This document shows, one piece after another, positions 1 through 64,000 of a stretch of DNA of 64,000 nt (the stretch's first letter is position 1; each line of letters starts with the position of its first letter). The stretch is from Exiguobacterium acetylicum (GTDB lineage: Bacteria > Bacillota > Bacilli > Exiguobacteriales > Exiguobacteriaceae), in the NCBI RefSeq assembly GCF_022170825.1, contig NZ_CP081878.1, positions 336,001 through 400,000 on the forward strand, given 5' to 3'. Both the position numbers and the translations under genes were made by a program. Under the pieces are notes generated by a model. It saw nothing but the letters and a program-made list of their open reading frames with translations. It did no database searches and was not told where the DNA came from.

Positions 1-1
1 A

Positions 2-1243
2 TCAAACAATAAAGAACTAGAAATGACGAAAGAAATAAAAGTATATAACTTATTGTACGCATCATCGTCGATTTATGCTGAAAAAATCGTAGAAGGATGG
101 AATGAAGAACAAAACTGGGATATTTGTAATGATTGTTCTAGTAAAAACATATGCATTATAAATAGCAATCATTTAGCTTTAAGTGATAAAACAACAAAAA
201 ATCGAATGATGCGTATGTATAAATCTTTAGATATGAACGGTAAGCATATGACAATGCGAGAGCTACTCATTCACTTAGCCTATACGCAAACAGGCGGAAT
301 GGCTTGCAAAGATATACATGAGGCTTCTAATAGTGAATCAATCCAAGCGTTAGCAAAAAAATCGTACTATGAGAACTTTTTTGGTAACAACCTTAGACCA
401 GAAGTCTTTGAGGAAATTGGTGGCATCCAAGAATTTAAATCATTGGATCCTGGATACATTTCAGACTCTTTAATTGATGACTTTTTACTTAATGGTGACT
501 TAAGTAGTAACGAACAAATAAAAGACACACATCACACTTTGTTTGGTAAAGATATTGATGTTGAAAACGGTGCTTATTATGAAGATGTAAAAATGTATCG
601 TTCAAATATACATGGTGATAATGTGAACGGTGTTGAATTAATGAATAAATGGTTTCCTAGATTACGAAGAAAGTATTACTTTGAGTCTCAAGATAATAAA
701 AAGGTTGAAAAATTAATCCCTTATCGTCACCGGTATGATTTTATAAGCATTCTTCATAGAGGAAAAATTGAACATAGCATAAAGGTTAAACTTGTAGATG
801 GATTAAATACATTCTTCGCAAAGAGAATGGTGTATTCTCCTTCTCATCAGCTGTATGTATCTTCAGATAGTTTATTAGTTCATCAAATTATTGGGCTAGA
901 TCAAGTGGAATTTCATATACAAGGTAAAAATGAAACAATAGATCAAACAGGTACAAAATTAACTTTGAGTGTACAAGGTGTAGAACTAGCTATTAATTTA
1001 GTGACTTTTGAATATCTAATGCGTTTGAGTAATGGGGGCATGTTAAACGTTTTGAGAGAACATGTAGAGATATTACTTAATAGTTTTCGAAATAGATTGA
1101 TTTCACTAAAAAAACAAGATGAAAATATTTTACAAATTTTGAAATTCGATCGTGTTCAAGGGGCATTTGTATTAGAGACAATTGAAATTAATGAAAATGG
1201 AGATACTGGTATAGATATTGATCCTGAAGATGATGATTTTTAA
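2..1243 (+). CDS. sspF: SspF/DptF-like ATPase, C-terminal part (5' end off window)
   Basis: Partial gene. The frame stays open to the left edge of the window, so the ATG at 23 is probably internal and the true start lies outside. The visible 413 or so codons would follow an upstream AAA+/P-loop core, which cannot be seen. Counting from the ATG at 23, residues 34-50 hold a C-x2-C-x5-C-x5-H pattern that could bind zinc. After it comes a lid-like stretch (MTMRELLIHLAYTQTGG) of the kind found C-terminal to the ATPase core in DNA phosphorothioation-dependent restriction proteins (DptF). The C-terminus is very acidic (DPEDDDF). It is the first gene of an F-G-H run in which G and H follow closely. 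Assignment as SspF/DptF rests on this order and the motif pattern. It could be another defence AAA ATPase. Codon use is strongly AT-rich. Confidence 0.55.
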   Translation, partial: SNNKELEMTKEIKVYNLLYASSSIYAEKIVEGWNEEQNWDICNDCSSKNICIINSNHLALSDKTTKNRMMRMYKSLDMNGKHMTMRELLIHLAYTQTGGMACKDIHEASNSESIQALAKKSYYENFFGNNLRPEVFEEIGGIQEFKSLDPGYISDSLIDDFLLNGDLSSNEQIKDTHHTLFGKDIDVENGAYYEDVKMYRSNIHGDNVNGVELMNKWFPRLRRKYYFESQDNKKVEKLIPYRHRYDFISILHRGKIEHSIKVKLVDGLNTFFAKRMVYSPSHQLYVSSDSLLVHQIIGLDQVEFHIQGKNETIDQTGTKLTLSVQGVELAINLVTFEYLMRLSNGGMLNVLREHVEILLNSFRNRLISLKKQDENILQILKFDRVQGAFVLETIEINENGDTGIDIDPEDDDF

Positions 1244-1276
1244 ATCTAAGTAAAAGTGGTTGAAAGGGTGTTAGAG

Positions 1277-2896
1277 ATGCAAGAAGAAAGTACAAAATTT
1301 TCTAGTAAGATTGGTGCTGAAATATGGGGACATCGTTTTAAAGATGGACAGCGCGGACCAGAGTATACTTTAGAGTTTTTAAACGTATTTGCTGGAACAG
1401 GTTTTAGTCTAGAAAAGAAGTATTATGACCGAAGAAAAATGATTGAATTTCGCCAGTTTGTCTATGAAGGAGAGAAAGAGGGCGCAAAAGGTCATACTGC
1501 AATTTTTGAAGCAAAGAAAAAAGATGTAATTCAAAAGAAACTTGGAGTAAGTGAAAAACAATTAGAAGATTTACAAGTGTTCTTTAAAAATCTAACTATT
1601 CCTCTAATGACACCGATGGGAAAACCAGTTGATCGCTCTTGGTACGCTCAAATGATGTACCCTCTCCACGAGTCATTGCTTTTTTCTGAAGTTCGTGTAA
1701 ATAGAGATAAAGGTAACTCGAAAAATTTAACCATTAATTATGAACGTAATTTTTTTGCTCGTGGTGGAGAATTGTATTTTTTAATGTTGCATTATGGAAC
1801 CTTAAATAATCCTGAATTAAGGATTAGTATCGAGAAAAACATGAAAACACTACTATCTAGCTCTAGTGGGGTAATTGCTGTCATTAATCAAATTAATGAA
1901 GCATTTAGTGAGTATAGTACTGGAGATCAGCCGGCACCACTAATTAAAGATAAAGAATTATCGAATGTTATTACTAGTTGGGAAAGTAGTGAATATCCAA
2001 CTTTACCAAATACAGATTTAGCACTGTATAAAGAATTTGCAGAAGAACTTAATGCATTGCTCATGCTAAGCATTGATATTTATGAAATGTTTGATATTTT
2101 AACTTCTCTCATAACATTTCAACTTCATCGCTATATGATTTTTCAATCAGAACAAATTATTGGTGAAACGAGCAATTATTTCATTGATTGTTTAGAAGGT
2201 CAGAATAAATCAATTAAATTTTTAGCTCAAGATTCTTATCGAATTCACGAAACTATAGTAAGAGAAGCGTATAAAACGTTTGTGGAAGATCGAGTAGAAG
2301 AAATATTTTCTGAAGATAAAGCAGAAGAAAAAATTTATTTTTGGAGAAATAATTTCGATGGCTCTGAAAAAGATAAAGTGAAGGGTTATTCTGGATTTTT
2401 TAATGAATTAAATTTAAATAGTCTTCAAGCAACAAAAAAGAAAAAACTTATTGAGGCATTAGAGACTAAAGATATTACTAATGCTAAAAAGTTACTTAGA
2501 TTACGGATCATAGAACTTTATATGGAGGATTTATCTAAAACACAAGTCCCTATTATGAAAACTTTGGCTCGTGATGGTCAGTTTATTGTTTCTGGAAAAG
2601 GATCCAAAGCTCGATATGTACTACATGATAATGTCTTAAGTGCTTTAGTGTATGCAACTCTCAATGGTCAGAATAACTTACCATATGATGATTTCTTAAA
2701 TGAATTATTCCTAAAATATCGCATTATTATTGGGGAAGATGCCGCTAAGCTTTCTGGACTGTATTCAAAAGAGGGAATCAATCTAAGTCACTTTAGAAGC
2801 AATGAGAAAAAAATGAGACAAAAATTAAAACAAAATGGACTACTCCAAGAATACTCAGATGCAACAGCATTAGTTACAAATCCTTATTTTAATTGA
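1277..2896 (+). CDS. sspG: SspG/DptG-like phosphorothioate-restriction component (candidate)
   Basis: A 539-residue protein with no signal peptide or membrane segment and no motif I can name with certainty. The ATG at 1277 is chosen over the in-frame GTG at 1256 because a GAAAGGGTG ribosome site ends six bases before it. Notable features are basic/acidic helical stretches, a conserved-looking N-terminal block (IGAEIWGHRF, residues 12-21) and a predominantly alpha-helical second half. It sits 33 bases after the DptF/SspF-like gene and 29 bases before the giant translocase gene, so the three are almost certainly co-transcribed. Family knowledge: DptG/SspG are the middle subunits of restriction complexes that pair with phosphorothioate modification. 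The biochemical role of this subunit is not apparent here. The name is inferred mainly from position and size. Confidence 0.5.
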   Translation: MQEESTKFSSKIGAEIWGHRFKDGQRGPEYTLEFLNVFAGTGFSLEKKYYDRRKMIEFRQFVYEGEKEGAKGHTAIFEAKKKDVIQKKLGVSEKQLEDLQVFFKNLTIPLMTPMGKPVDRSWYAQMMYPLHESLLFSEVRVNRDKGNSKNLTINYERNFFARGGELYFLMLHYGTLNNPELRISIEKNMKTLLSSSSGVIAVINQINEAFSEYSTGDQPAPLIKDKELSNVITSWESSEYPTLPNTDLALYKEFAEELNALLMLSIDIYEMFDILTSLITFQLHRYMIFQSEQIIGETSNYFIDCLEGQNKSIKFLAQDSYRIHETIVREAYKTFVEDRVEEIFSEDKAEEKIYFWRNNFDGSEKDKVKGYSGFFNELNLNSLQATKKKKLIEALETKDITNAKKLLRLRIIELYMEDLSKTQVPIMKTLARDGQFIVSGKGSKARYVLHDNVLSALVYATLNGQNNLPYDDFLNELFLKYRIIIGEDAAKLSGLYSKEGINLSHFRSNEKKMRQKLKQNGLLQEYSDATALVTNPYFN

Positions 2897-2925
2897 TGCA
2901 AAGTAACGGGAAGGAGCATTAAGCA

Positions 2926-5900
2926 ATGATTGCAAGAATTAATCAAAAAGAAAAGATAATAGGCAGTTGGATTGCACAACATTTACTTAATTATCTTAAA
3001 GATCATAAAAACAAAAATGCTGAAAAAGTACTAGTGAAGATAGAAGGAATAAACGAAGAATACTTTCCAGCGATCTTAAATGCTTTATTGGAAAATCAAA
3101 CTCAACTCAAAAGTTTTTATGAACCATTGATACGGACTATAAAACAAATTGACGGTTATGATTCATTTGTTTTGAATGAAAACGAAAATGGAGTATGGTT
3201 GCGAAATAATGTAAAAACGAATGAAGCATTAATTTTATTAATGAATGAGCGAACACCAGAAGCTCAAAGCTTAAAAGATATTGTTTCTATTGATGAAACA
3301 CAATTACTATCATCAGATGGATTTTTCAGTTTAGACCAATCTCTACGAGAAAAAGGATATTTAGAACCACATCAAATAAAAGATTTGCTCAAACTAATTG
3401 GAGCATATCAGCATAGAGGAGAACTTGATTTACAACTCTCAATGCTTATTGCTTATATTGAAAGTGTTTTACAAGAGAAGGAAATATCTAATGATACATT
3501 TAAAGTGGTTTTAGGAAAATCTCTTCCTCATTTTCGGCTATTTAAAGACGAGCATTTAAAGTTTGAGTCACTAGATGGTCTTCGTAGTCAGCTTAGAAAA
3601 AACTTTTTATTAAGTCACTTAAGAAAAACCTTAGTAAATTATTTAGAGCCAGAAAAGTTGATGAAAAATGTAGATAATTTTATTACTAATGAAGAAAAAA
3701 ATAATTTTTCAAGTGAAGTTTGGAAAAGCTTTAATAACGATAAAGTATTGTTTTTAGAAAAAACTATGGAGTTTATTGAAAGACGAAACAATGACCTTTT
3801 AAATCTCGTTTCATACAATGATGCAGAACGAATTTTTGGATTTAAAGTGTCTAATTCTTTAAAGGATAAATTGAATAATGCAAGAGATATAATTCTAGAC
3901 AATTTTGCAGAGAAAATTAGAGAAGCAAAAAGTATTGAAGAAGAGAGCCAATTAAAGCAAGAAAAAATGGAGGCTGAAAGTCGTTTTGATCGTGGCGTTG
4001 AAGCCGTAAATTCTAAAAATGACATTGAGGCGATTCGAGAATTTCGAGAAGAATATGAACAAGAACTTGAAAAAGAAAATATACTGAAAAAAATTATTAA
4101 TATTGAAAACAAGCTTGAGAATCCATCTGAATACATTGATATTTTTGAAGCGATTTTATCTGAAAGTTTAGTGATGTTAGAGGAAATAGATCATGAAGAA
4201 TTCAGTGGTAATCTTACCTTTGAAATTTCAATAGATCAAAATACAGAAGTTTCTGAAGAACAAGCTAGATTCTTTAATTTTCATCTAAAATCTTTATCAA
4301 TGTTGTCTTCAAATATAATTGTTCTTTCGGAATTGAAGAACACTAACGAATCATCTAAAGAGATTGAAGTAATCCCTGTTAAATTACGACTTTTGAAAAA
4401 TGAAAATTCTATAGCGAAATCTACTGTCAAAATTGATGCTAGTAGAACATTAATTGAAACGAGTTTTTCCAAATTTATTAATCAAATTCAAGATGGATTT
4501 TTACATTCTATTATTACGAAAAAGGGTACGCCAGTTGAAGAAGATCTTAATGAGTATTTGAGTGAACAACAAAATTATACCCTTATGTCTGATAAACGAT
4601 TGTTAGAACCTATCGAGCAATTTAAAAAATACAATTCTGAGTACACTAATATTCTTAAATCTATTATCGACGAAAATAGAGGAATAACTATTGAAGATTT
4701 AAATCAAGTAGCTGATCTTAGCGAATCATTTTTAAAGTGCTCGGATCATGATGTAGATAGTGTTAGGAAAATATACTCACTTTTAAATGAAATTGGAACA
4801 ATAAAGATTTTCGAAACTAAAAACGCTAAACAAGCAGAAGTTGAACGTAAAATAGTATCTGTATTTAATCCTATTAGATTTATTGCTTACGGCTTTAAAC
4901 TCATTCATTTTGGAAAATTACTGTCTAATATTTCTGATACATCTGAACAACGCAATAAAATACAAGACGTAGAAGATTTAAAGCAGTACAAAGAGTATCT
5001 AAGAGGATCATTTACTAACTTAGCACCATCTTATTACGTATCTGGAGATGGGAATCATCTATTTGCTCAAGACGAATTGTATGGTCAGGGAACATACATC
5101 GAAGGTGGAGAAATTGAGAGTGTGACCTCCCAAGCAACTTCTTTTGCGAAAGAAATTGAAAAAGTTACAAACGATTATATTCGAGTTTATCCATATGCTG
5201 CGGATTGTTTAGATATTTTATTCTTATATGTTACAAATTTAGAGTTTGTAAAAAAGAGTGTAGAACAAATTTTGAAAAACGATAGCTTAAAGAAGTTGAA
5301 TATAACCATTCACAGTCCTGCGAGAGCTGCAATGCTCTATGATGAGATTAATCAATGGATTCAATCACAAGAAGAGTATATTAACGCTGTAGATTCGTTT
5401 GGTGAATTTCCTAGACTAGAAATCAATGTATTGCCTTTTAGCGATCCCAAAACACTTGCGGAAAAGCTAGATACATCCATGTTAGACTTTGATTTAGCTG
5501 TATTTATTGATTACTTTGGTCAAAGTGATAATTTAAAAATCCCACATCAATTTTACTCAGAAAGCTACAAAGAATGCGAGCTTACAGATAAAAATTGGGT
5601 CTTCTATGAGAATCGCGAATTTAAAGCAGTTAAAGAAGGTACTCGATTAATTAACTACGTTTCACCTAACCAGCCAAAATTGATGCAACAATTTTATAAT
5701 ATGCAAGCGATTTTAAAAGACGGATTAGTCATCGAACCTAATAAAATTGGTTTATTAAAAGGTAGATTATCTGTAACGCGTACAGAAACAAATACGCTAT
5801 ATAAACTTGCACATGAAAAATTTAATTGGGTTGTGACTTACGATAGATTCATGGATCCTTTACTAATGAAACAAGTAGCCGAAGGTTCAAACATTATTCG

Positions 5901-8124
5901 TTATCATGTAAATCGATTAGGAAAAGAAGAAATTAAAGTTCTTGTTTCATCTTCAGACTCAATTAGAAGATCTTCAAAAGTAGATATGGAAGTCAATTAT
6001 TATCGTGATCGTCTCCACAGTAGACTAAAAGATCAGTTGAAAGTTAGTAGTATAGACATACAACAGGTTGATAAAGCGCTTAAAATTGTTAAAGAATTAT
6101 CTGGTGGTCTAGTACTAAGAGCATTAGGACCTGGAAAATTTGTTAACGAATTCTTGTCAGTGTATTTAACTGTTCTACAGGATGAGAAATCTGAGGACAC
6201 AGTAGTTTTATGGGATATGTGCGATGAATTAGAATGGTTTAGAACCCGACAAAAACGTCCGGACTTATTAAAAACAACTATTCAATACTCTCCTGAAATA
6301 GAAACGTATAATGTTAAATTTGATTTAATAGAATTAAAGCTTATACAAGAAGAAAGTTATGTTAGTGAAGTAACTGATGCTAAAGTTCAATTGTTATCAG
6401 GTGAAAAGACGTTAAAAAAATTCTTTAGAAGATTTGATTCTACACTCGAAAGAAACTTATATTTAAATTCATTTTTACTTCATTTAGAAGATAAGCGTGC
6501 ATATGAAGAATTTGAACTAGCGATACTACATGAATTAAGAAATAACGAAAATATTCAAATCAATTTTGAATTTACAAAGTCAATTTATGCTTACATTCAT
6601 AATAAAAACATTGAATTTGAAAGTCGTTCAGAACTTTCACCTGGACACTATTATGAAAGACAAGATGAAAATGAAATAACAGTAAACACTTTTACTAGAT
6701 CATACATTTTATCTGAAATGAATGTTCCTGATCATGAAGTAAACAATGAATTGAAGGATGAAGAACTATCATTATTAGAACAGGTTGCTATAACTGATGA
6801 GAACGAGTACTTTGATCACTATACCGAAATAGATAACAGCAATCTAATTTCGGCTGAAATACTAAAAGATAATACTGTGAAAGGAAGCAACTTACAGAAT
6901 CAAAGTGAATCGAGCATAATAAACGAAAGTCAAAATATTGAAGTAGTTGAAAATACCGAGGAATTTCAATACCCAGAAGATCATGCACTAAAAAACGTTC
7001 AAGCTCCACAAACTGAATCATTTGATGAGGTATTGAAAAAATTAGGTGATAGTTATGCGGACACACTTCAAACTAAACTCCGAATAAATAATGTTCAGTT
7101 TACAGTAGAGAGAACTATCGTAGGTGCTAGTGTCATTCGAATTATTGGTAGAATTCCATCAGATCAAAGTATTACAGCAGTTGAAAAAAAAGCTAAAGAT
7201 ATGCCTTTATGGCTGCACATTGATTCACCGCCAACTATTTTTAGTGATCGAAATGGTATCAATATAGACATTAATCGTAATGATCCTGATACAATTTTCT
7301 TTTCACAGTTTATGAAGTACGTTCGAAGAGATATCACACAAACAGACTTGAAGAATGGTTTTCTTGTTCCTATTGGACTTAACCCTTTAAATGAAGTGAT
7401 GTCAGTTGATTTTAACGGAACAGAACCTCATATGTTAGTCGCTGGATCGACTGGAAGTGGAAAAAGTGTTAGTTTGAATTCAATTGTTATGTCTATGATG
7501 TGTCTATACACACCGCAAGAATTGAAGTTCGTATTTATAGATCCAAAACAAGTTGAATTTTCTATGTTTGAAGATGTTCATCATACTGATAAAGTATTAT
7601 TAGATTTAATGGATTCTGCTGATTATTTAGATGTTATGATTATGGAAATGGAAAATCGATATAGTAAATTTAAAGATGCGTATGCAAAAAATTTAAAAGA
7701 GTATAATGAAGCACTAATTGAAGAAAATAAATTATTTGAAGTTTTACCTCGCATTGTCATTGTTTTTGATGAATTTGCTGATTTCATGATGCAGGATAAA
7801 GAATTTGCACAACGTATCGAAACTGCTATTAAGAGAATAGGTCAAAAAGGACGGGCAGCAGGAATTCATATGATAGTTTGTACGCAATCACCTAAAGCGG
7901 AGATTATTAATACTACTATTAAAAATAATTTGCTAGCACGTTTAGGATTAAAAGTAACAGACGCTGTTGCATCCAACGTGGTATTAGATACAAGCGGTGC
8001 CGAAAATTTAGCGGGTAAAGGCGACTACCTCTTAAAGAAAGATAGAGAACCAGTTAGAGGTAAGAGTCCTTATTTAGAACCACAGTCTTTACGAGCATTA
8101 ATGAGGTTCTTTAAAAATAACTAA
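2926..8124 (+). CDS. sspH: SspH/DptH-like FtsK/HerA-type DNA translocase (1732 aa)
   Basis: A giant cytoplasmic protein with a C-terminal FtsK/SpoIIIE-HerA ATPase domain. The Walker A motif AGSTGSGKS lies at about residues 1506-1514 and Walker B (IVIVFDEFAD) has Asp1615-Glu1616. These are followed by an FtsK-like distal block (TQSPKAEIINTTIKNNLLARL) and a GAENLAGKGDYLL loop. The N-terminal 1400 residues have no domain I recognise. They include a charged helical, coiled-coil-like segment around residues 310-400 and an acidic linker around 1270-1360. Length and domain placement match DptH/SspH, which with F and G forms the DNA-damaging arm of phosphorothioate-based defence. An AAGGAG ribosome site lies nine bases before ATG 2926. 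An intrinsic-terminator-like hairpin follows, separating it from the modification genes. Strong AT bias suggests horizontal acquisition. Confidence 0.75.
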   Translation: MIARINQKEKIIGSWIAQHLLNYLKDHKNKNAEKVLVKIEGINEEYFPAILNALLENQTQLKSFYEPLIRTIKQIDGYDSFVLNENENGVWLRNNVKTNEALILLMNERTPEAQSLKDIVSIDETQLLSSDGFFSLDQSLREKGYLEPHQIKDLLKLIGAYQHRGELDLQLSMLIAYIESVLQEKEISNDTFKVVLGKSLPHFRLFKDEHLKFESLDGLRSQLRKNFLLSHLRKTLVNYLEPEKLMKNVDNFITNEEKNNFSSEVWKSFNNDKVLFLEKTMEFIERRNNDLLNLVSYNDAERIFGFKVSNSLKDKLNNARDIILDNFAEKIREAKSIEEESQLKQEKMEAESRFDRGVEAVNSKNDIEAIREFREEYEQELEKENILKKIINIENKLENPSEYIDIFEAILSESLVMLEEIDHEEFSGNLTFEISIDQNTEVSEEQARFFNFHLKSLSMLSSNIIVLSELKNTNESSKEIEVIPVKLRLLKNENSIAKSTVKIDASRTLIETSFSKFINQIQDGFLHSIITKKGTPVEEDLNEYLSEQQNYTLMSDKRLLEPIEQFKKYNSEYTNILKSIIDENRGITIEDLNQVADLSESFLKCSDHDVDSVRKIYSLLNEIGTIKIFETKNAKQAEVERKIVSVFNPIRFIAYGFKLIHFGKLLSNISDTSEQRNKIQDVEDLKQYKEYLRGSFTNLAPSYYVSGDGNHLFAQDELYGQGTYIEGGEIESVTSQATSFAKEIEKVTNDYIRVYPYAADCLDILFLYVTNLEFVKKSVEQILKNDSLKKLNITIHSPARAAMLYDEINQWIQSQEEYINAVDSFGEFPRLEINVLPFSDPKTLAEKLDTSMLDFDLAVFIDYFGQSDNLKIPHQFYSESYKECELTDKNWVFYENREFKAVKEGTRLINYVSPNQPKLMQQFYNMQAILKDGLVIEPNKIGLLKGRLSVTRTETNTLYKLAHEKFNWVVTYDRFMDPLLMKQVAEGSNIIRYHVNRLGKEEIKVLVSSSDSIRRSSKVDMEVNYYRDRLHSRLKDQLKVSSIDIQQVDKALKIVKELSGGLVLRALGPGKFVNEFLSVYLTVLQDEKSEDTVVLWDMCDELEWFRTRQKRPDLLKTTIQYSPEIETYNVKFDLIELKLIQEESYVSEVTDAKVQLLSGEKTLKKFFRRFDSTLERNLYLNSFLLHLEDKRAYEEFELAILHELRNNENIQINFEFTKSIYAYIHNKNIEFESRSELSPGHYYERQDENEITVNTFTRSYILSEMNVPDHEVNNELKDEELSLLEQVAITDENEYFDHYTEIDNSNLISAEILKDNTVKGSNLQNQSESSIINESQNIEVVENTEEFQYPEDHALKNVQAPQTESFDEVLKKLGDSYADTLQTKLRINNVQFTVERTIVGASVIRIIGRIPSDQSITAVEKKAKDMPLWLHIDSPPTIFSDRNGINIDINRNDPDTIFFSQFMKYVRRDITQTDLKNGFLVPIGLNPLNEVMSVDFNGTEPHMLVAGSTGSGKSVSLNSIVMSMMCLYTPQELKFVFIDPKQVEFSMFEDVHHTDKVLLDLMDSADYLDVMIMEMENRYSKFKDAYAKNLKEYNEALIEENKLFEVLPRIVIVFDEFADFMMQDKEFAQRIETAIKRIGQKGRAAGIHMIVCTQSPKAEIINTTIKNNLLARLGLKVTDAVASNVVLDTSGAENLAGKGDYLLKKDREPVRGKSPYLEPQSLRALMRFFKNN

Positions 8125-8129
8125 ACTTA

Positions 8130-8160
8130 CAAAGTAGCCAAGAGTAATCTGGCTACTTTG
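8130..8160 (+). terminator. Hairpin between sspH and sspB
   Basis: An 11-bp perfect stem (CAAAGTAGCCA / TGGCTACTTTG) with a nine-base loop, followed by a T-rich but not continuous U tract (CTTTGTT). It may partly insulate the restriction genes from the modification genes downstream. Confidence 0.6.
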
Positions 8161-8187
8161 CTTTGTTAAAATTAAGGTGGGTTACAA

Positions 8188-9054
8188 ATGGGTTTTGGAC
8201 AACATCAAAGTTTTTACTTACGTCCGCAATGGTTATATAAAGGATTAACTGAAATTAAAAGCGATCCTCGCTTTTTTTATAATGATACTCATTTTGAACA
8301 ACTAGGATTAGGGAAAAACATGGCGAAATCAGCGAAGTATTGGTTATTCTCGACCGGTCTCATGGAAGAGAAGCGGCAATCGGGAAAAACAGAACATCAC
8401 CTTACTTCTTTAGGAGAATTAGTTGATAGATACGATAAATATATTCAACACCCTGTTACAAAAAGTATTTTGCATTATACTTTAGCCTCTGATCCAAAAA
8501 TTGCAACAAGTTGGTATTGGTTTTTTAATGTATTTAAAGAATCAATTTTCGATAAAGCGTTACTGATAGAAACATTAGAAACCTGGGTTGGTCAGACATT
8601 AGAAAAATCAGTCTCTTCTAATTCACTAAAAAGAGATATTGATTGTCTCATTCAAATGTATAGCCCAAATAACCTTTCATCTACTCCTGAAGATGTTATT
8701 AAAAGTCCGTTCGAAGAATTAGGATTGATAAGTAATACAGTTAAGGGTACTTACAAAAAAACACCACTAGATACAGTGTTTAAGTTTGAAGTACTTTTCA
8801 TCACTTTTTTGATTTATATAGAAAGAAATGAACTCAATGAAGTGAGTCTTGATGAATTAATCGATGGCGAAAAATTATGGGGAAGAATTTTTAATCTTCC
8901 GAGGTCTGAAATTGTTAACTGTCTAGAAGAGATGCAAAAAAGTTATCCAATAATTTTTACTAGAACGAACCGTCTCGATGTAGTTAGAATTACTGATACA
9001 ACTAGTTATTTAGATTATATGGAACGATTTTTTGAAAATGAGGTAGTACTATGA
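8188..9054 (+). CDS. sspB: DUF4007 protein, SspB-like DNA nickase of phosphorothioate modification
   Basis: A 288-residue protein with the DUF4007 layout. The N-terminal FGQHQSFYLRPQWLYKGL stretch is followed by the LGLGKNMAKSAKYW helix (about residues 42-55), which resembles the LGVGKNMV-type signature of the family. Then comes a T-S-L-G element ending in a helical region. Family knowledge: a DUF4007 protein is the SspB component of SspABCD, the single-strand phosphorothioate modification system, reported to nick DNA so that sulfur can be placed in the backbone. Start ATG 8188 has an AAGGTGG ribosome site. Its 3' end overlaps the next gene by four bases (ATGA), implying translational coupling to the large ATPase. 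The assignment is supported further by an SspD-like gene just beyond that ATPase. Confidence 0.75.
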   Translation: MGFGQHQSFYLRPQWLYKGLTEIKSDPRFFYNDTHFEQLGLGKNMAKSAKYWLFSTGLMEEKRQSGKTEHHLTSLGELVDRYDKYIQHPVTKSILHYTLASDPKIATSWYWFFNVFKESIFDKALLIETLETWVGQTLEKSVSSNSLKRDIDCLIQMYSPNNLSSTPEDVIKSPFEELGLISNTVKGTYKKTPLDTVFKFEVLFITFLIYIERNELNEVSLDELIDGEKLWGRIFNLPRSEIVNCLEEMQKSYPIIFTRTNRLDVVRITDTTSYLDYMERFFENEVVL

Positions 9055-12000
9055 AAAAGTTTCAACCTAGTATTAATGTAGTTTATGACACTGGAAAGTC
9101 TGAACTGTTTGATATGTTTGTCCCTAACAATGATCAGTTAGAAATTATGGAAAATATAATTTCGAGTCTTTCTAAAAAAAGCGTAGTCAATTCTCACCTT
9201 ATGATTGGTCCATATGGAGCAGGAAAGTCAATGGTCGGGGCAATTACGGCTTCTTTAATAACAGCAAGAAAAAACAGTAAAGATGTAAAGTCGTTTTTAT
9301 ATAACGTGAGTGGTTTAAATAATGGCTTATCGGATAAAATTAAAGATAATTTATATGAGAACAATATTAAGTGGATTCCGATTACTATCACAGGTAAAAA
9401 CGGACGGATTGATGACATTATTTTAGAAGCTATTCAGTTGAAATTAAAGTCAGAAGGGATTGTTTTATCTCTTAAAGGAGATAGTGAGCAAATTCTTCAA
9501 ACAATTGAATTGTGGAAGAGAGACTATAAAGATACGTATTTAAAATTAATAAATTTATGTACAGCTTTTGGATGCACTATAGAAGAATTGGTTGAAGGAA
9601 TCACTACAAACGATGAGAAATTTATAGTGGAATTTAAAAAAATGTATGGGACTTTGACTTCTGGAGCTACATATATTTCAGAATCAAAAGCATCATTTGT
9701 TGAGAAAATTCAACACTTAACGAATCAATTATCTATAAAAAAATTGGGGCTTTTTATTATTTATGATGAGTTTGGAAGATTTCTTCAAGGTGTAAACCAA
9801 TCGTTGATTTTTCAAACTATGCAAGATTTACAAGATATCGCTGAATTTGCAAACAGGTCTTCAAATTTAGGCTTACTCTTTATTACTCATACAGGTCTTC
9901 GACAGTATTCAACAGAGAGTAATAATTTATCTAAAGAAGAATTAGAAAGAGTTGAAAAAAGATTTGAATCACATCGTTTAGATAGTGATCCCTCTTTATT
10001 CTATAGAACAGCCTTTAAAATACTTGAGATTGTTAAAGAAGATAATACACCAAACCTATTTTTATTAAACGATATTGAAAAAATAAAGAACGATTTAAAA
10101 AAATATAGTCTTTTTCCGGATATGGAAGTATCTGAAGTTGAGAATTTTATTTTAGAAAAGTGTCAACCTATACACCCACTAACAATTAGATTATTACCTA
10201 TTCTTTCGAACATGCTAGGACAAAATGATCGAACATTATATACATTTTTATCTCAATTTGATGAGAATAGTCTAGAAACTGATTGGTATTATGCAGATCA
10301 ATTGTTTAATTATTTTTATCCAGATGAATCTTCATTTTATCTAATTGATGATTTAAAGTATTATCGACTATCAATGAGTTACCAAATATCCAACGAAGCG
10401 AAAAGACTCGTAAAGTTAATGACTTTATTGAATATATCTAATAAGCCTTTTAAACTTTCTATAGATTTTTTATCTTTTGCACTAGGTAGTAGCGAGATAG
10501 AAATACGAGAAAGCATAGAAGAACTAAAAAGAATAAAGATAATAAGATATAATCCACTAGCTTCATCGTATGAATTATATAGTGGCTCTATACTTTCTTT
10601 AGAATCCCTAGTAGAGGAATATCGTTCTAAAACAGTTATTAATGATGAATCTAGAATTAAATTTTTAAATAACTTTTTACCTAATAAATATTTTCTGCCT
10701 CATGAGTATAACAGCGTCAAAAGCATGACACGCTTCGTGGAATCTCAATTTACATGGGGAAACATATTGAACTTAAATGTTCCTGCTGGTGATGGAATGC
10801 TGCTATATATGATTTATAGAAATGATCAAGAGTTAAAAAATATCCGGGACTTCGTAATAAATTCTAAAAGAAAAGATATTATAGTTTGCATTACGAAGTT
10901 AAATACTAAAGATCTAATTATTAAATTAGATGAATTTATGATTTTAGATCTTCTACTAAATACTTCAGAACTACTTCAACAAGATGAGAATTTAGAAGCG
11001 GAAATTTTAATTCATTTAGAAAATATAAGATTCGAAATCGAAAAACTATTACGACCAATTAGGCATTTTGAAAAAGATAATTTAACTTGGTATATCAATA
11101 ACGAAGTTTTCAAAATCGATTCAAAGAGTTTACTTGAAAAGAAGCTTTCGAAATGGATGTTCGATAGATTTCCTGTAACACCTGAAATTAGAAATGAAGG
11201 ATTCAACAAAAAAAATGTTACGTCTATCCAAAAGAAAGCTGCTAAAAGTATTTTATCTCAGCTACTTGCGCCTACATTTTCAGGTGATTTTGACATCAAG
11301 GGATTTGGTCCGGATTATTTAATTTATGCAACTATGTTTAAAAACACAGGAATTGATACAAATAACCTAAGTCAAATAGCTGATGATAATTTGTTGAAAT
11401 TAAGGTACGATTTGCTTTCATACCTTAAACAAAATAGAAGAGGAAAAATTGTCGGTTTATATGATTTATTAAAACAAGAACCTTATGGTATTAGAGAACC
11501 ACTAATACCACTATTATTAATAGCTCTATTAAAAGACGTTTGGCATCAGATGGCGTTTTATTCAAATGATTTTTATATTCATGAATTAAATGCAGACATG
11601 CTATATGATATTTTAGAATTAAGAGCAGATTTTTATGAATACGAACTATATGAATTATCTTCAGTAAATTTAAATTTACTCAAAGATATAAATACTACGT
11701 TTTTCAATGGTACTTTATCAGAACAGCCTGTCATAATTTTTACAGAGTTAACGCGATGGTTACGGAGCTTACCAAGATATACTCAAGTAACCGACCAACT
11801 GATTGTTAATGAAAATCAATTCAAAGAGATTATTCGACATAGTGAAACAGACCCACTTGCATCAATCAATAATCTCGCAAAAATTGTTGGAAATGATTCT
11901 GATTTAAAGGCATTAAAATTAGGACTCGAAAACCATTTGAGTCTTTTGACAGAACAGATTAAAAAAGAAGTTCTTCTTAAAATGAAAGTTGAATCAAGCA

Positions 12001-12398
12001 AAGATATTCATGAGTGGGCTGATAGAAATAAAGAACTTGTGTTAAGCAGTCCAATATTAGCTGGATTCGTTTCAGAGTACGCTCAGAATAAAGATTGGTT
12101 AGCATATTTAATTGAAAAAATTGTTGGAGTGGCACTAAAAGACTGGTCAGATGTCACATATGATTCGTTTTGGATGAATTTCAAGCAGTTATTGGTGACG
12201 AACCAAAATCAAAATGGATTAATCAAAATAGTGACTGATAATCAAACCGTTATGGAAATCAAAGAAGTGGAGCTTTCTGTTAAAGGGAAGACTATTTACA
12301 ACAATGTAAGTAGAATAGTAAATGCTGGTAGTAGAACAATGTCAGATGATGAAATCCGCTTTGTTGTGTATAAGATTCTAAGTGAATTAGAATCTTAA
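9051..12398 (+). CDS. sspC: SspC-like large P-loop ATPase of phosphorothioate modification
   Basis: A 1115-residue cytoplasmic protein. Walker A is GPYGAGKS (residues 53-60). A hydrophobic Walker B strand ends in Asp239-Glu240 (LFIIYDEFG). It is followed by a sensor-like strand (GLLFITHTG) about 45 residues later. Beyond the ATPase core come roughly 700 helical residues, a plausible winged-helix section around 440-510, and no membrane segments. The size and Walker placement also resemble BrxC/PglY-type defence ATPases. However, its four-base overlap with a DUF4007 gene and the nearby PAPS-reductase-family gene favour the SspC role, that is, the ATPase partner of SspB and SspD. The gene ends 46 bases before a perfect 21-bp inverted repeat shared with the convergent sspD-like gene. 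Confidence 0.65.
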   Translation: MKKFQPSINVVYDTGKSELFDMFVPNNDQLEIMENIISSLSKKSVVNSHLMIGPYGAGKSMVGAITASLITARKNSKDVKSFLYNVSGLNNGLSDKIKDNLYENNIKWIPITITGKNGRIDDIILEAIQLKLKSEGIVLSLKGDSEQILQTIELWKRDYKDTYLKLINLCTAFGCTIEELVEGITTNDEKFIVEFKKMYGTLTSGATYISESKASFVEKIQHLTNQLSIKKLGLFIIYDEFGRFLQGVNQSLIFQTMQDLQDIAEFANRSSNLGLLFITHTGLRQYSTESNNLSKEELERVEKRFESHRLDSDPSLFYRTAFKILEIVKEDNTPNLFLLNDIEKIKNDLKKYSLFPDMEVSEVENFILEKCQPIHPLTIRLLPILSNMLGQNDRTLYTFLSQFDENSLETDWYYADQLFNYFYPDESSFYLIDDLKYYRLSMSYQISNEAKRLVKLMTLLNISNKPFKLSIDFLSFALGSSEIEIRESIEELKRIKIIRYNPLASSYELYSGSILSLESLVEEYRSKTVINDESRIKFLNNFLPNKYFLPHEYNSVKSMTRFVESQFTWGNILNLNVPAGDGMLLYMIYRNDQELKNIRDFVINSKRKDIIVCITKLNTKDLIIKLDEFMILDLLLNTSELLQQDENLEAEILIHLENIRFEIEKLLRPIRHFEKDNLTWYINNEVFKIDSKSLLEKKLSKWMFDRFPVTPEIRNEGFNKKNVTSIQKKAAKSILSQLLAPTFSGDFDIKGFGPDYLIYATMFKNTGIDTNNLSQIADDNLLKLRYDLLSYLKQNRRGKIVGLYDLLKQEPYGIREPLIPLLLIALLKDVWHQMAFYSNDFYIHELNADMLYDILELRADFYEYELYELSSVNLNLLKDINTTFFNGTLSEQPVIIFTELTRWLRSLPRYTQVTDQLIVNENQFKEIIRHSETDPLASINNLAKIVGNDSDLKALKLGLENHLSLLTEQIKKEVLLKMKVESSKDIHEWADRNKELVLSSPILAGFVSEYAQNKDWLAYLIEKIVGVALKDWSDVTYDSFWMNFKQLLVTNQNQNGLIKIVTDNQTVMEIKEVELSVKGKTIYNNVSRIVNAGSRTMSDDEIRFVVYKILSELES

Positions 12399-12444
12399 TA
12401 GATACTACAGTTATTTGATGCTTAGCGATTGTTTATCGTATCCA

Positions 12445-12492
12445 TCTATACAAAAAGGTAGTGGAATTTTATCCACTACCTTTTTGTATAGA
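12445..12492. terminator. Bidirectional terminator between convergent sspC and sspD
   Basis: Perfect 21-bp inverted repeat (12445-12465 with 12472-12492) around a six-base loop, with A5 and T5 runs within the stem so that it can end transcription from both strands. Confidence 0.85.
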
Positions 12493-12498
12493 TTTTAT

Positions 12499-13383
12499 TT
12501 ATGAGAAAGAGCATACACAAGGAATTGTATCGTCTTTTTCACTTAAATATTTTTCAATTCCGTCTCTATCCATCAATTCTCTATATTCACGCAATGTGAA
12601 TGGTCCACCGTTTCTTTTTAGAATAGAAACATCTTTCTCAAACTTACTGCGGAAGCGTTCTTCCATAGCTTCTTGCTCGGCATATTGCTCGGGCCAGACA
12701 TTATATAAAAGAGCGTAATGACCTAAGCCACCTCTGACACATCGACCAGCGCAGTTTGCGTGAGAAAAGCCTAAACCATACATTCTTGGCAACGCAATTT
12801 TCCATTCATCACGAATAATCTCTTTTGTATCAAGATCACCTTTAAAAGTTTCAATCATAGGAAATCGTGTTTCTATCGGTTCGATTGGATTATGCTCATA
12901 GAAATTTTGAAGGTTGATAGCTCGATGCTGCTCATGAGGTCCAATACCGAAATAAAGGATTGGTTCAAGATTATGTTCGTCTCGAAGTTCTTCGAGATAA
13001 ATCATTGTTTGACGAACCTTTAATTCCTCAGAACATTTAGCCATACGTGAATTACCCAAGAATTTAACGTCGTGGAAAACTTCATCAGGCGTTCTGCCAT
13101 CTATTCGAGTAGTAATCTCCATGCCGATATACTCTGCTACTTCATCCATGAATCGGTAGTTGTCGATATCTTCCCAAAGTGTGTCAGTGAAAAAAAGAAC
13201 GCAGTTTTCTTTGCCGTATTTCTGAACGATATGATAAGCAACATAAGCGGAAGATGCACCGCCACTAAACATTGCTACGTGCACTGGCTTTCTACCAGAT
13301 AATGAAGGAGTAGTACCTGCTTTTAATACACCTAGTGCTGATCGATCAGAGGTTTTTTGGGTCTTTACTTTATTCATGTCCAT
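12499..13383 (-). CDS. sspD: SspD-like PAPS-reductase/ATP-pyrophosphatase family protein
   Basis: A 294-residue PP-loop protein of the phosphoadenosine-phosphosulfate reductase/DndC superfamily. The PP-loop SGGASSA is at residues 40-46. Candidate iron-sulfur or persulfide cysteines are Cys117 (AKCSEE), Cys211 and Cys215 (NCAGRC) and Cys289/Cys291 at the extreme C-terminus (CVCSFS). Family knowledge: DndC and SspD activate the DNA backbone with ATP and deliver sulfur for phosphorothioation. Start ATG 13383 (minus) has a GAGAGGTGG ribosome site. Unlike the usual sspABCD order, it lies on the opposite strand, convergent with sspC, with its own upstream region (a weak TTGTAT-N17-TTATAC promoter is possible). 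Its base composition is less AT-rich than that of sspFGH. It could alternatively be a general PAPS-reductase-like protein, but the neighbourhood makes SspD the best reading. Confidence 0.72.
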   Translation of the reverse strand: MDMNKVKTQKTSDRSALGVLKAGTTPSLSGRKPVHVAMFSGGASSAYVAYHIVQKYGKENCVLFFTDTLWEDIDNYRFMDEVAEYIGMEITTRIDGRTPDEVFHDVKFLGNSRMAKCSEELKVRQTMIYLEELRDEHNLEPILYFGIGPHEQHRAINLQNFYEHNPIEPIETRFPMIETFKGDLDTKEIIRDEWKIALPRMYGLGFSHANCAGRCVRGGLGHYALLYNVWPEQYAEQEAMEERFRSKFEKDVSILKRNGGPFTLREYRELMDRDGIEKYLSEKDDTIPCVCSFS

Positions 13384-13549
13384 CTCAAAACCACCTCTCT
13401 CGAAAACAAAATATCCATTTATTTTCTAATTATAAGTATAAGGTTCATTTCTAATTAAATACAATAATTTGTTTGACCTTAGTAGGGAATTAGAATTTAA
13501 TCGTATAATATTTACTAAAAGCGAATTAATCGTGAATAGAGGTCCCTAT

Positions 13550-14404
13550 ATGCATTCAAAACTATTTCTTATTGAAGGACTCCCGGGCTCAGGCAAAACC
13601 ACCACAGCTGAGGCCTTAACGCGTCTACTACAAGAGCAACAAATCAATGTGCGTCTTCATATCGAGGGAGATCTCAACCATCCCGCAGATTATGAAAGTG
13701 TTGCTTACTTAACGATGAATGAATGGACAGACTTTCAGAGGAAGTATGACTTACTTGATATTCTGCGATTTACTGAAGTGTTCAATGATTACGTACTGGT
13801 ATCGTATCGCCAGCGGCAATCAGAACAGGATGTTCCTGAAGCAGCCCTTACATTTCTACAAGCACGCGATATCTATGAATTGCAGTTTGAGCTATACCAA
13901 TCACTGATTTTCAAGAAATGGGAGGCATTCGTCGCTCGAGCGTTAACGATGGATACAACATATGTTTTTGAGTGCTGCTTCTTGCAAAACCCATTGACGA
14001 TGGGGCTTATCAAATACGATTTACCGGAAGAGACGTTACGAGCGTATATTAATCGCTTAGTAACAATCATCGCACCGTTACAACCCGTTCTCGTCTATGT
14101 TGATCAACCGGATGTAGAACGAAGCTTCCGCAAAGCGTTAAAAGAGCGTCCTACAGAATGGGCGGACGGATTCGTATCCTATTACACCGAGCAAGCATAT
14201 GGTGTGAATCACTCGTTATCAAGAGTGGAAGGAACGATTACGATCTTACAGGCGCGAAAAGCATTAGAGCGTCAGTTGTTAAAAACGCTTCCGTTTAGAG
14301 TAGAGGTATTCGGAAATGAAGATTTTTCAGTAGAAGCAAGACAAGTCTGGTTAAAGCAGTTGATTCAGTCAACTGTGCGTTCGACTTCTTTAAGCGAGAG
14401 CTAA
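13550..14404 (+). CDS. P-loop kinase-like protein of unknown substrate
   Basis: A 284-residue soluble protein opening directly with a Walker A motif (IEGLPGSGKTT, about residues 8-18), the pattern of nucleotide/nucleoside kinases and related P-loop phosphotransferases. The ATG at 13550 is preferred over an earlier in-frame start at 13469 because AGAGGT precedes it and the P-loop then sits at the usual N-terminal position. No substrate-specific motif was recognised. Conserved Trp/Tyr-rich helices (DLLDILRFTEVFNDYVLVSYR and the segment near residue 220, EWADGFVSYYTEQAYG) suggest a lid and base-binding region. It is the first gene past the defence island with genome-like codon use, and it ends at an intrinsic terminator, so it is probably monocistronic. 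Confidence 0.55.
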   Translation: MHSKLFLIEGLPGSGKTTTAEALTRLLQEQQINVRLHIEGDLNHPADYESVAYLTMNEWTDFQRKYDLLDILRFTEVFNDYVLVSYRQRQSEQDVPEAALTFLQARDIYELQFELYQSLIFKKWEAFVARALTMDTTYVFECCFLQNPLTMGLIKYDLPEETLRAYINRLVTIIAPLQPVLVYVDQPDVERSFRKALKERPTEWADGFVSYYTEQAYGVNHSLSRVEGTITILQARKALERQLLKTLPFRVEVFGNEDFSVEARQVWLKQLIQSTVRSTSLSES

Positions 14405-14406
14405 GT

Positions 14407-14439
14407 AAAAGGCGATTCCAAGTCACGGAATCGCCTTTT
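14407..14439. terminator. Intrinsic terminator after P-loop kinase gene
   Basis: Nine-bp G+C-rich stem GGCGATTCC/GGAATCGCC flanked by A4 and T4. It can act in both directions, serving also the convergent HepT-like gene. Confidence 0.85.
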
Positions 14440-14463
14440 ACTTATAAAGTACGTTGTAGTGAA

Positions 14464-14871
14464 TCAATCTTCTAGTTGAATGACTTTTCGAGTGAACGTC
14501 AAAAAGTCTTCAAGTTGATGATCTACTATCTTTCGAAGATTGTTTAAATCAATCGCCTGATCATCATGAATAGCAACACGACAGAATTCGATCATGTTGA
14601 TTAGACTAATAACAAGAGACACATCAATGAGATGTGCTTCTTTAAGAAACCGAAAACCATCACGTCTCGATTTTGGTATGCCTAGCTTATTTGCTCTGAC
14701 TAAATACATAGATAGATCGATACTTGCTTCACATGTGCGTTGAATATTCATGATGATACTATCTAGCTTAGTGTAATCCTCTAAAAGGTTAGGAGCATCT
14801 GCATAAACGTCCTGTATTCGTTTCAGAGCGTTTTCGATTGTCTTTATTTTATGCAAGACTGCATTATCCAT
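14464..14871 (-). CDS. HepT-like (DUF86 family) protein with degenerate RX4HXY motif
   Basis: A 135-residue all-helical protein resembling the HepT/DUF86 family (compare YutE of Bacillus). ATG 14871 (minus) is preferred to GTG 14883 because AAGGAAG abuts the GTG but is about 11 bases from the ATG. HepT toxins carry R-x4-H-x-Y, where the Arg and His are needed for RNase activity and the Tyr is the AMPylation target of the MntA antitoxin. Here the equivalent segment is F96-C97-R98-V-A-I-H102-D103-D104, so the Arg is Cys and the Tyr is Asp. No MNT-type nucleotidyltransferase antitoxin gene is adjacent. It is therefore more likely an inactive or repurposed relative than a toxin. Family assignment is moderate; the residue reading is direct. 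Confidence 0.55.
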   Translation of the reverse strand: MDNAVLHKIKTIENALKRIQDVYADAPNLLEDYTKLDSIIMNIQRTCEASIDLSMYLVRANKLGIPKSRRDGFRFLKEAHLIDVSLVISLINMIEFCRVAIHDDQAIDLNNLRKIVDHQLEDFLTFTRKVIQLED

Positions 14872-14950
14872 TCTGAAAAACACTTCCTTGGATTTTATTC
14901 GACTTTATCGTAGATGCTTTGCTTCTTCCGCTCAAAGTAATTCATAAAAT

Positions 14951-14976
14951 AAACTCCCCGAGTTTTCGGGAAGTTT
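14951..14976. terminator. Terminator after VOC gene (minus strand)
   Basis: AAACTTCCCGA/TCGGGGAGTTT stem on the minus strand with one wobble pair and a four-base loop, six bases past the VOC stop codon. Confidence 0.75.
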
Positions 14977-14981
14977 AAAGG

Positions 14982-15410
14982 TTACACCGTTACTTCACTC
15001 ACTTCATGATTGAGTTGCCACTGAACACCAAACGAATCTTCGACGATTCCATATGCTTCACTCCAGAACGTCTTTTGGATCGGCATGATGACGGTGCCGT
15101 CTTTTGCGAGTTGATCGAATGTTTTCTGTAACACATCCACGTCAGATAAGTGGAGCGCCAAGGTAACGTTCTGACCAATCGTGACTGGATCATTTGGCAT
15201 TGCGTCTGAGAACATTAACCGGGTTCCGTGAACGATCAATTGGGCATGCATGATGAGTGACTGCATCTCTTCTGGGAAAGGCTGACCATCAGGACCGGGC
15301 CCTGGTCCGAACTCCATGATGTCCGGCAGTTCTTGACCGAAGACACGAGCATAGAACGTCAGTGCCTCACGCGTGTTGCCATTAAAGACGAGATACGGAT
15401 TGATCGGCAT
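14982..15410 (-). CDS. VOC/glyoxalase-fold protein, PhnB-like
   Basis: A 142-residue protein of the vicinal-oxygen-chelate superfamily, PhnB/3-demethylubiquinone-methyltransferase-like subgroup. It has the typical opening INPYLVFNGNTREALTFYARVFG, the central LMFSDAMP strand and the C-terminal DSFGVQWQLNHE. Members of this subgroup bind a metal or are of unknown function; no substrate can be deduced. The length is normal for the family. It is a single gene, with a GGAG-type ribosome site upstream of ATG 15410 and its own terminator. It diverges from the lacI-type gene to its right, but the intergenic operators appear to serve that regulator. Confidence 0.8.
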   Translation of the reverse strand: MPINPYLVFNGNTREALTFYARVFGQELPDIMEFGPGPGPDGQPFPEEMQSLIMHAQLIVHGTRLMFSDAMPNDPVTIGQNVTLALHLSDVDVLQKTFDQLAKDGTVIMPIQKTFWSEAYGIVEDSFGVQWQLNHEVSEVTV

Positions 15411-15517
15411 GGGAAAGCTCCTCTCTAAAAAGACAAAGTGTGTTTCTTTAAGTATACCAAACGTTTGTTCGTATTAAAAGAAAAATCGAGGTCTTTTCGT
15501 ATTGAATCTAGTATAAA

Positions 15518-15531
15518 TGATAACGTTTTCA
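15518..15531 (+). promoter_or_regulatory. cre-like site (CcpA) upstream of lacI-type gene
   Basis: TGATAACGTTTTCA matches the CcpA consensus TGWAANCGNTNWCA at all but one position. It lies 29 bases upstream of the -35 box of the regulator gene, suggesting catabolite control. Confidence 0.5.
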
Positions 15532-15559
15532 ATTTATCTGATATTTATAAAAAAATAGG

Positions 15560-15588
15560 TTGCAACTTCCAGAGAGACTTCGTATACT
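15560..15588 (+). promoter_or_regulatory. Sigma-A promoter of lacI-type regulator
   Basis: TTGCAA (15560-15565), a 17-base spacer and TATACT (15583-15588), followed nine bases later by a LacI-type operator. Confidence 0.7.
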
Positions 15589-15596
15589 AAATTTAT

Positions 15597-15610
15597 CGAA
15601 AGCGCTTTCG
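15597..15610. promoter_or_regulatory. LacI-type operator, autoregulatory
   Basis: Perfect 14-bp palindrome CGAAAGCGCTTTCG just downstream of the -10 box. The identical sequence recurs at 16766-16779 before the sugar operon, so both promoters are probably bound by the same regulator. Confidence 0.8.
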
Positions 15611-15629
15611 GTGAAATGGAGTGAGTAGC

Positions 15630-16643
15630 ATGGGAACAATTTATGATTTAGCGAAGATGACCGGTTTTTCGATTACAACGGTCTCAAAAGCCTTAAATAA
15701 CTATTCGGATGTCAGCGAAAAGACGAAAGCAAAAATCGTCCAGGCAGCAGCCGAGATGGGATACTTACCGAACGCGCACGCCCAGTCGCTCTCGACGAAA
15801 CGTTCGTGGACGATCGGTGTCATGTTCTCGGAAGCACATGGCGTCGGAATGATGCATCCGTTCTTCAACGCGATCATTGAAAGTTTCCGAAAAGCAACAG
15901 AGCAACAAGGGTATGATCTCATCTTCGCATCGCGGAATTTACGCAATCGCGACATGAGTTACCTCGAGCATTTCCGACACCGGGCAGTCGACGGCATCGT
16001 CGTCATCTGTTCCGATCAGATGGACCAGCACGTCCAAGAATTGATTCAAAGTACGATTCCAATCGTCGTCGTTGATATGGACAGTGCCGATTGTAGTGTC
16101 GTCTACTCGGATAACATCAACGGTGGAACACTTGCCGTCAATCATCTGCATGAACTCGGTCATCGGTTGATCGCCCACATTGCGGGGGATACGTCGACAG
16201 ATGCCGGAAGAGCGCGGATTGAAGGCTACGAGCAAGCGATGGAACAACTTGATTTACCAATTCCAGATGGTTATCTCGTCAACGGCGGATTCTTTTCCGG
16301 TGAAGAAGGAAAGCGGGCGATGAACGAATTGCTGGCTTTACCTGAGCGACCAACAGCTGTCTTCGTTGCCGGGGATGAAATGGCAATTGGTGCGATTGAA
16401 GCGATTCATGAAGCCGGTTTACGGATTCCGGAAGACATCTCAGTCGTTGGATACGATGATATCTACATGGCGCAGTACATCACACCGAAGCTGACGACGG
16501 TCCGGCAAGATACGGAAACGATTGGTCAGCATGCAGCATCAGTCTTGATTGAACAGATCGTCAATAAAAAACGGGTCACGACACGTGACGTCATCCCGGT
16601 CAACTTAATGGTTCGTCAATCGACAGGTCCAGTACCTGAATAA
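15630..16643 (+). CDS. LacI-family regulator of the beta-glucan operon
   Basis: A 337-residue LacI/GalR-family repressor. The N-terminal helix-turn-helix and hinge (TIYDLAKMTGFSITTVSKALNNY) are followed by a periplasmic-binding-protein-like sensor domain with typical blocks (GIVVICSDQ, GRARIEGYEQAM, ISVVGYDDI). ATG 15630 is used rather than GTG 15621 because GGAG ends eight bases before it. It has its own promoter with a palindromic operator, so it probably represses itself. Identical palindromes precede the downstream transporter/glycosidase genes. The likely inducer is a beta-glucan-derived oligosaccharide such as laminaribiose or cellobiose, an inference from the GH1 and GH16 genes. A strong terminator follows the gene. 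Confidence 0.88.
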   Translation: MGTIYDLAKMTGFSITTVSKALNNYSDVSEKTKAKIVQAAAEMGYLPNAHAQSLSTKRSWTIGVMFSEAHGVGMMHPFFNAIIESFRKATEQQGYDLIFASRNLRNRDMSYLEHFRHRAVDGIVVICSDQMDQHVQELIQSTIPIVVVDMDSADCSVVYSDNINGGTLAVNHLHELGHRLIAHIAGDTSTDAGRARIEGYEQAMEQLDLPIPDGYLVNGGFFSGEEGKRAMNELLALPERPTAVFVAGDEMAIGAIEAIHEAGLRIPEDISVVGYDDIYMAQYITPKLTTVRQDTETIGQHAASVLIEQIVNKKRVTTRDVIPVNLMVRQSTGPVPE

Positions 16644-16656
16644 CACAATGGTTGTT

Positions 16657-16707
16657 TCGGAATCGCTCTCGCTCGTTGTCAGTGAGAAAAAGCGAGAGCG
16701 ATTTCGA
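16657..16707 (+). terminator. Terminator after lacI-type gene
   Basis: 17-bp stem (16657-16673 with 16691-16707, one G-U pair), loop of 17 bases, then AATCATTTTTTA. Confidence 0.8.
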
Positions 16708-16729
16708 AATCATTTTTTATCACTTTTTC

Positions 16730-16743
16730 CGAAAGGGCTTTCG
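16730..16743. promoter_or_regulatory. LacI-type operator, upstream copy
   Basis: CGAAAGGGCTTTCG, one base from the perfect palindrome. Its centre is 36 bp from the next operator, compatible with paired binding. Confidence 0.6.
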
Positions 16744-16764
16744 GGGATTTTCTTTAAAGCCTTT

Positions 16765-16780
16765 TCGAAAGCGCTTTCGA
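16765..16780. promoter_or_regulatory. LacI-type operator, perfect copy
   Basis: 16-bp perfect palindrome TCGAAAGCGCTTTCGA, containing the same 14-mer as the autoregulatory site at 15597. Confidence 0.8.
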
Positions 16781-16797
16781 TATTTTTGGATAACAAA

Positions 16798-16827
16798 TTG
16801 AAACCGCTTACCTATAAGCGGAATACT
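16798..16827 (+). promoter_or_regulatory. Probable sugar-operon promoter overlapped by a cre-like site
   Basis: TTGAAA (16798-16803), 18-base spacer, AATACT (16822-16827). TGAAACCGCTTACC (16799-16812) matches the CcpA consensus at 13 of 14 positions and covers the -35 box. The spacer also holds the inverted repeat CCGCTT/AAGCGG. The -10 is weak and the leader would be short, so the exact promoter is tentative. Confidence 0.5.
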
Positions 16828-16847
16828 TAACAAAAGGATGAGATGAG

Positions 16848-18155
16848 ATGAAGAAGCAATTGGTTAGCGTTTTAACAGTCGGTGCGTTAACAGCGAGCGT
16901 CCTTGCTGGATGTTCAGGGAGCAGCGAAGAAAAAACGAGCGGCGGGAAAGAAGTTCTAAAAATCTGGTCGTTTACGGATGAGTTGAAAGAACCAATCAAA
17001 AAGTTCGAAGAGAAAAACGGTGTCAAAATCGAATTGACGATCGTGCCAATCGCTGACTACCCAACGAAATTGAAACCAGCACTTGAAAGTGGCGTCGGGG
17101 CACCAGATATCTTCACAGGTGAGATCGCGTTCCTCAAGCAGTGGGTCGATGCTGGGTACTGGGCGAACCTGTCTGAAAAACCATTCAACGCAGACGAAGT
17201 GAAAGATGACTATATCCCGTACGTCTATGACATGGGGAAAGATAAGGACGGCAACGTGCGTGCGCTCTCATGGCAAACGACACCAGGTGGCGTCTACTAC
17301 AAACGAAGCATCGCGAAAAAAGTTCTCGGCACAGATGATCCAAAAGAAATCGGTGGCATGATGGACTCGATGGACGGCGTCTTCGAAGTCGCTGAAAAAA
17401 TGAAGAGCAAAGGCTACAAAATGTTCCCGGATGAAGGATCAATTCGTTGGTTCGCACAAGGAAACGACCCACAACCTTGGGTTAACGATAAGCAAGAGCT
17501 CGTCTTGACACAAGATAAGAAGGATTACATGGATTACGCAAAAGAGCTTCGGACAAAACAATACACAGCACTTGCACCAGAATGGTCACCATCATGGTTC
17601 GCAGGCATGGATAAACCCGTCAAAGTCAAAGAAAACGGTAAAGAGACAGAAACAGAAGTCTTCTCTTACGTCCTCCCAACTTGGGGTCTTCACAGTGTTC
17701 TCAAAGAAAACGCGAAAAAATCAGCGGGTGACTGGGCTGTCACAAGCGGACCGAGCCCATACTTCTGGGGCGGTACGTGGTTAGGTGTCTATAAAGATTC
17801 GAAGAAACAAAAGCTTGCGTATGATTTCGTCAAGATGATGACGCAAGACGAAGCGTTCTTAACGGACTGGGCAAAAGAAACAGGTGACGTCTTAGCGTAC
17901 AAACCAGTTACTGAAAAAATCAAGACAGACTTTAAAGATGAGTTCCTTGGCGGACAGAACAACTATGAGTTCTTCCTTGATCAAGCAGACAAGATCACAC
18001 CAGGGATCGTCACAAAGTATGACCAACAGCTCGATACGCTTTACGGTGCATCGGTCATGGAATATGTCCAAGGTAAAAAATCAAAAGATGAAGCACTTGC
18101 TGAATTCTACAAAAAAGTCAAAAACGCGTATCCGGACGTAAAAGTACCGGAATAA
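16848..18155 (+). CDS. Sugar ABC transporter substrate-binding lipoprotein
   Basis: A 435-residue family-1 extracellular solute-binding protein. It has a lipoprotein signal peptide with lipobox LAGC and Cys22 as the lipidation site, a short Ser/Gly/Glu linker, then an alpha/beta binding fold (LKIWSFTDELKEPIKKFEEKNGVKIELTIVP). It captures an oligosaccharide outside the cell for the two permeases downstream. Specificity is inferred as a beta-glucan oligosaccharide, because the same operon encodes GH1 and secreted GH16 enzymes. The codon use is optimised, as expected for an abundant binding protein. A hairpin right after the stop codon may raise its level over the permeases. LacI-type operators and a cre-like site precede it. 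Confidence 0.9.
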   Translation: MKKQLVSVLTVGALTASVLAGCSGSSEEKTSGGKEVLKIWSFTDELKEPIKKFEEKNGVKIELTIVPIADYPTKLKPALESGVGAPDIFTGEIAFLKQWVDAGYWANLSEKPFNADEVKDDYIPYVYDMGKDKDGNVRALSWQTTPGGVYYKRSIAKKVLGTDDPKEIGGMMDSMDGVFEVAEKMKSKGYKMFPDEGSIRWFAQGNDPQPWVNDKQELVLTQDKKDYMDYAKELRTKQYTALAPEWSPSWFAGMDKPVKVKENGKETETEVFSYVLPTWGLHSVLKENAKKSAGDWAVTSGPSPYFWGGTWLGVYKDSKKQKLAYDFVKMMTQDEAFLTDWAKETGDVLAYKPVTEKIKTDFKDEFLGGQNNYEFFLDQADKITPGIVTKYDQQLDTLYGASVMEYVQGKKSKDEALAEFYKKVKNAYPDVKVPE

Positions 18156-18162
18156 GGAGAGT

Positions 18163-18187
18163 AGGTGGGGCGATCCTCGCCTCGCCT
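18163..18187 (+). other. mRNA hairpin between binding-protein and permease genes
   Basis: An 11-bp stem with two G-U pairs (AGGTGGGGCGA / TCGCCTCGCCT) and a three-base loop, placed after the binding-protein stop. Such intercistronic hairpins usually stabilise the upstream mRNA or attenuate the downstream genes. Confidence 0.5.
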
Positions 18188-18215
18188 CTTCTTGTTTAAG
18201 AAAGGGGTTTGACCT

Positions 18216-19112
18216 GTGAAAAAACTTGATCGCCATGGCTATCTGTTCATCGCACCGTTTTGGATCGTCTTCTTGATCTTCAGCATCTATCCGGTTGCCT
18301 TGACTTTCTATTACAGCTTTACGAACTACACAGGCGCTGAAGGCGAACAACTCGTCGGACTCGCGAACTATACGCGATTACTCGGGGACACGTACTTCAT
18401 CGAAGCGTTCTTTAACACCCTGAAGATTTGGGGTCTTAACTTTATTCTACAGATCGGTGGAGCATTACTACTTGCCTTGTTGTTCTCGGATCTCCAATTG
18501 AAGTTAAAAGGACTTGCTTTCTTCCGAGCGACATTCTACTTACCGAACTTGATTACGATCAGCTCGGTCGCCTTATTGTTCGGCATCTTGCTCGACTGGC
18601 AGCATGGTTCACTGAACATGATGTTGATGAAAATCGGAATCATCTCGGAGCCGATCAACTGGTTGACACAACCAGTGACGGCGCAAATTTCCGTCTCCCT
18701 CATCCTGACATGGATGTGGCTTGGTCACTCGTTCATCGTCGTCATGGCGGGCGTATCCGGGATTTCGAAGGACTACTTCGAAGCAGCCTTGATTGATGGG
18801 GCGACACGTTGGCAGATCTTCTCACGCATCACGTTGCCACTCTTAAAACCGATTTTGCTCTACATCATGATCACGTCCTTGATCGGTGGTCTCCAGTTGT
18901 TCGACCTACCGATGTTGATCACGGATGGTGTTGGTGCGCCGGATGGTGCCTTGAACACGATGGTGCTTTATCTCTATAACCAAGCTTTCAAATACAACAA
19001 CTATGGCTACGCCGCTGCTGTCGCATACGGACTGTTCGCCATCACGCTCGTCTTTTCAATCATCGTCTTCAAAGGGATGTTCCGAAAAGAACGTTCACCG
19101 AAAGGAGCCTGA
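18216..19112 (+). CDS. Sugar ABC transporter permease, MalF/UgpA type
   Basis: A 298-residue inner-membrane permease with six predicted helices, starting with KKLDRHGYLFIAPFWIVFLIFSIYPVALTFYYSF. The binding-protein-dependent transport signature is present near residue 190 (EAALIDGATRWQIFSRITLPLLKP), the EAA loop that contacts the ATPase. It starts at GTG 18216 after AAAGGGG. It forms the pore with the next gene product (four bases apart). No ATP-binding subunit gene lies in the operon, so a shared MsmX/MsmK-type ATPase encoded elsewhere must energise it. Confidence 0.9.
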   Translation: MKKLDRHGYLFIAPFWIVFLIFSIYPVALTFYYSFTNYTGAEGEQLVGLANYTRLLGDTYFIEAFFNTLKIWGLNFILQIGGALLLALLFSDLQLKLKGLAFFRATFYLPNLITISSVALLFGILLDWQHGSLNMMLMKIGIISEPINWLTQPVTAQISVSLILTWMWLGHSFIVVMAGVSGISKDYFEAALIDGATRWQIFSRITLPLLKPILLYIMITSLIGGLQLFDLPMLITDGVGAPDGALNTMVLYLYNQAFKYNNYGYAAAVAYGLFAITLVFSIIVFKGMFRKERSPKGA

Positions 19113-19115
19113 CCG

Positions 19116-20039
19116 ATGGAACGAAATGCAGAAGCACGTCGGATCGTGCCACAAACGGAGGAACAACCGGAGCGTTCCGAACGCCCGCTTAAATTGACGC
19201 CACCACCGAAACAAAAGAAAGCCTGGTTCGGCAAAAGTGTCATCTATATTGGTCTCGTCGTCTTAACGATCGCCTGTATCATCCCGTTTCTAATGATGAT
19301 CATCAATGCGACACGCTCGAACGAAGAAGTCTTGTCCGGATTCTCGTTGATTCCAGGGAACTCGCTCGTCGAGAACTATGCAGCACTCAGCGCTTACGTC
19401 AACATCTGGTCTGGCTTCAAGAACAGTTTGATCATCGCCGTTCTCGTCACTGTCTTATCGGGTTATTTCTCCGCGTTGACAGCGTTCGGATTTGCTTTCT
19501 ATCAGTTCAAAGGGAAAAACGCGATGTTCGTCTTCATGCTCGTCATGATGATGGTCCCGGGGCAACTCGGATTGATTGGATTCTATGAACTGAGTAAGAA
19601 CTTGGGGATACTCGATAGCTATATCCCATTGATCGTTCCAGCGATCGCAAGTCCATTCACGGTCTTCTTCGTCCGGCAGTATGTCCAGACTGTCTTGCAT
19701 CCAAGTTTGATCGAGGCAGCACGGATGGACGGAGCAAGTGAGTTCCGGATTTTCCATACGATTGCCTTACCGATGATGATGCCAGCGATCGCGACGATGT
19801 CGATCTTTACGTTCATCGGTTCATGGAACAACTACATCATGCCGCTCGTCTTACTCTTCTCACCAGAGAAATACACGTTACCGGTCTTGATGGGCTTCTT
19901 GAAAGGATCACAAGTCGCAGAGAACTTAGGCTCGCTCTATCTCGGGATCGCGATTTCCGTCGTACCGATCATGATCGCCTTCTTGTTCCTCTCGAAATAT
20001 ATCGTCAGCAGTATCTCGGCAGGTGCCGTTAAAGAATAA
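19116..20039 (+). CDS. Sugar ABC transporter permease, MalG/UgpE type
   Basis: A 307-residue permease. A hydrophilic N-terminal extension of about 45 residues rich in Glu, Arg and Pro precedes six helices. The EAA loop is EAARMDGASEFRIFHTIALP (around residues 202-221). The N-terminal extension is longer than the usual short MalG N-terminus and is probably cytoplasmic. It is read from ATG 19116, three bases after the stop of the partner permease, and is certainly co-transcribed and probably translationally coupled. It completes the membrane channel of the importer. Confidence 0.9.
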   Translation: MERNAEARRIVPQTEEQPERSERPLKLTPPPKQKKAWFGKSVIYIGLVVLTIACIIPFLMMIINATRSNEEVLSGFSLIPGNSLVENYAALSAYVNIWSGFKNSLIIAVLVTVLSGYFSALTAFGFAFYQFKGKNAMFVFMLVMMMVPGQLGLIGFYELSKNLGILDSYIPLIVPAIASPFTVFFVRQYVQTVLHPSLIEAARMDGASEFRIFHTIALPMMMPAIATMSIFTFIGSWNNYIMPLVLLFSPEKYTLPVLMGFLKGSQVAENLGSLYLGIAISVVPIMIAFLFLSKYIVSSISAGAVKE

Positions 20040-20062
20040 GCAGTTTAAAGGGGATTACACAT

Positions 20063-21409
20063 ATGAAATTTGCACCAGACTTCGTATTCGGAACGGCGAC
20101 ATCGTCGTATCAAATCGAAGGCGCTCACAACGAAGGCGGACGTACGCCTTCGATCTGGGATGCTTTCTGTGACGAAGACGGAAAAGTCTTCGAAAAACAT
20201 AACGGAGATGTCGCGTGTGACCATTACCACCGTTATGAAGAAGATATTCAGCACATTAAACGTCTTGGCGTCGACACGTACCGTTTTTCGATCGCCTGGC
20301 CACGGATTTTCCCACAAAAAGGGGTCTACAATCCGGAGGGGATGGCGTTTTACAAGAAGCTCGCGACACGTCTACGGGCAGAGGGTATCAAGCCGGCCGT
20401 AACGCTGTACCATTGGGACTTACCACTCTGGGCACATGAAGAAGGCGGCTGGGTCAACCGGGCATCGGTCGACTGGTTCCTCGACTTCGCCCGCGCTTGT
20501 TTTACGGAGCTCGACGGGATCGTTGATTCGTGGATCACACACAATGAACCATGGTGTGCTGGGTTCCTCAGCTACCATCTCGGACAACATGCACCAGGTC
20601 ACACGGATATGAACGAAGCCGTTCGTGCCGTGCACCACTTGTTGTTATCACACGGAAAAGCAGTTGAATTGTTGAAGGGTGAGTTCAAATCGGTCACGCC
20701 GATTGGCATCACATTGAACTTGGCGCCGAAGTACGCGAAGACGGATTCCGTCAACGATCAGCTGGCAATGAACAATGCGGATGGATACGCGAATCGTTGG
20801 TTCCTTGACCCAGTCTTCAAAGGTCAGTATCCGGTCGACATGATGAACTTGTTCTCGAAATACGTCCATTCTTACGCCTTCATCGAAGAAGGCGACATGG
20901 AGACGATCTCCGTTCCATGTGATTTCTTCGGGATCAACTTCTATAGCCGCAACCTCGTCGAGTTCAGTGCTGCGAACGACTTCCTGCAGAAGGATGCGTA
21001 CTCGGATTATGACAAGACAGGCATGGGTTGGGATATCGCCCCGAGCGAATTCAAGGACTTGATTCGTCGTTTGCGCGCCGAGTATACGGATTTACCGATC
21101 TACATCACGGAAAACGGTGCGGCATTCGACGATGAATTGGTCGATGGTCGCGTCGCTGACCAGAACCGGATTGATTACGTCGCACAACACCTCCAAGCGG
21201 TGTCTGATTTAAACGAAGAAGGCATGAACATCCAAGGCTATTATCTTTGGTCACTGCTCGATAACTTCGAGTGGAGCTTCGGCTACGATAAGCGCTTCGG
21301 CATTCTCTACGTCGATTTCGAGACGCAGGAACGGATTTGGAAAGACAGCGCCCACTGGTATGCGGGCGTCATCGAGCAACATAAGGCAACGATTCCGCAA
21401 GAAGCGTGA
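20063..21409 (+). CDS. GH1 beta-glucosidase / 6-phospho-beta-glucosidase family enzyme
   Basis: A 448-residue glycoside hydrolase family 1 TIM-barrel enzyme without signal peptide, hence cytoplasmic. The acid/base Glu162 lies in THNEPW and the nucleophile Glu350 in ITENGAA; the N-terminal family signature FVFGTATSSYQIEGA is complete. It hydrolyses beta-linked oligosaccharides brought in by the ABC importer encoded just upstream. Import through an ABC system rather than a PTS suggests an unphosphorylated substrate, so beta-glucosidase is preferred over phospho-beta-glucosidase. It is the fourth gene of the operon, with an AAAGGGG ribosome site, and ends at a terminator-like hairpin before the GH16 gene. 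Confidence 0.92.
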   Translation: MKFAPDFVFGTATSSYQIEGAHNEGGRTPSIWDAFCDEDGKVFEKHNGDVACDHYHRYEEDIQHIKRLGVDTYRFSIAWPRIFPQKGVYNPEGMAFYKKLATRLRAEGIKPAVTLYHWDLPLWAHEEGGWVNRASVDWFLDFARACFTELDGIVDSWITHNEPWCAGFLSYHLGQHAPGHTDMNEAVRAVHHLLLSHGKAVELLKGEFKSVTPIGITLNLAPKYAKTDSVNDQLAMNNADGYANRWFLDPVFKGQYPVDMMNLFSKYVHSYAFIEEGDMETISVPCDFFGINFYSRNLVEFSAANDFLQKDAYSDYDKTGMGWDIAPSEFKDLIRRLRAEYTDLPIYITENGAAFDDELVDGRVADQNRIDYVAQHLQAVSDLNEEGMNIQGYYLWSLLDNFEWSFGYDKRFGILYVDFETQERIWKDSAHWYAGVIEQHKATIPQEA

Positions 21410-21416
21410 CAAAGGA

Positions 21417-21451
21417 GGCAAGGTCGAGCATTCGTCCTTGCCTCTTTTTGA
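21417..21451 (+). terminator. Terminator-like hairpin between GH1 and GH16 genes
   Basis: GAGGCAAGG/CCTTGCCTC stem, 12-base loop, then T5. Only 20 bases separate it from the GH16 start and no promoter is visible there, so GH16 expression probably depends on partial readthrough. Confidence 0.7.
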
Positions 21452-21470
21452 CTAAAAGGAGGAAACAGAC

Positions 21471-23828
21471 ATGAAGACATGGGTAGCACTAGCAGTCGGA
21501 ACCGGTTTATTGCTGAGCGGTCAAGCGGTCGACGCGAAAGCAGACAAAAAAGAGACGAAGTGGAAGCTCGTCTGGTCAGATGAGTTTCAGGCAAAACAAC
21601 TCGATCGGACGAAATGGACGTATGATACGGGGAACTGGATCAAGGATGCGAACGGACAACCGGTCTCACCAGGTTGGGGTAATAACGAAAAACAATACTA
21701 TACGACGAAGCAGGATAACTCGTTTATTCGTGATGGGAAACTCGTCATCAAGGCGAAGCAAGAAAAGACGACGGACGATCTCGGTACATACGATTACACG
21801 TCGGCGAAGCTAAAGACGAAAGGCTTGTTCAGTAAGACGTACGGTCGTTATGAGATCAAAGCGAAGCTCCCGACCGGAAAAGGGCTCTGGCCTGCGTTCT
21901 GGATGTTACCGGAGCAAGACAAGTACGGTGCTTGGGCAGCGTCAGGTGAGATTGATGTCATGGAAGCTTGGGGCAGTCAACCGGACAAAGTCGCCGGAAC
22001 GATTCACTACGGGGAAAACTGGCCGAACAATAAATATACAGGGAAAGACTATCACTTCCCAGACGGACAACGGATCGATCAGTGGCATACGTACGCAGTC
22101 GAATGGGAGCCGGGCGAACTCCGCTGGTACGTTGACGGTAACCTCTATCAAACACAAAACGATTGGTACAGTAAAGGCTTGAACGCGGCGACGAACTATA
22201 GTTACCCGGCACCGTTCGACCAAAACTTCTATCTTGTCATGAACCTCGCTGTCGGTGGTTGGTTCGACGGAGAAGTCGATGCGACGACGAAGTTTCCGGC
22301 TGAGATGGAAGTCGACTACGTGCGTGTCTATGACTTAAAAAATCGAGCGTATCGTGAACCGGTCGAACCGACCTACGAAAACGTGACGTTACCGGATGGG
22401 GCCAAGCAACCGATTGAGGGGAACCTCGTCTATGATGCAGCCTTTGAAAAACCGGTCACAATGATCACCGGAAATCAGTCGTTTGATCCACTGTACTGGA
22501 ACTATGTCACGCTCCCAGACTTCGGTGGTAAGGGAAGCCTTGCGATCATTGAAAAAGAGGGGCAACGGATGGCAGACGTTACGATTGATCAGCCGGGGTC
22601 ACAAACGTATTCTCACCAACTGATTCAAAATGTATCCCTTGCGCAAGGCGGTCGTTACCAAGTCAGCTTTGACGCGAGCAGCACAGCAGATCGGAAGATG
22701 ATGGTTAAAGTTGGTGGTGGGGCAGAGCGTGGATACACGAAATATTCAAATGAACAGTCGATCGCGCTGACACCAAGCGTCAAGCGTCATACGTTCACAT
22801 TCGATATGGCAGCAGAGACGGATCTTGCAGCGCGTCTTGAGTTCAACCTCGGACTTGAAAAAGCCAACGTTCAGATCGGGAATGTCCGTGTCGAGCAGAT
22901 TCCGCGCGGTGTCATCGATGAAGAGGCAACGAAACCGGCACTGCCGGACGGGAATCTCGTCTACAACGGGACGTTCGATCAAGGGGCGATGGATCGTTTG
23001 ACGTATTGGAACTTCGACGGTAGCAAGCGGACGACAGGGGCTGTTGATCCCGTGACACGTGATTTCCGTTATGAAGGACATGGTCAAAAAACGACGGCTC
23101 GCTTAACGCAAAAAGGACTTCAATTAGAAGCCGGGCATGCCTATCAGCTTCGATTCACAGCAGGGGCGAAAAAAGCGAAGTCACTTCAGGTGAAGATCAA
23201 TGGCGCACAAGAGCAATTGAAACAGACGACTGTCCCATTGACGAAAAAAGCGACGACCGTCGAAATTCCGTTTACGGCTTCACAAACAGCAGACGACAAT
23301 CAGCTTGTCTTTGACTTCAGTGGACAAGCGGGGAAAATCTCGCTTGATAACGTCGAATTAATTGATGTCACACCGGTTCCAGTTGATCCGTCACCACTCA
23401 AAAACGGTTCGTTTACGAACGGTTTGACGTCATGGTCGTCGTACGTCCACTATGATGCACAAGCTGTTATCGCAGCGGTCAATGAAGCAGCAAAAGTCCA
23501 AGTCACGGCAGAAGGACAAGAACCATGGAGTGTTTTGCTTGAGCAAGGGAACTTGGCACTCGCAAAAGGTAAAACATATGAGTTGAGCTTTACGGCATCG
23601 TCGACTGTACCGCGTCCGATCGAAGTGACGATCGAAAACGCTTCGTATACGCGTTACTTCAGTCAAGTCGAACCGATTACGACAACACCGAAAACGTATA
23701 GCTACACCTTTACGATGGAACAAGCCGATACGGGTGCGTTGAAGTTCTTGATGGGACGTGCAGAAGGTTCACCGTTCGCCGCGCATGACGTGACGATTGA
23801 TGATGTGAATCTCAAAGTGAAGGAATGA
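21471..23828 (+). CDS. Secreted GH16 beta-glucanase (laminarinase-like) with C-terminal carbohydrate-binding modules
   Basis: A 785-residue exported enzyme. The signal peptide is about residues 1-24 (cleavage near AVDAKA). The GH16 domain spans about 30-290, with catalytic motif E160-I-D162-V-M-E165 (nucleophile Glu160, acid/base Glu165). The W-P-A-F-W-M-L-P block and the Trp-rich WGSQPDK region point to a laminarinase (endo-1,3-beta-glucanase) rather than a lichenase. After it come three related beta-sandwich segments (about 318-475, 495-645 and 660-785), each starting with an N-G-x-F/A-F-type strand, as in CBM4/9-like modules. It would degrade extracellular beta-glucan to oligosaccharides for the importer upstream. 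There is no anchor motif, so it is released or held by binding. Confidence 0.88.
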   Translation: MKTWVALAVGTGLLLSGQAVDAKADKKETKWKLVWSDEFQAKQLDRTKWTYDTGNWIKDANGQPVSPGWGNNEKQYYTTKQDNSFIRDGKLVIKAKQEKTTDDLGTYDYTSAKLKTKGLFSKTYGRYEIKAKLPTGKGLWPAFWMLPEQDKYGAWAASGEIDVMEAWGSQPDKVAGTIHYGENWPNNKYTGKDYHFPDGQRIDQWHTYAVEWEPGELRWYVDGNLYQTQNDWYSKGLNAATNYSYPAPFDQNFYLVMNLAVGGWFDGEVDATTKFPAEMEVDYVRVYDLKNRAYREPVEPTYENVTLPDGAKQPIEGNLVYDAAFEKPVTMITGNQSFDPLYWNYVTLPDFGGKGSLAIIEKEGQRMADVTIDQPGSQTYSHQLIQNVSLAQGGRYQVSFDASSTADRKMMVKVGGGAERGYTKYSNEQSIALTPSVKRHTFTFDMAAETDLAARLEFNLGLEKANVQIGNVRVEQIPRGVIDEEATKPALPDGNLVYNGTFDQGAMDRLTYWNFDGSKRTTGAVDPVTRDFRYEGHGQKTTARLTQKGLQLEAGHAYQLRFTAGAKKAKSLQVKINGAQEQLKQTTVPLTKKATTVEIPFTASQTADDNQLVFDFSGQAGKISLDNVELIDVTPVPVDPSPLKNGSFTNGLTSWSSYVHYDAQAVIAAVNEAAKVQVTAEGQEPWSVLLEQGNLALAKGKTYELSFTASSTVPRPIEVTIENASYTRYFSQVEPITTTPKTYSYTFTMEQADTGALKFLMGRAEGSPFAAHDVTIDDVNLKVKE

Positions 23829-23891
23829 CTGAGGTCAGGGGTTGACTCAAGAAAAGAATGACTCGTCCTTTTACGTCCTTTCCTCAGGCGA

Positions 23892-23945
23892 GACACAAGC
23901 CAGCTTTCCTGCTTCGTTCAAGCAGGAAAGCGGGTCTTGTTTGTC
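23892..23945 (+). terminator. Terminator after GH16 gene
   Basis: Long stem with left arm CAAGCCAGCTTTCCTGCTT and right arm AAGCAGGAAAGCGGGTCTTG, with minor mismatches near the base, followed by a T-rich stretch. Confidence 0.75.
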
Positions 23946-24011
23946 TCTGACAGCACAAAAATGTGCTTCTTCCTGTAGGAGTGACGTGTGACGAGTACTT
24001 CTTTTTTACGA

Positions 24012-24053
24012 AATAAGGGTGGCAGATCATCATTCTGTCATCCTTATTTTTGT
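24012..24053 (+). terminator. Second stem-loop downstream of GH16 gene
   Basis: AATAAGGGTGGCAG/CTGTCATCCTTATT with two wobble pairs, then TTTTTG. Probably a back-up intrinsic terminator. Confidence 0.65.
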
Positions 24054-24205
24054 AGAGACTGACTTATGAGTCAGTCGCTTGTTGTTCTGTCATCAACTTG
24101 AATAAAAAGATAAACTATTTTTCATGATGGAAAAGGAATAAAACCCATCATATGGAATATAAATCATAGAAGTGACATCTATTCGTTTTCAGAGGAGGAA
24201 ACGTC

Positions 24206-24679
24206 ATGCGTCAGAGGTACATACCGTATCGGCTCATCTTCATCGTAGGCTTACTTGGCATGGTTGGAATCAACGGTTGGTCCGCTCTGCTCCACCCAGA
24301 CGGTACGATCAATGGGTGGCAAAGCATCGCCTCCGTCGTCTGGCTCGCTGGTCTAGTCGGGTCGTTGTTTTATATTAAAGAAGATAAGGCATTTCGACTT
24401 ATTGTCTGGTATATCCGGATTGGTTTTGTTGCGGCATTATTCATTTACGGTGTCTCGTTACTCGAAGGAGCGTTTTCTGAGACAATTTGGTTTGATGGAT
24501 TGGCGAGTGTTCAGTTTGTATTCTATTTCGTCTTCATCGTCCCGTTGTTTGGACTAAATGCTTGGACGGATGTCCTGTTTGGTGAGTTTTCGTTATACAT
24601 GAGTGTCCTGTACGGCATTGCGTTGATTACACTTCACGTAAAAGTCTGGAATGATACATCACGGCATTTAGATTATTGA
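24206..24679 (+). CDS. Hypothetical four-helix membrane protein
   Basis: A 157-residue integral membrane protein with about four or five hydrophobic segments (around residues 9-28, 40-56, 66-86, 98-116 and 130-146) and short polar loops. I recognise no family motif. An AGGAGG ribosome site lies eight bases before ATG 24206. A 53-codon gene for a single-helix protein follows 18 bases later, so the two form a small transcription unit ending at the terminator at 24860. Codon use is genome-typical, which supports a real gene. Function unknown. Confidence 0.65.
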   Translation: MRQRYIPYRLIFIVGLLGMVGINGWSALLHPDGTINGWQSIASVVWLAGLVGSLFYIKEDKAFRLIVWYIRIGFVAALFIYGVSLLEGAFSETIWFDGLASVQFVFYFVFIVPLFGLNAWTDVLFGEFSLYMSVLYGIALITLHVKVWNDTSRHLDY

Positions 24680-24697
24680 GTTGAAAAGGTGAGTTGC

Positions 24698-24859
24698 ATG
24701 TTAAGTCCTGTAAATGAGCGCGAAGAACGAACAGGGAAACGCGAACGTCGAAAACAGCGGAAAATCGATATCGGATGTGTCACAATCATTGGCATTCCAC
24801 TACTTTTCATCGTTCCGTTTCTATTGGTCATACTCATTTTAATGAAGTCTGCTCCATGA
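24698..24859 (+). CDS. Small single-helix membrane protein (53 aa)
   Basis: ATG 24698 with an AAGGTGAG ribosome site four bases upstream encodes 53 residues. The first 24 are hydrophilic and strongly charged (ERTGKRERRKQRK). One transmembrane helix follows (about 26-48, IGCVTIIGIPLLFIVPFLLVIL read loosely from the sequence), ending in KSAP. The positive-inside rule puts the N-terminus in the cytoplasm. It lies directly after the membrane-protein gene and directly before an intrinsic terminator, the expected position for a real last cistron. No family recognised. Confidence 0.55.
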   Translation: MLSPVNEREERTGKRERRKQRKIDIGCVTIIGIPLLFIVPFLLVILILMKSAP

Positions 24860-24886
24860 AAAGGTGACCTTGTGTCACCTTTTTTT
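24860..24886 (+). terminator. Intrinsic terminator
   Basis: AAAAGGTGAC/GTCACCTTTT hairpin followed by seven Ts, immediately after the small membrane protein stop codon. Confidence 0.88.
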
Positions 24887-24894
24887 GTTGTGTC

Positions 24895-24921
24895 GTCAAC
24901 TTTTTTCTCGACTCGCCCGTC
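24895..24921 (+). promoter_or_regulatory. ECF-type promoter of the sigma factor operon
   Basis: GTCAAC (24895-24900), 17-base spacer, CGTC (24918-24921). The AAC core of the -35 and CGTC of the -10 are the hallmarks of extracytoplasmic-function sigma promoters, so the sigma factor probably transcribes its own operon. Confidence 0.6.
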
Positions 24922-24968
24922 TTAATGATGTATACACAGAACGATATCGAAAAAAGGAGCCGCGGCCT

Positions 24969-25490
24969 ATGACCTCTCGCCAAATCAGAAAACGGGAAAA
25001 AGCATTCGTCCGTTTTTTGAAGCAATATAAACCGAACATATACTGGTTAGCCTACAGTTATATGAAAAATGAACAGGATAGTCTGGATGTCATCCAGGAC
25101 AGCATCCAAAAAGCGTTACAGTCACTCGACCGACTCGAAGATGATGAACGGATGAAAGCCTGGTTCTATCAGATTTTGACACGAACAGCGATTGATGCGA
25201 TCCGGAAACGCCAGCATAGCGTCAGTTACGATACGGATCGATTGATTGAACTCGTTGCGACGAAAGAAGATACATATCCAGATTCCGATTTGCGACAAGC
25301 GCTAGAAGAGTTACCGGTCATGTACCGGGAAGTCGTCATCTTGCATTATTTCGAGGACTTGATCTTAAAAGACGTCGCGACAATTTTAGAGCTGAATTTA
25401 AGTACGACCAAGTCCCGACTCTATAAAGGACTGACATTGCTGAAAATGAAATTGAATGGAGATGATCTAGATGTCGAAGAAACTCGATGA
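24969..25490 (+). CDS. sigV: ECF RNA polymerase sigma factor, SigV-like
   Basis: A 173-residue ECF sigma factor. Region 2 (about residues 20-90) includes SYMKNEQDSLDVIQDSIQKAL. Region 4 (about 115-165) has the helix-turn-helix LPVMYREVVILHYFEDLILKDVATILELNLSTTKSRLYKG. The start is ATG 24969, nine bases after AAGGAG; the longer frame to 24864 would run into the preceding terminator. The gene overlaps the next one, an RsiV-like anti-sigma factor, by 20 bases. Family knowledge: SigV with RsiV responds to lysozyme through cleavage of the anti-sigma factor and induces peptidoglycan modification. A matching ECF-type promoter upstream suggests autoregulation. The exact SigV orthology is inferred from the partner. 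Confidence 0.82.
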   Translation: MTSRQIRKREKAFVRFLKQYKPNIYWLAYSYMKNEQDSLDVIQDSIQKALQSLDRLEDDERMKAWFYQILTRTAIDAIRKRQHSVSYDTDRLIELVATKEDTYPDSDLRQALEELPVMYREVVILHYFEDLILKDVATILELNLSTTKSRLYKGLTLLKMKLNGDDLDVEETR

Positions 25491-26325
25491 TCTGAAACAG
25501 GCTTACCAGCAACCACGCGTTCCAAAAGAACTCGATGCGATGATTGCCCAAGTCGAGCGCCGAATTCGTCCAGCGCGGACGAAACGATCTGTGTTGATCA
25601 CAGCTGCAGCCATCACGTTATTCGTCGGTGGTTTAAATAGTAATACGTCGTTTGCGGAGGCGATGGCGAAGGTACCCGTTCTTGGTCAACTAACTGAGAT
25701 CGTAACGATTGATTGGAAAGAGACGAAGACACAACAGTCGGCTGTTATCAAAGCACCACAAGTCACGTTACCGGATAAGGCGCTCGAGCAACAGCTGAAT
25801 GAAAAGTATATCGCGGAAGGTCAGGCATTATATGAAAAGTTCAAACAAGAGACGAACGGACAGGAAGGAGCATTTGCCGTCGATAGCCACTACGACGTCA
25901 AGACGGATACAGATGACTTGTTGTCGATCGGGCGAACCGTCACGGAGACACGGGCAAGTGCAGCGGAAAGCGTCCAGTACGATACGATCGATAAGAAACA
26001 ACAACTTGTCCTGACGTTACCGTCTTTGTTCAAGGATGACGGATATATCACGACGATCAGTGATTATCTAAAAGAAGAAATGCGTCGGCAAATGAAGGCA
26101 AATGAAGGAAAGGTCTACTTCGTCGAAGGAACACCGGACGTACCGAAAGATGAACAGTTCAAGCACATTTCAGCGAAGCAAAACTTCTATATTACAGAAG
26201 ATCACAAATTAGTCCTGTCGTTTGATGAGTACAGCATCGCTCCAGGATATATGGGTATCGTTGAGTTTAAGATTCCGACGTCAATTTTAAAAGACGATCT
26301 TGTCAGCTCGTCCTATATTCGTTGA
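25471..26325 (+). CDS. rsiV: Anti-sigma-V factor RsiV-like, membrane anchored
   Basis: A 284-residue protein, close to the 285 of Bacillus RsiV. It has a cytoplasmic N-terminal region of about 38 residues that would hold the sigma factor, one transmembrane segment (about 39-58), then an extracellular part with a DUF4179-like NTSFAEAMAKVPVLGQLTEIV linker. It ends in a DUF3298-type domain with FDEYSIAPGYMGIVEFKIP. Family knowledge: the DUF3298 part of RsiV binds lysozyme, which exposes it to signal peptidase and then to intramembrane cleavage, freeing SigV. It overlaps the sigma gene by 20 bases, ensuring coupled synthesis. No OatA-type gene follows here, unlike in Bacillus subtilis. Confidence 0.8.
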   Translation: MSKKLDDLKQAYQQPRVPKELDAMIAQVERRIRPARTKRSVLITAAAITLFVGGLNSNTSFAEAMAKVPVLGQLTEIVTIDWKETKTQQSAVIKAPQVTLPDKALEQQLNEKYIAEGQALYEKFKQETNGQEGAFAVDSHYDVKTDTDDLLSIGRTVTETRASAAESVQYDTIDKKQQLVLTLPSLFKDDGYITTISDYLKEEMRRQMKANEGKVYFVEGTPDVPKDEQFKHISAKQNFYITEDHKLVLSFDEYSIAPGYMGIVEFKIPTSILKDDLVSSSYIR

Positions 26326-26439
26326 TTGTCAGATTTTAAAAATCATTGACTTAGAATTGAAAAAAGGAAACAATTTCTAAAAATGACCTCTTATAATCAA
26401 AAGACGAATCGTTGTTTTTTGAAAAAAGGAGGAATCCCT

Positions 26440-26736
26440 ATGAAAAAATGGCGTCGGCTTGTACTCGCAGGTGTCGTCAGTATCGCATTAATCCATGTTC
26501 CAGCAGCTAGTGAAGCGGCGACAAGAGCAAAAGCCTTTAAGAACTGTACGGAAATGCAGAAGAAATATAAAGGTGGAGTCGCGAAAAAAGCGGGGCTAAA
26601 AAATCGGACCGGGTATGATAAGAACGGAAAACCAATCTACAAAGCAACAAAGTACAAAGCATACGTAAGCCTTGCGACATATAACTTAAACACGAAGAGC
26701 GACCGGGATAAAGACGGTATCGCGTGTGAACGTTAA
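26440..26736 (+). CDS. Secreted Excalibur-domain protein
   Basis: A 98-residue exported protein. A basic signal peptide (KKWRRLVLAGVVSIALIHVPAASEA) is followed by an Excalibur calcium-binding domain. The conserved Cys in FKNCTEMQKKYKGGV pairs with the C-terminal D-x-D-x-D-G-x-x-C-E loop (DRDKDGIACER), an EF-hand-like calcium site with a likely disulfide. ATG 26440 has a perfect AAAGGAGG; an upstream in-frame ATG at 26383 lacks one. It lies downstream of the sigV-rsiV pair with a gap of 114 bases. Whether it belongs to that regulon is open. A strong terminator ends it. Function of small Excalibur proteins is mostly unknown; a cell-wall role is plausible. Confidence 0.82.
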   Translation: MKKWRRLVLAGVVSIALIHVPAASEAATRAKAFKNCTEMQKKYKGGVAKKAGLKNRTGYDKNGKPIYKATKYKAYVSLATYNLNTKSDRDKDGIACER

Positions 26737-26741
26737 ATAAG

Positions 26742-26784
26742 AAAAGTAGTCTTTCTCGAGCGGGAGAAAGACTACTTTTTTGTA
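26742..26784 (+). terminator. Intrinsic terminator after Excalibur gene
   Basis: Perfect 16-bp stem AAAAGTAGTCTTTCTC/GAGAAAGACTACTTTT with six-base loop and T run. Confidence 0.92.
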
Positions 26785-26889
26785 GATATTAGATGTTCAT
26801 TTCAATTATGTAATCCTTGGAAAATGATTATGTATGATAGTGTTATAGCGATAAAAGACGACAAATATATGTTGAGTAGGAGGATTACT

Positions 26890-27069
26890 ATGCGAAAGCG
26901 AGATTATCTAATTTTCTTCATTCTATTTTTCATTCTGAATCTCATTAATTTCTTAGGCGCATTAGGTATACAGGATTTATTAGCAATCGTGGTTGTCGCT
27001 CTAATCGAAGCAGCTATAGCTGGAACGATTACGAATCTGTTTACCCGCATCTTTTTTAAGAAAAGCTGA
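26890..27069 (+). CDS. Small two-helix membrane protein (59 aa)
   Basis: ATG 26890 follows an AGGAGG ribosome site and gives 59 residues: a basic N-terminus (MRKRDY), helix one at about 7-27, helix two at about 30-50, and a basic tail (RIFFKKS). A longer reading from 26824 has no good ribosome site. No family recognised. It stands alone between two terminators, and ends 40 bases before the terminator shared with the convergent thioredoxin gene. Confidence 0.6.
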   Translation: MRKRDYLIFFILFFILNLINFLGALGIQDLLAIVVVALIEAAIAGTITNLFTRIFFKKS

Positions 27070-27109
27070 GAAGGATTGAAGTAGCACTCCAAATCAGATC
27101 AGTACATAA

Positions 27110-27143
27110 AAAATAACCTGACGCTGCGGCGCCAGGTTATTTT
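27110..27143. terminator. Bidirectional terminator
   Basis: AAAATAACCTG/CAGGTTATTTT stem with a G+C-rich apical part, between the convergent small membrane protein and thioredoxin genes. Confidence 0.88.
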
Positions 27144-27145
27144 GC

Positions 27146-27469
27146 TTAGTTAAAGTTTTGTTTCAGGAATGCTGTGACTTCTTCTGGTGTTTTGGCATTT
27201 GCACTGTGCAAGTGCGCCAGTTTTTCATTGTTTTTGAAGACGAGCAAGCTTGGGATCCCCATGACATCGTGGTTCGATGCGATTTCTGGGAACTCATCCT
27301 TGTCGATCGTATGGATTGGTAAGTGGTCGAACTGTGACTCGACGTCCGGCATGAAGTAATCCATCCGTTTGCAGTCTGGGCACCAATCTGCTTCGAACTT
27401 GATGATGACCGGTGCATCACTTGAAATCAATTCCTTGAATGTTTCTTCACTTTTAATGAATTCTGCCAT
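27146..27469 (-). CDS. Thioredoxin-family protein (YtpP-like)
   Basis: A 107-residue thioredoxin fold with active site Trp29-Cys30-Pro-Asp-Cys33 instead of the classical WCGPC, the cis-Pro in GIPSLLVF, and no signal peptide, so cytoplasmic. The WCPDC variant and length match the YtpP-type thioredoxin-like proteins of Bacillales, thought to act in thiol-disulfide exchange with low-molecular-weight thiols. The ribosome site GAGGAGG lies upstream of ATG 27469 (minus). It is a single gene bounded by a shared terminator. Confidence 0.85.
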   Translation of the reverse strand: MAEFIKSEETFKELISSDAPVIIKFEADWCPDCKRMDYFMPDVESQFDHLPIHTIDKDEFPEIASNHDVMGIPSLLVFKNNEKLAHLHSANAKTPEEVTAFLKQNFN

Positions 27470-27768
27470 TGTGAGAACTCCTCCTCTAGGTGTTGTACCT
27501 TTAGTCTACCGATTCCCTTCAGAACTTGCACGAATTATGTTCGTTAAAGAGTCTGACAAGTCAAAAAAGTTGGTTATTCTTTAAAATGATTTCACTGATT
27601 TTCTTTAAAAACGCCTCATGACTTGATGCATCTTGTTTTGGTTAAAGGAAACATTGTTGGACTTTTGTTAATTACCTAGTTCGAAACAAAATGATTTCTC
27701 TAGACCCACTCGATTTCCGACTGGTACGATGAGGTTTGCTAATCGCAGAGAAAGTGGGGGCGACGAGA
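27470..27768. other. 299-bp divergent intergenic region without gene
   Basis: Separates thioredoxin (minus) from the CDF exporter (plus). It is AT-rich in its centre. I looked for a yybP-ykoY manganese riboswitch and for MntR-like boxes and saw neither. A weak minus-strand promoter (TTGTCA-N16-TAATTC) for the thioredoxin gene is possible. Nothing else can be supported. Confidence 0.4.
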
Positions 27769-28638
27769 ATGGAACAGCAAAAATACGACAACCTAAAACG
27801 CGGCGAACGCGGTGCGATGATCAGTATCGCAGCCTATATTTTGTTATCATCTTTAAAATTAATCATTGGTTATACAGCGGACTCTGCGGCTCTCCGGGCG
27901 GATGGTTTGAACAACGCGACGGATATCATCGCTTCGATCGCTGTCTTAATCGGCTTACGGATCTCACAACGTCCAGCAGATGACGATCATAAGTACGGAC
28001 ACTGGAAAAGTGAGACGATTGCCTCGCTCGTAGCTTCCTTCATCATGATGGCAGTCGGTCTCCAAGTCTTGATCGATACGATCTCGACGTTATTCGAAGG
28101 CAAGCAAGAATCGCCTGATGTTCTTGCGGCGTATGTCGGAATTGGTTCAGCTCTCGTGATGTACTTCGTCTATCGTTACAATAAGAAGTTATCCGAGGAG
28201 ATTGAAAGCAAAGCCGTCATGGCAGCAGCGAAAGATAATCTATCCGATGCATGGGTCAGTGTCGGGACGACGATTGGGATCGTCGGATCACAGTTCGGTA
28301 TGCCCTGGCTTGATGTCGTGACAGCGATCATCGTCGGCTTCTTGATCTGTAAGACGGCGTGGGATATCTTTACGGAAGCGTCACACGAACTGACAGATGG
28401 CTTTGATGAAAAGAAACTGAAGATGTACGAAGATGTTATCTTCGATCTTGAAGGTGTCAAAGGCATCAAGTCCATCAAAGGACGTAACTACGGCAACAAT
28501 GAAGTCGTCGATGTCGTCATCCTCGTCAACTCGACCTTGAACATCCATCAAGCGCACGATATTGCGACACGTGTTGAGGATACGTTGACGGAAGAATACG
28601 GCGTTTATGATATCCATGTTCACGTCGAACCCGAATGA
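27769..28638 (+). CDS. Cation diffusion facilitator (CDF) metal exporter, probably Mn/Fe type
   Basis: A 289-residue CDF transporter. About six transmembrane helices occupy residues 15-205, then a cytoplasmic metal-sensing domain (about 210-289, ending YDIHVHVEPE). Metal-site motifs in the helices are ADGLNNATD (helix 2) and DNLSDA (helix 5). The latter has Asp where zinc-type CDFs have His, as in manganese exporters such as MneP/MneS. HKYGHWKSE follows helix 2. It exports a divalent metal in exchange for protons. ATG 27769 is preferred to an upstream TTG; the ribosome site (GTGGGGG) is modest. No regulator gene adjoins. The metal is inferred from the motif. Confidence 0.85.
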   Translation: MEQQKYDNLKRGERGAMISIAAYILLSSLKLIIGYTADSAALRADGLNNATDIIASIAVLIGLRISQRPADDDHKYGHWKSETIASLVASFIMMAVGLQVLIDTISTLFEGKQESPDVLAAYVGIGSALVMYFVYRYNKKLSEEIESKAVMAAAKDNLSDAWVSVGTTIGIVGSQFGMPWLDVVTAIIVGFLICKTAWDIFTEASHELTDGFDEKKLKMYEDVIFDLEGVKGIKSIKGRNYGNNEVVDVVILVNSTLNIHQAHDIATRVEDTLTEEYGVYDIHVHVEPE

Positions 28639-28642
28639 ATTC

Positions 28643-28686
28643 AAAAACGTCTTTTCTACGCTAACTGTAGAAAAGACGTTTTTTTA
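28643..28686. terminator. Bidirectional terminator after CDF gene
   Basis: Perfect 17-bp stem AAAAACGTCTTTTCTAC/GTAGAAAAGACGTTTTT, loop of seven, T tail. Overlaps the end of the convergent ASCH gene. Confidence 0.92.
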
Positions 28687-29025
28687 TAGCAATAACTCGA
28701 TGTGAAGAGCCAGTGCTCCGTACTGTTGCTCGGCTTCGGGCGAATAGATTGTATAAGTAGATGTTACGAGTTCATCGATCGACCAACCGACGCAGTCGAT
28801 ATCTTCATTTGGGGTATGTTCGTAAAGCGCTCGGAAATCAGGAAAGACCTCCCGTTTTGTCACCTGGACGAGTAGTGTCTCACTCGTTTCCGTATGGGTG
28901 AACTGGATCTGATCACCGACTTGTACCTGTTGGCGTTTTGGATCATTGAGTCGAATTTCGACCGTTTTCAGCCCCTGTTTAATTGAGCGAAACGGTACTT
29001 CGTATAAGCCCATCTCATGTCTCAT
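28684..29025 (-). CDS. ASCH-domain protein
   Basis: A 113-residue single-domain ASCH (PUA-like beta-barrel) protein. It has the typical opening GLYEVPFRSIKQGLKTVEIRLNDPKRQQVQVGDQIQF, with the conserved E-x-R-L strand and the V-G-D-x-I turn. The C-terminus is YSPEAEQQYGALALHIEL. ASCH proteins bind RNA or modified nucleosides; some are amidohydrolases acting on N4-acetylcytidine, but those are usually about 100 residues with a specific Lys/Thr/Glu set that I cannot confirm here. Start ATG 29025 (minus) with a GGAG-type ribosome site. Monocistronic, divergent from the MarR operon. Confidence 0.8.
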   Translation of the reverse strand: MRHEMGLYEVPFRSIKQGLKTVEIRLNDPKRQQVQVGDQIQFTHTETSETLLVQVTKREVFPDFRALYEHTPNEDIDCVGWSIDELVTSTYTIYSPEAEQQYGALALHIELLL

Positions 29026-29089
29026 CTATTTCCACTCCTTCTCTACAAAAGCATAGCAAAACTATGTGATTTTTCACATTGCCTTTTCG

Positions 29090-29118
29090 TTGACAACTAG
29101 AAATAATCGGCGTATTTT
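29090..29118 (+). promoter_or_regulatory. Sigma-A promoter of the MarR-ABC exporter operon
   Basis: TTGACA (29090-29095), 17-base spacer, TATTTT (29113-29118), about 60 bases before the marR-type start. The GTTC-N5-GAAC repeat further downstream (in TTGTTCTTTTTGGAACGA) is a possible operator. Confidence 0.65.
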
Positions 29119-29180
29119 AATTCATATAAGTAATTGTTCTTTTTGGAACGATTCGAAATGGAACAAGGAGGCGAAACAAG

Positions 29181-29666
29181 ATGGATCAAACGGAAACGAC
29201 CCGTTCGACAGCGATGATGCAGTCGTTTTGGAACGTGCAACGGCACCTCGTCCGAGCAGCACACCAGACGGCACAGGAAAACGGACTTAGTTTACCGCAA
29301 TTTCATAGCTTGATGACGATTGCGCCACGTGGACCGATCTCGCAAAAAGCGCTGGCGACACATACGCATTTACCGAAAAGTACACTCAGTCAGTCGATCG
29401 AAGGTTTAGTGCAGTCCGGTTGGGTCATTCGGGAGACGAATCCTGACAATCGACGAGAAGTCGTCCTATCGCTCAGTGATCAGGGGCAACAATTCGTGAC
29501 GGAGATTCAAGAACAAGAGAAGGGGATGCAACGTCAACTCGAACAGGTCCTTGAGACGATTGATCAAGAGGTGTTCGACCAGATGCTTGCGACGCATGCT
29601 CAGATTGCGGAAGGCATCGGACGTATCTTACAGCCCGAAATGAAAGGAGGATGCACGGATGATTAA
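29181..29666 (+). CDS. MarR-family regulator of the adjacent ABC exporter
   Basis: A 161-residue winged-helix regulator of the MarR family. The recognition region is GPISQKALATHTHLPKSTLSQSIEGLVQSGWVIRETNPDNRREVVLSLSDQG (about residues 50-100), including the wing sequence DNRREV. It overlaps the first exporter gene by eight bases, so it is the first cistron of a marR-abc-abc operon and probably an autorepressor that is relieved by the exporter's substrates. AAGGAGG lies upstream of ATG 29181. The arrangement resembles multidrug exporter operons of Bacillales. Confidence 0.88.
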   Translation: MDQTETTRSTAMMQSFWNVQRHLVRAAHQTAQENGLSLPQFHSLMTIAPRGPISQKALATHTHLPKSTLSQSIEGLVQSGWVIRETNPDNRREVVLSLSDQGQQFVTEIQEQEKGMQRQLEQVLETIDQEVFDQMLATHAQIAEGIGRILQPEMKGGCTDD

Positions 29667-31383
29667 GTTACTCAAACGGTTGACGGCTTATAAATGGGCG
29701 GTCCTTGCTGTCCTCGTCCTTGTATTCGCACAATCGATGTCTGATCTCTATTTGCCGACACTGATGGCAGACATCATTGACAAAGGTGTCGTCACCGGCG
29801 ATACCGCCTACATTTGGAAGATTGGTGCCGTCATGCTCGGAATTACCGGCATCGGAGCGTTAGCCGCAGTTGCCGCTAGTTATTATTCGTCGAAGGCATC
29901 GATGGGGCTCGGACGGGATATTCGCCGCCAAGTCTTCAATCACGTCGAACGGTTCTCCCTGCAAGAGTTTGATCAAGTCGGAACGGCGTCACTGATTACG
30001 CGGACGACGAACGATATCACACAAGTCCAACAAGTCGTCATCATGATGTTACGGATGGTCGTCAGTGCCCCGATCATGTTCATCGGTGGATTGATCATGG
30101 CCGTTTCAAAAGACGCGAAACTCTCGCTCGTCATTGTCGCAGCGATGCCAGTCCTTGTGCTTTCGATTCTGTTGATTCTCTGGAAAGGGGTTCCGTTGTT
30201 CGGAAAGGTTCAAAAACGACTTGATCGTTTGAACCTCGTCCTGCGGGAAAACCTGACTGGGATTCGTGTCATCCGTGCCTTTAACCGGGAACGAGATGAA
30301 CAAGTTCGGTTAACGAAAGCAAACGCGGATTTGACAGAAGTCTCGATCAAGGTCAATAAAATCATGGCCTTCTTGATGCCAGTCATGATGCTCGTCATGA
30401 ACTTGACGGTCGTCGGTGTCATTTGGTTCGGTGGCATCCGGATCGACAATGGTGGTATGCAAATCGGGGACTTGATGGCGTTCATCCAATACGTCATGCA
30501 AATCATGTTCGCTCTCGTCATGGCGTCTGTTATGTTCGTCATGATTCCGCGAGCAGCGGTCTCGGCGAAACGGATCAACGAAGTGCTTGAAATGACACCA
30601 ACGATGATAGATCAAGGCACACAAACTGCTGATCGTGAAAGAGGAACGCTCGTCTTTGATCGCGTCACATTCCGTTACCCAGGAGCTGAGACACCGGTCT
30701 TATCTGATATCAGTTTTGCAGCGCGACCAGGTGAAGTAACGGCTGTCATCGGGGGTACCGGATCAGGGAAATCAACACTCGTCAATTTGATTCCTCGTTT
30801 TTATGACGTGACGGAAGGCAGTATCCGCGTCAACGGTGTTGATAGCCAAGATGTACCGCAAGAGGAACTGCGATCGAAAATCGGCTTCGTTCCTCAAAAA
30901 GCATTACTGTTCACGGGGACGATTTCAGAAAACATCCGCTTCGGGAAAGAAGATGCAACAGACGAAGAAGTCGCGCATGCAGCACACATCGCACAAGCAA
31001 CCGACTTTATCGAGCGGATGCCAGATGGTTACGACGCGCGGATTGAACAGGGTGGATCGAACGTCTCTGGTGGGCAGAAACAACGGTTGTCAATTGCCCG
31101 AGCCCTCGTTCGTCGACCGGACTTGTATGTCTTTGACGACAGTTTTTCAGCACTCGACTTCAAGACCGATGCGGCCCTTCGGAAAGCGTTACGGGAAGAA
31201 ACACGTGAAGCCACGGTCTTGATCGTTGCTCAGCGTGTCAGCACCGTCATTGATGCCGATCAAATCATCGTCCTTGATGAAGGAAAAGTCGCCGGAATCG
31301 GCACACATGATGAGTTGTTTGCGAACAACGCCGTCTATCAGGAAATCGTTAAGTCACAACTATCAGAGGAGGAAATCGCATGA
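29659..31383 (+). CDS. Heterodimeric ABC multidrug exporter, half with degenerate ATPase site
   Basis: A 574-residue ABC exporter half-transporter. The six-helix transmembrane domain spans about 1-310 and the nucleotide-binding domain about 330-570 (Walker A GGTGSGKS, signature NVSGGQKQR). Two catalytic positions deviate. The Walker B is LYVFDD with Asp494 in place of the usual Glu, and the switch His is Gln525 (IVAQRVST). This marks it as the degenerate partner of a heterodimer such as BmrC/TmrA-type proteins. The stop overlaps the next gene's ATG (ATGA), giving one-to-one coupled synthesis with the consensus-site partner. Likely role: drug or lipid efflux. Substrate unknown. Confidence 0.9.
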   Translation: MIKLLKRLTAYKWAVLAVLVLVFAQSMSDLYLPTLMADIIDKGVVTGDTAYIWKIGAVMLGITGIGALAAVAASYYSSKASMGLGRDIRRQVFNHVERFSLQEFDQVGTASLITRTTNDITQVQQVVIMMLRMVVSAPIMFIGGLIMAVSKDAKLSLVIVAAMPVLVLSILLILWKGVPLFGKVQKRLDRLNLVLRENLTGIRVIRAFNRERDEQVRLTKANADLTEVSIKVNKIMAFLMPVMMLVMNLTVVGVIWFGGIRIDNGGMQIGDLMAFIQYVMQIMFALVMASVMFVMIPRAAVSAKRINEVLEMTPTMIDQGTQTADRERGTLVFDRVTFRYPGAETPVLSDISFAARPGEVTAVIGGTGSGKSTLVNLIPRFYDVTEGSIRVNGVDSQDVPQEELRSKIGFVPQKALLFTGTISENIRFGKEDATDEEVAHAAHIAQATDFIERMPDGYDARIEQGGSNVSGGQKQRLSIARALVRRPDLYVFDDSFSALDFKTDAALRKALREETREATVLIVAQRVSTVIDADQIIVLDEGKVAGIGTHDELFANNAVYQEIVKSQLSEEEIA

Positions 31384-33236
31384 GTGAGAAAAAACGACCT
31401 GCCGGCGGTCCTCCGCCTGGTGGTCCCGGTGGCGGAAATATGATGATGCTTGGTGAGAAACCAAAAGATTTCAAAGCGACGTTTCGACGCCTGCTTCGGT
31501 ATCTGCGTCCTCGCCGGACAGCACTGATCGGTGTCTTTTTAGCCGCGATCCTCAGTACAGTCTTTATGATTGCTGGTCCAAAAATCATGGGAACGGCGAT
31601 CACCGAATTGTTTGAAGGCGCCTATGCGAAGTTTCAAGGTGTACCAGGAGCGGCAATTGATTTCACGAAAATCGGACAGATCCTCTTGTGGCTGGCTGGA
31701 CTTTATGTCATCAGTAGTCTGTTCAATTACTTGCAACAGTATTTGATGTCGGGCATTGCTCAAAAAACAGTCTATGATTTACGTGAGGACGTCAACCATA
31801 AGCTCGAACGCCTGCCATTAAAATACTACGATGGTCGTCCGAACGGGGAGACGCTCAGCCGTGTGACGAACGATATCGATACGATCGGCAGTACGTTACA
31901 ACAAAGTGTGACATCGTTCATCACCTCAATCGTGACAATCGTCGGGATTCTGATCATGATGTTGACGATCAGTCCGCTGTTAACACTGATTTCGCTCGTT
32001 TCGTTGCCGGTTTCAATCTTTGCGATCCGACCGATTTTGAAACGTTCTCAAAAGTATTTTGCCGACCAACAACGGACACTTGGCCAATTGAACGGACACG
32101 TCGAAGAGATGTATACCGGACACTCGGTCGTCAAAGCGTTCGGACATGAACGCAAAGCGGTCGAACAGTTCGATGCCGTCAACGAAGAATTGTATGAAGC
32201 AGGGCGTAAAGCGCAGTTCATCTCCGGGATCATCATGCCGATGATGATGTTCATCGGGAATATCAGTTACGTCCTGATCAGTATCGTCGGTGGGATTCTC
32301 GTCACACAACGAGCCATCTCAATTGGGGATATTCAAGCGTTCATCACCTATACACGCCAGTTCACGCAACCGATCACACAGACGGCGAATATCGCAAATA
32401 TCGTCCAATCGACGGTCGCAGCGGCGGAACGGGTCTTTGAATTACTGGACGAAGAAGAAGAGATTAAAGAAATGACGACCCATCGTCTAGAGAAAGCAGA
32501 TGGGGCTGTTGCGTTCGAACACGTTGATTTCGGTTATGGCAATGATCTCTTGATCGAGGACATGAACATCGATGTTGCACCGGGACAAACCGTTGCAATC
32601 GTCGGACCGACGGGTGCCGGTAAGACAACGATGATCAATCTATTGATGCGTTTTTATGAATTAAACGGTGGTACGATCCGAATTGACGGTATCGATACCC
32701 GCGAGATGTCACGCGAAGACTTACGGACGACGTTCGGCATGGTCTTACAAGATACGTGGCTCTTCAACGGTACGATTCGAGACAATCTTGCTTACGGTAA
32801 GAGTGGAACGACCGAAGAAGAAATCATTGCGGCAGCGAAGACCGCCCATGCCGATCACTTCATTCGGACGTTGCCGGACGGGTACGATACCGTCTTGAAT
32901 GAGGAAGCTTCGAACATCTCTCAAGGTCAGAAGCAATTGTTGACGATCGCTCGGGCCGTTCTTGCTGATCCTCCAATCATGATTCTCGACGAAGCGACCT
33001 CTAGTGTCGATACACGGACGGAAGTCTTTATCCAGCAAGCGATGCGTCGCTTGATGGAAGGGCGGACAAGTTTCGTCATTGCCCATCGTCTGTCGACGAT
33101 CAAGGATGCCGATTTGATTCTCGTCATGAATCAAGGGCGTGTCATCGAGCAGGGCACACATGAAGAATTGCTTGAGGCAGATGGTTTTTATGCGGATCTG
33201 TACAACAGTCAATTCTCTGAAAAGGAAGTTGTTTAA
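31380..33236 (+). CDS. Heterodimeric ABC multidrug exporter, catalytically canonical half
   Basis: A 618-residue half-transporter. A Pro/Gly-rich N-terminal tail (RPAGGPPPGGPGGG) precedes the transmembrane domain (about 40-340) and nucleotide-binding domain (about 360-600). It keeps Walker A GPTGAGKT, Walker B ILDE with catalytic Glu538, and the switch His in FVIAHRLSTI. Its signature is altered to ISQGQKQ; in the dimer this signature faces the Walker A of the degenerate partner, so all deviations fall in the same composite site. It begins within the stop of its partner and ends at a terminator. It resembles the BmrD/TmrB side of such exporters. Confidence 0.9.
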   Translation: MSEKKRPAGGPPPGGPGGGNMMMLGEKPKDFKATFRRLLRYLRPRRTALIGVFLAAILSTVFMIAGPKIMGTAITELFEGAYAKFQGVPGAAIDFTKIGQILLWLAGLYVISSLFNYLQQYLMSGIAQKTVYDLREDVNHKLERLPLKYYDGRPNGETLSRVTNDIDTIGSTLQQSVTSFITSIVTIVGILIMMLTISPLLTLISLVSLPVSIFAIRPILKRSQKYFADQQRTLGQLNGHVEEMYTGHSVVKAFGHERKAVEQFDAVNEELYEAGRKAQFISGIIMPMMMFIGNISYVLISIVGGILVTQRAISIGDIQAFITYTRQFTQPITQTANIANIVQSTVAAAERVFELLDEEEEIKEMTTHRLEKADGAVAFEHVDFGYGNDLLIEDMNIDVAPGQTVAIVGPTGAGKTTMINLLMRFYELNGGTIRIDGIDTREMSREDLRTTFGMVLQDTWLFNGTIRDNLAYGKSGTTEEEIIAAAKTAHADHFIRTLPDGYDTVLNEEASNISQGQKQLLTIARAVLADPPIMILDEATSSVDTRTEVFIQQAMRRLMEGRTSFVIAHRLSTIKDADLILVMNQGRVIEQGTHEELLEADGFYADLYNSQFSEKEVV

Positions 33237-33242
33237 ATTAGT

Positions 33243-33277
33243 GCAGTGTCGTCTTTTAGACGATGCTGCTTTTTTTG
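33243..33277 (+). terminator. Terminator after ABC exporter operon
   Basis: GCAGTGTCGTC/GACGATGCTGC stem with two G-U pairs and a five-base loop, then eight Ts. Confidence 0.88.
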
Positions 33278-33289
33278 CGTGCATTTTTC

Positions 33290-33318
33290 TTGAACTTATA
33301 TACGGTAGGGGGTATATT
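33290..33318 (+). promoter_or_regulatory. Promoter with CstR-type operator in its spacer
   Basis: TTGAAC (33290-33295), 17-base spacer, TATATT (33313-33318). The 16-mer ATACGGTAGGGGGTAT (33300-33315) has the ATAC-N8-GTAT pattern seen before cstR at 44042, so the rhodanese-cstB genes here are probably repressed by CstR. Confidence 0.7.
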
Positions 33319-33366
33319 GAATTCAACAATTCAACAGCCGAGAGGCATCTACTAGGAGGAATCTTG

Positions 33367-33660
33367 ATGAAACAGATGACGACAGAACAATTACAGCAGA
33401 CGTTAACCGAAAGCACAATCCAATTGATTGATGTTCGTGAATCGCATGAGTACGAAAGTGGACATATCGCTGAAGCAAAAAATGTCCCGTTATCCGAGTT
33501 GACAGAACGGACGGATGAACTCGACGCGTCACGACCGGTCCATATCATTTGTCTATCTGGTGGTCGCAGCATGAATGCAGCGATGTACCTGGATCAAGCA
33601 GGATTCGATGTGACGAATGTCAGCGGCGGCATGATGAGTTACGAAGGAACAATCGTTTAA
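33367..33660 (+). CDS. Single-domain rhodanese
   Basis: A 97-residue rhodanese-fold sulfurtransferase with the active-site loop Cys62-L-S-G-G-R-S, matching the C-x2-G-x-R pattern that carries a cysteine persulfide. It has no signal peptide or membrane helix and is cytoplasmic. It starts at ATG 33367 after an AGGAGG; longer readings run back through the promoter. It is 22 bases upstream of the cstB-like gene and shares its operator-bearing promoter. It should relay sulfane sulfur to or from the persulfide dioxygenase. Paralogous to the rhodanese at 45329, with which it shares the MKxMT start and the GGMMSYEG end. Confidence 0.88.
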   Translation: MKQMTTEQLQQTLTESTIQLIDVRESHEYESGHIAEAKNVPLSELTERTDELDASRPVHIICLSGGRSMNAAMYLDQAGFDVTNVSGGMMSYEGTIV

Positions 33661-33661
33661 T

Positions 33662-33677
33662 ATACAATAGGGGGTAT
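33662..33677. promoter_or_regulatory. Second CstR-type operator, overlapping the cstB ribosome site
   Basis: ATACAATAGGGGGTAT fits ATAC-N8-GTAT. It lies between the rhodanese stop and the cstB-like start, and its AGGGGG is also the only visible ribosome-binding sequence. Confidence 0.5.
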
Positions 33678-33682
33678 ATAGG

Positions 33683-35071
33683 ATGTTTTTACGATACTTT
33701 TACGATGAGAAATTAGCGCAGGCGTCATACATGGTCGGGTGTCAGATGACAGGAGAAGCGATTGTCATCGATCCTGCCCGGAACATCACACCGTATCTAG
33801 AAGTCGCAGAAAAAGAAGGTCTCCGGATCACCGCTACGGCGGAAACGCACATCCACGCTGACTTCGTTTCCGGTACCCAGGAGTTTACCAAACGCTATGA
33901 TACAACGGCTTATCTATCAGACGAAGGAGACGAAAATTGGAAATATCAATTCGTCTCGGATATTCACCATGTCCTTGTCAAAGACGGTGACCGGTTCAAA
34001 GTCGGAAATGTGACGCTTGAAGTTATGCACACACCAGGGCATACGCCAGAACACATTTCCTTCTTATTATTTGATCGGAATCAACAAGTACCGATGGGTA
34101 TCTTCACAGGCGATTTCGTCTTCGTCGGTGACATCGGTCGTCCCGATTTACTTGAAGAAGCAGCTGGTATCAAAGGGACGACAGCAGTCGGAGCGAAGCA
34201 AATGTTTGCCTCGTTAAAACGTTTCAAAGCGTTACCTGATTTTGTCCAAGTCTGGCCAGGACATGGTGCTGGTAGCGCTTGTGGGAAAGCGCTCGGTGCC
34301 GTACCGACATCAACGGTCGGCTACGAAAAAGCGACGAACTGGGCATTGCAGATGGAAGACGAAGACGCATTCATCCGAGAACTGACAACGGATCAACCAG
34401 AACCGCCGAATTATTTCGCAATGATGAAACGCGTCAATAAAGAGGGGATCGCATTGACGACGGAAGCAGCTACTATCATCCAGGGAACCGCTTCGAGCTT
34501 ACCGTCATCGATTCAAATCGTCGATACACGGGACGGTCAGTCATTCCGGGATGGACATCTCCCTGGAACCATTAATATTCCGTATGATGGCAAGTTCGTC
34601 ACTTGGGCTGGATGGTTACTTGAGTTTGACCGTGACATCGCGATTCTTTCGACTCCAGAACAGCGGGAAAACATTCAGCGGGATCTTCAATCGATCGGTT
34701 TTGATCGCTTCACGCACTGGGCGGATTACCGGGAATTACTGGAGACGTCGTTGTCCGAACGATATGTAGACTGGACGGCAGAAGAGGCGCTTGCTGCGGC
34801 AGAACGGAAAGAAGTGTATGTTCTGGACGTTCGGAATAAAACCGAATGGGACAGCCAACATTACGATCAGGCACAACGCATTCTCTTAGGAAAATTAGTA
34901 GCTCGTCAGGATGAACTGCTAACGGATCGACCGCTTGCCGTACATTGTGCGTCCGGTGTCCGTTCCCGGATGGCAGTCAGTGTATTACAGTCACTTGGAT
35001 TCAAGGATGTCATCAATATTGACGGCGGATATGCGGCGATGCGCACTGTTTTAAATCAACAACTTTCATAA
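33683..35071 (+). CDS. cstB: CstB-like persulfide dioxygenase-rhodanese multidomain protein
   Basis: A 462-residue protein with the CstB layout. The N-terminal metallo-beta-lactamase-fold persulfide dioxygenase covers about residues 1-245. Its H56-x-H58-x-D60 motif is followed by Phe61 where hydrolases have the second-metal His, as expected for a mononuclear-iron dioxygenase. A pseudo-rhodanese domain (about 260-355) lacks the active Cys. The C-terminal rhodanese (about 365-462) has Cys422 in C-A-S-G-V-R-S. Family knowledge: Staphylococcus aureus CstB oxidises low-molecular-weight persulfides and releases thiosulfate. Here it follows a small rhodanese under a CstR-type operator, about 9 kb from the cstR gene itself. 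It ends at a terminator. Confidence 0.85.
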   Translation: MFLRYFYDEKLAQASYMVGCQMTGEAIVIDPARNITPYLEVAEKEGLRITATAETHIHADFVSGTQEFTKRYDTTAYLSDEGDENWKYQFVSDIHHVLVKDGDRFKVGNVTLEVMHTPGHTPEHISFLLFDRNQQVPMGIFTGDFVFVGDIGRPDLLEEAAGIKGTTAVGAKQMFASLKRFKALPDFVQVWPGHGAGSACGKALGAVPTSTVGYEKATNWALQMEDEDAFIRELTTDQPEPPNYFAMMKRVNKEGIALTTEAATIIQGTASSLPSSIQIVDTRDGQSFRDGHLPGTINIPYDGKFVTWAGWLLEFDRDIAILSTPEQRENIQRDLQSIGFDRFTHWADYRELLETSLSERYVDWTAEEALAAAERKEVYVLDVRNKTEWDSQHYDQAQRILLGKLVARQDELLTDRPLAVHCASGVRSRMAVSVLQSLGFKDVINIDGGYAAMRTVLNQQLS

Positions 35072-35079
35072 AATCCGGT

Positions 35080-35112
35080 ACTGGGTGGCAGCATATGCCA
35101 TCCAGTTTTTTG
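35080..35112 (+). terminator. Terminator after cstB-like gene
   Basis: Perfect 11-bp stem ACTGGGTGGCA/TGCCATCCAGT, five-base loop, then TTTTTTG. Confidence 0.9.
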
Positions 35113-35152
35113 TATGGAACACAAGAAACGCCACATTTTGGTACGGGTAAGG

Positions 35153-35179
35153 GTTTAATAAATCCTTTAGCTGGGGAAA
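35153..35179 (+). promoter_or_regulatory. SigB-type general stress promoter
   Basis: GTTTAA (35153-35158), 15-base spacer, GGGAAA (35174-35179): a full match to the Bacillales SigB consensus, 53 bases before the MscS-like gene start. Confidence 0.75.
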
Positions 35180-35232
35180 TTAAAGAAGTGTCAGAAATAT
35201 ATAATTTTATTTAGGTGAAGGAGTGTGGCAGG

Positions 35233-37029
35233 ATGAATAACATTTGGAACGGAACGTCGTTGAACTTGAACGGCATTCTCGGATCACTCGGCAATTTGCT
35301 TGGAGCGATCATCGTCTTCTTGATTGGATGGCTCATTGCCAAGCTAATTGCAAACGGGATTCAAAAAGCGTTAGAGAAGTCTGGGGTCGTCAACAAGTTG
35401 TCACCTCAAAAAGAAGGGGCGCCACAAAAGAAGAAAAAGTGGACACCTGAAAAAATCATCGGGACTGTCGTCTTCTGGGTTCTAATGGTCTTCGTTCTTA
35501 TCTTGGTCTTCAACATCCTTGATCTGAACATCATTGCTGGACCACTTGCGGATACGATGAGTACATTACTTGCAGCAATTCCGAACATCTTGAAAGCAGC
35601 TCTCATCCTTCTTTTGGCATACGTCATCGCGGTCGTCCTTCGCATGATCATCGTCAAAGCAGGAACGAAGTTGATGTCGAACGACAAAGTACGTTCGAAC
35701 AAAATGCTTCAAGGTCAGACAGACTTATCGTCTTACCCGAAAATCGCTGGAGAAATCGTCTTCTATCTCGTCTTGCTTCTGTTCCTACCGGGTGTCCTCG
35801 ATGCCTTGAACATTGAAAGTGTCTCTCAACCGTTCAGCCAATTGTTATCGTCATTCCTTGGATTCATTCCACGCTTGATTGCTGCGGCAGCCATCTTCTT
35901 CGTCGGCTTCCTCGTAGCGAAAATCGTCCGCGATATCGTGACGAATTTCCTTCATGCTGTTGGAACGGATAAATTTGCAGCACGCTTCAACCTTGGATCA
36001 ACAGATCAAAAAGATGCTAAATCACTTTCGTCGATTCTTGGAACAGTCGTCTTCATCTTGATTCTGATTCCAATCACGATTTCAGCACTTGATCAATTGA
36101 ACATTAAAGGAATCACAGGACCAGCGATCAACATGTTGAACGATGTCCTTGGTATGATTCCGAACATCATCGTCGGTGTCGTTCTGATTCTTGTTGGTCT
36201 TTATGTCGGACGCTTCATTAAGAAATTCGTTACGGATCTCTTATCACGTCTTGGCTTCAACAACTTGACACGTCACTTGAAAATAGGTTCATGGGATGCG
36301 AACCAAGCATCTACATCACCAGCTTCAATCGTTGGTGCACTCGTTGAGATCGTCATCGTCGTTCTCTTCGTTGTCGAAGCTTTCAACTTGATTGGTCTTG
36401 ACTTCATGGTCGACCTCGGTCGTGCCGTCCTTGCGTTCTTACCAAGCGTCCTAACAGCGATCATCATTCTCGCAATCGGGATCATCGTCAGCAACCTCGT
36501 CAAACGTACGATGGACAGCCTGTTCGGTAACTCTGAACTGAAAGTCCTCTCAAGCGTTGCGAAGTATGCGATCCTTGCACTTGCTGTCTTCATGGCACTT
36601 GATCAACTTGGTGTTGCTGATACGATTGTTAACTCAGCCTTCATCTTGATCCTTGGGGCACTCGCTCTTGCTTTCGGTCTTGCGTTTGGTCTCGGTGGAC
36701 GTGATAATGCATCGCGTTACCTCGATCGTCTTCAAAAGAAAGCAGAGAATACGGAAGTCGACACATCGAACCTTCCGAGTAAGTCAGCATCTACTTCTTC
36801 ATCACCGAGCTTGAAAGATGCAGCAAAAGGTGCAGCTTCACAAGCAGCAGATGATGTGACACCAGATCGTGCACCACGTTCAGCGCGCTCTTCTTCAACA
36901 GATGAGACGACGCATGGTACACCAAAAGGCGCATTGCCAGAAAACGATTTAGCACAACAAGATGATTACCCGATCGACCCAGATGAGCATAAAGGTCCTA
37001 ATCTTGATCATCCAAACGATCGTCCGTAA
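35233..37029 (+). CDS. MscS-like protein with conserved transmembrane-helix repeats
   Basis: A 598-residue membrane protein built of repeated units, each with paired hydrophobic helices and a G-x-x-I/V-A-K/G-R-I/F-I/V-K-K-F/I-V-T-like amphipathic end (conserved TM helix family, PF05552, related to small-conductance mechanosensitive channels). About ten to twelve hydrophobic segments lie between residues 15 and 510. The C-terminal 90 residues are hydrophilic, rich in Ser, Ala, Asp and Pro, and probably disordered. ATG 35233 is chosen because AAGGAG lies nine bases upstream. A SigB-type promoter precedes it, so it is probably induced by general stress, which fits an osmotic-safety or envelope role. 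Channel activity is inferred, not shown. Confidence 0.78.
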   Translation: MNNIWNGTSLNLNGILGSLGNLLGAIIVFLIGWLIAKLIANGIQKALEKSGVVNKLSPQKEGAPQKKKKWTPEKIIGTVVFWVLMVFVLILVFNILDLNIIAGPLADTMSTLLAAIPNILKAALILLLAYVIAVVLRMIIVKAGTKLMSNDKVRSNKMLQGQTDLSSYPKIAGEIVFYLVLLLFLPGVLDALNIESVSQPFSQLLSSFLGFIPRLIAAAAIFFVGFLVAKIVRDIVTNFLHAVGTDKFAARFNLGSTDQKDAKSLSSILGTVVFILILIPITISALDQLNIKGITGPAINMLNDVLGMIPNIIVGVVLILVGLYVGRFIKKFVTDLLSRLGFNNLTRHLKIGSWDANQASTSPASIVGALVEIVIVVLFVVEAFNLIGLDFMVDLGRAVLAFLPSVLTAIIILAIGIIVSNLVKRTMDSLFGNSELKVLSSVAKYAILALAVFMALDQLGVADTIVNSAFILILGALALAFGLAFGLGGRDNASRYLDRLQKKAENTEVDTSNLPSKSASTSSSPSLKDAAKGAASQAADDVTPDRAPRSARSSSTDETTHGTPKGALPENDLAQQDDYPIDPDEHKGPNLDHPNDRP

Positions 37030-37037
37030 TAACAAGT

Positions 37038-37075
37038 ACACTCTTTCCTCTCTTTTAGGGGAAAGAGTGTTTTTT
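37038..37075 (+). terminator. Terminator after MscS-like gene
   Basis: Perfect 11-bp stem ACACTCTTTCC/GGAAAGAGTGT with T6 tail. Confidence 0.88.
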
Positions 37076-37247
37076 GCGTTGGCGCATCAAAGCGTTGTCG
37101 TCTTGTCACAAAAGTGGTTTGACCACTTTGTGAAAAAATACAGAAAAAAAGACTTATCGAATCTGACATCGTTTGTTATGATTAGAAAGTCAATTACCTC
37201 AATGATTTGAATATTCAGAAAAAAGAGAAAAGTTCGGAGGATGAAAC

Positions 37248-38636
37248 ATGAGTTTGCTTCGCAAAAAAGATGTCAGTGTGATGATGGACATGAAACAACA
37301 TTCGAAACTGGCACGTCACTTATCAGGGTTTGACCTTATTTTACTTGGAATTGGTGCCATCATCGGGACCGGAATTTTCGTTCTGACAGGAACGGGCGCT
37401 CTTTATGCAGGACCTGCTTTACCGATCTCATTCATTATTTCCGCTATCGTCTGTGCGCTCGCAGCCCTTTGTTATGCTGAATTCTCATCGATGATTCCCG
37501 TTTCAGGTAGTGTATATACGTATACATACGCGACGATTGGGGAAGTTGTTGCTTGGATCATCGGATGGTGTCTTATTTTGGAATACGGTCTCGCTTCGAG
37601 TGCCGTTGCAACTGGCTGGTCAGGTTACTTCCAGTCGCTCTTGGCTGGTTTTGGTTTAGAACTACCGACGGCCTTAACAGCTGCTCCGGGAGCAGTACCA
37701 GGAAGCGAGACGTTCTTTAACTTACCAGCGTTCTTGATTCTAATGGTCATCACACTCTTGCTCTCACTCGGTATTAAAGAAACAAAACGTGTCAACAATA
37801 TCATGGTACTCGTCAAAGTCGCGGTCGTCGTGCTCTTTATCGTCGTCGGGATCTGGTACATCGAACCAGGTAACTACAAACCGTTCGCACCATTCGGTAT
37901 GAGTGGTGTCTTACAAGCTTCAGCGATTGCTTTCTTCGCTTACCTTGGATTTGATGCCGTCACATCGGCAGCAGAAGAAGTTAAAAATCCAGGGCGTAAC
38001 TTACCAATCGGGATCTTAGGATCACTGGCAATCGTTACTGTTCTGTATGTCGTCGTTTCTGCTATCATGGTCGGGATCGTTCCATTTAAGCAGTTCGAAG
38101 GTGTCGATAGCCCGGTATCCCTCGCGTTAAAAGTTGCAGGTCAAGACTGGGTCGCAGGATTCGTCGATTTAGGTGCTATCGTTGGTATGACGACGGTCAT
38201 CCTCGTCATGACATTTGGTCTCGTCCGTCTCTTGTTCGCGATGAGTCGTGATGGGTTATTACCGAAAGTCTTCTCGGACGTCAATGAAAAGTCGCACACT
38301 CCGGTTAAAGCGACATGGATTCTCGGAACGGCAGCTGGTTTGATTGCGGGATTCGTTCCACTCGGTACACTCGCTGAATTGATCAACATCGGAACACTTG
38401 CAGCGTTCTCACTGATTTCGATTGCTGTCATCATTTTACGCCGGACGCGTCCCGATTTGAAGCGGGCCTTTAAAGTACCTTTCGTTCCCGTGTTACCAAT
38501 TTTATCAGTCCTCGCTTGTATCATGCTGATGGTTAACTTACAGCCGTTCACATGGATCGCCTTCTTCATCTGGACAGCAATTGGATTACTGTTGTACTTC
38601 GGATATGGACGCAAGCGTTCGAAACTCCATCAATGA
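37248..38636 (+). CDS. APC-family amino acid permease (YfnA-like)
   Basis: A 462-residue permease with 12 predicted helices of the amino acid-polyamine-organocation superfamily, cationic amino acid transporter-like. It has an N-terminal cytoplasmic segment (residues 1-25), then the signature GIGAIIGTGIFVLTG in helix 1, the consensus amphipathic block SAAEEVKNPGRNLPIG (about residues 240-255), and YAEFSSMIPVSGSVYTYTYATIGE. The family member YfnA of Bacillus takes up amino acids; the precise substrate cannot be told. GGAGG precedes ATG 37248. Single gene with its own terminator. Confidence 0.88.
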   Translation: MSLLRKKDVSVMMDMKQHSKLARHLSGFDLILLGIGAIIGTGIFVLTGTGALYAGPALPISFIISAIVCALAALCYAEFSSMIPVSGSVYTYTYATIGEVVAWIIGWCLILEYGLASSAVATGWSGYFQSLLAGFGLELPTALTAAPGAVPGSETFFNLPAFLILMVITLLLSLGIKETKRVNNIMVLVKVAVVVLFIVVGIWYIEPGNYKPFAPFGMSGVLQASAIAFFAYLGFDAVTSAAEEVKNPGRNLPIGILGSLAIVTVLYVVVSAIMVGIVPFKQFEGVDSPVSLALKVAGQDWVAGFVDLGAIVGMTTVILVMTFGLVRLLFAMSRDGLLPKVFSDVNEKSHTPVKATWILGTAAGLIAGFVPLGTLAELINIGTLAAFSLISIAVIILRRTRPDLKRAFKVPFVPVLPILSVLACIMLMVNLQPFTWIAFFIWTAIGLLLYFGYGRKRSKLHQ

Positions 38637-38643
38637 ATCGACT

Positions 38644-38671
38644 AACACCCTTGGGGACAGGGGTGTTTTTG
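38644..38671 (+). terminator. Terminator after amino acid permease
   Basis: AACACCC/GGGTGTT stem followed by TTTTTG. Confidence 0.75.
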
Positions 38672-38730
38672 TATGCAGGAAATCAAGAGTAAGAAAGCGA
38701 AACAGCTCAGTGGAAAAGGAGGTTTTTTCA

Positions 38731-39510
38731 ATGATTCACATTCAACGCGCACCTGACGTAAAAACGGCGTACCAAGCGATGCAGGATGGATTTCAAGATT
38801 ATTTGATTCCGCTACACTTATCGGAAGCAGAATTCCAAGAGCGGATCATCGAACGAGATGGGAATCAGTTAGAGCATTCATTCGTTGCTTATCATGGAGA
38901 AAAGCCGGTCGGTCTCTGGCTGAACGGTTGGAAGGACATCGATGGTCGACACGTCATGCGATGTGGAGGACTTGGGGTTTCTCCGCAGTATCGTCGACTT
39001 GGGATTGCGAAAGCCTTATACCAAGCGCAACTGAGTCATGCAAAAGAAATCGGTATGGATGAGTTGATGCTTGAAGTCATTCAAGGAAATGATCCAGCGA
39101 TACGGTTGTATGAATCGCTTCACTACACGATTGTTGGAGAAATCGGTTATTTTCACCTAACGGATGAACGACAAGAAGCGGTTCTACCTACGATTAAAGA
39201 AACAGAGTTCTTAAAGCGATACGATGTCCAAGGTGAATACATTTGGCAACAGGATCCACATGTCATGCAGCAAGTACAAACGGATTATTATCAATTAGAA
39301 GATAGTGTAGTGGCAGTAGCCGGATCATCACTCTTATCAGTCGTCGGTCCAGCAGACCAAAAAGCAAGGCACGCGACAGAAGTCGTCCGTCGTTTACCAG
39401 GGACGACCTATCATTATCAATCGACAGATGTAGAGGTGTGGGAAGCATTACGTTCTGAAGGATGGACTCAGCGGGATTTGAAACAATACATCATGCGTCA
39501 GTCTCTATAA
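38731..39510 (+). CDS. GNAT-family N-acetyltransferase
   Basis: A 259-residue protein. Residues 1-145 form a GNAT acetyltransferase domain with the acetyl-CoA-binding motif A (GGLGVSPQYRRLGIAKALYQAQL, containing R-R-x-G-I-A) and motif B (NDPAIRLYESLHYTIVG). The remaining 110 residues look like a second, degenerate domain of GNAT type. The acceptor substrate cannot be deduced. ATG 38731 follows AAGGAGG; the frame extends further upstream but overlaps the permease 3' end and has no ribosome site there. Single gene ending at a terminator shared with the convergent Nudix gene. Confidence 0.82.
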   Translation: MIHIQRAPDVKTAYQAMQDGFQDYLIPLHLSEAEFQERIIERDGNQLEHSFVAYHGEKPVGLWLNGWKDIDGRHVMRCGGLGVSPQYRRLGIAKALYQAQLSHAKEIGMDELMLEVIQGNDPAIRLYESLHYTIVGEIGYFHLTDERQEAVLPTIKETEFLKRYDVQGEYIWQQDPHVMQQVQTDYYQLEDSVVAVAGSSLLSVVGPADQKARHATEVVRRLPGTTYHYQSTDVEVWEALRSEGWTQRDLKQYIMRQSL

Positions 39511-39512
39511 AT

Positions 39513-39545
39513 AAAAGCGCTGCTATCGATTTAGCGGCGCTTTTT
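39513..39545. terminator. Terminator overlapping the end of the Nudix gene
   Basis: AAAAGCGCTGCT/AGCGGCGCTTTT with one wobble pair and T5. The right arm also encodes the last codons of the minus-strand Nudix protein. Confidence 0.82.
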
Positions 39546-39977
39546 GTAGTCTTCAATCATTCGAGCATGAGAACCTACTAAGTGATTCGGTAAGGCATCA
39601 AGAGGTACGAACTGGAGCTTTATACTTTCATCACTTTGTTTTAATGTTCCAATTGGATGTTCACCAATATAGGCGAGGGTGACGCTTTGAAAGACGTCTC
39701 CGTTCGCTAAGGTCGTCACGTATTGTGGACCGGAGTAGACATCGAGTAACGTCAATTGCTCAACCTCTAAGCTAGTCTCTTCTTTAAGCTCTCGACGCGC
39801 TGTCTCTTCCGGTGATTCCGCCCATTCCATCAACCCTCCTGGTAAACCAAAGCGGGCTTGTGCTTCGTTCCGTTGCTCCAGTAGAATATGCTCGTTCTGC
39901 ACGACGAGGACAACGGAACCGACGAGAATGACCGGATCGTGACCGATTTTTTGACGTAACTGTTCGACATAATTCAT
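39531..39977 (-). CDS. Nudix hydrolase, co-transcribed with nitric oxide synthase
   Basis: A 148-residue Nudix hydrolase with a complete Nudix box: GLPGGLMEWAESPEETARRELKEET, with the metal-binding R-E-x-x-E-E helix (about residues 45-70). It cleaves a nucleoside diphosphate linked to another moiety; specificity is not evident. Its ATG overlaps the stop of the nitric oxide synthase gene upstream on the same strand by four bases, so the two are translationally coupled. Possible roles include sanitising oxidised or nitrated nucleotides or handling a NAD/flavin-type dinucleotide, but that is speculation from context. Confidence 0.87.
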   Translation of the reverse strand: MNYVEQLRQKIGHDPVILVGSVVLVVQNEHILLEQRNEAQARFGLPGGLMEWAESPEETARRELKEETSLEVEQLTLLDVYSGPQYVTTLANGDVFQSVTLAYIGEHPIGTLKQSDESIKLQFVPLDALPNHLVGSHARMIEDYKKRR

Positions 39978-41068
39978 TTCAGGGCTCCTTGGTGGAACGG
40001 ACAGCCGGTCACAGGAGCTGTCTGTGTAGATTTTGGAAAGAAGTTCGGTCGTTTAACTTCTGGGTCGTAATCTTTATGGAATATATGCGTCGTTGCCCCA
40101 CTCATCGGAGGCACGAGCCAGGACCATTCCCCGGTGACATCACGACCGCATGCCGCTTCGTTTTTTTCAAAACGAGCGAACTGTTTCGCAGCTGTATGGT
40201 GATCGACGATCGTGACACCGGCACGTTCAAACGATTCGAGTACGGCAACGTTTAGTTCGACGAGCGCTCGGTCTTTCCAAAGCGAACGTTCACGTGACGT
40301 GTTCAGCCCGAGTTGATTCGCGACGAGCGGCAGCAGGTCGTAACGATCCGTATCAGCGAGATTACGGGCACCAATCTCCGTTCCCATGTACCATCCGTTG
40401 AACGGGGCGCACGGATAGACGATGCCACCGATTTCAAGCTGCATGTCGGCAATCATTGGTACGGCATACCAGCGGACTTCGCGACCACCGAACAAATCAT
40501 AGTCAGGATGCGTGATGCTGACCTCGAGGATGAGCTCGCCAGGAATCGGATGCAGACTGACTTGTCCATCGAGTTCAATCAACAGGGGCAGAATATCAAA
40601 CGGTGTATGCGCTCCGGTCCAACCAAGTGCTTCGCATTGGCGCGTTAGTTGAATGGAAGCCGGGTCACCAATAATACCATTGTCCGTTTCGTAACCGGCG
40701 TAACGAACGAGTTGATGATTGTGGAGTCGAACCCGTGTCGGGTGGAAAACCGTGATCGTCGAGCGAATTCGTCCTTCGTTCGTCGCGAACCGGATGTGCT
40801 CAAATAACGCGTCGCGGACCGCTTCGACGGTCAACGCATCCCGCGCGTCAAAGACATGGAGTTGTTCCCAAAAGAGACGTCCAACACAGCGGTTACTGTT
40901 GCGCCAAGCGAGCTTGGCACCGAACGCCAGCTCAGAAGCCGTCTGCTCATATGTTCCCGTCGTTTGAATCGAACGGATGACTTCTTGCTGACGTCCGGTC
41001 ATTTCGGGGTATTGCTCTATATAAGAAGTAAAGAAGCGTTCTGCTTCCGATTGAATGAGTGGGTACAC
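39974..41068 (-). CDS. nos: Bacterial nitric oxide synthase (oxygenase domain only)
   Basis: A 364-residue bacterial NOS, the usual size for the oxygenase-only enzymes of Bacillales. The haem-thiolate ligand Cys61 lies in WRNSNRCVGR. The arginine/haem pocket sequence FNGWYMGTEIGARNL and the C-terminal WSWLVPPMSGATTHIFHKDY are conserved. It makes nitric oxide from arginine using electrons from cellular flavodoxin-type reductases. NO from bNOS is known to aid resistance to oxidants and antibiotics. The GTG start at 41068 is chosen because AGAAAGGA lies nine bases upstream; the longer TTG reading adds 26 residues not typical of the family. Couples to a Nudix gene by ATGA overlap. Confidence 0.93.
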   Translation of the reverse strand: MYPLIQSEAERFFTSYIEQYPEMTGRQQEVIRSIQTTGTYEQTASELAFGAKLAWRNSNRCVGRLFWEQLHVFDARDALTVEAVRDALFEHIRFATNEGRIRSTITVFHPTRVRLHNHQLVRYAGYETDNGIIGDPASIQLTRQCEALGWTGAHTPFDILPLLIELDGQVSLHPIPGELILEVSITHPDYDLFGGREVRWYAVPMIADMQLEIGGIVYPCAPFNGWYMGTEIGARNLADTDRYDLLPLVANQLGLNTSRERSLWKDRALVELNVAVLESFERAGVTIVDHHTAAKQFARFEKNEAACGRDVTGEWSWLVPPMSGATTHIFHKDYDPEVKRPNFFPKSTQTAPVTGCPFHQGALK

Positions 41069-41255
41069 GAATCGAAATCCTTTCTGAAAAACAAGCACGA
41101 TACAATCTCTGTTCCTAGTGTACCCTGCGTGGAACCGAAGCGCCAAACTTGAATGATGTATAAGGTTGTTATAAGTTCAAAAGACTTCCAAAAGTTTAGA
41201 GGAGGTATGAAATGGGGGATAGTGTAGAGAATTAGTTGAAAGTGAGGAAATATGT

Positions 41256-42113
41256 ATGTCTTTAATCAAACCTGTATTTGCCCGTTTTTTTGGCGAAGCC
41301 TTTTTTGATAAATCGGCTCAGCTCGCCTACTATCTGATGTTGTCCTTATTCCCGTTCTTACTATTTGTAGTTGGTATTGTCTCGTTCTTACCGTTTACGT
41401 CGGATAACGTACTTGATTTAATTCGACCGTTTGCTCCGGCAGAAACGTACGACTTGATTCAGCGGAACGTCGTTGGGATTTTTGATCAGGGTGGCTTTAA
41501 ACTTGCTTCGATCAGTTTCCTCGCAGCCTTTTGGCTCGCTTCGATGTCGGTCCAGTCACTTGTCCGCTCGCTGAATGATGCACTAGAAGTGACACGAAAA
41601 GCGCCATTCTGGCGCGGACTCTTACAAGACTTCGCCTTTACGATCGGGATGATGATCATCCTTCCGATTTCGTTGATTGTTCCGATTTCAGAGAAGTTAA
41701 CACGACGGTTCATCAACCATTTTGCGATCGTCGCTGATTTCGTGACGAACTATTCGTGGATTTGGTTCTTATTCCGCTGGGGACTCGGGACATTGTTCTT
41801 ACTTGTCTTTTTCATCTTATTGTATCGGATCTTACCGAGTGTCCGTCTGACGGTTCGTCAGGTGCTCCCCGGGGCAATCTTTGCGACGATTGCCTGGCAA
41901 GTCGTTTCGGAATTTTTCTCTTATTACGCTGAGTTTGGGAGTTACGATCGTCTTTACGGTCAGCTTGCCGGAATCATCGTCTTGATGACGTGGTTCTATT
42001 TATCAGCCGTCGTCCTGATGTTAGGAGGACTGATGAATGCGGAACGCATGCGTCAGAAAAAAGAAGCAAAAATCATGAAGCCGCAAAAAATCAAAGAAGA
42101 GAGCGTGCGTTAA
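41256..42113 (+). CDS. YihY/BrkB-family membrane protein
   Basis: A 285-residue inner-membrane protein of the YihY/virulence factor BrkB family (earlier misnamed ribonuclease BN). About six helices are seen, with the characteristic FFGEAFFDKSAQLAYYLMLSLFPFLLF opening and the LPSVRLTVRQVLPGAIFATIAWQVVSEFFSYY block around residues 185-220. The C-terminal 20 residues are charged and cytoplasmic. Function in the cell is not established for the family. GAGGAAA precedes ATG 41256. A tiny leader reading frame with a strong ribosome site lies about 45 bases upstream. Confidence 0.88.
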   Translation: MSLIKPVFARFFGEAFFDKSAQLAYYLMLSLFPFLLFVVGIVSFLPFTSDNVLDLIRPFAPAETYDLIQRNVVGIFDQGGFKLASISFLAAFWLASMSVQSLVRSLNDALEVTRKAPFWRGLLQDFAFTIGMMIILPISLIVPISEKLTRRFINHFAIVADFVTNYSWIWFLFRWGLGTLFLLVFFILLYRILPSVRLTVRQVLPGAIFATIAWQVVSEFFSYYAEFGSYDRLYGQLAGIIVLMTWFYLSAVVLMLGGLMNAERMRQKKEAKIMKPQKIKEESVR

Positions 42114-42128
42114 CGATTGAGCACGAAC

Positions 42129-42160
42129 AAAAGCAGCTGACGATGTGTCAGCTGCTTTTT
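42129..42160. terminator. Bidirectional terminator
   Basis: Perfect 13-bp stem AAAAGCAGCTGAC/GTCAGCTGCTTTT with five-base loop, between convergent YihY and TauE genes. Confidence 0.92.
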
Positions 42161-42163
42161 CGT

Positions 42164-43012
42164 TTAGGCCGTTTTTAGAATCCGGTATCCGAAGACGCTC
42201 AACAGACTGAGTGTGAACAGAGCGAGCAATACGAGGGACAGATAAGGAAGACCGAACACTTTGACGATGACGCTCAAGGCGACGACACCATAAAAGATGC
42301 CTAACGCCTTTTGGACGAACGGTTCATTGAAGCGATGCAAAAGTGAAGCACCGAGTGGTGAGCCGATGAACGCACCGACGATCAGGGCAAGACCAAGCGA
42401 TAACGGGGCACTGGTTCCAGAAGCGACATAACTCGTTACGCCTCCGAGAACAATCAATGTCGCAGAGGCAATACTCGTTCCGATTGCTTGTTTGAGCGGG
42501 AAGCGAACCCATCCGAGCAAGAGCGGAGTCAACAAGAACCCACCGCTGACACCCATCAACGAAGAGAGAATTCCGGCAGCGAGACCGATGACGGCGAGCT
42601 TCATGACGGAAGCATCATGAACCGGAAAAGACGGACGTTCCTTTGAACGGGGGCGTAGAAATTGAATCGAAAACCCGAGCAGCAAGACGATATAAAGACT
42701 CGACAAGACGATGTCAGCACCAGCATGACGCTCGAGCCAAAAGACGACTGGTGTGATTAACGCTGAACCAATGATTCCAGACAGACCAATAATTCCAGCA
42801 TCGCGAAAACGGAATGTCTTTAAGCGAAGATGCGAGAGGGTGCCGGTAACGGTAGAACCAAGTGTCAACAACAAACTGAGGACGATGGCGGTACTGGCTT
42901 CATAACCGAGAATTAATAACAGCGGGGTTAGGATGATGCCGCCGCCGATTCCGAAAAAGCCGGAGAGAATGCCGATGATAGCACCCAACAAAATAAATAA
43001 GATATACATCAT
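42164..43012 (-). CDS. TauE/SafE-family sulfite/sulfur-compound exporter
   Basis: A 282-residue membrane protein with about eight helices of the TauE/SafE (DUF81) family. It has two internal repeats, each opening with a glycine-rich helix (GILSGFFGIGGGIILTPLLL and GILSSLMGVSGGFLLTPLLL), which is the family hallmark. Such proteins export sulfite or related sulfur oxyanions. It is divergent from a LysR-type gene, a usual regulator-target layout, and close to the cst operon whose enzymes generate sulfite and thiosulfate. GAAGGATG lies before ATG 43012 (minus). A second TauE-type gene ends the cst operon. Confidence 0.88.
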   Translation of the reverse strand: MMYILFILLGAIIGILSGFFGIGGGIILTPLLLILGYEASTAIVLSLLLTLGSTVTGTLSHLRLKTFRFRDAGIIGLSGIIGSALITPVVFWLERHAGADIVLSSLYIVLLLGFSIQFLRPRSKERPSFPVHDASVMKLAVIGLAAGILSSLMGVSGGFLLTPLLLGWVRFPLKQAIGTSIASATLIVLGGVTSYVASGTSAPLSLGLALIVGAFIGSPLGASLLHRFNEPFVQKALGIFYGVVALSVIVKVFGLPYLSLVLLALFTLSLLSVFGYRILKTA

Positions 43013-43128
43013 GAAGTCATCCTTCTTTCTAATACGTTATATCTTGAGTATGAGAGAGGATTATATGATTATGAAAATGAATTAATTCAATATAAATGAT
43101 TATAAAATGTAATGAGGAGAGAGAATTC

Positions 43129-43977
43129 GTGAAATTAACTGAACTCAAAACGTTCGTTACACTCGTCGAGACACGTCATTTTACGAAAACAGCGGAGCAG
43201 TTATTTCTGTCGCAACCAACGGTCAGTGTTCACGTGAAACGGCTCGAAGAAGATGTCGGACATTCGTTGTTGATACGTGATTCTTTCGCAATAGGGGTCG
43301 AGGTATCGGAAATGGGGTGGATTGTCTACCGCCATGCAAAAGAAATTCTATTCCAACTCGAACAGATGCAGTCGCAGTTAGATGAATCGGAAGGAGTCTT
43401 CCAAGGTACGCTACGGATCGGAGCAACACATACGATCCACGAGATATTGCTTGATGATATGATCCATCTGTTTTCGCGCGCTCATCCTAAAGTCTCACTA
43501 GACATCCAATTGATGAATCATGATCAAGTGGCAGCAGCCTTACGACATCGTGAGATTGATCTCGGTATGATTGAGGGAGAACTGACACTTGATGGAATAA
43601 AACAAATCGTTTTTGCGAAAGATCAACTGCACATCATTGGAGCGACACATCTTGCACTTGAAGACGCGACGTGGATTGTTCGCGAAGAAGGATCCGCTTC
43701 TCGCTATGCGCTTCATCGTTGGCTTCATGCGTCGTCGATCGTTCCCGCACGAACGATTACAGTAGATGCAAATTATTTAGCGCGCCAACTTGTTTTAAAT
43801 GGGAGTGGTATTGCAGCACTGTCAGAACGACTTGTCACGTCGTTCCCGTCTGAATCTTTTACAATTCATGCGAAAGGGATCTCCAACCGGACGTTTCGTT
43901 ATCTGTTACCAGAGAAGGTGCCGACTCGATTAGCAGAGCGTTGGATCGATTTTTTAGAGGCAAACTGGAAAGGCTGA
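43129..43977 (+). CDS. LysR-family transcriptional regulator
   Basis: A 283-residue LysR-type regulator. The N-terminal winged helix-turn-helix (LTELKTFVTLVETRHFTKTAEQLFLSQPTVSVHVKRLEEDVG) is followed by the substrate-binding domain. GTG 43129 is the best start (GAGGAGAGAG seven bases upstream); the in-frame start at 43096 would add residues not usual for the family. It is divergent from the TauE/SafE exporter gene with a 116-base shared control region, so it most likely controls that exporter, perhaps in response to sulfite or a sulfur metabolite as CysL/YeiE-type regulators do. That effector is inferred. A long terminator separates it from cstR. Confidence 0.87.
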   Translation: MKLTELKTFVTLVETRHFTKTAEQLFLSQPTVSVHVKRLEEDVGHSLLIRDSFAIGVEVSEMGWIVYRHAKEILFQLEQMQSQLDESEGVFQGTLRIGATHTIHEILLDDMIHLFSRAHPKVSLDIQLMNHDQVAAALRHREIDLGMIEGELTLDGIKQIVFAKDQLHIIGATHLALEDATWIVREEGSASRYALHRWLHASSIVPARTITVDANYLARQLVLNGSGIAALSERLVTSFPSESFTIHAKGISNRTFRYLLPEKVPTRLAERWIDFLEANWKG

Positions 43978-43981
43978 ATAC

Positions 43982-44034
43982 AAAAAGATTTTCGGACTCA
44001 CTGAAAATAGTGATGAATCCGAAAATCTTTTTCG
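43982..44034 (+). terminator. Terminator after LysR gene
   Basis: Perfect 15-bp lower stem AAAAAGATTTTCGGA/TCCGAAAATCTTTTT, with an upper TCACT/AGTGA stem. It lies immediately upstream of the cstR promoter. Confidence 0.88.
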
Positions 44035-44063
44035 TTGACTTATACCCCTGTAGGTATTATTGT
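44035..44063 (+). promoter_or_regulatory. cstR promoter with operator filling the spacer
   Basis: TTGACT (44035-44040), 17-base spacer, TATTGT (44058-44063). The operator-like 16-mer ATACCCCTGTAGGTAT (44042-44057) occupies the spacer almost exactly, so bound CstR would block RNA polymerase. Confidence 0.8.
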
Positions 44064-44122
44064 ATGAAATGTATCAACGAGGTATGACGCATGTCACATT
44101 AAAAAAAGGAGATGGACTTCAT

Positions 44123-44386
44123 ATGGAAAACGGTTATGAAGATCGCATCATTCATCGGATGAATCGGATTGAAGGACAGATCCACGGTATCGTTCGAATG
44201 ATGAAAGAAGAGGCATCTTGTAAGGATGTCGTCACACAACTGAGTGCGACACGTAGTGCAATCGATCGTGTCATTGGTCTTGTCGTCAGTGAGAACTTGA
44301 TTGACTGTGTTCGTCAGGATGATGCGACGGAAAATCATGAACAAGCCGTTGCAGAGGCTGTTCAACTCTTAATGAAAAGTAGATAA
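44123..44386 (+). CDS. cstR: CstR-type persulfide-sensing repressor (CsoR family)
   Basis: An 87-residue all-helical CsoR/DUF156-family repressor. Its two conserved cysteines are Cys33 (ASCKDVVTQLSA) and Cys62 (LIDC). The copper ligand His of CsoR, four residues before the second Cys, is Asn58 here. This is diagnostic for CstR rather than the copper sensor. Family knowledge: CstR is released from DNA when the two cysteines are crosslinked by sulfane sulfur. ATG 44123 is used, with AAAGGAG upstream; the earlier in-frame start lies in the promoter. It is first in an operon of sulfur-relay and persulfide-oxidation genes. Confidence 0.87.
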   Translation: MENGYEDRIIHRMNRIEGQIHGIVRMMKEEASCKDVVTQLSATRSAIDRVIGLVVSENLIDCVRQDDATENHEQAVAEAVQLLMKSR

Positions 44387-44404
44387 AATTTTTTACGAAT
44401 TAAT

Positions 44405-44420
44405 ATACCCATTAGGGTAA
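44405..44420. promoter_or_regulatory. CstR-type operator between cstR and the DsrE-like gene
   Basis: ATACCCATTAGGGTAA: ATACCC-N4-GGGTAA, nearly symmetric. It may control an internal promoter for the enzymes, although no convincing -35/-10 pair was seen. Confidence 0.65.
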
Positions 44421-44441
44421 AAACTTGGAGGAATTACGTTC

Positions 44442-44921
44442 ATGTCAGATACGAAAAAAACAACCATCGTTTTATTTAGTGGAGAGTACGACAAAGTCAT
44501 GGCAGCTTATATCATTGCCAACGGTGCAGCCGCATACGATCACGAGGTCACGATTTTTCATACCTTCTGGGGTTTGAATGCGATGCGTAAAGATGAACCA
44601 ATCCAGCCGGATAAGACATTCCTTGAGAAGATGTTCGGTAAGTTCATGCCACGTGGTGCCGATAAGATGCCACTCTCGAAAATGAACTTCGGTGGTGCCG
44701 GTCAAAAAATGATTAAAAACGTCATGAAGAAACACAATGCGATGCCACTTCCGGACTTGATTGAATTAGCAAAAGAGCAGGACGTCAAACTCGTCGCCTG
44801 TACGATGACGATGGATCTGCTCGGCTTAAAACAGGAAGAATTGCACGATGGCATTGAGTACGCAGGAGTTGCCGCCTACCTCGCCGATGCGGAGAACGGA
44901 AACGTCAATCTATTCATCTAA
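44442..44921 (+). CDS. DsrE/DsrF-like sulfur-relay protein
   Basis: A 159-residue DsrE/DsrF/DrsH-like protein with the Rossmann-like opening TTIVLFSGEYDKVMAAYIIANGAAAYDHEVTIFHTFWGL and a conserved Cys120 in LVACTMTMDLLG, the position that carries a persulfide in DsrE-type carriers. Cytoplasmic, length normal. Members of this subgroup are frequent in cst-like operons and are thought to shuttle sulfane sulfur between rhodanese and TusA proteins. It follows the CstR-type operator and has GGAGG before ATG 44442. Confidence 0.85.
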   Translation: MSDTKKTTIVLFSGEYDKVMAAYIIANGAAAYDHEVTIFHTFWGLNAMRKDEPIQPDKTFLEKMFGKFMPRGADKMPLSKMNFGGAGQKMIKNVMKKHNAMPLPDLIELAKEQDVKLVACTMTMDLLGLKQEELHDGIEYAGVAAYLADAENGNVNLFI

Positions 44922-44943
44922 TGATCTGAAGGAGGAATGACGC

Positions 44944-45303
44944 ATGGATGTACTATCGATTATCTTGTTGCTCGTCGTCGGCTATCTCGCTTATAAGATG
45001 TTCGCCCCAACAAAAGGCGTCAAGCAAGTATCGACAACGGAACTGAAGCCGTTGTTAAACGACCGCAAGCGATTTTATCTCGATGTTCGGACACCAGCAG
45101 AATTCAAGGGCAATCACATCAAAGGATTTAAGAACATTCCATTACAAACGTTAAACAGTCAACTGAATCAAATCCCGAAAGACAAAGAAGTACTCGTCAT
45201 TTGTCAAAGCGGGATGCGAAGCAAACAAGCCATCAAAGTATTAAAAAAAGCCGGTTATACGGATGTCACGGAAGTCCGTGGCGGAATGAATGCCTGGCGC
45301 TGA
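44944..45303 (+). CDS. Membrane-anchored rhodanese
   Basis: A 119-residue protein with an N-terminal transmembrane helix (about residues 3-20, no cleavage motif) and a rhodanese domain with active loop Cys87-Q-S-G-M-R-S (C-x2-G-x-R). The catalytic domain probably faces the cytoplasm, though topology is inferred. The anchor would place sulfur transfer at the membrane, close to where sulfide-oxidising quinone enzymes or exporters operate. Third gene of the cst-type operon, 22 bases after the DsrE-like gene. Confidence 0.86.
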   Translation: MDVLSIILLLVVGYLAYKMFAPTKGVKQVSTTELKPLLNDRKRFYLDVRTPAEFKGNHIKGFKNIPLQTLNSQLNQIPKDKEVLVICQSGMRSKQAIKVLKKAGYTDVTEVRGGMNAWR

Positions 45304-45328
45304 ATTAAATGAAGAGGAGGAAATGAAT

Positions 45329-45625
45329 ATGAAACGCATGACAGCAACAGAAGTACAGGAAAAAATCGAACGTGGTGAACAACTGAACGTCATTGATGTT
45401 CGAGAAGTCGATGAAGTCAAAGAAGGAATGATTCCGGGAGCGATCCACATTCCACTCGGACTGATCGAATTCAAGATGAACGAACTCGACAAGAAAAAAG
45501 AGTATGTCATGGTATGCCGTTCTGGTGCGCGCAGTGGTCGCGCAACGACATATCTCGAAGGACAAGGATATGACGTAACGAACATGGATGGCGGCATGAT
45601 GTCGTACGAAGGCGAAACAAAATAA
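45329..45625 (+). CDS. Single-domain rhodanese
   Basis: A 98-residue cytoplasmic rhodanese with active loop Cys63-R-S-G-A-R-S. ATG 45329 has GAGGAGG eight bases upstream; the ATG six bases earlier is too close to that site. Paralogue of the rhodanese at 33367 in the other CstR-controlled locus (same MKxMT start and GGMMSYEG end). It should pass a persulfide sulfur between the carriers encoded around it. Confidence 0.88.
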   Translation: MKRMTATEVQEKIERGEQLNVIDVREVDEVKEGMIPGAIHIPLGLIEFKMNELDKKKEYVMVCRSGARSGRATTYLEGQGYDVTNMDGGMMSYEGETK

Positions 45626-45657
45626 ATAATACCCCACACTGTAAAGGAGCGAATTGT

Positions 45658-46233
45658 ATGACTATGATTAAATCAGATATCGTATTGGACGCCAAGGGTC
45701 TCGCTTGTCCGATGCCGATCGTTCGGACGAAAAAAACGATCAAGACGTTAGAACCGGGACAAGTCATCGAAGTCCAGGCGACGGATAAAGGATCAACTGC
45801 AGATCTTCGTGCCTGGGCAAACAGCACCGGCAATCATTATTTAGGCACGATCGAAGAAGGCGAAGTACTCCGTCATTACGTTCGGAAATCAACAGGTGAT
45901 GTCACGGAACCAGCAGCATTCGCTCAAACCGTCGACAACGCAACAGTCGAAGCAGCACGCCAAGACGACTCGATCACGGTGCTTGATGTTCGTGAACAAG
46001 CAGAATATGCCTTCGCCCATGTACCGGGAGCCATCAATATTCCGTTAGGCGAACTGGAGACACGCCATGCAGAACTGGATTCAAATCAGACGATTTATGT
46101 CATCTGCCGAACAGGTAGCCGAAGTGACATGGCATGCCGACAGCTCAGTGACAAGGGGTATACGGTGCACAATGTCGTACCGGGTATGCAGGAATGGGCG
46201 TCTGAGACGACGACACTCGTTTCAGCGAAATAA
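45658..46233 (+). CDS. cstA: CstA-like TusA-rhodanese fusion
   Basis: A 191-residue fusion. The N-terminal TusA domain (residues 1-78) has Cys17 in LACPMPIV. The C-terminal rhodanese (about 93-186) has Cys150 in C-R-T-G-S-R-S. Staphylococcal CstA is longer, with a further rhodanese domain at the N-terminus; here that function may be supplied by the separate rhodanese genes just upstream. The two cysteines should exchange sulfane sulfur within one polypeptide. The TusA part is clearly related to the stand-alone TusA at 47449. Confidence 0.85.
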
Positions 46234-46268
46234 TACACCAGCGTAAAGTAGAGGAGGAACGAGTAGAT

Positions 46269-47405
46269 ATGGCACAAGCAATGACAGCCGCACAAGTTAC
46301 GAAAAAAATCATTGGACGCGAGTCTCTGTTCATCTTAGATGTTCGGAATGAGGATGCGTTTCAAGATTGGAAAATCGAAGGAGAGAACTTCAAGTACCTC
46401 AACATTCCGTATTTTGAATTGTTGGATGGTGTCGAGGAAATTCTCGATCAGCTTCCGACGGATCAGGATGTACTCGTCGTTTGCGCAAAAGAAGGTTCAT
46501 CGATTTTTGTCGCCGATATGTTGGAAGAAGCAGGACGAGACGTATCGTATCTGTCAGGCGGCATGAAAGCATGGAGTGAACATCTAGAACCGATTTCACT
46601 CGGAACGCTGAACGAAACAGGAACTGATCAAGGTGAAGTCGTTCAGTTCGTTCGAATCGGTAAAGGGTGTCTCTCATATATGGTTATCTCGGAAGGAGAG
46701 GCCGTGCTCATCGATGCGACACGAATGACGGATGTGTATTTGGATTATGCCGCATCACGCAATGTCACGATTAAGCATGTGTTTGATACACATCTTCATG
46801 CGGATCATATTTCTGGAGGACGCGACATCGCCGAAAAAACAGGCGCGACATACTGGTTGCCGCCAAAAGATGCGACGGATGTCACATTCGATTATGCACC
46901 ACTTGAAGACGGTAGTACGGTTCAAGTGGGGGATACAGCGATTGAAGTACGCGCTCTTTATTCCCCGGGACATACGATTGGATCGACTTCATTCATCGTC
47001 GATCAGCGTTATTTATTAACGGGTGATATCCTGTTCATCGATTCGATTGGTCGTCCGGATTTAGCCGGTCTCGCGGAAGACTGGGTCGGCGACTTACGTG
47101 ATTCGCTCTACAACACGTATCGTGATCTTTCACCGGAATTAATCGTCTTACCAGCACATTTCATGATCATTGAAGAATTGAACGCGGATGGTAGTGTAGC
47201 GGAGAAATTAAGCATCTTGCTTGCGAACAACCATGGTCTCAACATTGATGATGAAGCAACATTCCGGAAAATGGTCACAGAGAACCTGCCACCACAACCG
47301 AACGCGTACCAAGACATCCGTGAAACGAACATGGGGAAACAGACACCCGATCTTGAGACACAACGGGAAATGGAAGTCGGACCGAACCGCTGTGCGGTGC
47401 GCTAA
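46269..47405 (+). CDS. Rhodanese-persulfide dioxygenase fusion (metallo-beta-lactamase fold)
   Basis: A 378-residue protein with domains in the opposite order to CstB. The N-terminal rhodanese (about 1-108) carries Cys72 in an unusual C-A-K-E-G-S-S loop (no Arg at the C-x2-G-x-R position). The C-terminal metallo-beta-lactamase fold (about 125-378) has T-H175-L-H177-A-D179-H180 and later HTIGSTSF and PAHFMI motifs, typical of persulfide dioxygenase/glyoxalase II relatives. It probably oxidises persulfides to sulfite. It is the sixth gene of the operon and the second MBL-type enzyme under CstR-type control in this window. Hydrolase activity cannot be excluded. Confidence 0.82.
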
Positions 47406-47448
47406 ACCGATTCATAACAAACATTAAATCATTCAGGAGGAATACAAT

Positions 47449-47676
47449 ATGAAATCAGAACTCGTACTCGACGCAAAAGGACTTGCTTGTCCGATGCCAA
47501 TCGTGAAAACAAAAAAAGCCATCGCGGGACTCGAATCAGGTCAAATCCTTGAAGTCCATGCAACGGATAAAGGGGCAAAAAACGATCTTCAGGCTTGGGC
47601 GACATCGGGTGGTCATGAACTCGTCAAACATGAAGAAGAAGCAAGCGTCCTAAAATTCTGGATTCAAAAAGGTTAA
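47449..47676 (+). CDS. TusA-family sulfur carrier protein
   Basis: A 75-residue TusA-family protein with the persulfide-carrying Cys in LACPMPIV and a normal beta-alpha-beta-alpha-beta layout. It closely resembles the N-terminal domain of the TusA-rhodanese fusion two genes upstream, suggesting a local duplication. It accepts sulfane sulfur from rhodanese or DsrE partners. AGGAGG lies upstream of ATG 47449. A terminator-like hairpin follows, then the exporter gene. Confidence 0.9.
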   Translation: MKSELVLDAKGLACPMPIVKTKKAIAGLESGQILEVHATDKGAKNDLQAWATSGGHELVKHEEEASVLKFWIQKG

Positions 47677-47681
47677 TTTCG

Positions 47682-47713
47682 AAAAGAGAGCTGATTGACG
47701 GCTCTCTTTTTTT
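47682..47713 (+). terminator. Terminator-like hairpin between tusA and tauE
   Basis: AAAAGAGAGC/GCTCTCTTTT stem with nine-base loop and long T run. It should reduce but need not abolish transcription into the TauE-type gene 16 bases later. Confidence 0.82.
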
Positions 47714-47728
47714 AAGGAGTGATAAACG

Positions 47729-48505
47729 ATGGAATTAGGTTTTATCGTGACGATTTTCTTAATCGGATTCGTCGGATCCTACATTTCAGGAATGTTAGGG
47801 ATTGGCGGATCAATCATTAAATATCCGATGTTACTGTATATCCCGCCCCTACTCGGTTTTGCGGCATTTTCCGCTCATGAAGTCGCGGGGATCAGTGCGA
47901 TTCAAGTCTTTTTTGCAACGATTGGTGGCGTCTGGGCTTACCGAAAAGGCGGTTATTTGAATAAATCATTGATCGTCTACATGGGGGGATCGATTTTAAT
48001 CGGTAGCTTCATCGGTGCGTATGGTTCAAATATCCTGGCTGAAGACACGATCAACATCGTCTATGGTGTTCTCGCGTTAACGGCAGCGGTCATGATGTTC
48101 GTTCCGAAAAAAGGGATCGACGACATTCCGCTTGATCAGGTTCAGTTCAACAAAACGATTGCGGCAGTATCGGCATTCATCGTGGGTGTCGGAGCCGGAA
48201 TCGTTGGGGCAGCAGGTGCCTTTTTACTCGTCCCGATTATGCTCGTCCTCTTGAAAATCCCGACACGGATGACGATTGCTTCATCGCTTGCGATTACGTT
48301 CATTTCGTCGATCGGCGCAACGGTCGGTAAAATCACAACAGGGCAAGTCGACTGGGGTCCTGCGGCAATCATGGTCGTTGCCAGTGTAATTGCAGCACCG
48401 CTTGGCGCAATCGCCGGGAAGAAGATGAACACGAAGATTCTCCAAGTCATTCTTGCTGTTCTGATTTTAGCGACAGCGGTGAAGATTTGGATCGACATCT
48501 TGTAA
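47729..48505 (+). CDS. TauE/SafE-family exporter ending the cst operon
   Basis: A 258-residue membrane protein with seven or eight helices. Its two glycine-rich family repeats are SGMLGIGGSIIKYPMLL and AGIVGAAGAFLLVPIML. As the last gene of the cst-type operon it most likely exports sulfite or thiosulfate formed by the persulfide dioxygenases. It is a different subgroup from the TauE-type protein at 42164. Ribosome site AAGGAG lies upstream of ATG 47729. It ends at a long bidirectional terminator. Confidence 0.88.
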   Translation: MELGFIVTIFLIGFVGSYISGMLGIGGSIIKYPMLLYIPPLLGFAAFSAHEVAGISAIQVFFATIGGVWAYRKGGYLNKSLIVYMGGSILIGSFIGAYGSNILAEDTINIVYGVLALTAAVMMFVPKKGIDDIPLDQVQFNKTIAAVSAFIVGVGAGIVGAAGAFLLVPIMLVLLKIPTRMTIASSLAITFISSIGATVGKITTGQVDWGPAAIMVVASVIAAPLGAIAGKKMNTKILQVILAVLILATAVKIWIDIL

Positions 48506-48512
48506 ACAAAAG

Positions 48513-48567
48513 AACGCTCTACTTGTACGATGTTTCTTTATGAAACAATGTACAAGTAGAGCGTTTT
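48513..48567. terminator. Bidirectional terminator with compound stem
   Basis: 16-bp outer stem AACGCTCTACTTGTAC/GTACAAGTAGAGCGTT, with an inner GTTTC/GAAAC stem, between convergent tauE and DUF302 genes. Confidence 0.85.
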
Positions 48568-48568
48568 C

Positions 48569-48955
48569 TTATTGTGCAGCTTGATCAATCACGTGTCGTA
48601 ACGTGTGTTCGACTTCTTCTGCGACCGTCTTTAGTGCTGTTTCGTCTGCTAAGTCCATCAGAGCAGTCGGCTTTGGCATACCGATTTTCGTTTGGCCATC
48701 TTCTGTATAGACAACGATTTTACAAGGGAGAAAATAACCAGCTCGTAAATCGTGAGATACGACGCGATGCGCTTCTTTTGGTTGGCATACTTCGAGAATA
48801 TGGTAGTTTTCAGCAAAAGAAAGTTCTTTTTCTTCGAATTTTTTCGCTAAATCAAATTCCCATAGGACACCGAACGATGCTTCTGATAGAGCTTGCTTCA
48901 ATTGAGTCATGACGTGATCCAGATTGTGATGCGATGTAACAGTATAATCAAACAT
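48569..48955 (-). CDS. DUF302-family protein
   Basis: A 128-residue protein of the DUF302 family: opening FDYTVTSHHNLDHVMTQLKQAL, central FGVLWEFDLAKKFEEKEL, then YHILEVCQPKEAHRVVSHDLRAGYFLPCKIVVYTEDGQT. Cys residues in LEVCQP and FLPCKI are typical of the family. The fold resembles heat-stable, possibly metal- or ligand-binding proteins of unknown role; genes often accompany rhodanese/sulfur or oxidant-defence loci. ATG 48955 (minus) follows AGGAGGGG; a longer frame upstream is unsupported. It is divergent from the MsrAB gene with two inverted repeats between. Confidence 0.82.
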   Translation of the reverse strand: MFDYTVTSHHNLDHVMTQLKQALSEASFGVLWEFDLAKKFEEKELSFAENYHILEVCQPKEAHRVVSHDLRAGYFLPCKIVVYTEDGQTKIGMPKPTALMDLADETALKTVAEEVEHTLRHVIDQAAQ

Positions 48956-49026
48956 AAATACCCCTCCTGGTGTTTTTAGGTTATAGAGTGTATTCCCTGA
49001 TCGTGCTTCTTTAATCCAGATGATGT

Positions 49027-49047
49027 AATGTGCTCCGTTTGAGCACA
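49027..49047. promoter_or_regulatory. Operator-like inverted repeat
   Basis: ATGTGCTC-CGTTT-GAGCACAT, perfect eight-bp arms, in the divergent DUF302/msrAB region. The binding protein is unknown. Confidence 0.45.
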
Positions 49048-49103
49048 TGCTACGACAAGAGAGAGTAAGCGCGGTACAGTTAAATAAAAGAACATCCAAT
49101 CGA

Positions 49104-49117
49104 CGTCACGTGACGTA
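49104..49117. promoter_or_regulatory. Palindrome upstream of msrAB
   Basis: ACGTCACGTGACGT, a perfect 14-bp palindrome 26 bases before the msrAB start. Possible regulator site. It could also be chance. Confidence 0.45.
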
Positions 49118-49142
49118 AGCTAAATAAAGGAGGCGAAGGGAG

Positions 49143-50243
49143 ATGAAGAAACGAATGTGGACAGTTTTATCCGTCATCGGTCTCATCGTCATCATGGTCG
49201 GGGGATACTTCGTGTTCCAGCAACAGCAGGCAAAGTCAAGTGGTAGTAAGGAATTGAGTTATCAAGCAGAAGAGACGGCGATTTTAGCCGGCGGATGCTT
49301 CTGGTGTATGGAGCCACCATTTGAGGAGTTAAAAGGAGTCAAATCGGTCATTTCCGGTTACACGGGCGGTGATGTTGAAAATCCAACATACAACCAAGTA
49401 TCAGCAGAGACGACAGGGCATCGGGAAGCCGTGTTGATCACGTTTGATCCGAATGTCATCTCATACAAGCAACTGCTAGATGTCTACTGGCGTCAGATTG
49501 ACCCAACGGACGCAGATGGGCAATTCGTCGATCGTGGTGAGTCCTATACGACAGCGATTTTCTATACGAATGAAAAACAAAAAGAAATCGCGGCACAATC
49601 GAAACAGGATTTAGAGAAACAACAAGTCTTCGATGATAAAGTCGTCACACCATTGATTGCAGCAGGTCCTTTTTATGAAGCGGAAGCATACCATCAAGAC
49701 TACTATTTGAAGAGTGAGAAAAAGTATAAGTTTTATCGAGCCGCTTCTGGACGCGATGACTTCATCAATCGTTACTGGAATGATCAACCAAAGCTTGATC
49801 TTCCAACGTATCCAAAGTTGTCTGATGCAGAAATCAAAAAGAAATTAACCGCAATCCAGTATAAAGTGACACAAGAAGATGGAACAGAACCAGCGTTTGA
49901 TAATCCGTATCATGATTTAAAGGCAGACGGGATCTACGTCGATTTGATTTCTGGTGAAGCACTGTTTTCATCAAACGATAAATATGACTCAAAGACAGGC
50001 TGGCCAAGTTTCACGAAACCACTCGAGCCAGGTAATATCATTGAGAAAAGTGACTTCTCGATCGGGATGAAACGGATGGAAGTTCGGAGCCGACATGGAA
50101 ATGCGCATCTCGGACACGTCTTCTCAGATGGTCCGGAACCGACTGGACTTCGATATTGTATGAACTCGGCTGCTTTACGCTTCATTCCAAAAGAGGAATT
50201 GAAACAAGAAGGATACAGCGAATATGTAGCAGATTTTAAATAA
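49143..50243 (+). CDS. msrAB: Membrane-anchored methionine sulfoxide reductase MsrA-MsrB fusion
   Basis: A 366-residue bifunctional reductase. An N-terminal transmembrane anchor (about residues 7-25) is followed by MsrA (about 44-205) with catalytic Cys52 in GGCFWC. MsrB (about 228-360) has catalytic Cys339 in RYCMNSAAL, the HLGHVF motif and the TGWPSF substrate loop. The two CxxC zinc pairs of many MsrB proteins are absent ([13 protein letters not shown]). It reduces both sulfoxide stereoisomers and, anchored outside the membrane, would repair surface proteins after oxidant attack. AAAGGAGG lies upstream of ATG 49143. Two palindromes in the divergent control region suggest dedicated regulation. 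Confidence 0.9.
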
Positions 50244-50248
50244 TCATT

Positions 50249-50290
50249 AAAAGGCATTCAATGCGCTTGAGCATTGGGTGCCTTTTCTTT
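50249..50290 (+). terminator. Terminator after msrAB
   Basis: AAAAGGCATTCAATGC/GCATTGGGTGCCTTTT stem with small internal mismatch, T-rich tail. Confidence 0.8.
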
Positions 50291-50387
50291 CAAAATTGTA
50301 AGATACATCCATAAAATAAATATCCATTTTATCCATATCCTGTTTATAATCAAGATAAAGTACATCTATCTTGAAGGAGGAACATCT

Positions 50388-53288
50388 GTGAAGAAACTGA
50401 TGATTTGGGTCATGCTGAGCTGTCTCATTTTGACGCTCGGAGTAGGACCTACGACAGCAAAGGCAGAAACAGCCCTTGCTAAAGCAACGCTCTTGCAAGC
50501 AGGTCAAGAGACGACGCTTGAAACAGGAACGGAAGAAAAAAATACATATTGGTACCGCGTTAACCATGAAGCGGGTGTCGAGAAGACTGCGTCTCACTTC
50601 GAGTTATCGATTGATACGGATCAACCTGTTCAAGTAACAGCTTATCCGAGCGAAGCGATGGCTGCGGAAGACAACACGTTTGATCGTTACCGGACAGAAG
50701 CGGAGCCAAATGAAAAAACACCGACAAAACTAGCCGTTCCATACGCATGGGATGGACCGTATTATGTCAAAGTCGAATATTACCCGAACATCGAAGAAGG
50801 TAAGACGACAAAAGCAGCGCACGCTAAACTGACGTATAACAACGTCAAATTGCCAGTTGAGTATGAACCAATCAATGATATCAGCTGTATGGCAGAAGAA
50901 GCGCTCAAACAAACAAAAGAAGAAAAACCGATGCTTGCACTCATGCACTCGATTCAAAAACAAGTATTGAGCCAATCGGATGCAGGGCGTGCTTTGACGT
51001 CACTGTACTACAAAGCGTCACCTTATGTCGTCAAAACACTTTTATTTAACAAAGATAAGCGTCAACAAGCGTACGAAGATTTGAAAACATTGAAGCCAGC
51101 GATGGAGTCACTCGTACGTGGAACGTCATACACGTTGACGAAAGCCGACCAACAAGCTGTCGATCGTCTTTACAAATTATCACGTGAAGCGTCACCTACT
51201 GTGATCGCTGAAGAGATTGATGGATATGCAAACAAAATGGAAATCTCAAAATTGAGTGGTAGTTCGTTAAGCGAAACCTTCCAGTCGATGGGGATGAGTA
51301 TCCAATCAAAAGAAGCGACACGTTACATCGTCAAATTAAAACCAGGTAAGATGAACCGTTCGATGAAGATTGCAGGTGTTCAAGCAACGGACGTGGAACG
51401 CTTATCTCTTGGAAAAGCGGGAGACTTCGTCATCGTAACGGAAGATCCAACTGTTAAAGGACAATCAGCAGCAGCATTAAAACAATCACTCAATCGTTCG
51501 TCAGCTGTCGAGTATGTTGAAAAGATTCAGACGTACCGTGCGACGAGTGATATCAACTTCGATTACCAGTGGGCCGTCAATAAAAAGACTGCTTTTGAGC
51601 AATTTGATAACGTTGGAATCGGCTTTGAAGCATTCCAACAACGGTTTGGAACGAAGAAGTTAGCGCCAGTTAAGATTGCAGTCATCGATACAGGTGTCGA
51701 TTATCGTTTGAAGGACTTACAAGGGAAAGTTGATATCGCGAATGAAAAGAACTACGTTTCCGTCAACGGTGACGGAGATGCAATTGATGACAACGGTCAC
51801 GGAACACACGTGGCAGGCGTCATCGCAGCAACGATGAACAATGATTATGGTATCCAAGGAATTCATCAATCGGCACAAATCTTGCCGGTTAAAGTCTTAA
51901 ATTCGAGTGGCGAAGGGGAAACAGACGCCATTGCACTCGGGATTAAATATGCTGTTGATCAAGGTGCAAAAGTCATCAACATGAGTCTTGGTGGCGGTGA
52001 GAGCCGGACGATGGCGTATATGATGAAATATGCAGCGGATCACGGTGTTACGGTCGTTGCCGCTTCAGGAAACGACTACGACATGATGGTCGGTTACCCA
52101 GCGAACTCGGAATATGCGATTTCTGTTGGAGCGACGAATCCCCTCGGAATGGTCGCTGATTATTCGAACTATGGTGTTGGACTTGACGTCGTAGCACCAG
52201 GATCAAAAGTAGCTAGCTTGATTCCAGACGGTAACACGGTTTACATGGATGGAACAAGTATGGCTTCGCCACACGTTGCGGCAGTAGCGGGTATCTTGAA
52301 ATCACTGAACCCGAAACTGACACCTTCGCAAATCGAACAGATTTTACGTAAGAGTGCAGAACCGCTTGCGTTTGAAAATCCGAATGACTGGTATGAATTC
52401 GAAGATGAGGACGAAGATGGCGAGAAAATCGAGCCTGATTTCCCAGCTTACGTCAGCCCAGTCGCTGGATACGGGAAAGTCAGTATTCCACGTGCGATCT
52501 CCCAGTTGAACTTGAACGGGAACGTCAATGACGTCTACGATAACCAACTAGTTGTTTCTGGGACAGTCAAGACAGGGACGAAAGTTGAAGTTTGGGCAGC
52601 GATCGTAACAAAAGATAAGAATGGTAAAGAAACAACAACGAATAAAAAGCTAGCTACAACAACGGCGCAAGCAGGAAAATATAGCGTCAAGATTCCGCGT
52701 CAAAACCAAAAAACAGTTCTGACGGTTCGCTATGCGAACGGACTAGATGTCACATCGGAACGGACAGAAGTTCTTGCCGGAAAAGCGCCGAAGGCACCAA
52801 CAGTGAAACCGGTTCTTGCCGGTGCGACGAAAATGACAGGTACAGCTCTTGCGGGTGGTACGATTACGGTCAAAGATGCCAAACAAAAGAAAATTGCAAC
52901 AGCGAAAGTCGATGCAAAAGGTACGTTCAGCGTGAAGTTACCTAAACAAGTTGGTGGTTCAAGCTTGATTGTTACGGTAACAGATATTGCAAAACGCACA
53001 AGTAAACCGACTGTTGTAAAAGTGTTACCGGCACCAACTGCACCAAAAGTAAAATCGGTCTATGCGGGTCAAACGAAAGTAACGGGTACAGCTGAAAAGA
53101 AATTGAGTGTCTATGTAAAAGATGCGAAGAAAAAAGTCATTGGAAAAGGAACGGTTTCTTCTAAAGGAAACTATTCCGTAAAAATTCCGAAGCAAAAAGC
53201 AAAAGCGAAACTATCTGTCTATGTAAAGAACACACGCGGACAAATGAGTCCCGTGACTTCTGTGACAGTAAAGAAAGCAAAAAAGTAA
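50388..53288 (+). CDS. Secreted S8 subtilisin-like protease with Ig-like C-terminal repeats
   Basis: A 966-residue exported serine protease. GTG 50388 follows AAGGAGG and yields a proper signal peptide (KKLMIWVMLSCLILTLGVGPTTAKAE). An N-terminal beta-domain and long prodomain run to about residue 400. The S8 peptidase domain has the triad Asp434 (VIDTGVD), His471 (NGHGTHVAG) and Ser624 (DGTSMASPH). A Glu/Asp-rich loop sits near residues 665-680. The C-terminus has three beta-sandwich repeats (about 705-800, 800-885 and 885-966) ending in a very basic tail, likely cell-wall binding. Role: degradation of extracellular or envelope proteins. Single gene with terminator. Confidence 0.92.
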   Translation: MKKLMIWVMLSCLILTLGVGPTTAKAETALAKATLLQAGQETTLETGTEEKNTYWYRVNHEAGVEKTASHFELSIDTDQPVQVTAYPSEAMAAEDNTFDRYRTEAEPNEKTPTKLAVPYAWDGPYYVKVEYYPNIEEGKTTKAAHAKLTYNNVKLPVEYEPINDISCMAEEALKQTKEEKPMLALMHSIQKQVLSQSDAGRALTSLYYKASPYVVKTLLFNKDKRQQAYEDLKTLKPAMESLVRGTSYTLTKADQQAVDRLYKLSREASPTVIAEEIDGYANKMEISKLSGSSLSETFQSMGMSIQSKEATRYIVKLKPGKMNRSMKIAGVQATDVERLSLGKAGDFVIVTEDPTVKGQSAAALKQSLNRSSAVEYVEKIQTYRATSDINFDYQWAVNKKTAFEQFDNVGIGFEAFQQRFGTKKLAPVKIAVIDTGVDYRLKDLQGKVDIANEKNYVSVNGDGDAIDDNGHGTHVAGVIAATMNNDYGIQGIHQSAQILPVKVLNSSGEGETDAIALGIKYAVDQGAKVINMSLGGGESRTMAYMMKYAADHGVTVVAASGNDYDMMVGYPANSEYAISVGATNPLGMVADYSNYGVGLDVVAPGSKVASLIPDGNTVYMDGTSMASPHVAAVAGILKSLNPKLTPSQIEQILRKSAEPLAFENPNDWYEFEDEDEDGEKIEPDFPAYVSPVAGYGKVSIPRAISQLNLNGNVNDVYDNQLVVSGTVKTGTKVEVWAAIVTKDKNGKETTTNKKLATTTAQAGKYSVKIPRQNQKTVLTVRYANGLDVTSERTEVLAGKAPKAPTVKPVLAGATKMTGTALAGGTITVKDAKQKKIATAKVDAKGTFSVKLPKQVGGSSLIVTVTDIAKRTSKPTVVKVLPAPTAPKVKSVYAGQTKVTGTAEKKLSVYVKDAKKKVIGKGTVSSKGNYSVKIPKQKAKAKLSVYVKNTRGQMSPVTSVTVKKAKK

Positions 53289-53296
53289 GGGGTACG

Positions 53297-53338
53297 AAGA
53301 CCTTTTTTCGGGTACATTCCGAGAAAAGGTCTTTTTTT
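53297..53338 (+). terminator. Terminator after subtilase gene
   Basis: AAGACCTTTTTTCGG/CCGAGAAAAGGTCTT with one mismatch, followed by TTTTTT. Confidence 0.85.
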
Positions 53339-53432
53339 ATACTTCCTGACTGTTGCTTCAGTATTGTTTCCATTATATTTAAAGAAACAAATGAAAAAGC
53401 ATCATTCAACGAATGATGAGGAGGATACATTC

Positions 53433-56003
53433 ATGATAAATTGGATTCGGCGACGAATCGGTCGGCAATTGCTGACGGTCTTTTATGCGGTACTGATCGT
53501 AGTATCGATTACTTCGTTCTTCGTCTATGACTACATGGAAGGACGAATTGAAACATCTAAAGAGAATCTTGAAACGATCAGTGAACAAAATCGCCGAGCC
53601 AACGATTTATGGGACAATTGGCAAACGGTTCAGTTTGGCTTGCGGGGGTTCGTCATTTTCGGTAATCAGGAACGATTTGATGAAATTCAGGCGCTTCGAA
53701 CAGATATTAAAAGTGAAACGGATTGGTTCCTGCGAAATGCCGAGACGGATGAAGAAGAAGAATTTGCAGCGCAAATGACAAATTTATATGAATTGTACTA
53801 TGATGCCTTATTCCCGTTGACTCAGTCTTACGTTAACGAAAAAAAGGCGAATCGCATCAACGAGGATTTTTTACAAGGTGATAGTCTGTTTTCTTTACCA
53901 ATTGCCGAGCGTCTTGTCGATCAAGGGCGATTAAAGCCGACCGCAGATGGGTCAATCGATATTACACCAGATATTGAAAAAGCATCGGCTGCACTTGATG
54001 AATATCGAACGAATCTCAGTCAACAACAAGAAACGGCTGTAGGAGAATTACGAAATGAGGTCGCAAAATCACAATGGATTTGGATCTCAAGTATCGTTGT
54101 GCTCGTTGCATTCATTCTCTTATTCGTTCACCCGTTCCTTCGTCGAATGACGCGACAATTGTTACGACTAGTAGACGATAATCAAAAACTTGCTCGTAAA
54201 GAATCAATTGAAATCGATAAGACGGCAGAACAACGCCCAGACGAAATTGGATTACTGCGTGCTTCCTTTAATCGGATGGTCGTGACGACGAATGCCCATA
54301 CGGATGCGATGCAAGGAAAAAGCGAAGAATTACAGGCGCAAAGTGAAGAGTTACTTGCGCAACAAGAAGAGTTGCAAGCGCAACAAGAGGAGCTCGAAGA
54401 AGCGTATCAAACGACGAAAAAGAATGAGGAAAAGTTGCGATTACGTAGTGAACTAACAGAGGCACTTGCCGTTCGCGAAACTGTCGAATCGTATCCAGCA
54501 ATCGTTCAAAAGATGATTGATATCACATCCTCAGAATATGGAGCCCTGTTGCTTTATGAAGAAGGGCAGTTCATCGGTGCAACAACAAACGGCATGACGA
54601 TGGACTATTTAAAAGTTCTCCTGAAAGATGAGATGTCCGTCATCAATCGATCTGTTCGTGAGATGGAATTCGTTCAATCGGAGAAGCGCGTTACACGCGA
54701 AAAAGATCATCCGTATTCATTTAGTACGTATGAAGTGACGATTCCGGTTCAAGATCCAGAAACGCATGAGTTGATTGCAGCTATCTACCTCGTTCGTTAT
54801 AAATCAGCATACAAAGGACAACAGCTGACAGATATTCGAGAATTCGCGCAACAGATGACCCTTTCACTCTTACGGACACGGTCTTATGAAGGGATGCGTC
54901 AGGAAAAAGAAAAGACAGAGCAAGTGTTGGATTCGATTCGAGAAGCAATCATCTATCTCGAGGATGGAAATGGCGAGTTATACGTCAACCGACCGTTGTT
55001 TGAATTGATTCCAGAACTTCAATCGGAATTTACAGTAGATCGTACGTTACCGTCGAGTGAGTATGTCATCGATGTGATGCGCCAGTTGGTGGATGATGTT
55101 GAGGCTTTTAATACGTATCTCGATTTGATTCGTTCCGGTGAGATTTCACCGGACAAGGTTCGATTTGACGTTCGAAACAATACTGCTCATCTCGAAGTAT
55201 ATGCGGAACGTATTGATGTCGTCGGAGGATGGAAGGGAATCATTCTCGTTTTACGGGATATTACCCGGGAAACGGAAGCGGATCGTTTGAAGACAGAACT
55301 CGTCTCGACCGTATCGCATGAGTTACGAACACCACTCTCATCGATTTATGGTTTTACGGAATTGATGTTGAATCGAAAGATTGATGACTCGAAACAACAG
55401 AAATACTTGGCAACGATTCATAATGAAACAGAGCGTCTTTCGAATCTTGTTACCGATTTCCTTGATGTTCAGCGCATGCAATCGGGTGGACAGTTGTATC
55501 AGATGGCGCATCTCGATTTATTTAGCTTAACCGAACAGGTGATGTCCTTGTATGATGCCTCAAGTGAACAACACGATCTTCACTTGCAGTTACTCAGTCC
55601 GGATCGCCCGTTGATTTTAGGTGACGAGGACCGGATTAAGCAGTTGATGAGTAATTTAATCAACAATGCGATCAAATATTCTCCTGATGGTGGGCGCGTG
55701 GATGTTTGGATCGATACGAAAGATGATCAAGCCATCATTGAAGTGAAGGATGAAGGGATTGGGATTCCGCACCATGCGTTCGCACACCTATTCGATAAAT
55801 TCTATCGTGTCGATAATTCGGATACACGTCGAATCGGCGGGACTGGACTCGGTTTATCGATCTGTAAGGAAATCGTCAAAGAACATGAAGGCGTCATTCA
55901 TGTTGAATCTGAAGTCGGCAAAGGCAGTCGGTTTATCATTGTACTACCGCTTAGTCTAACCGAATCAATCGAGCCGAAGGAAGAGAATCGACGTTCCAGT
56001 TAA
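53433..56003 (+). CDS. Sensor histidine kinase (CHASE3/HAMP/GAF/PAS/HisKA/HATPase)
   Basis: An 856-residue membrane kinase. Transmembrane helix 1 lies at about 12-34. An extracytoplasmic helical sensor (about 35-210) resembles CHASE3, and helix 2 is at about 211-230. A HAMP region is followed by a Glu/Gln-rich coiled coil (EELQAQSEELLAQQEELQ, about 295-335), a GAF-like domain (about 350-490) and a PAS-like domain (about 505-610). HisKA has phospho-acceptor His629 (SHELRTPLSS), and the ATPase has N (LINNAIKYSPDG), G1 (DEGIGIP) and G2 (GGTGLGLSI) boxes. No response-regulator gene adjoins, so it is an orphan whose partner lies elsewhere. The ligand is unknown. ATG 53433 follows GAGGAGG. Confidence 0.9.
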   Translation: MINWIRRRIGRQLLTVFYAVLIVVSITSFFVYDYMEGRIETSKENLETISEQNRRANDLWDNWQTVQFGLRGFVIFGNQERFDEIQALRTDIKSETDWFLRNAETDEEEEFAAQMTNLYELYYDALFPLTQSYVNEKKANRINEDFLQGDSLFSLPIAERLVDQGRLKPTADGSIDITPDIEKASAALDEYRTNLSQQQETAVGELRNEVAKSQWIWISSIVVLVAFILLFVHPFLRRMTRQLLRLVDDNQKLARKESIEIDKTAEQRPDEIGLLRASFNRMVVTTNAHTDAMQGKSEELQAQSEELLAQQEELQAQQEELEEAYQTTKKNEEKLRLRSELTEALAVRETVESYPAIVQKMIDITSSEYGALLLYEEGQFIGATTNGMTMDYLKVLLKDEMSVINRSVREMEFVQSEKRVTREKDHPYSFSTYEVTIPVQDPETHELIAAIYLVRYKSAYKGQQLTDIREFAQQMTLSLLRTRSYEGMRQEKEKTEQVLDSIREAIIYLEDGNGELYVNRPLFELIPELQSEFTVDRTLPSSEYVIDVMRQLVDDVEAFNTYLDLIRSGEISPDKVRFDVRNNTAHLEVYAERIDVVGGWKGIILVLRDITRETEADRLKTELVSTVSHELRTPLSSIYGFTELMLNRKIDDSKQQKYLATIHNETERLSNLVTDFLDVQRMQSGGQLYQMAHLDLFSLTEQVMSLYDASSEQHDLHLQLLSPDRPLILGDEDRIKQLMSNLINNAIKYSPDGGRVDVWIDTKDDQAIIEVKDEGIGIPHHAFAHLFDKFYRVDNSDTRRIGGTGLGLSICKEIVKEHEGVIHVESEVGKGSRFIIVLPLSLTESIEPKEENRRSS

Positions 56004-56026
56004 AGACAACATGATACGTTATGATT

Positions 56027-56066
56027 AAACCGTGTTCAGACCGTTAGGTGTGAGCACGGTTTTTAT
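56027..56066 (+). terminator. Terminator after histidine kinase gene
   Basis: AAACCGTGTTCA/TGAGCACGGTTT stem with one wobble pair, then TTTTTA. Confidence 0.8.
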
Positions 56067-56199
56067 GTTGAACTCAAAATGATCAAACGTATAAAAAAGA
56101 TAGTAATAAAATAAAAAAAGAGTGAATAAACAGCAAGCATGAACCGATATACCTGTAGGACAAACGAACTATGGTTAAAAAAGGAAAGGGGGGATCGTC

Positions 56200-57738
56200 A
56201 TGTATCAGAAATGGTTGGGAGTTGTCATTAGCTGGCTTCTCATTCATATCGGCTGGGTGACGTATGTTGGAACGGATACGGTGCTAGGACAAACCGTAAA
56301 TAGTCTGTTCACGATCGGTGGTGTATCGATCTCCCTCTATTTAATTTGGCAGGCACAGCGACGTCATACAAGACGCCCTTTTACTCATCGTTTATTTCTG
56401 CTCTTGTTGTTCGGTAATGCAATGCTTGGTATCGGCGAATGTGGACAGCTCCTTTATTTCATCCAAGGACGAACACGAACGGAACCGTTTGACTGGATTG
56501 ATTTGATCTTTAGTCTTCAAATTTTGATCTATATCATCGCGTTTGGTTATTTTCTGCGTAATCGACGACAAGAAGTTAATTTACGCGTATTTCTATTTGA
56601 TGAGTTCATTATTTTAGTCGTTGCCGGTTCGCTCTCTTGGCATTACTTGGTCACACCGTATTTAGAAGCGAATGCGTTGCTGACGATCGAAACACTCTTG
56701 TGGTTACGTTATCCGATTGGCGACTTATTATTACTTGGTGGAATGATCGTCTTATTCTTTGGTTTGATGAAGCGAGGAAATGGCAGTTCGTTATTATTGA
56801 TTTTACTCGCGTTTCATTTTCAGCTACTCGCTGATCTTTTATATGTCGTACTGGAACGATTTGATTATCCGATTCCCTTGAGCTCACTTGATCCGTTGTG
56901 GCTAGCGACCGTCATGATTGTTGGACTTGCCACGTATCGCTTTGAAGCTGAGGATTCCCCAGTGACGCTTGACGTCACCCGGAGATGGATCGATGTCTTG
57001 CGTCTAGTTACGCCTTATTTGTTCTTATTGATTTTATTCGTCACGATGGCACGTCAAACGATCAGTTGGAACGGTTTGACGATTGGTCTGATGATTGCCA
57101 TCCCGTTATTGATTTCTCGTCAAATCCGGATCGTCGTTGATAATCAACGGTTACGCGAGAATCTCGAGGCGAAGGTAGAGGAGCGTACGGAAGCATTAGC
57201 ATCTGCAATGGAAGAGATGCGACACATGGCGTACCATGATGCTTTAACTGGATTACCGAATCGCTATTTATTTGCGCGACTGTTTCAAGATGCCTTGTAC
57301 CGAGCAGAAGCAAGTGAAGGACAGGTCGGATTATTCTTCATTGATATCGATCACTTCAAAGAGATTAACGATACGTACGGGCATCGCGTCGGGGATCAAC
57401 TCATCATCGATGTCACGACACGCTTACAAAAGAAACTGCCACCGAATACAGTCATTTCAAGACAAGGTGGGGATGAGTTCGTCGTCTTACTGTTTGACGT
57501 TGAACAAGAAGTGGAAATAGTGAAGTGTGGAAAACATCTTGTCTCTTTGTTCGAGCAGCCGTTTCATCATGGCATCATCCCCCTTCCTGTAACGGCAAGT
57601 ATCGGTGGGGCGATCTATCCTACGCATGCATCGTCTCGATCGGACTTGATCGAGCAGGCGGATCTTGCAATGTATGAGGCAAAACGTCGTGGGAAAAATC
57701 AATTTCATTTACACGATGTATCGACAACGCCAATCTGA
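56200..57738 (+). CDS. Membrane diguanylate cyclase (GGDEF)
   Basis: A 512-residue protein. Eight to nine transmembrane helices lie in residues 1-300 (a 7TM-like sensory module), followed by a short coiled linker (NLEAKVEERTEALASAMEEMRHMAYHD). A GGDEF domain spans about 345-510, with the intact catalytic motif Gly423-Gly-Asp-Glu-Phe427. The RxxD product-inhibition site expected five residues upstream is absent (LPPNTVISRQ), so feedback inhibition is unlikely. It makes cyclic di-GMP from GTP, controlling motility or biofilm traits; the sensed signal is unknown. GGGGGG-rich ribosome site before ATG 56200. It follows the orphan histidine kinase but has a terminator in between. Confidence 0.9.
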   Translation: MYQKWLGVVISWLLIHIGWVTYVGTDTVLGQTVNSLFTIGGVSISLYLIWQAQRRHTRRPFTHRLFLLLLFGNAMLGIGECGQLLYFIQGRTRTEPFDWIDLIFSLQILIYIIAFGYFLRNRRQEVNLRVFLFDEFIILVVAGSLSWHYLVTPYLEANALLTIETLLWLRYPIGDLLLLGGMIVLFFGLMKRGNGSSLLLILLAFHFQLLADLLYVVLERFDYPIPLSSLDPLWLATVMIVGLATYRFEAEDSPVTLDVTRRWIDVLRLVTPYLFLLILFVTMARQTISWNGLTIGLMIAIPLLISRQIRIVVDNQRLRENLEAKVEERTEALASAMEEMRHMAYHDALTGLPNRYLFARLFQDALYRAEASEGQVGLFFIDIDHFKEINDTYGHRVGDQLIIDVTTRLQKKLPPNTVISRQGGDEFVVLLFDVEQEVEIVKCGKHLVSLFEQPFHHGIIPLPVTASIGGAIYPTHASSRSDLIEQADLAMYEAKRRGKNQFHLHDVSTTPI

Positions 57739-57757
57739 ATGAAAGCATATCTAAAAC

Positions 57758-57805
57758 AGACGCTCGTATGCTGAACCAAAGTGGATCAGCATACGAGCGT
57801 CTTTC
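57758..57805. terminator. Bidirectional terminator
   Basis: Perfect 17-bp stem AGACGCTCGTATGCTGA/TCAGCATACGAGCGTCT between convergent GGDEF and EF-G-binding protein genes. Confidence 0.92.
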
Positions 57806-57813
57806 TCATGACA

Positions 57814-58452
57814 TCATTTCTTTTGGGTGCGTGTTAGAAAGGTTTCAATGACATCTGGGTTCGTCACGGCTTGATTACACGCATCACTATCGATGCACAT
57901 ATGGTGACCAATCGTCTGATGTTGTTCAGCTGAACGGCGTGTCGTTGCAGTCACGAGTGTAATATCACTATACGTGTGACAAATCGCGCAAATTCCTTTT
58001 TGAATCGACGGTAGATAGGTGCTTTCGACACCAATCCATTCTCCATCTAAAGGATAGACGAAGTACTTTTTTCGATTTCCGGTATCGTTCCAGCTTAAAA
58101 ATGTCGTCTGTGCCCATTCGAAGGAATGAAGTGGTGGGATATGCAATTTTTTTGTTTTTTTAAAGAGTTGTCGGATGCGTGATTCAGAAATGTTTGGAAA
58201 CGGTTGGACAAACGGTTCGACGTGCGTTAAATAGGCGAGAAGATCCTGTTCGGATTCAGCGTCACGAATGTTCGTCAACAAGGCTTCTTGTTCCGGTGTA
58301 AGTACGGGCAATAGATCAAATATCTTTTCAGCGGCACTGTACCGGACCGCATCACGGACATCTGGGTCATGAACGACAGCGAATTGATGTTGTAGCAAGT
58401 CAACTTGATTCCGAATGAAGTTGTATTGATAAGGCAATAAAAATGCGTCCAT
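57814..58452 (-). CDS. FusB/FusC-type EF-G-binding protein
   Basis: A 212-residue protein of the FusB/FBP family. An N-terminal helical bundle (about 1-80) is followed by the C-terminal EF-G-binding domain with a treble-clef-like zinc site: C-A-I-C in KGICAICHT and C-x5-C in HHMCIDSDACNQ. Length equals the typical 213 residues of FusB. Family knowledge: such proteins bind elongation factor G and free it from ribosomes stalled by fusidic acid. Chromosomal FBP homologues occur in many Bacillales without clear clinical resistance, so intrinsic tolerance is possible but inferred. ATG 58452 (minus) follows AAAGGAGG; the longer frame is unsupported. Confidence 0.85.
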   Translation of the reverse strand: MDAFLLPYQYNFIRNQVDLLQHQFAVVHDPDVRDAVRYSAAEKIFDLLPVLTPEQEALLTNIRDAESEQDLLAYLTHVEPFVQPFPNISESRIRQLFKKTKKLHIPPLHSFEWAQTTFLSWNDTGNRKKYFVYPLDGEWIGVESTYLPSIQKGICAICHTYSDITLVTATTRRSAEQHQTIGHHMCIDSDACNQAVTNPDVIETFLTRTQKK

Positions 58453-58575
58453 GCTCGCTCCTCCTTTTCTTTTCATCGTACCGGAATTTGGCAACAGAAC
58501 AAAGCGACAATTTTTGTTTTTCTGACTCCTGCAACGGGAATTGAATAACAGAATGAACGAGGAGGTGAAGGAGGC

Positions 58576-59310
58576 GTGCAATTTTTAACGTTTTTACGCC
58601 TCATGAATATAGGAGCATTCCTCTTTGCATTACTAGCACGCGTCGTTTGGTCAAATCCGATCACCATTCCTGCGTTACCTCTTGTTCCAGCACCTTTTTA
58701 TGATGCGATTACAGGTGTCGTGTTTACGACGTTGTTAATTTGGTGTATTCGACCGGTTCGTGCCTTCCCAGCAGATCGAGAACTGATTGAAGATATCGGG
58801 GGATGGCTTGCATTATCGCTCGTGACACTTGGCGTCAGTAGTATGACTGGACCACCTTGGGAACTCGTCTGGACGACGATTTCATTCATCAGTCTTTGTT
58901 TAGTCTATATGAAGATTCAGTATCATCCTCGGCGCTCTCCTTGGATGCGCTCCCCATTTTCAGTATTACTTGCCTGGATGAGTACGATGCTGTTGATTTT
59001 ACCGTTTCGGATCTTATCGGACTTTCAGTTCACTTCACTGTTCAGTCTTTCCGAACACCAATGGAGTACGGTTGCACTCATCGTAGCGATTATCGGAGGA
59101 CTATTGTTTGTCGTCATTCATTCCGATTGGGTATTCGGTCTCGCACTCGTATGGTATTTGATTGGATTGTTCTTTAACGATCGCCTCTTTCTTCTGCAAC
59201 AAATCGTAACAGGGATTGGAATCGTATGTGTTTTACTCTTGTGCTATTACGTCTTCTATAAACGGCAACGTCTTTTTCGACAGCAATCGCCCAAGTCTTC
59301 TTCATCCTAG
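58576..59310 (+). CDS. Hypothetical six- to seven-helix membrane protein
   Basis: A 244-residue integral membrane protein with about seven hydrophobic segments and short loops, ending in a basic tail (YKRQRLFRQQSPKSSSS). No family motif recognised. GTG 58576 is read as the start because GGAGG lies ten bases upstream (a second AAGGAGG is too close). An alternative ATG at 58603 would shorten it by nine residues. Divergent from the EF-G-binding gene with 123 bases between. Function unknown. Confidence 0.6.
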   Translation: MQFLTFLRLMNIGAFLFALLARVVWSNPITIPALPLVPAPFYDAITGVVFTTLLIWCIRPVRAFPADRELIEDIGGWLALSLVTLGVSSMTGPPWELVWTTISFISLCLVYMKIQYHPRRSPWMRSPFSVLLAWMSTMLLILPFRILSDFQFTSLFSLSEHQWSTVALIVAIIGGLLFVVIHSDWVFGLALVWYLIGLFFNDRLFLLQQIVTGIGIVCVLLLCYYVFYKRQRLFRQQSPKSSSS

Positions 59311-59374
59311 TCATGTTTTAGACGAATTTGGGGTATATCCCTTATAGCTGTTATAAAAGGGGGAGACGTGTGTC

Positions 59375-59824
59375 ATGGGAAAAAAACAATGGATTGGTGT
59401 CTATCAAAATGAGACGGATTTGATTCGAAAAATTGAGGATCTACATTTTGCGGGTTATCTAGAAGAGGATTTGTATGTCGTGTTGCAAGACAAAACCGAT
59501 ATGGCGATGTTACGCGGACAATCAGCGGCTCAACTCGTCTCCGGAAAACGAACGTTGTTTGAACGATTTACTGGAAAACCTGCTTCTGCTGAAGAAATCG
59601 AAACAGCGTTTACGGAACTGGGGTTACCAGAGTCGGATATTCGTCAACATGTGTTACGTGTCCAACAAGGTGAGTACGTCCTATTAGCGGATGAAGCAGG
59701 GGCGTCGCGTCCTGCACCAGAGCCGAAGAGTATTTTGGAGACAGAACCAGAAGGGATCGAGGCAGAACGAAAACTCGACCACGAAAACCGTGCCCTTGAA
59801 AATGAAAATGACCGGATGCTGTGA
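59375..59824 (+). CDS. General stress protein of the YflT (17M) family
   Basis: A 149-residue protein with the YflT/heat-induced stress domain at residues 5-105 (IGVYQNETDLIRKIEDLHFAGYLEEDLYVVLQDKTDM, then FTELGLPESDIRQHVLRVQQGEYVLL). A charged, Glu/Pro-rich tail follows. In Bacillus such proteins are SigB-dependent. GGGTAT lies 38 bases before the start with GTTT further upstream, but the spacing is shorter than consensus. Followed 28 bases later by a UspA-family gene, so the pair may form a stress operon. Confidence 0.85.
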   Translation: MGKKQWIGVYQNETDLIRKIEDLHFAGYLEEDLYVVLQDKTDMAMLRGQSAAQLVSGKRTLFERFTGKPASAEEIETAFTELGLPESDIRQHVLRVQQGEYVLLADEAGASRPAPEPKSILETEPEGIEAERKLDHENRALENENDRML

Positions 59825-59852
59825 GTGGATTGTGTAGAAAGGGTGATTTCGG

Positions 59853-60302
59853 ATGGAGAGCCAATATCATACGATTTTAGTCGCAGTCGACGGATCAAAG
59901 ACAGCAGACTTAGCTTTTGAAAAAGCTGTCAAATTCTCAAAACTTGATCATGCCAAGCTCGTCATCGTTCATGTTATCGATATTCAAACGTTCGCCAATG
60001 TTCGTGCCAACAAACGTTTCATTGATCAAAATGTCACTGAATATGCGCAAGATTTGCTCGATCGATATGAAAAACGGGCACGAGAAGCAGGAGTAGAGAC
60101 AGTCGAACTCGTCATTGAAAATGGCTCTCCGAAAACATTGATTCCAAAGGTTATCGCACCACGCGTCGGCGCAGGGTTGATCGTCTGTGGAGCGGTCGGA
60201 ATGAATGCGATGGAACGCATCATGATTGGGAGTGTTTCTGAAAACATCTCTCGTTATGCGAAATGTGACATTTATATCGTTCGTCCGAAAACCTTGAAGT
60301 GA
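59853..60302 (+). CDS. Universal stress protein UspA family
   Basis: A 149-residue UspA-fold protein: IVHVIDI strand and the ATP-binding G-x2-G-x9-G-S motif (GAVGMNAMERIMIGSVSENI) at the C-terminus. It is cytoplasmic and probably binds ATP. It sits directly downstream of the YflT-type gene, suggesting joint stress induction. Its stop codon is inside a perfect palindrome shared with the convergent small membrane protein gene. Confidence 0.9.
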   Translation: MESQYHTILVAVDGSKTADLAFEKAVKFSKLDHAKLVIVHVIDIQTFANVRANKRFIDQNVTEYAQDLLDRYEKRAREAGVETVELVIENGSPKTLIPKVIAPRVGAGLIVCGAVGMNAMERIMIGSVSENISRYAKCDIYIVRPKTLK

Positions 60303-60345
60303 CATGAAACAGCACACATCGATTGATGTGTGCTGTTTCATGTCA
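60300..60345. terminator. Perfect 46-nt palindrome containing both convergent stop codons
   Basis: 21-bp arms (60300-60320 and 60325-60345) around GATT. Each arm starts with TGA, the stop codon of the gene entering it. No U tract follows on either strand, so if it terminates transcription it does so without the usual tail. Confidence 0.6.
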
Positions 60346-60534
60346 TGTCAAAAAGTAATAGAAGAGTCCTAATAAAATCAGAATGATCGGGAGAAAAATG
60401 AAATACATCCAAGACATGTTTTTTGCTGAAGTTTTATGGTCGTACCGTTCTTCTGTGGGTTGCTTGGCAATCCGTAACGTAAAGATGAGTCCGACAAGAC
60501 AGATGACTAACGCAATCCAAAACAAAGTCAACAT
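60343..60534 (-). CDS. Small two-helix membrane protein (63 aa)
   Basis: A 63-residue membrane protein: helix one at about residues 3-20 (LFWIALVICLVGLIFTL), a charged loop (KQPTEERYDHKTSAKN), helix two at about 41-60. ATG 60534 (minus) has AGGAG seven bases upstream; the ATG six bases earlier is too near. No family recognised. Convergent with the uspA gene, with overlapping 3' palindrome. Confidence 0.6.
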   Translation of the reverse strand: MLTLFWIALVICLVGLIFTLRIAKQPTEERYDHKTSAKNMSWMYFIFLPIILILLGLFYYFLT

Positions 60535-60607
60535 AAGCATGCTCCTCTCTTCCTTTATCATACAGAAACTGGTCATGTTCTGCATCGTAAGTTGTGACAG
60601 TTTAGAG

Positions 60608-60653
60608 TTGACAGCCTTCTAGTTGAGGGGCTAAACTAATGTCATAAGTTTAG
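60608..60653 (+). promoter_or_regulatory. Promoter and MarR operator of the MMPL operon
   Basis: TTGACA (60608-60613), 18-base spacer, TAAACT (60632-60637). The inverted repeat CTAAACT-N9-AGTTTAG (60631-60653) covers the -10, and a further TAAACTAA copy follows before the start codon. Confidence 0.68.
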
Positions 60654-60667
60654 GGGGTAAACTAAAA

Positions 60668-61111
60668 ATGAAAGACAATCTACGTGAAGCAGTCCTCCTG
60701 TTTGAAGAAGTCATGATCCACGGAACAGAACGCGTGTTGAAGTCGGTTGAAGCACCCGTTTGGCAAATGTATTCACCGGAACAACTGCATGTGTTGAAGC
60801 TTGTCGGCAAATACGGACCGATTTCCTCCGGTCGTCTAGCGGCAGTACAGGGCGTTCACAAAAGTGCGATCTCTAATCGTTTGAAGAAGTTAACCGAAAA
60901 AGGACTAGTTATCGTCGAACGACGAGAAGACGACCACCGGACGAAGTATATTTCACTGACGGAGTCAGGTCGACTAGTTGCGACAGAAGCAGAGCAGGAA
61001 ATTTATACGTATCTCGAAAACTTGATTGAAGGAAAGGTCGAGGAAGAAGAAATCATCCAGTTCATCGAAACCTTTAAGAAAATCAAAGAAATTCTGCAGT
61101 TGAACGACTAA
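60668..61111 (+). CDS. MarR-family regulator of the MMPL transporter
   Basis: A 147-residue winged-helix MarR-family protein with recognition helix GRLAAVQGVHKSAISNRLKKLTEKGLVIVERREDDHRTKYISLTESG (about residues 55-100). It lies 30 bases upstream of a large exporter gene and downstream of an inverted repeat that overlaps its promoter, so autorepression with co-control of the exporter is the likely logic. The ribosome site is poor (GGGGG nine or more bases upstream). Confidence 0.87.
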   Translation: MKDNLREAVLLFEEVMIHGTERVLKSVEAPVWQMYSPEQLHVLKLVGKYGPISSGRLAAVQGVHKSAISNRLKKLTEKGLVIVERREDDHRTKYISLTESGRLVATEAEQEIYTYLENLIEGKVEEEEIIQFIETFKKIKEILQLND

Positions 61112-61141
61112 AGACAGATAGAAGGAAGAGGAGAATCAGAC

Positions 61142-63808
61142 ATGCGACAAATCGTTAAATGGCGGTGGGCAATTCTTGCGCTATTACTCATCGTCACAGT
61201 AGGACTACTGTTCACGGCACCAAACTTAGCTAAGCAAGCAGAAGAAGCAGGGGCGATTCAGCTTGCGAATGATGCGGACTCGCAGCGGGCAGCTGATATT
61301 TTAGAAAAAGCGGGAGCGAGCGAAGAAACGATTTCTCTCGTCATTCCGCTCAAAGACAAAGTCAGTGATGCCGATCGAACATCGATCGGACAAATCGTCA
61401 AGGATTTAGAAGCACTCGATCGACCGGTTACGGATGTACTCGATCCGTTTGAAAACAAAGAGACGGAAGGACAACTCGTCTCAAAAGACAAAAAAACGGT
61501 CCTTGTGCCAATCACGGTCGATGGTTCGCAGGAAGAGATCGTCAAACTGGCAAAACAAATCCGGACGGATCTCTTACCGAAGGATCAAACGATTTATTTA
61601 ACGGGTGAAGCGTTAATCAATGATGACGTCAATACGAGCTCGCAAGAAGGGCTGAAGCGGACAGAGCTCATTACGGTCGGTTTGATTTTCGGACTTCTGT
61701 TACTCGTATTCCGTTCAGTCGTCACACCGTTTGTCCCACTTGTTGCGGTTGGTTTTACGTACCTAATCAGTCAATCACTCGTCGCCTTTTTCGTCGATTG
61801 GTTCGGCTTCCCGGTATCGAACTATACGCAAATCTTCCTCGTCGCGATTTTGTTCGGGATTGGGACGGACTATTGTATCTTGCTACTGAGCCGTTATAAG
61901 GAAGAGTTGACGGCAGGACACGATGTTGAGACGGCGATCGTCAACACGTATAAAACAGCAGGACGGACGCTACTGATCAGTGGACTCGCTGTTCTTGTCG
62001 GTTTCTCGGCAATCGGCTTTGCAGATTTCCCAATCTTCAAATCATCGGTCGCTGTTGCGGTTGGAATTGCCGTACTTTTACTCGTCTTGTTCACACTCGT
62101 TCCATTCTTCATGGCGACACTCAAAGAAAAGTTATTCTGGCCGTCGAAGAAAGCAGCGAGTCACCAAGATAGTAAACTGTGGGCGCATTATGGCGGGTTA
62201 TCAATCCGTCGTCCGTTACTTGCGATGATCATTGTTGCAGTTGTCACGGTACCAACACTCTTTACGTATGATGATGATCTATCATTCAATACAGTTGATG
62301 AGATTGGTGCGAAGTATGAGACAGTCAAAGGACTCAATGCAATCTCTGATGGTTTTGGTGCAGGTGAGTCGTTACCGGTCAATGTCATCCTTAAGAGTGA
62401 CAAAGATTTGATTACGGAAAAAACAGTTCCTTATGCAGAACAATTAAGTCGTGAACTCGTGAAAGTGGATGGTGTCAAATCGGTTCGTTCGATTTCTCGT
62501 CCGACTGGCGAAGTCATCAATGACTTTTATGTCGATCGTCAACTAAAACAAGTTGCTGACGGTATGAAAGAAGCAACAGCGGGTCTGACAGACGTTCAGT
62601 CTGGTTTGACGACCGTTGAAGATAATCTCAACGGGATCACAGGACAGTTACCAGCAGGAGATGCTGCCTCGGCGGGCGCTAGCCAATTGCAACAAGCAGC
62701 GGACGGACTCGGGCAAATCAACCAACAGTTGACGCTCGTCGGTCAAGGGTTACAGTCGACACAAAACATCCCACAAACAGTCGGGACGTTAAATGCCTTA
62801 TCTGGTCAATTGAGCCAAGTCCAAGCTGGCATCAGTCAAGCAGCGAGCGGAATTGCGTCTCAAGGAGCACAAGCAGGTCAACTTGGAAGTGGGTTGACAC
62901 AACTTGCGGATGGAGTCGGTCAAGCGAATGAAGGACTGACAAAAATCGAAAGTGGTCTTGAAGAGATTTCGGATCTTCTGACTGAAATGGGACAAGCGAC
63001 ATCGATTCGTGGAACTGGTGTGTTCGTTCCAAAAGATACGCTGTCAGATAAAGCCTTTAAGCCAGCGATTGATCGTTACGCCATCGATCAACAGACAGGA
63101 TTAAAATTCGAAGTCATCCTCGAAGATGATCCGTATTCACCGGAAGCGATTCAAACCGTCGCTGCAATTAAAGAGACGACAGCGAATACAATTAAAGGTA
63201 CACCGTTTGCAGATAGTACAGTCGCGTATGGCGGTATCTCAAGCGTTAACAGCGACTTGAATGATACGTCGAAAGCCGATTTCAAACGAACGGTGACTGT
63301 CATGTTAATCAGTCTCTTCGTGATTTTAGCGATTATGTTCCGTTCGTTGATCATGCCATTGTTCATGATCGGTTCGTTATTGCTGACGTACTACACGTCG
63401 ATGTCGATTGCTGAGTTGATCTTCGTCAACGGACTCGGATATGACGGAATTAGTTGGGCTGTTCCGTTCTTCGGATTCGTCATGTTGATCGCCCTTGGTA
63501 TCGACTACTCGATCTTCTTACTCGACCGATTCCGGGAAGAGACGATCAACGGGCTCGATACGAAAGAAGCGATGTTCCTGTCGATGAAAAAGATGGGGTC
63601 TGTCATCATTACGGCAGCGATCATTCTTGCAGGAACGTTTGGGGCGATGATGCCATCTGGTGTCTTGAGTCTCGTTCAAATCGCAACAATCGTCATTACA
63701 GGTCTACTCCTGTATGGTTTGATTGTCTTACCACTCTTGATTCCAGCGATCACGGTATCGTTTGGTAAAGGAGTCTGGTGGCCGTTTCGACCAAAGACTA
63801 AAAAATAA
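61142..63808 (+). CDS. MMPL/RND-family transporter (YdfJ-like)
   Basis: An 888-residue exporter of the MMPL branch of the RND superfamily, with 11 or 12 predicted helices in two halves. Each half carries the family's G-x3-D-Y signature in helix 4 (GIGTDYCILLLSRYKEE near residue 240; ALGIDYSIFLLDRFREE near 785), the likely proton-relay Asp. A large second extracytoplasmic loop contains a Gln/Ala/Gly-rich, coiled-coil-like stretch (about 480-610) common in Bacillales YdfJ/YerP-like members. It exports lipophilic or antimicrobial compounds; the substrate is unknown. Co-transcribed with the MarR gene, GAAGAGGAG ribosome site, followed by a terminator. Confidence 0.9.
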   Translation: MRQIVKWRWAILALLLIVTVGLLFTAPNLAKQAEEAGAIQLANDADSQRAADILEKAGASEETISLVIPLKDKVSDADRTSIGQIVKDLEALDRPVTDVLDPFENKETEGQLVSKDKKTVLVPITVDGSQEEIVKLAKQIRTDLLPKDQTIYLTGEALINDDVNTSSQEGLKRTELITVGLIFGLLLLVFRSVVTPFVPLVAVGFTYLISQSLVAFFVDWFGFPVSNYTQIFLVAILFGIGTDYCILLLSRYKEELTAGHDVETAIVNTYKTAGRTLLISGLAVLVGFSAIGFADFPIFKSSVAVAVGIAVLLLVLFTLVPFFMATLKEKLFWPSKKAASHQDSKLWAHYGGLSIRRPLLAMIIVAVVTVPTLFTYDDDLSFNTVDEIGAKYETVKGLNAISDGFGAGESLPVNVILKSDKDLITEKTVPYAEQLSRELVKVDGVKSVRSISRPTGEVINDFYVDRQLKQVADGMKEATAGLTDVQSGLTTVEDNLNGITGQLPAGDAASAGASQLQQAADGLGQINQQLTLVGQGLQSTQNIPQTVGTLNALSGQLSQVQAGISQAASGIASQGAQAGQLGSGLTQLADGVGQANEGLTKIESGLEEISDLLTEMGQATSIRGTGVFVPKDTLSDKAFKPAIDRYAIDQQTGLKFEVILEDDPYSPEAIQTVAAIKETTANTIKGTPFADSTVAYGGISSVNSDLNDTSKADFKRTVTVMLISLFVILAIMFRSLIMPLFMIGSLLLTYYTSMSIAELIFVNGLGYDGISWAVPFFGFVMLIALGIDYSIFLLDRFREETINGLDTKEAMFLSMKKMGSVIITAAIILAGTFGAMMPSGVLSLVQIATIVITGLLLYGLIVLPLLIPAITVSFGKGVWWPFRPKTKK

Positions 63809-63819
63809 GAACTAACCAC

Positions 63820-63855
63820 ACCGGGTTCGTCTTCTAGATGAACTCGGTTTTTTCG
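63820..63855 (+). terminator. Terminator after MMPL gene
   Basis: CCGGGTTCGTC/GATGAACTCGG stem with two wobble pairs, five-base loop and T6. Confidence 0.82.
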
Positions 63856-63892
63856 TGACGTATACTAAGAGCAGACGATAAGGAGGGAGATT

Positions 63893-64000
63893 ATGCAATA
63901 CTTCAAACAACTGACTTCACGAATTTGGTATCAGACACCGGTTAGCGAAACGGACCGCCCGATCCTCGCCGTCGTGCGTGGGGAGAATCATCAATTGATG
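63893..64000 (+). CDS. Probable metallo-beta-lactamase-fold hydrolase, N-terminal fragment
   Basis: The window ends 36 codons into a reading frame that starts at ATG 63893 after AAGGAGGGAG. The visible start (MQYFKQLTSRIWYQTP, then ETDRPILAVVRGENHQLM) resembles the first two strands of MBL-fold hydrolases that open with a W-Y-x-T/P-x-x-E-T-D-R-P segment before the metal site. The metal-binding motif itself lies beyond the window, so the assignment is tentative. Confidence 0.45.
   Translation, partial: MQYFKQLTSRIWYQTPVSETDRPILAVVRGENHQLM

Follow-up and report, generated by a model that had tools for sequence, protein, structure and literature searches.

The first 13,383 nucleotides of the window, the 64,000-nucleotide stretch of the Exiguobacterium acetylicum genome analysed here, very probably hold a chromosomal phosphorothioate restriction-modification cassette whose SspH protein joins a candidate nuclease to a motor and which lies at the site of a PLD-helicase enzyme in relatives. 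The cassette is of an already known type; the analysis adds the candidate SspH nuclease and the enzyme exclusion, and both are presented as leads.

In the window, sspF (3' part), sspG, sspH, sspB and sspC follow each other on the forward strand and sspD lies on the reverse strand, at the positions given for the six open reading frames in the initial annotation. The profile searches proposed there were performed with the PADLOC models, and Ssp models matched all six proteins: sspF (2..1243, +; PDLC02796, E 7e-162 for the fragment and 4e-245 for the whole gene), sspG (1256..2896, +; PDLC02801, 6e-143), sspH (2926..8124, +; PDLC02806, 2e-92), sspB (8188..9054, +; 2e-55), sspC (9051..12398, +; 7e-95) and sspD (12499..13383, -; 3e-12). 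The predicted assignment as an sspBCD-sspFGH phosphorothioate-type cassette is thereby supported. The individual domains described in the initial annotation were also recovered, namely the DptF/SspF-like fragment, the DUF4007 protein (PF13182, E 1.5e-69) and the P-loop ATPase coupled to it by an ATGA common to both reading frames, the PP-loop protein of the PAPS-reductase family (PAPS_reduct PF01507, 3e-5) and the FtsK/HerA giant of 1732 aa, with its Walker A motif GSTGSGKS at residues 1507-1514 instead of 1506-1514.

Models of other systems also matched: BrxC with the sspC product (6e-30, against 7e-95 for the SspC model), BrxP with SspB (5e-9), MAD8 with SspH over its FtsK part only (3e-21) and, weakly, MAD7 with SspG (16 bits, at a cut-off of 410 bits). 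Such matches would be in line with a DndFGH, MADS or BREX-type system having merely single domains in common with Ssp, but this is considered extremely unlikely, as each of them is much weaker than the Ssp match of the same protein. Moreover, the Ssp models span F and G for the most part and C over about two thirds of its length, with the best stretch of the SspH model being residues 532-1726 only, and no Dnd model was listed at E ≤ 1 for the seven proteins scanned. The Dnd models do work in the genus, where they matched proteins of two genomes (G010 and G006). A scan of seven neighbouring ORFs gave no hit to models of BREX, MADS, Dnd or SspE at E ≤ 0.001, and the SspE model matched none of the cassette proteins; the search for PglX, PglZ and BrxL covered the scanned cassette proteins and these seven ORFs. 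Placement in BREX/Pgl or another system with no Dpt/Ssp match, named beforehand as the refuting outcome, did not arise, the Ssp matches being the strongest.

The weak profile match of SspD is settled by gene neighbourhood. In three other bacilli (L074, L075 and L076) the genes for B, C and D are followed consecutively by those for F, G and H, and since their D, adjoining B and C, is 58-67% identical to the PP-loop protein of the window, the latter is identified as SspD. The genes whose products match the SspF, SspG and SspH profiles are adjacent in the window's genome as well.

The sspD gene is convergent to the sspF-sspC genes and lies outside their operon. Between the convergent sspC and sspD, a terminator-like hairpin with a 20-bp stem and a T-rich tail was found (12445..12492; L003:13445-13492), and the region of this hairpin contains 15 terminator-like sites, compared with a mean of 5.6 after shuffling. 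A 13-bp inverted repeat is located between sspH and sspB (8129..8161), and in E. chiriqhucha and E. alkaliphilum an inverted repeat of other letters, read by eye, is found at the same position; RNAalifold applied to the alignment of this gap gave no consensus RNA structure. The cassette ends at 13383, because the next gene (13469-14404), encoding a P-loop, kinase-like protein, is also present in genomes without the cassette: within the genus it was found in 8 of 19 genomes, and DUF4007 in 3 of 19.

Decay of the cassette does occur in the genus, since G002 has a frameshift that splits sspC and an sspF that stops about 40 codons early. That the cassette is likewise decayed or silent in the window's genome is nevertheless very unlikely, as all six frames are open and of full length there, and comparison of sspD with that of G002 gave 60 synonymous codon changes and 0 that alter an amino acid. 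These codon counts show purifying selection on SspD. G000 and G002 have the same SspD, at 100% identity. A recent sspD transfer was considered on this ground and rejected, the DNA differing at 61 sites, none of which alters the protein.

The sspF gene is a fragment only because of the window edge; the full gene encodes 578 aa (L002:17507-19243) and starts 494 bases before the window. The Walker A motif of this P-loop NTPase, GNAGDGKT, lies outside the window, and its residues G60, A62, G63, D64, G65 and K66 are invariant in 14 of 14 SspF compared. SspG has 546 aa when read from GTG, and an alternative start at 1268, which gives 542 aa, corresponds to the start of G in G002 and E. antarcticum. 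Its invariant residues (15/15) include WGHR (24-27), E172, R453-Y454, S534-D535 and N542-P543. With the SspG profile, the best hit among PDB sequences had an E of 0.18, and no domain was assigned to the protein; for DndG, a triple winged-helix idea appears in the accessible part of a published study (PMC10853773).

SspB, a DUF4007 protein of 288 aa, is a predicted nickase by homology, matching the solved SspB structures 6juf/6lb9 with E 9e-17. In SspC (1115 aa), whose start overlaps the sspB stop, the Walker A motif GPYGAGKS (53-60) has G53, G56, G58, K59 and S60 invariant in 13/13, D239-E240 are also invariant, and a search against PDB sequences gave no match. SspD is a PP-loop ATP-pyrophosphatase of 294 aa with an SGGASS loop, and C117, C211, C215 and C289 are invariant in 15/15 D-like rows. 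When E. chiriqhucha and E. alkaliphilum were compared with the window, B and C were 45-49% identical and D, F, G and H 75-83%. These figures led us to consider that sspB and sspC had been swapped between lineages, but this was not adopted: in the C tree the two Exiguobacterium pairs stay grouped, the B tree does not settle the grouping, and faster evolution may account for the low B/C identity. None of the 11 Aminotran_5 places in the genome lies beside the cassette, the nearest being at C1:201624, so a neighbouring cysteine desulfurase was not found. Desulfurase genes are located elsewhere, of SufS type (L004), of NifS/IscS type beside mnmA (L005) and of the IscS subfamily (L006). A stretch of a V. 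anguillarum plasmid with an SspD-like gene had no annotated ssp neighbours.

SspH is the nuclease-motor candidate of the cassette. Its C-terminal part (residues ~1482-1730; 7369..8115, +) is an FtsK/SpoIIIE-type translocase motor, identified with Pfam (FtsK_SpoIIIE, 5e-43 at 1482-1656) and by solved FtsK structures (2iuu, E 1e-66), with Walker B FDEF at 1614-1617. In front of the motor, residues ~1058-1240 (6097..6645, +) look like a PD-(D/E)XK nuclease, judging from conserved residues and a structural model. In the initial annotation the first 1400 residues of H were without a readable function; a candidate nuclease can now be placed at 1058-1240, and residues 1-1050 are still without assignment. 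E1075, D1113, E1136, K1138 and Q1155 are invariant in all 15 SspH compared, and D1113, E1136 and K1138 form the D...(D/E)xK catalytic pattern. Should this segment be no nuclease, the DNA damage of SspFGH would have to be attributed to SspG, to SspF or to an enzyme of the host. In line with this, the profile of the domain gave no significant match against PDB sequences, Pfam or the DndH profile, neither PDB nor the viral models yielded a Foldseek match to the domain model at E ≤ 0.001, and the model, although resembling restriction nucleases, is of low confidence. However, the pattern residues, spaced D-x22-E-x-K-x16-Q in the window, and the upstream E are invariant in all 15 SspH even though these belong to two groups which are only 17-19% identical to each other; ten other SspH, from bacilli, plasmids and viral-collection contigs, have this identity to the window's group. 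Furthermore, the VIA-align list for the model is headed by nucleases which we take to be PD-(D/E)XK. A larger model of residues 40-1239, built from six sequences, had a pLDDT of 37 and was set aside. In DndH, a functional analogue, a nuclease is described at the same place before the motor in the accessible text (PMC10853773), and the alternative that SspH lacks a nuclease is considered rather unlikely.

Directly established here are gene content, gene order, conserved catalytic signatures and the purifying selection on SspD; the following scheme is drawn from the named homologues. For modification, a housekeeping cysteine desulfurase would be the sulfur source, SspD would activate the DNA phosphate with ATP and hand on the sulfur, SspB would nick at the recognition site and the ATPase SspC would place or power the modification complex. 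For restriction, the P-loop protein SspF and SspG may keep SspH on DNA, along which its FtsK-like motor would travel, and at sites lacking the self mark the putative PD-(D/E)XK domain would cut or nick. Harm of FGH to unmarked cells was demonstrated with Vibrio genes in E. coli, as far as the accessible text describes (PMC8092258).

The cassette occupies the site where relatives have a SauUSI/PbeA-like PLD-helicase enzyme. Among 38 family genomes, the enzyme was present in 30 of 30 without SspB/DndC and in 0 of 8 with SspB/DndC, which suggests, on few independent events, that it attacks phosphorothioated DNA. On the genus tree the exchange takes 4 changes, of which supported branches make 3 unavoidable (sign test p 0.25); 2 further events were found in a second genus. 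A possible attack by this enzyme on the host's own phosphorothioated DNA is the likeliest reason for the exclusion. The fuller proposal, that the enzyme (30/38 Exiguobacteriaceae species) represents a new architecture of type IV restriction enzyme, triggered by phosphorothioate, and guards the family against DNA that brings in sulfur marking, so that ssp or dnd genes enter only by replacing it, is given slightly less than an even chance.

That the sulfur genes and the enzyme merely alternate as alleles of a single insertion site, without any functional conflict, is quite possible but falls short of being probable. Besides the small number of events, the location of the genes is compatible with it: the sulfur gene set lies at the enzyme's site in 7 of 8 genomes (the flank comparison covering all but G390). 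In five of them it adjoins RidA, and in G240 and G086 its flanks are those of the enzyme in relatives. On the other hand, DndFGH without DndC in the same island left the enzyme in place (G010; G114, 27-33% identity), as did BREX (G004), type ISP (G014), Tmn (G011) and GmrSD (G001, G034). The replacement ends also vary between genomes. G240 retains the small partner gene s107 next to its dnd set, as does E. chiriqhucha next to its ssp set, whereas the intervals of the five genus genomes, and E. alkaliphilum, yielded no s107. Therefore, what these replacements share is the loss of the enzyme.

The enzyme consists of PLD, ResIII and helicase domains (mREase_IV model 2e-85, PbeA 5e-34); two examined closely have ~775-787 aa, with a C-terminal part of ~246 aa. 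In this part no Pfam reader domain scored above the cut-off (HNH_repeat, with 0.0013 and 1.5e-5, stayed below it both times), no PADLOC model matched at 0.001 and PDB sequences gave only E 0.08 or worse. Its plasmid relatives comprise 21 records at E ≤ 1e-50, with at most 41% identity among the best 12 of 21. The genus Exiguobacterium is reportedly mentioned once in the 2009 dndDB study (PMC2663466). Winged-helix sensors of adenine methylation, as covered in the accessible text of PMC11037411, were considered as a candidate for the C-terminal part. In a literature search that mostly left subscription journals outside, the accessible texts (PMC6459918, PMC7461809, PMC12707154) tied no SauUSI-like enzyme to phosphorothioate beyond PbeA, and for PptA no paper was obtained.

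If true, the conflict between enzyme and sulfur would account for the patchy phosphorothioation in Exiguobacteriaceae. The exclusion pattern would offer a specific candidate for a second class of DNA-sulfur readers, besides SBD-HNH enzymes, and a route to testing the uneven spread of phosphorothioation. As far as its accessible text goes, the 2021 SspFGH paper leaves the DNA-cutting protein undecided (PMC8092258); with D1113, E1136 and K1138 of SspH named, the question becomes testable by point mutants.

Among the closest known systems, SspBCD-SspFGH of Vibrio anguillarum FF-93 has, in the accessible description (PMC8092258), the same six families. In both, the cassette has no desulfurase gene and IscS-type genes lie elsewhere, and SspE was not matched in the ORFs scanned here. 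Unlike the FF-93 system, the window has F-G-H-B-C in one direction with D convergent; the SspH identities given above refer to records other than FF-93. Since PADLOC sub-models match F, G and H, this Ssp branch is already in the public model set. DndFGH is likewise described, in the accessible text, as having an F subunit with a P-loop, a subunit in the middle position and a very large H whose nuclease precedes a HerA/FtsK motor (PMC10853773), whereas the window's proteins match no Dnd model and the SspH domain is without significant profile similarity to DndH. The displaced enzyme shares the PLD and ResIII-helicase architecture of SauUSI and PbeA, and differs in the C-terminal part of ~246 aa without a reader-domain match above cut-off. 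SBD-HNH enzymes such as EcoWI seldom adjoin dnd genes, and fewer than 3.6% of predicted enzymes may do so according to the accessible text (PMC7461809); in contrast to this type, the displaced enzyme is a PLD-helicase with a putative sulfur dependence.

All six genes which the initial annotation had read as an sspBCD-sspFGH-type cassette were found where it had placed them in the window (G000:C1:336001-400000, from a host genome of 3.36 Mb). The sspF fragment at the window's edge is part of a gene of 578 aa, of which the first 494 bases precede the window. sspF, sspG, sspH, sspB and sspC are co-directional, with gaps of 12, 29 and 63 bases followed by a 4-base overlap, and sspD is convergent to sspC, from which it is separated by a hairpin with a 20-bp stem. 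An inverted repeat was observed in the gap between sspH and sspB (window 8129-8161), and in E. chiriqhucha and E. alkaliphilum this position is occupied by an inverted repeat of another sequence. Perhaps the repeat at 8129-8161 allows separate expression of the restriction and modification genes. Just past the cassette lies a gene for a HepT-like ribonuclease (window 14464-14883; PF01934, 7e-17). Further downstream (window 15621-23828), genes for a LacI-type regulator, a solute-binding protein, a GH1 enzyme and a GH16/CBM protein were identified, together with transporter permease-like ORFs judged from their translations only.

The Ssp assignment was supported by profile searches, in which PADLOC Ssp models matched all six proteins: SspF (7e-162 with the fragment and 4e-245 with the complete protein), SspG (6e-143), SspH (2e-92), SspB (2e-55), SspC (7e-95) and SspD (3e-12). 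Pfam matches in the cassette proteins were DUF4007, FtsK_SpoIIIE and PAPS_reduct, and rival systems gave much weaker, single-protein matches. The SspD profile (window 12499-13383) also matched PDB chain 21fy_C, named PptA, at 4e-22; a literature search on PptA returned no paper.

The match to the SspD model, a weak one, was tested through the gene neighbourhood. In one scan, the named relatives of the window's SspH were Exiguobacterium antarcticum, E. chiriqhucha and E. alkaliphilum. sspB, C, D, F, G and H were consecutive in three inspected loci (L074, L075, L076), whose SspD is 58-67% identical to that of the window. In L073, F, G and H lie three genes beyond a 58% identical SspD, with B and C outside the stretch, and L072 contains F, G, H, B and C, with D outside the stretch. 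L077, the weakest match of the SspG search, had no ssp gene in its stretch. On plasmids L109 to L112, B, C and D adjoin F, G and H; for plasmid L108, with an incomplete gene table, a desulfurase gene only was seen. Two viral-collection contigs (L097 and L099) both carry B, C, D, H and a GmrSD-type gene, and L097 also carries G. The GmrSD-type protein of L099 matches SspE (2e-50), and this contig seems to hold both restriction arms. GmrSD-type proteins were observed next to ssp genes at L099:5462-7297, L097:7508-9862 and L053:19741-21882.

Several variants were noted among the relatives. At L053:5896-6564 (E. chiriqhucha) and the corresponding part of L054 (E. alkaliphilum), SspF has ∼220 additional N-terminal residues, for which Pfam gave a sub-threshold Tudor_RapA match (0.0064, L053) and nothing else. 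In G002, a frameshift splits sspC and sspF stops ∼40 codons early (L014:12073-15419 and 2522-4138), and SspD is the same as in the window. A distant SspD relative (33-38%) was found in G017 (L088:9793-10803) among many small same-strand ORFs, a region that looks like a prophage.

Invariant residues were determined from 15 SspH, 15 SspG, 14 SspF, 14 SspB, 13 SspC and 15 SspD sequences. SspH of L108 (its annotation is fragmented), genes truncated at stretch or contig ends (such as SspC of L072) and G002 were omitted beforehand, and SspD of L027 was kept, though its genome is without DUF4007. The Walker motifs are among the invariant residues, as are C117, C211, C215 and C289 of SspD. SspD showed 60 synonymous and 0 amino-acid codon differences to G002 and 58 and 3 to G003, compared with 30 and 11 (G002) and 49 and 18 (G003) for SspB, and 209 and 87 (G003) for SspC. 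Among these three proteins, constraint is strongest on SspD.

The cassette is flanked by a RidA-type gene (Ribonuc_L-PSP 7e-42), which was matched in all 19 genus genomes. In 14 of these, RidA is followed by a 775-aa-type PLD-ResIII-helicase enzyme (for example L078:1403-3730; L119:8670-11033 is a further example of the enzyme), at a distance of ≤0.5 kb in 13 and 1.8 kb in G018. The enzyme matches the mREase_IV (2e-85) and PbeA (5e-34) models. A gene of 107 to 130 aa lies between RidA and the enzyme in 9/9 intervals read out of the 14; in L078 it has a PRA-PH match barely above cut-off. In the other five genomes RidA adjoins an ssp set (G000, G002, G003) or a dnd set starting with a DndD/PbeC-like gene (G006, G013). 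The last ∼80 residues of the enzyme (alignment A7) diverge markedly when close orthologues such as L078 and L029 are compared, with the rest conserved, and this tail might act like a specificity region. Some second-genus genomes have a small ORF 3' of the enzyme (L121:11392-11862, L127:9485-10117) that is 27-32% like its C-terminal part, as if this putative reader part were duplicated. The RidA-side interval is a defence hotspot; in ten other genus genomes (L078-L087, L029) it variously contains DndFGH, BREX, type ISP, Tmn and GmrSD, and L084 has a Cas12f/TnpB-like gene there.

A full-length orthologue of the enzyme (50% identity or more) was present in 30 of the 38 family genomes, and it was missing exactly in the eight with SspB or DndC: DUF4007 was above cut-off in G000, G002, G003, G086 and G390 (a genome with 8% contamination), and DndC was likewise above cut-off in G006, G013 and G240. 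A DndC match below threshold (G015, 68-aa frame) and a 32-38% paralogue of 962-1078 aa, also present in G000, were excluded from the counts. The pattern was spotted in 19 genomes and then checked on the remaining 19, where the enzyme occurred in 16/16 genomes without and 0/3 with sulfur genes. The probability of the exclusion across the 38 genomes by chance is 2e-8 if genomes are counted as independent, which they are not. The genus tree, built from RidA and its other flank and having long branches, needed four changes, three of them dictated by supported branches, and a sign test on three pairs gave 0.25; the second genus contributes one dnd case and one ssp species pair.

The simplest reading is that the enzyme is in functional conflict with sulfur-marked DNA. 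It is also possible that alleles were instead exchanged at one site. In the second genus, the enzyme adjoins fixed flank genes in all four genomes inspected of 16 (G034, G373, G101, G114), and between those flanks a dnd set is found in G240 and an ssp set in G086. Both G240 and G086 (identical in sequence to E. chiriqhucha L053) have retained the 107-aa partner, intact in E. chiriqhucha, and lost the enzyme; neither was found in E. alkaliphilum (L054, identical in sequence to G390) or in the corresponding intervals of the five ssp- or dnd-bearing genomes of the first genus. Against an exchange, other cassettes did not displace the enzyme, which coexists with Dnd F, G and H lacking DndC (G010; G114 at 27-33% identity), BREX (G004), type ISP (G014), Tmn (G011) and GmrSD proteins (G001, G034). 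With regard to the functional conflict, bacteria without phosphorothioation are said in PMC7461809 to counter it with SBD-HNH enzymes, and PbeA, similar in architecture to the enzyme, is described in PMC6459918 as working together with phosphorothioation in archaea.

Most likely, SspB, SspC and SspD would mark the chromosome together with a housekeeping desulfurase, and SspF, SspG and SspH would form a motor-nuclease acting on unmarked DNA. What we propose on marking chemistry, on the recognition motif and on how SspH is blocked by the mark is inferred from the named homologues. The initial annotation saw no readable function in the first 1400 residues of SspH, a description now revised for part of this region, where a candidate nuclease is proposed at residues 1058-1240. 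E1075, D1113, E1136, K1138 and Q1155 were invariant in 15/15 SspH, which fall into two groups; from one group to the other, identity is 17-19%. Residues 1035-1262 were modeled from six sequences (mean pLDDT 60, pTM 0.64; block means of 69-79 across model residues 71-130). The top VIA-align rows were PaqCI (7.6, 7.5), Shedu/SduA (6.1, 6.0, 5.9), McrBC chains (6.0, 5.6), DdmD (5.5) and AspBHI (5.5), all of which we take to be PD-(D/E)XK enzymes, with the McrBC chains taken as McrC; row 10 is not PD-(D/E)XK, and lower rows include unrelated folds. Foldseek with this model gave nothing at E ≤ 0.001, sequence profile searches with the region found nothing, and profile comparison with DndH gave a probability of 0.4%. 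PMC8092258 reports that SspFGH damages DNA, and the only features named in the text covered are a Walker A motif (SspF) and an FtsK-like end (SspH). For comparison, DndH is described in PMC10853773 as having its nuclease directly ahead of its motor.
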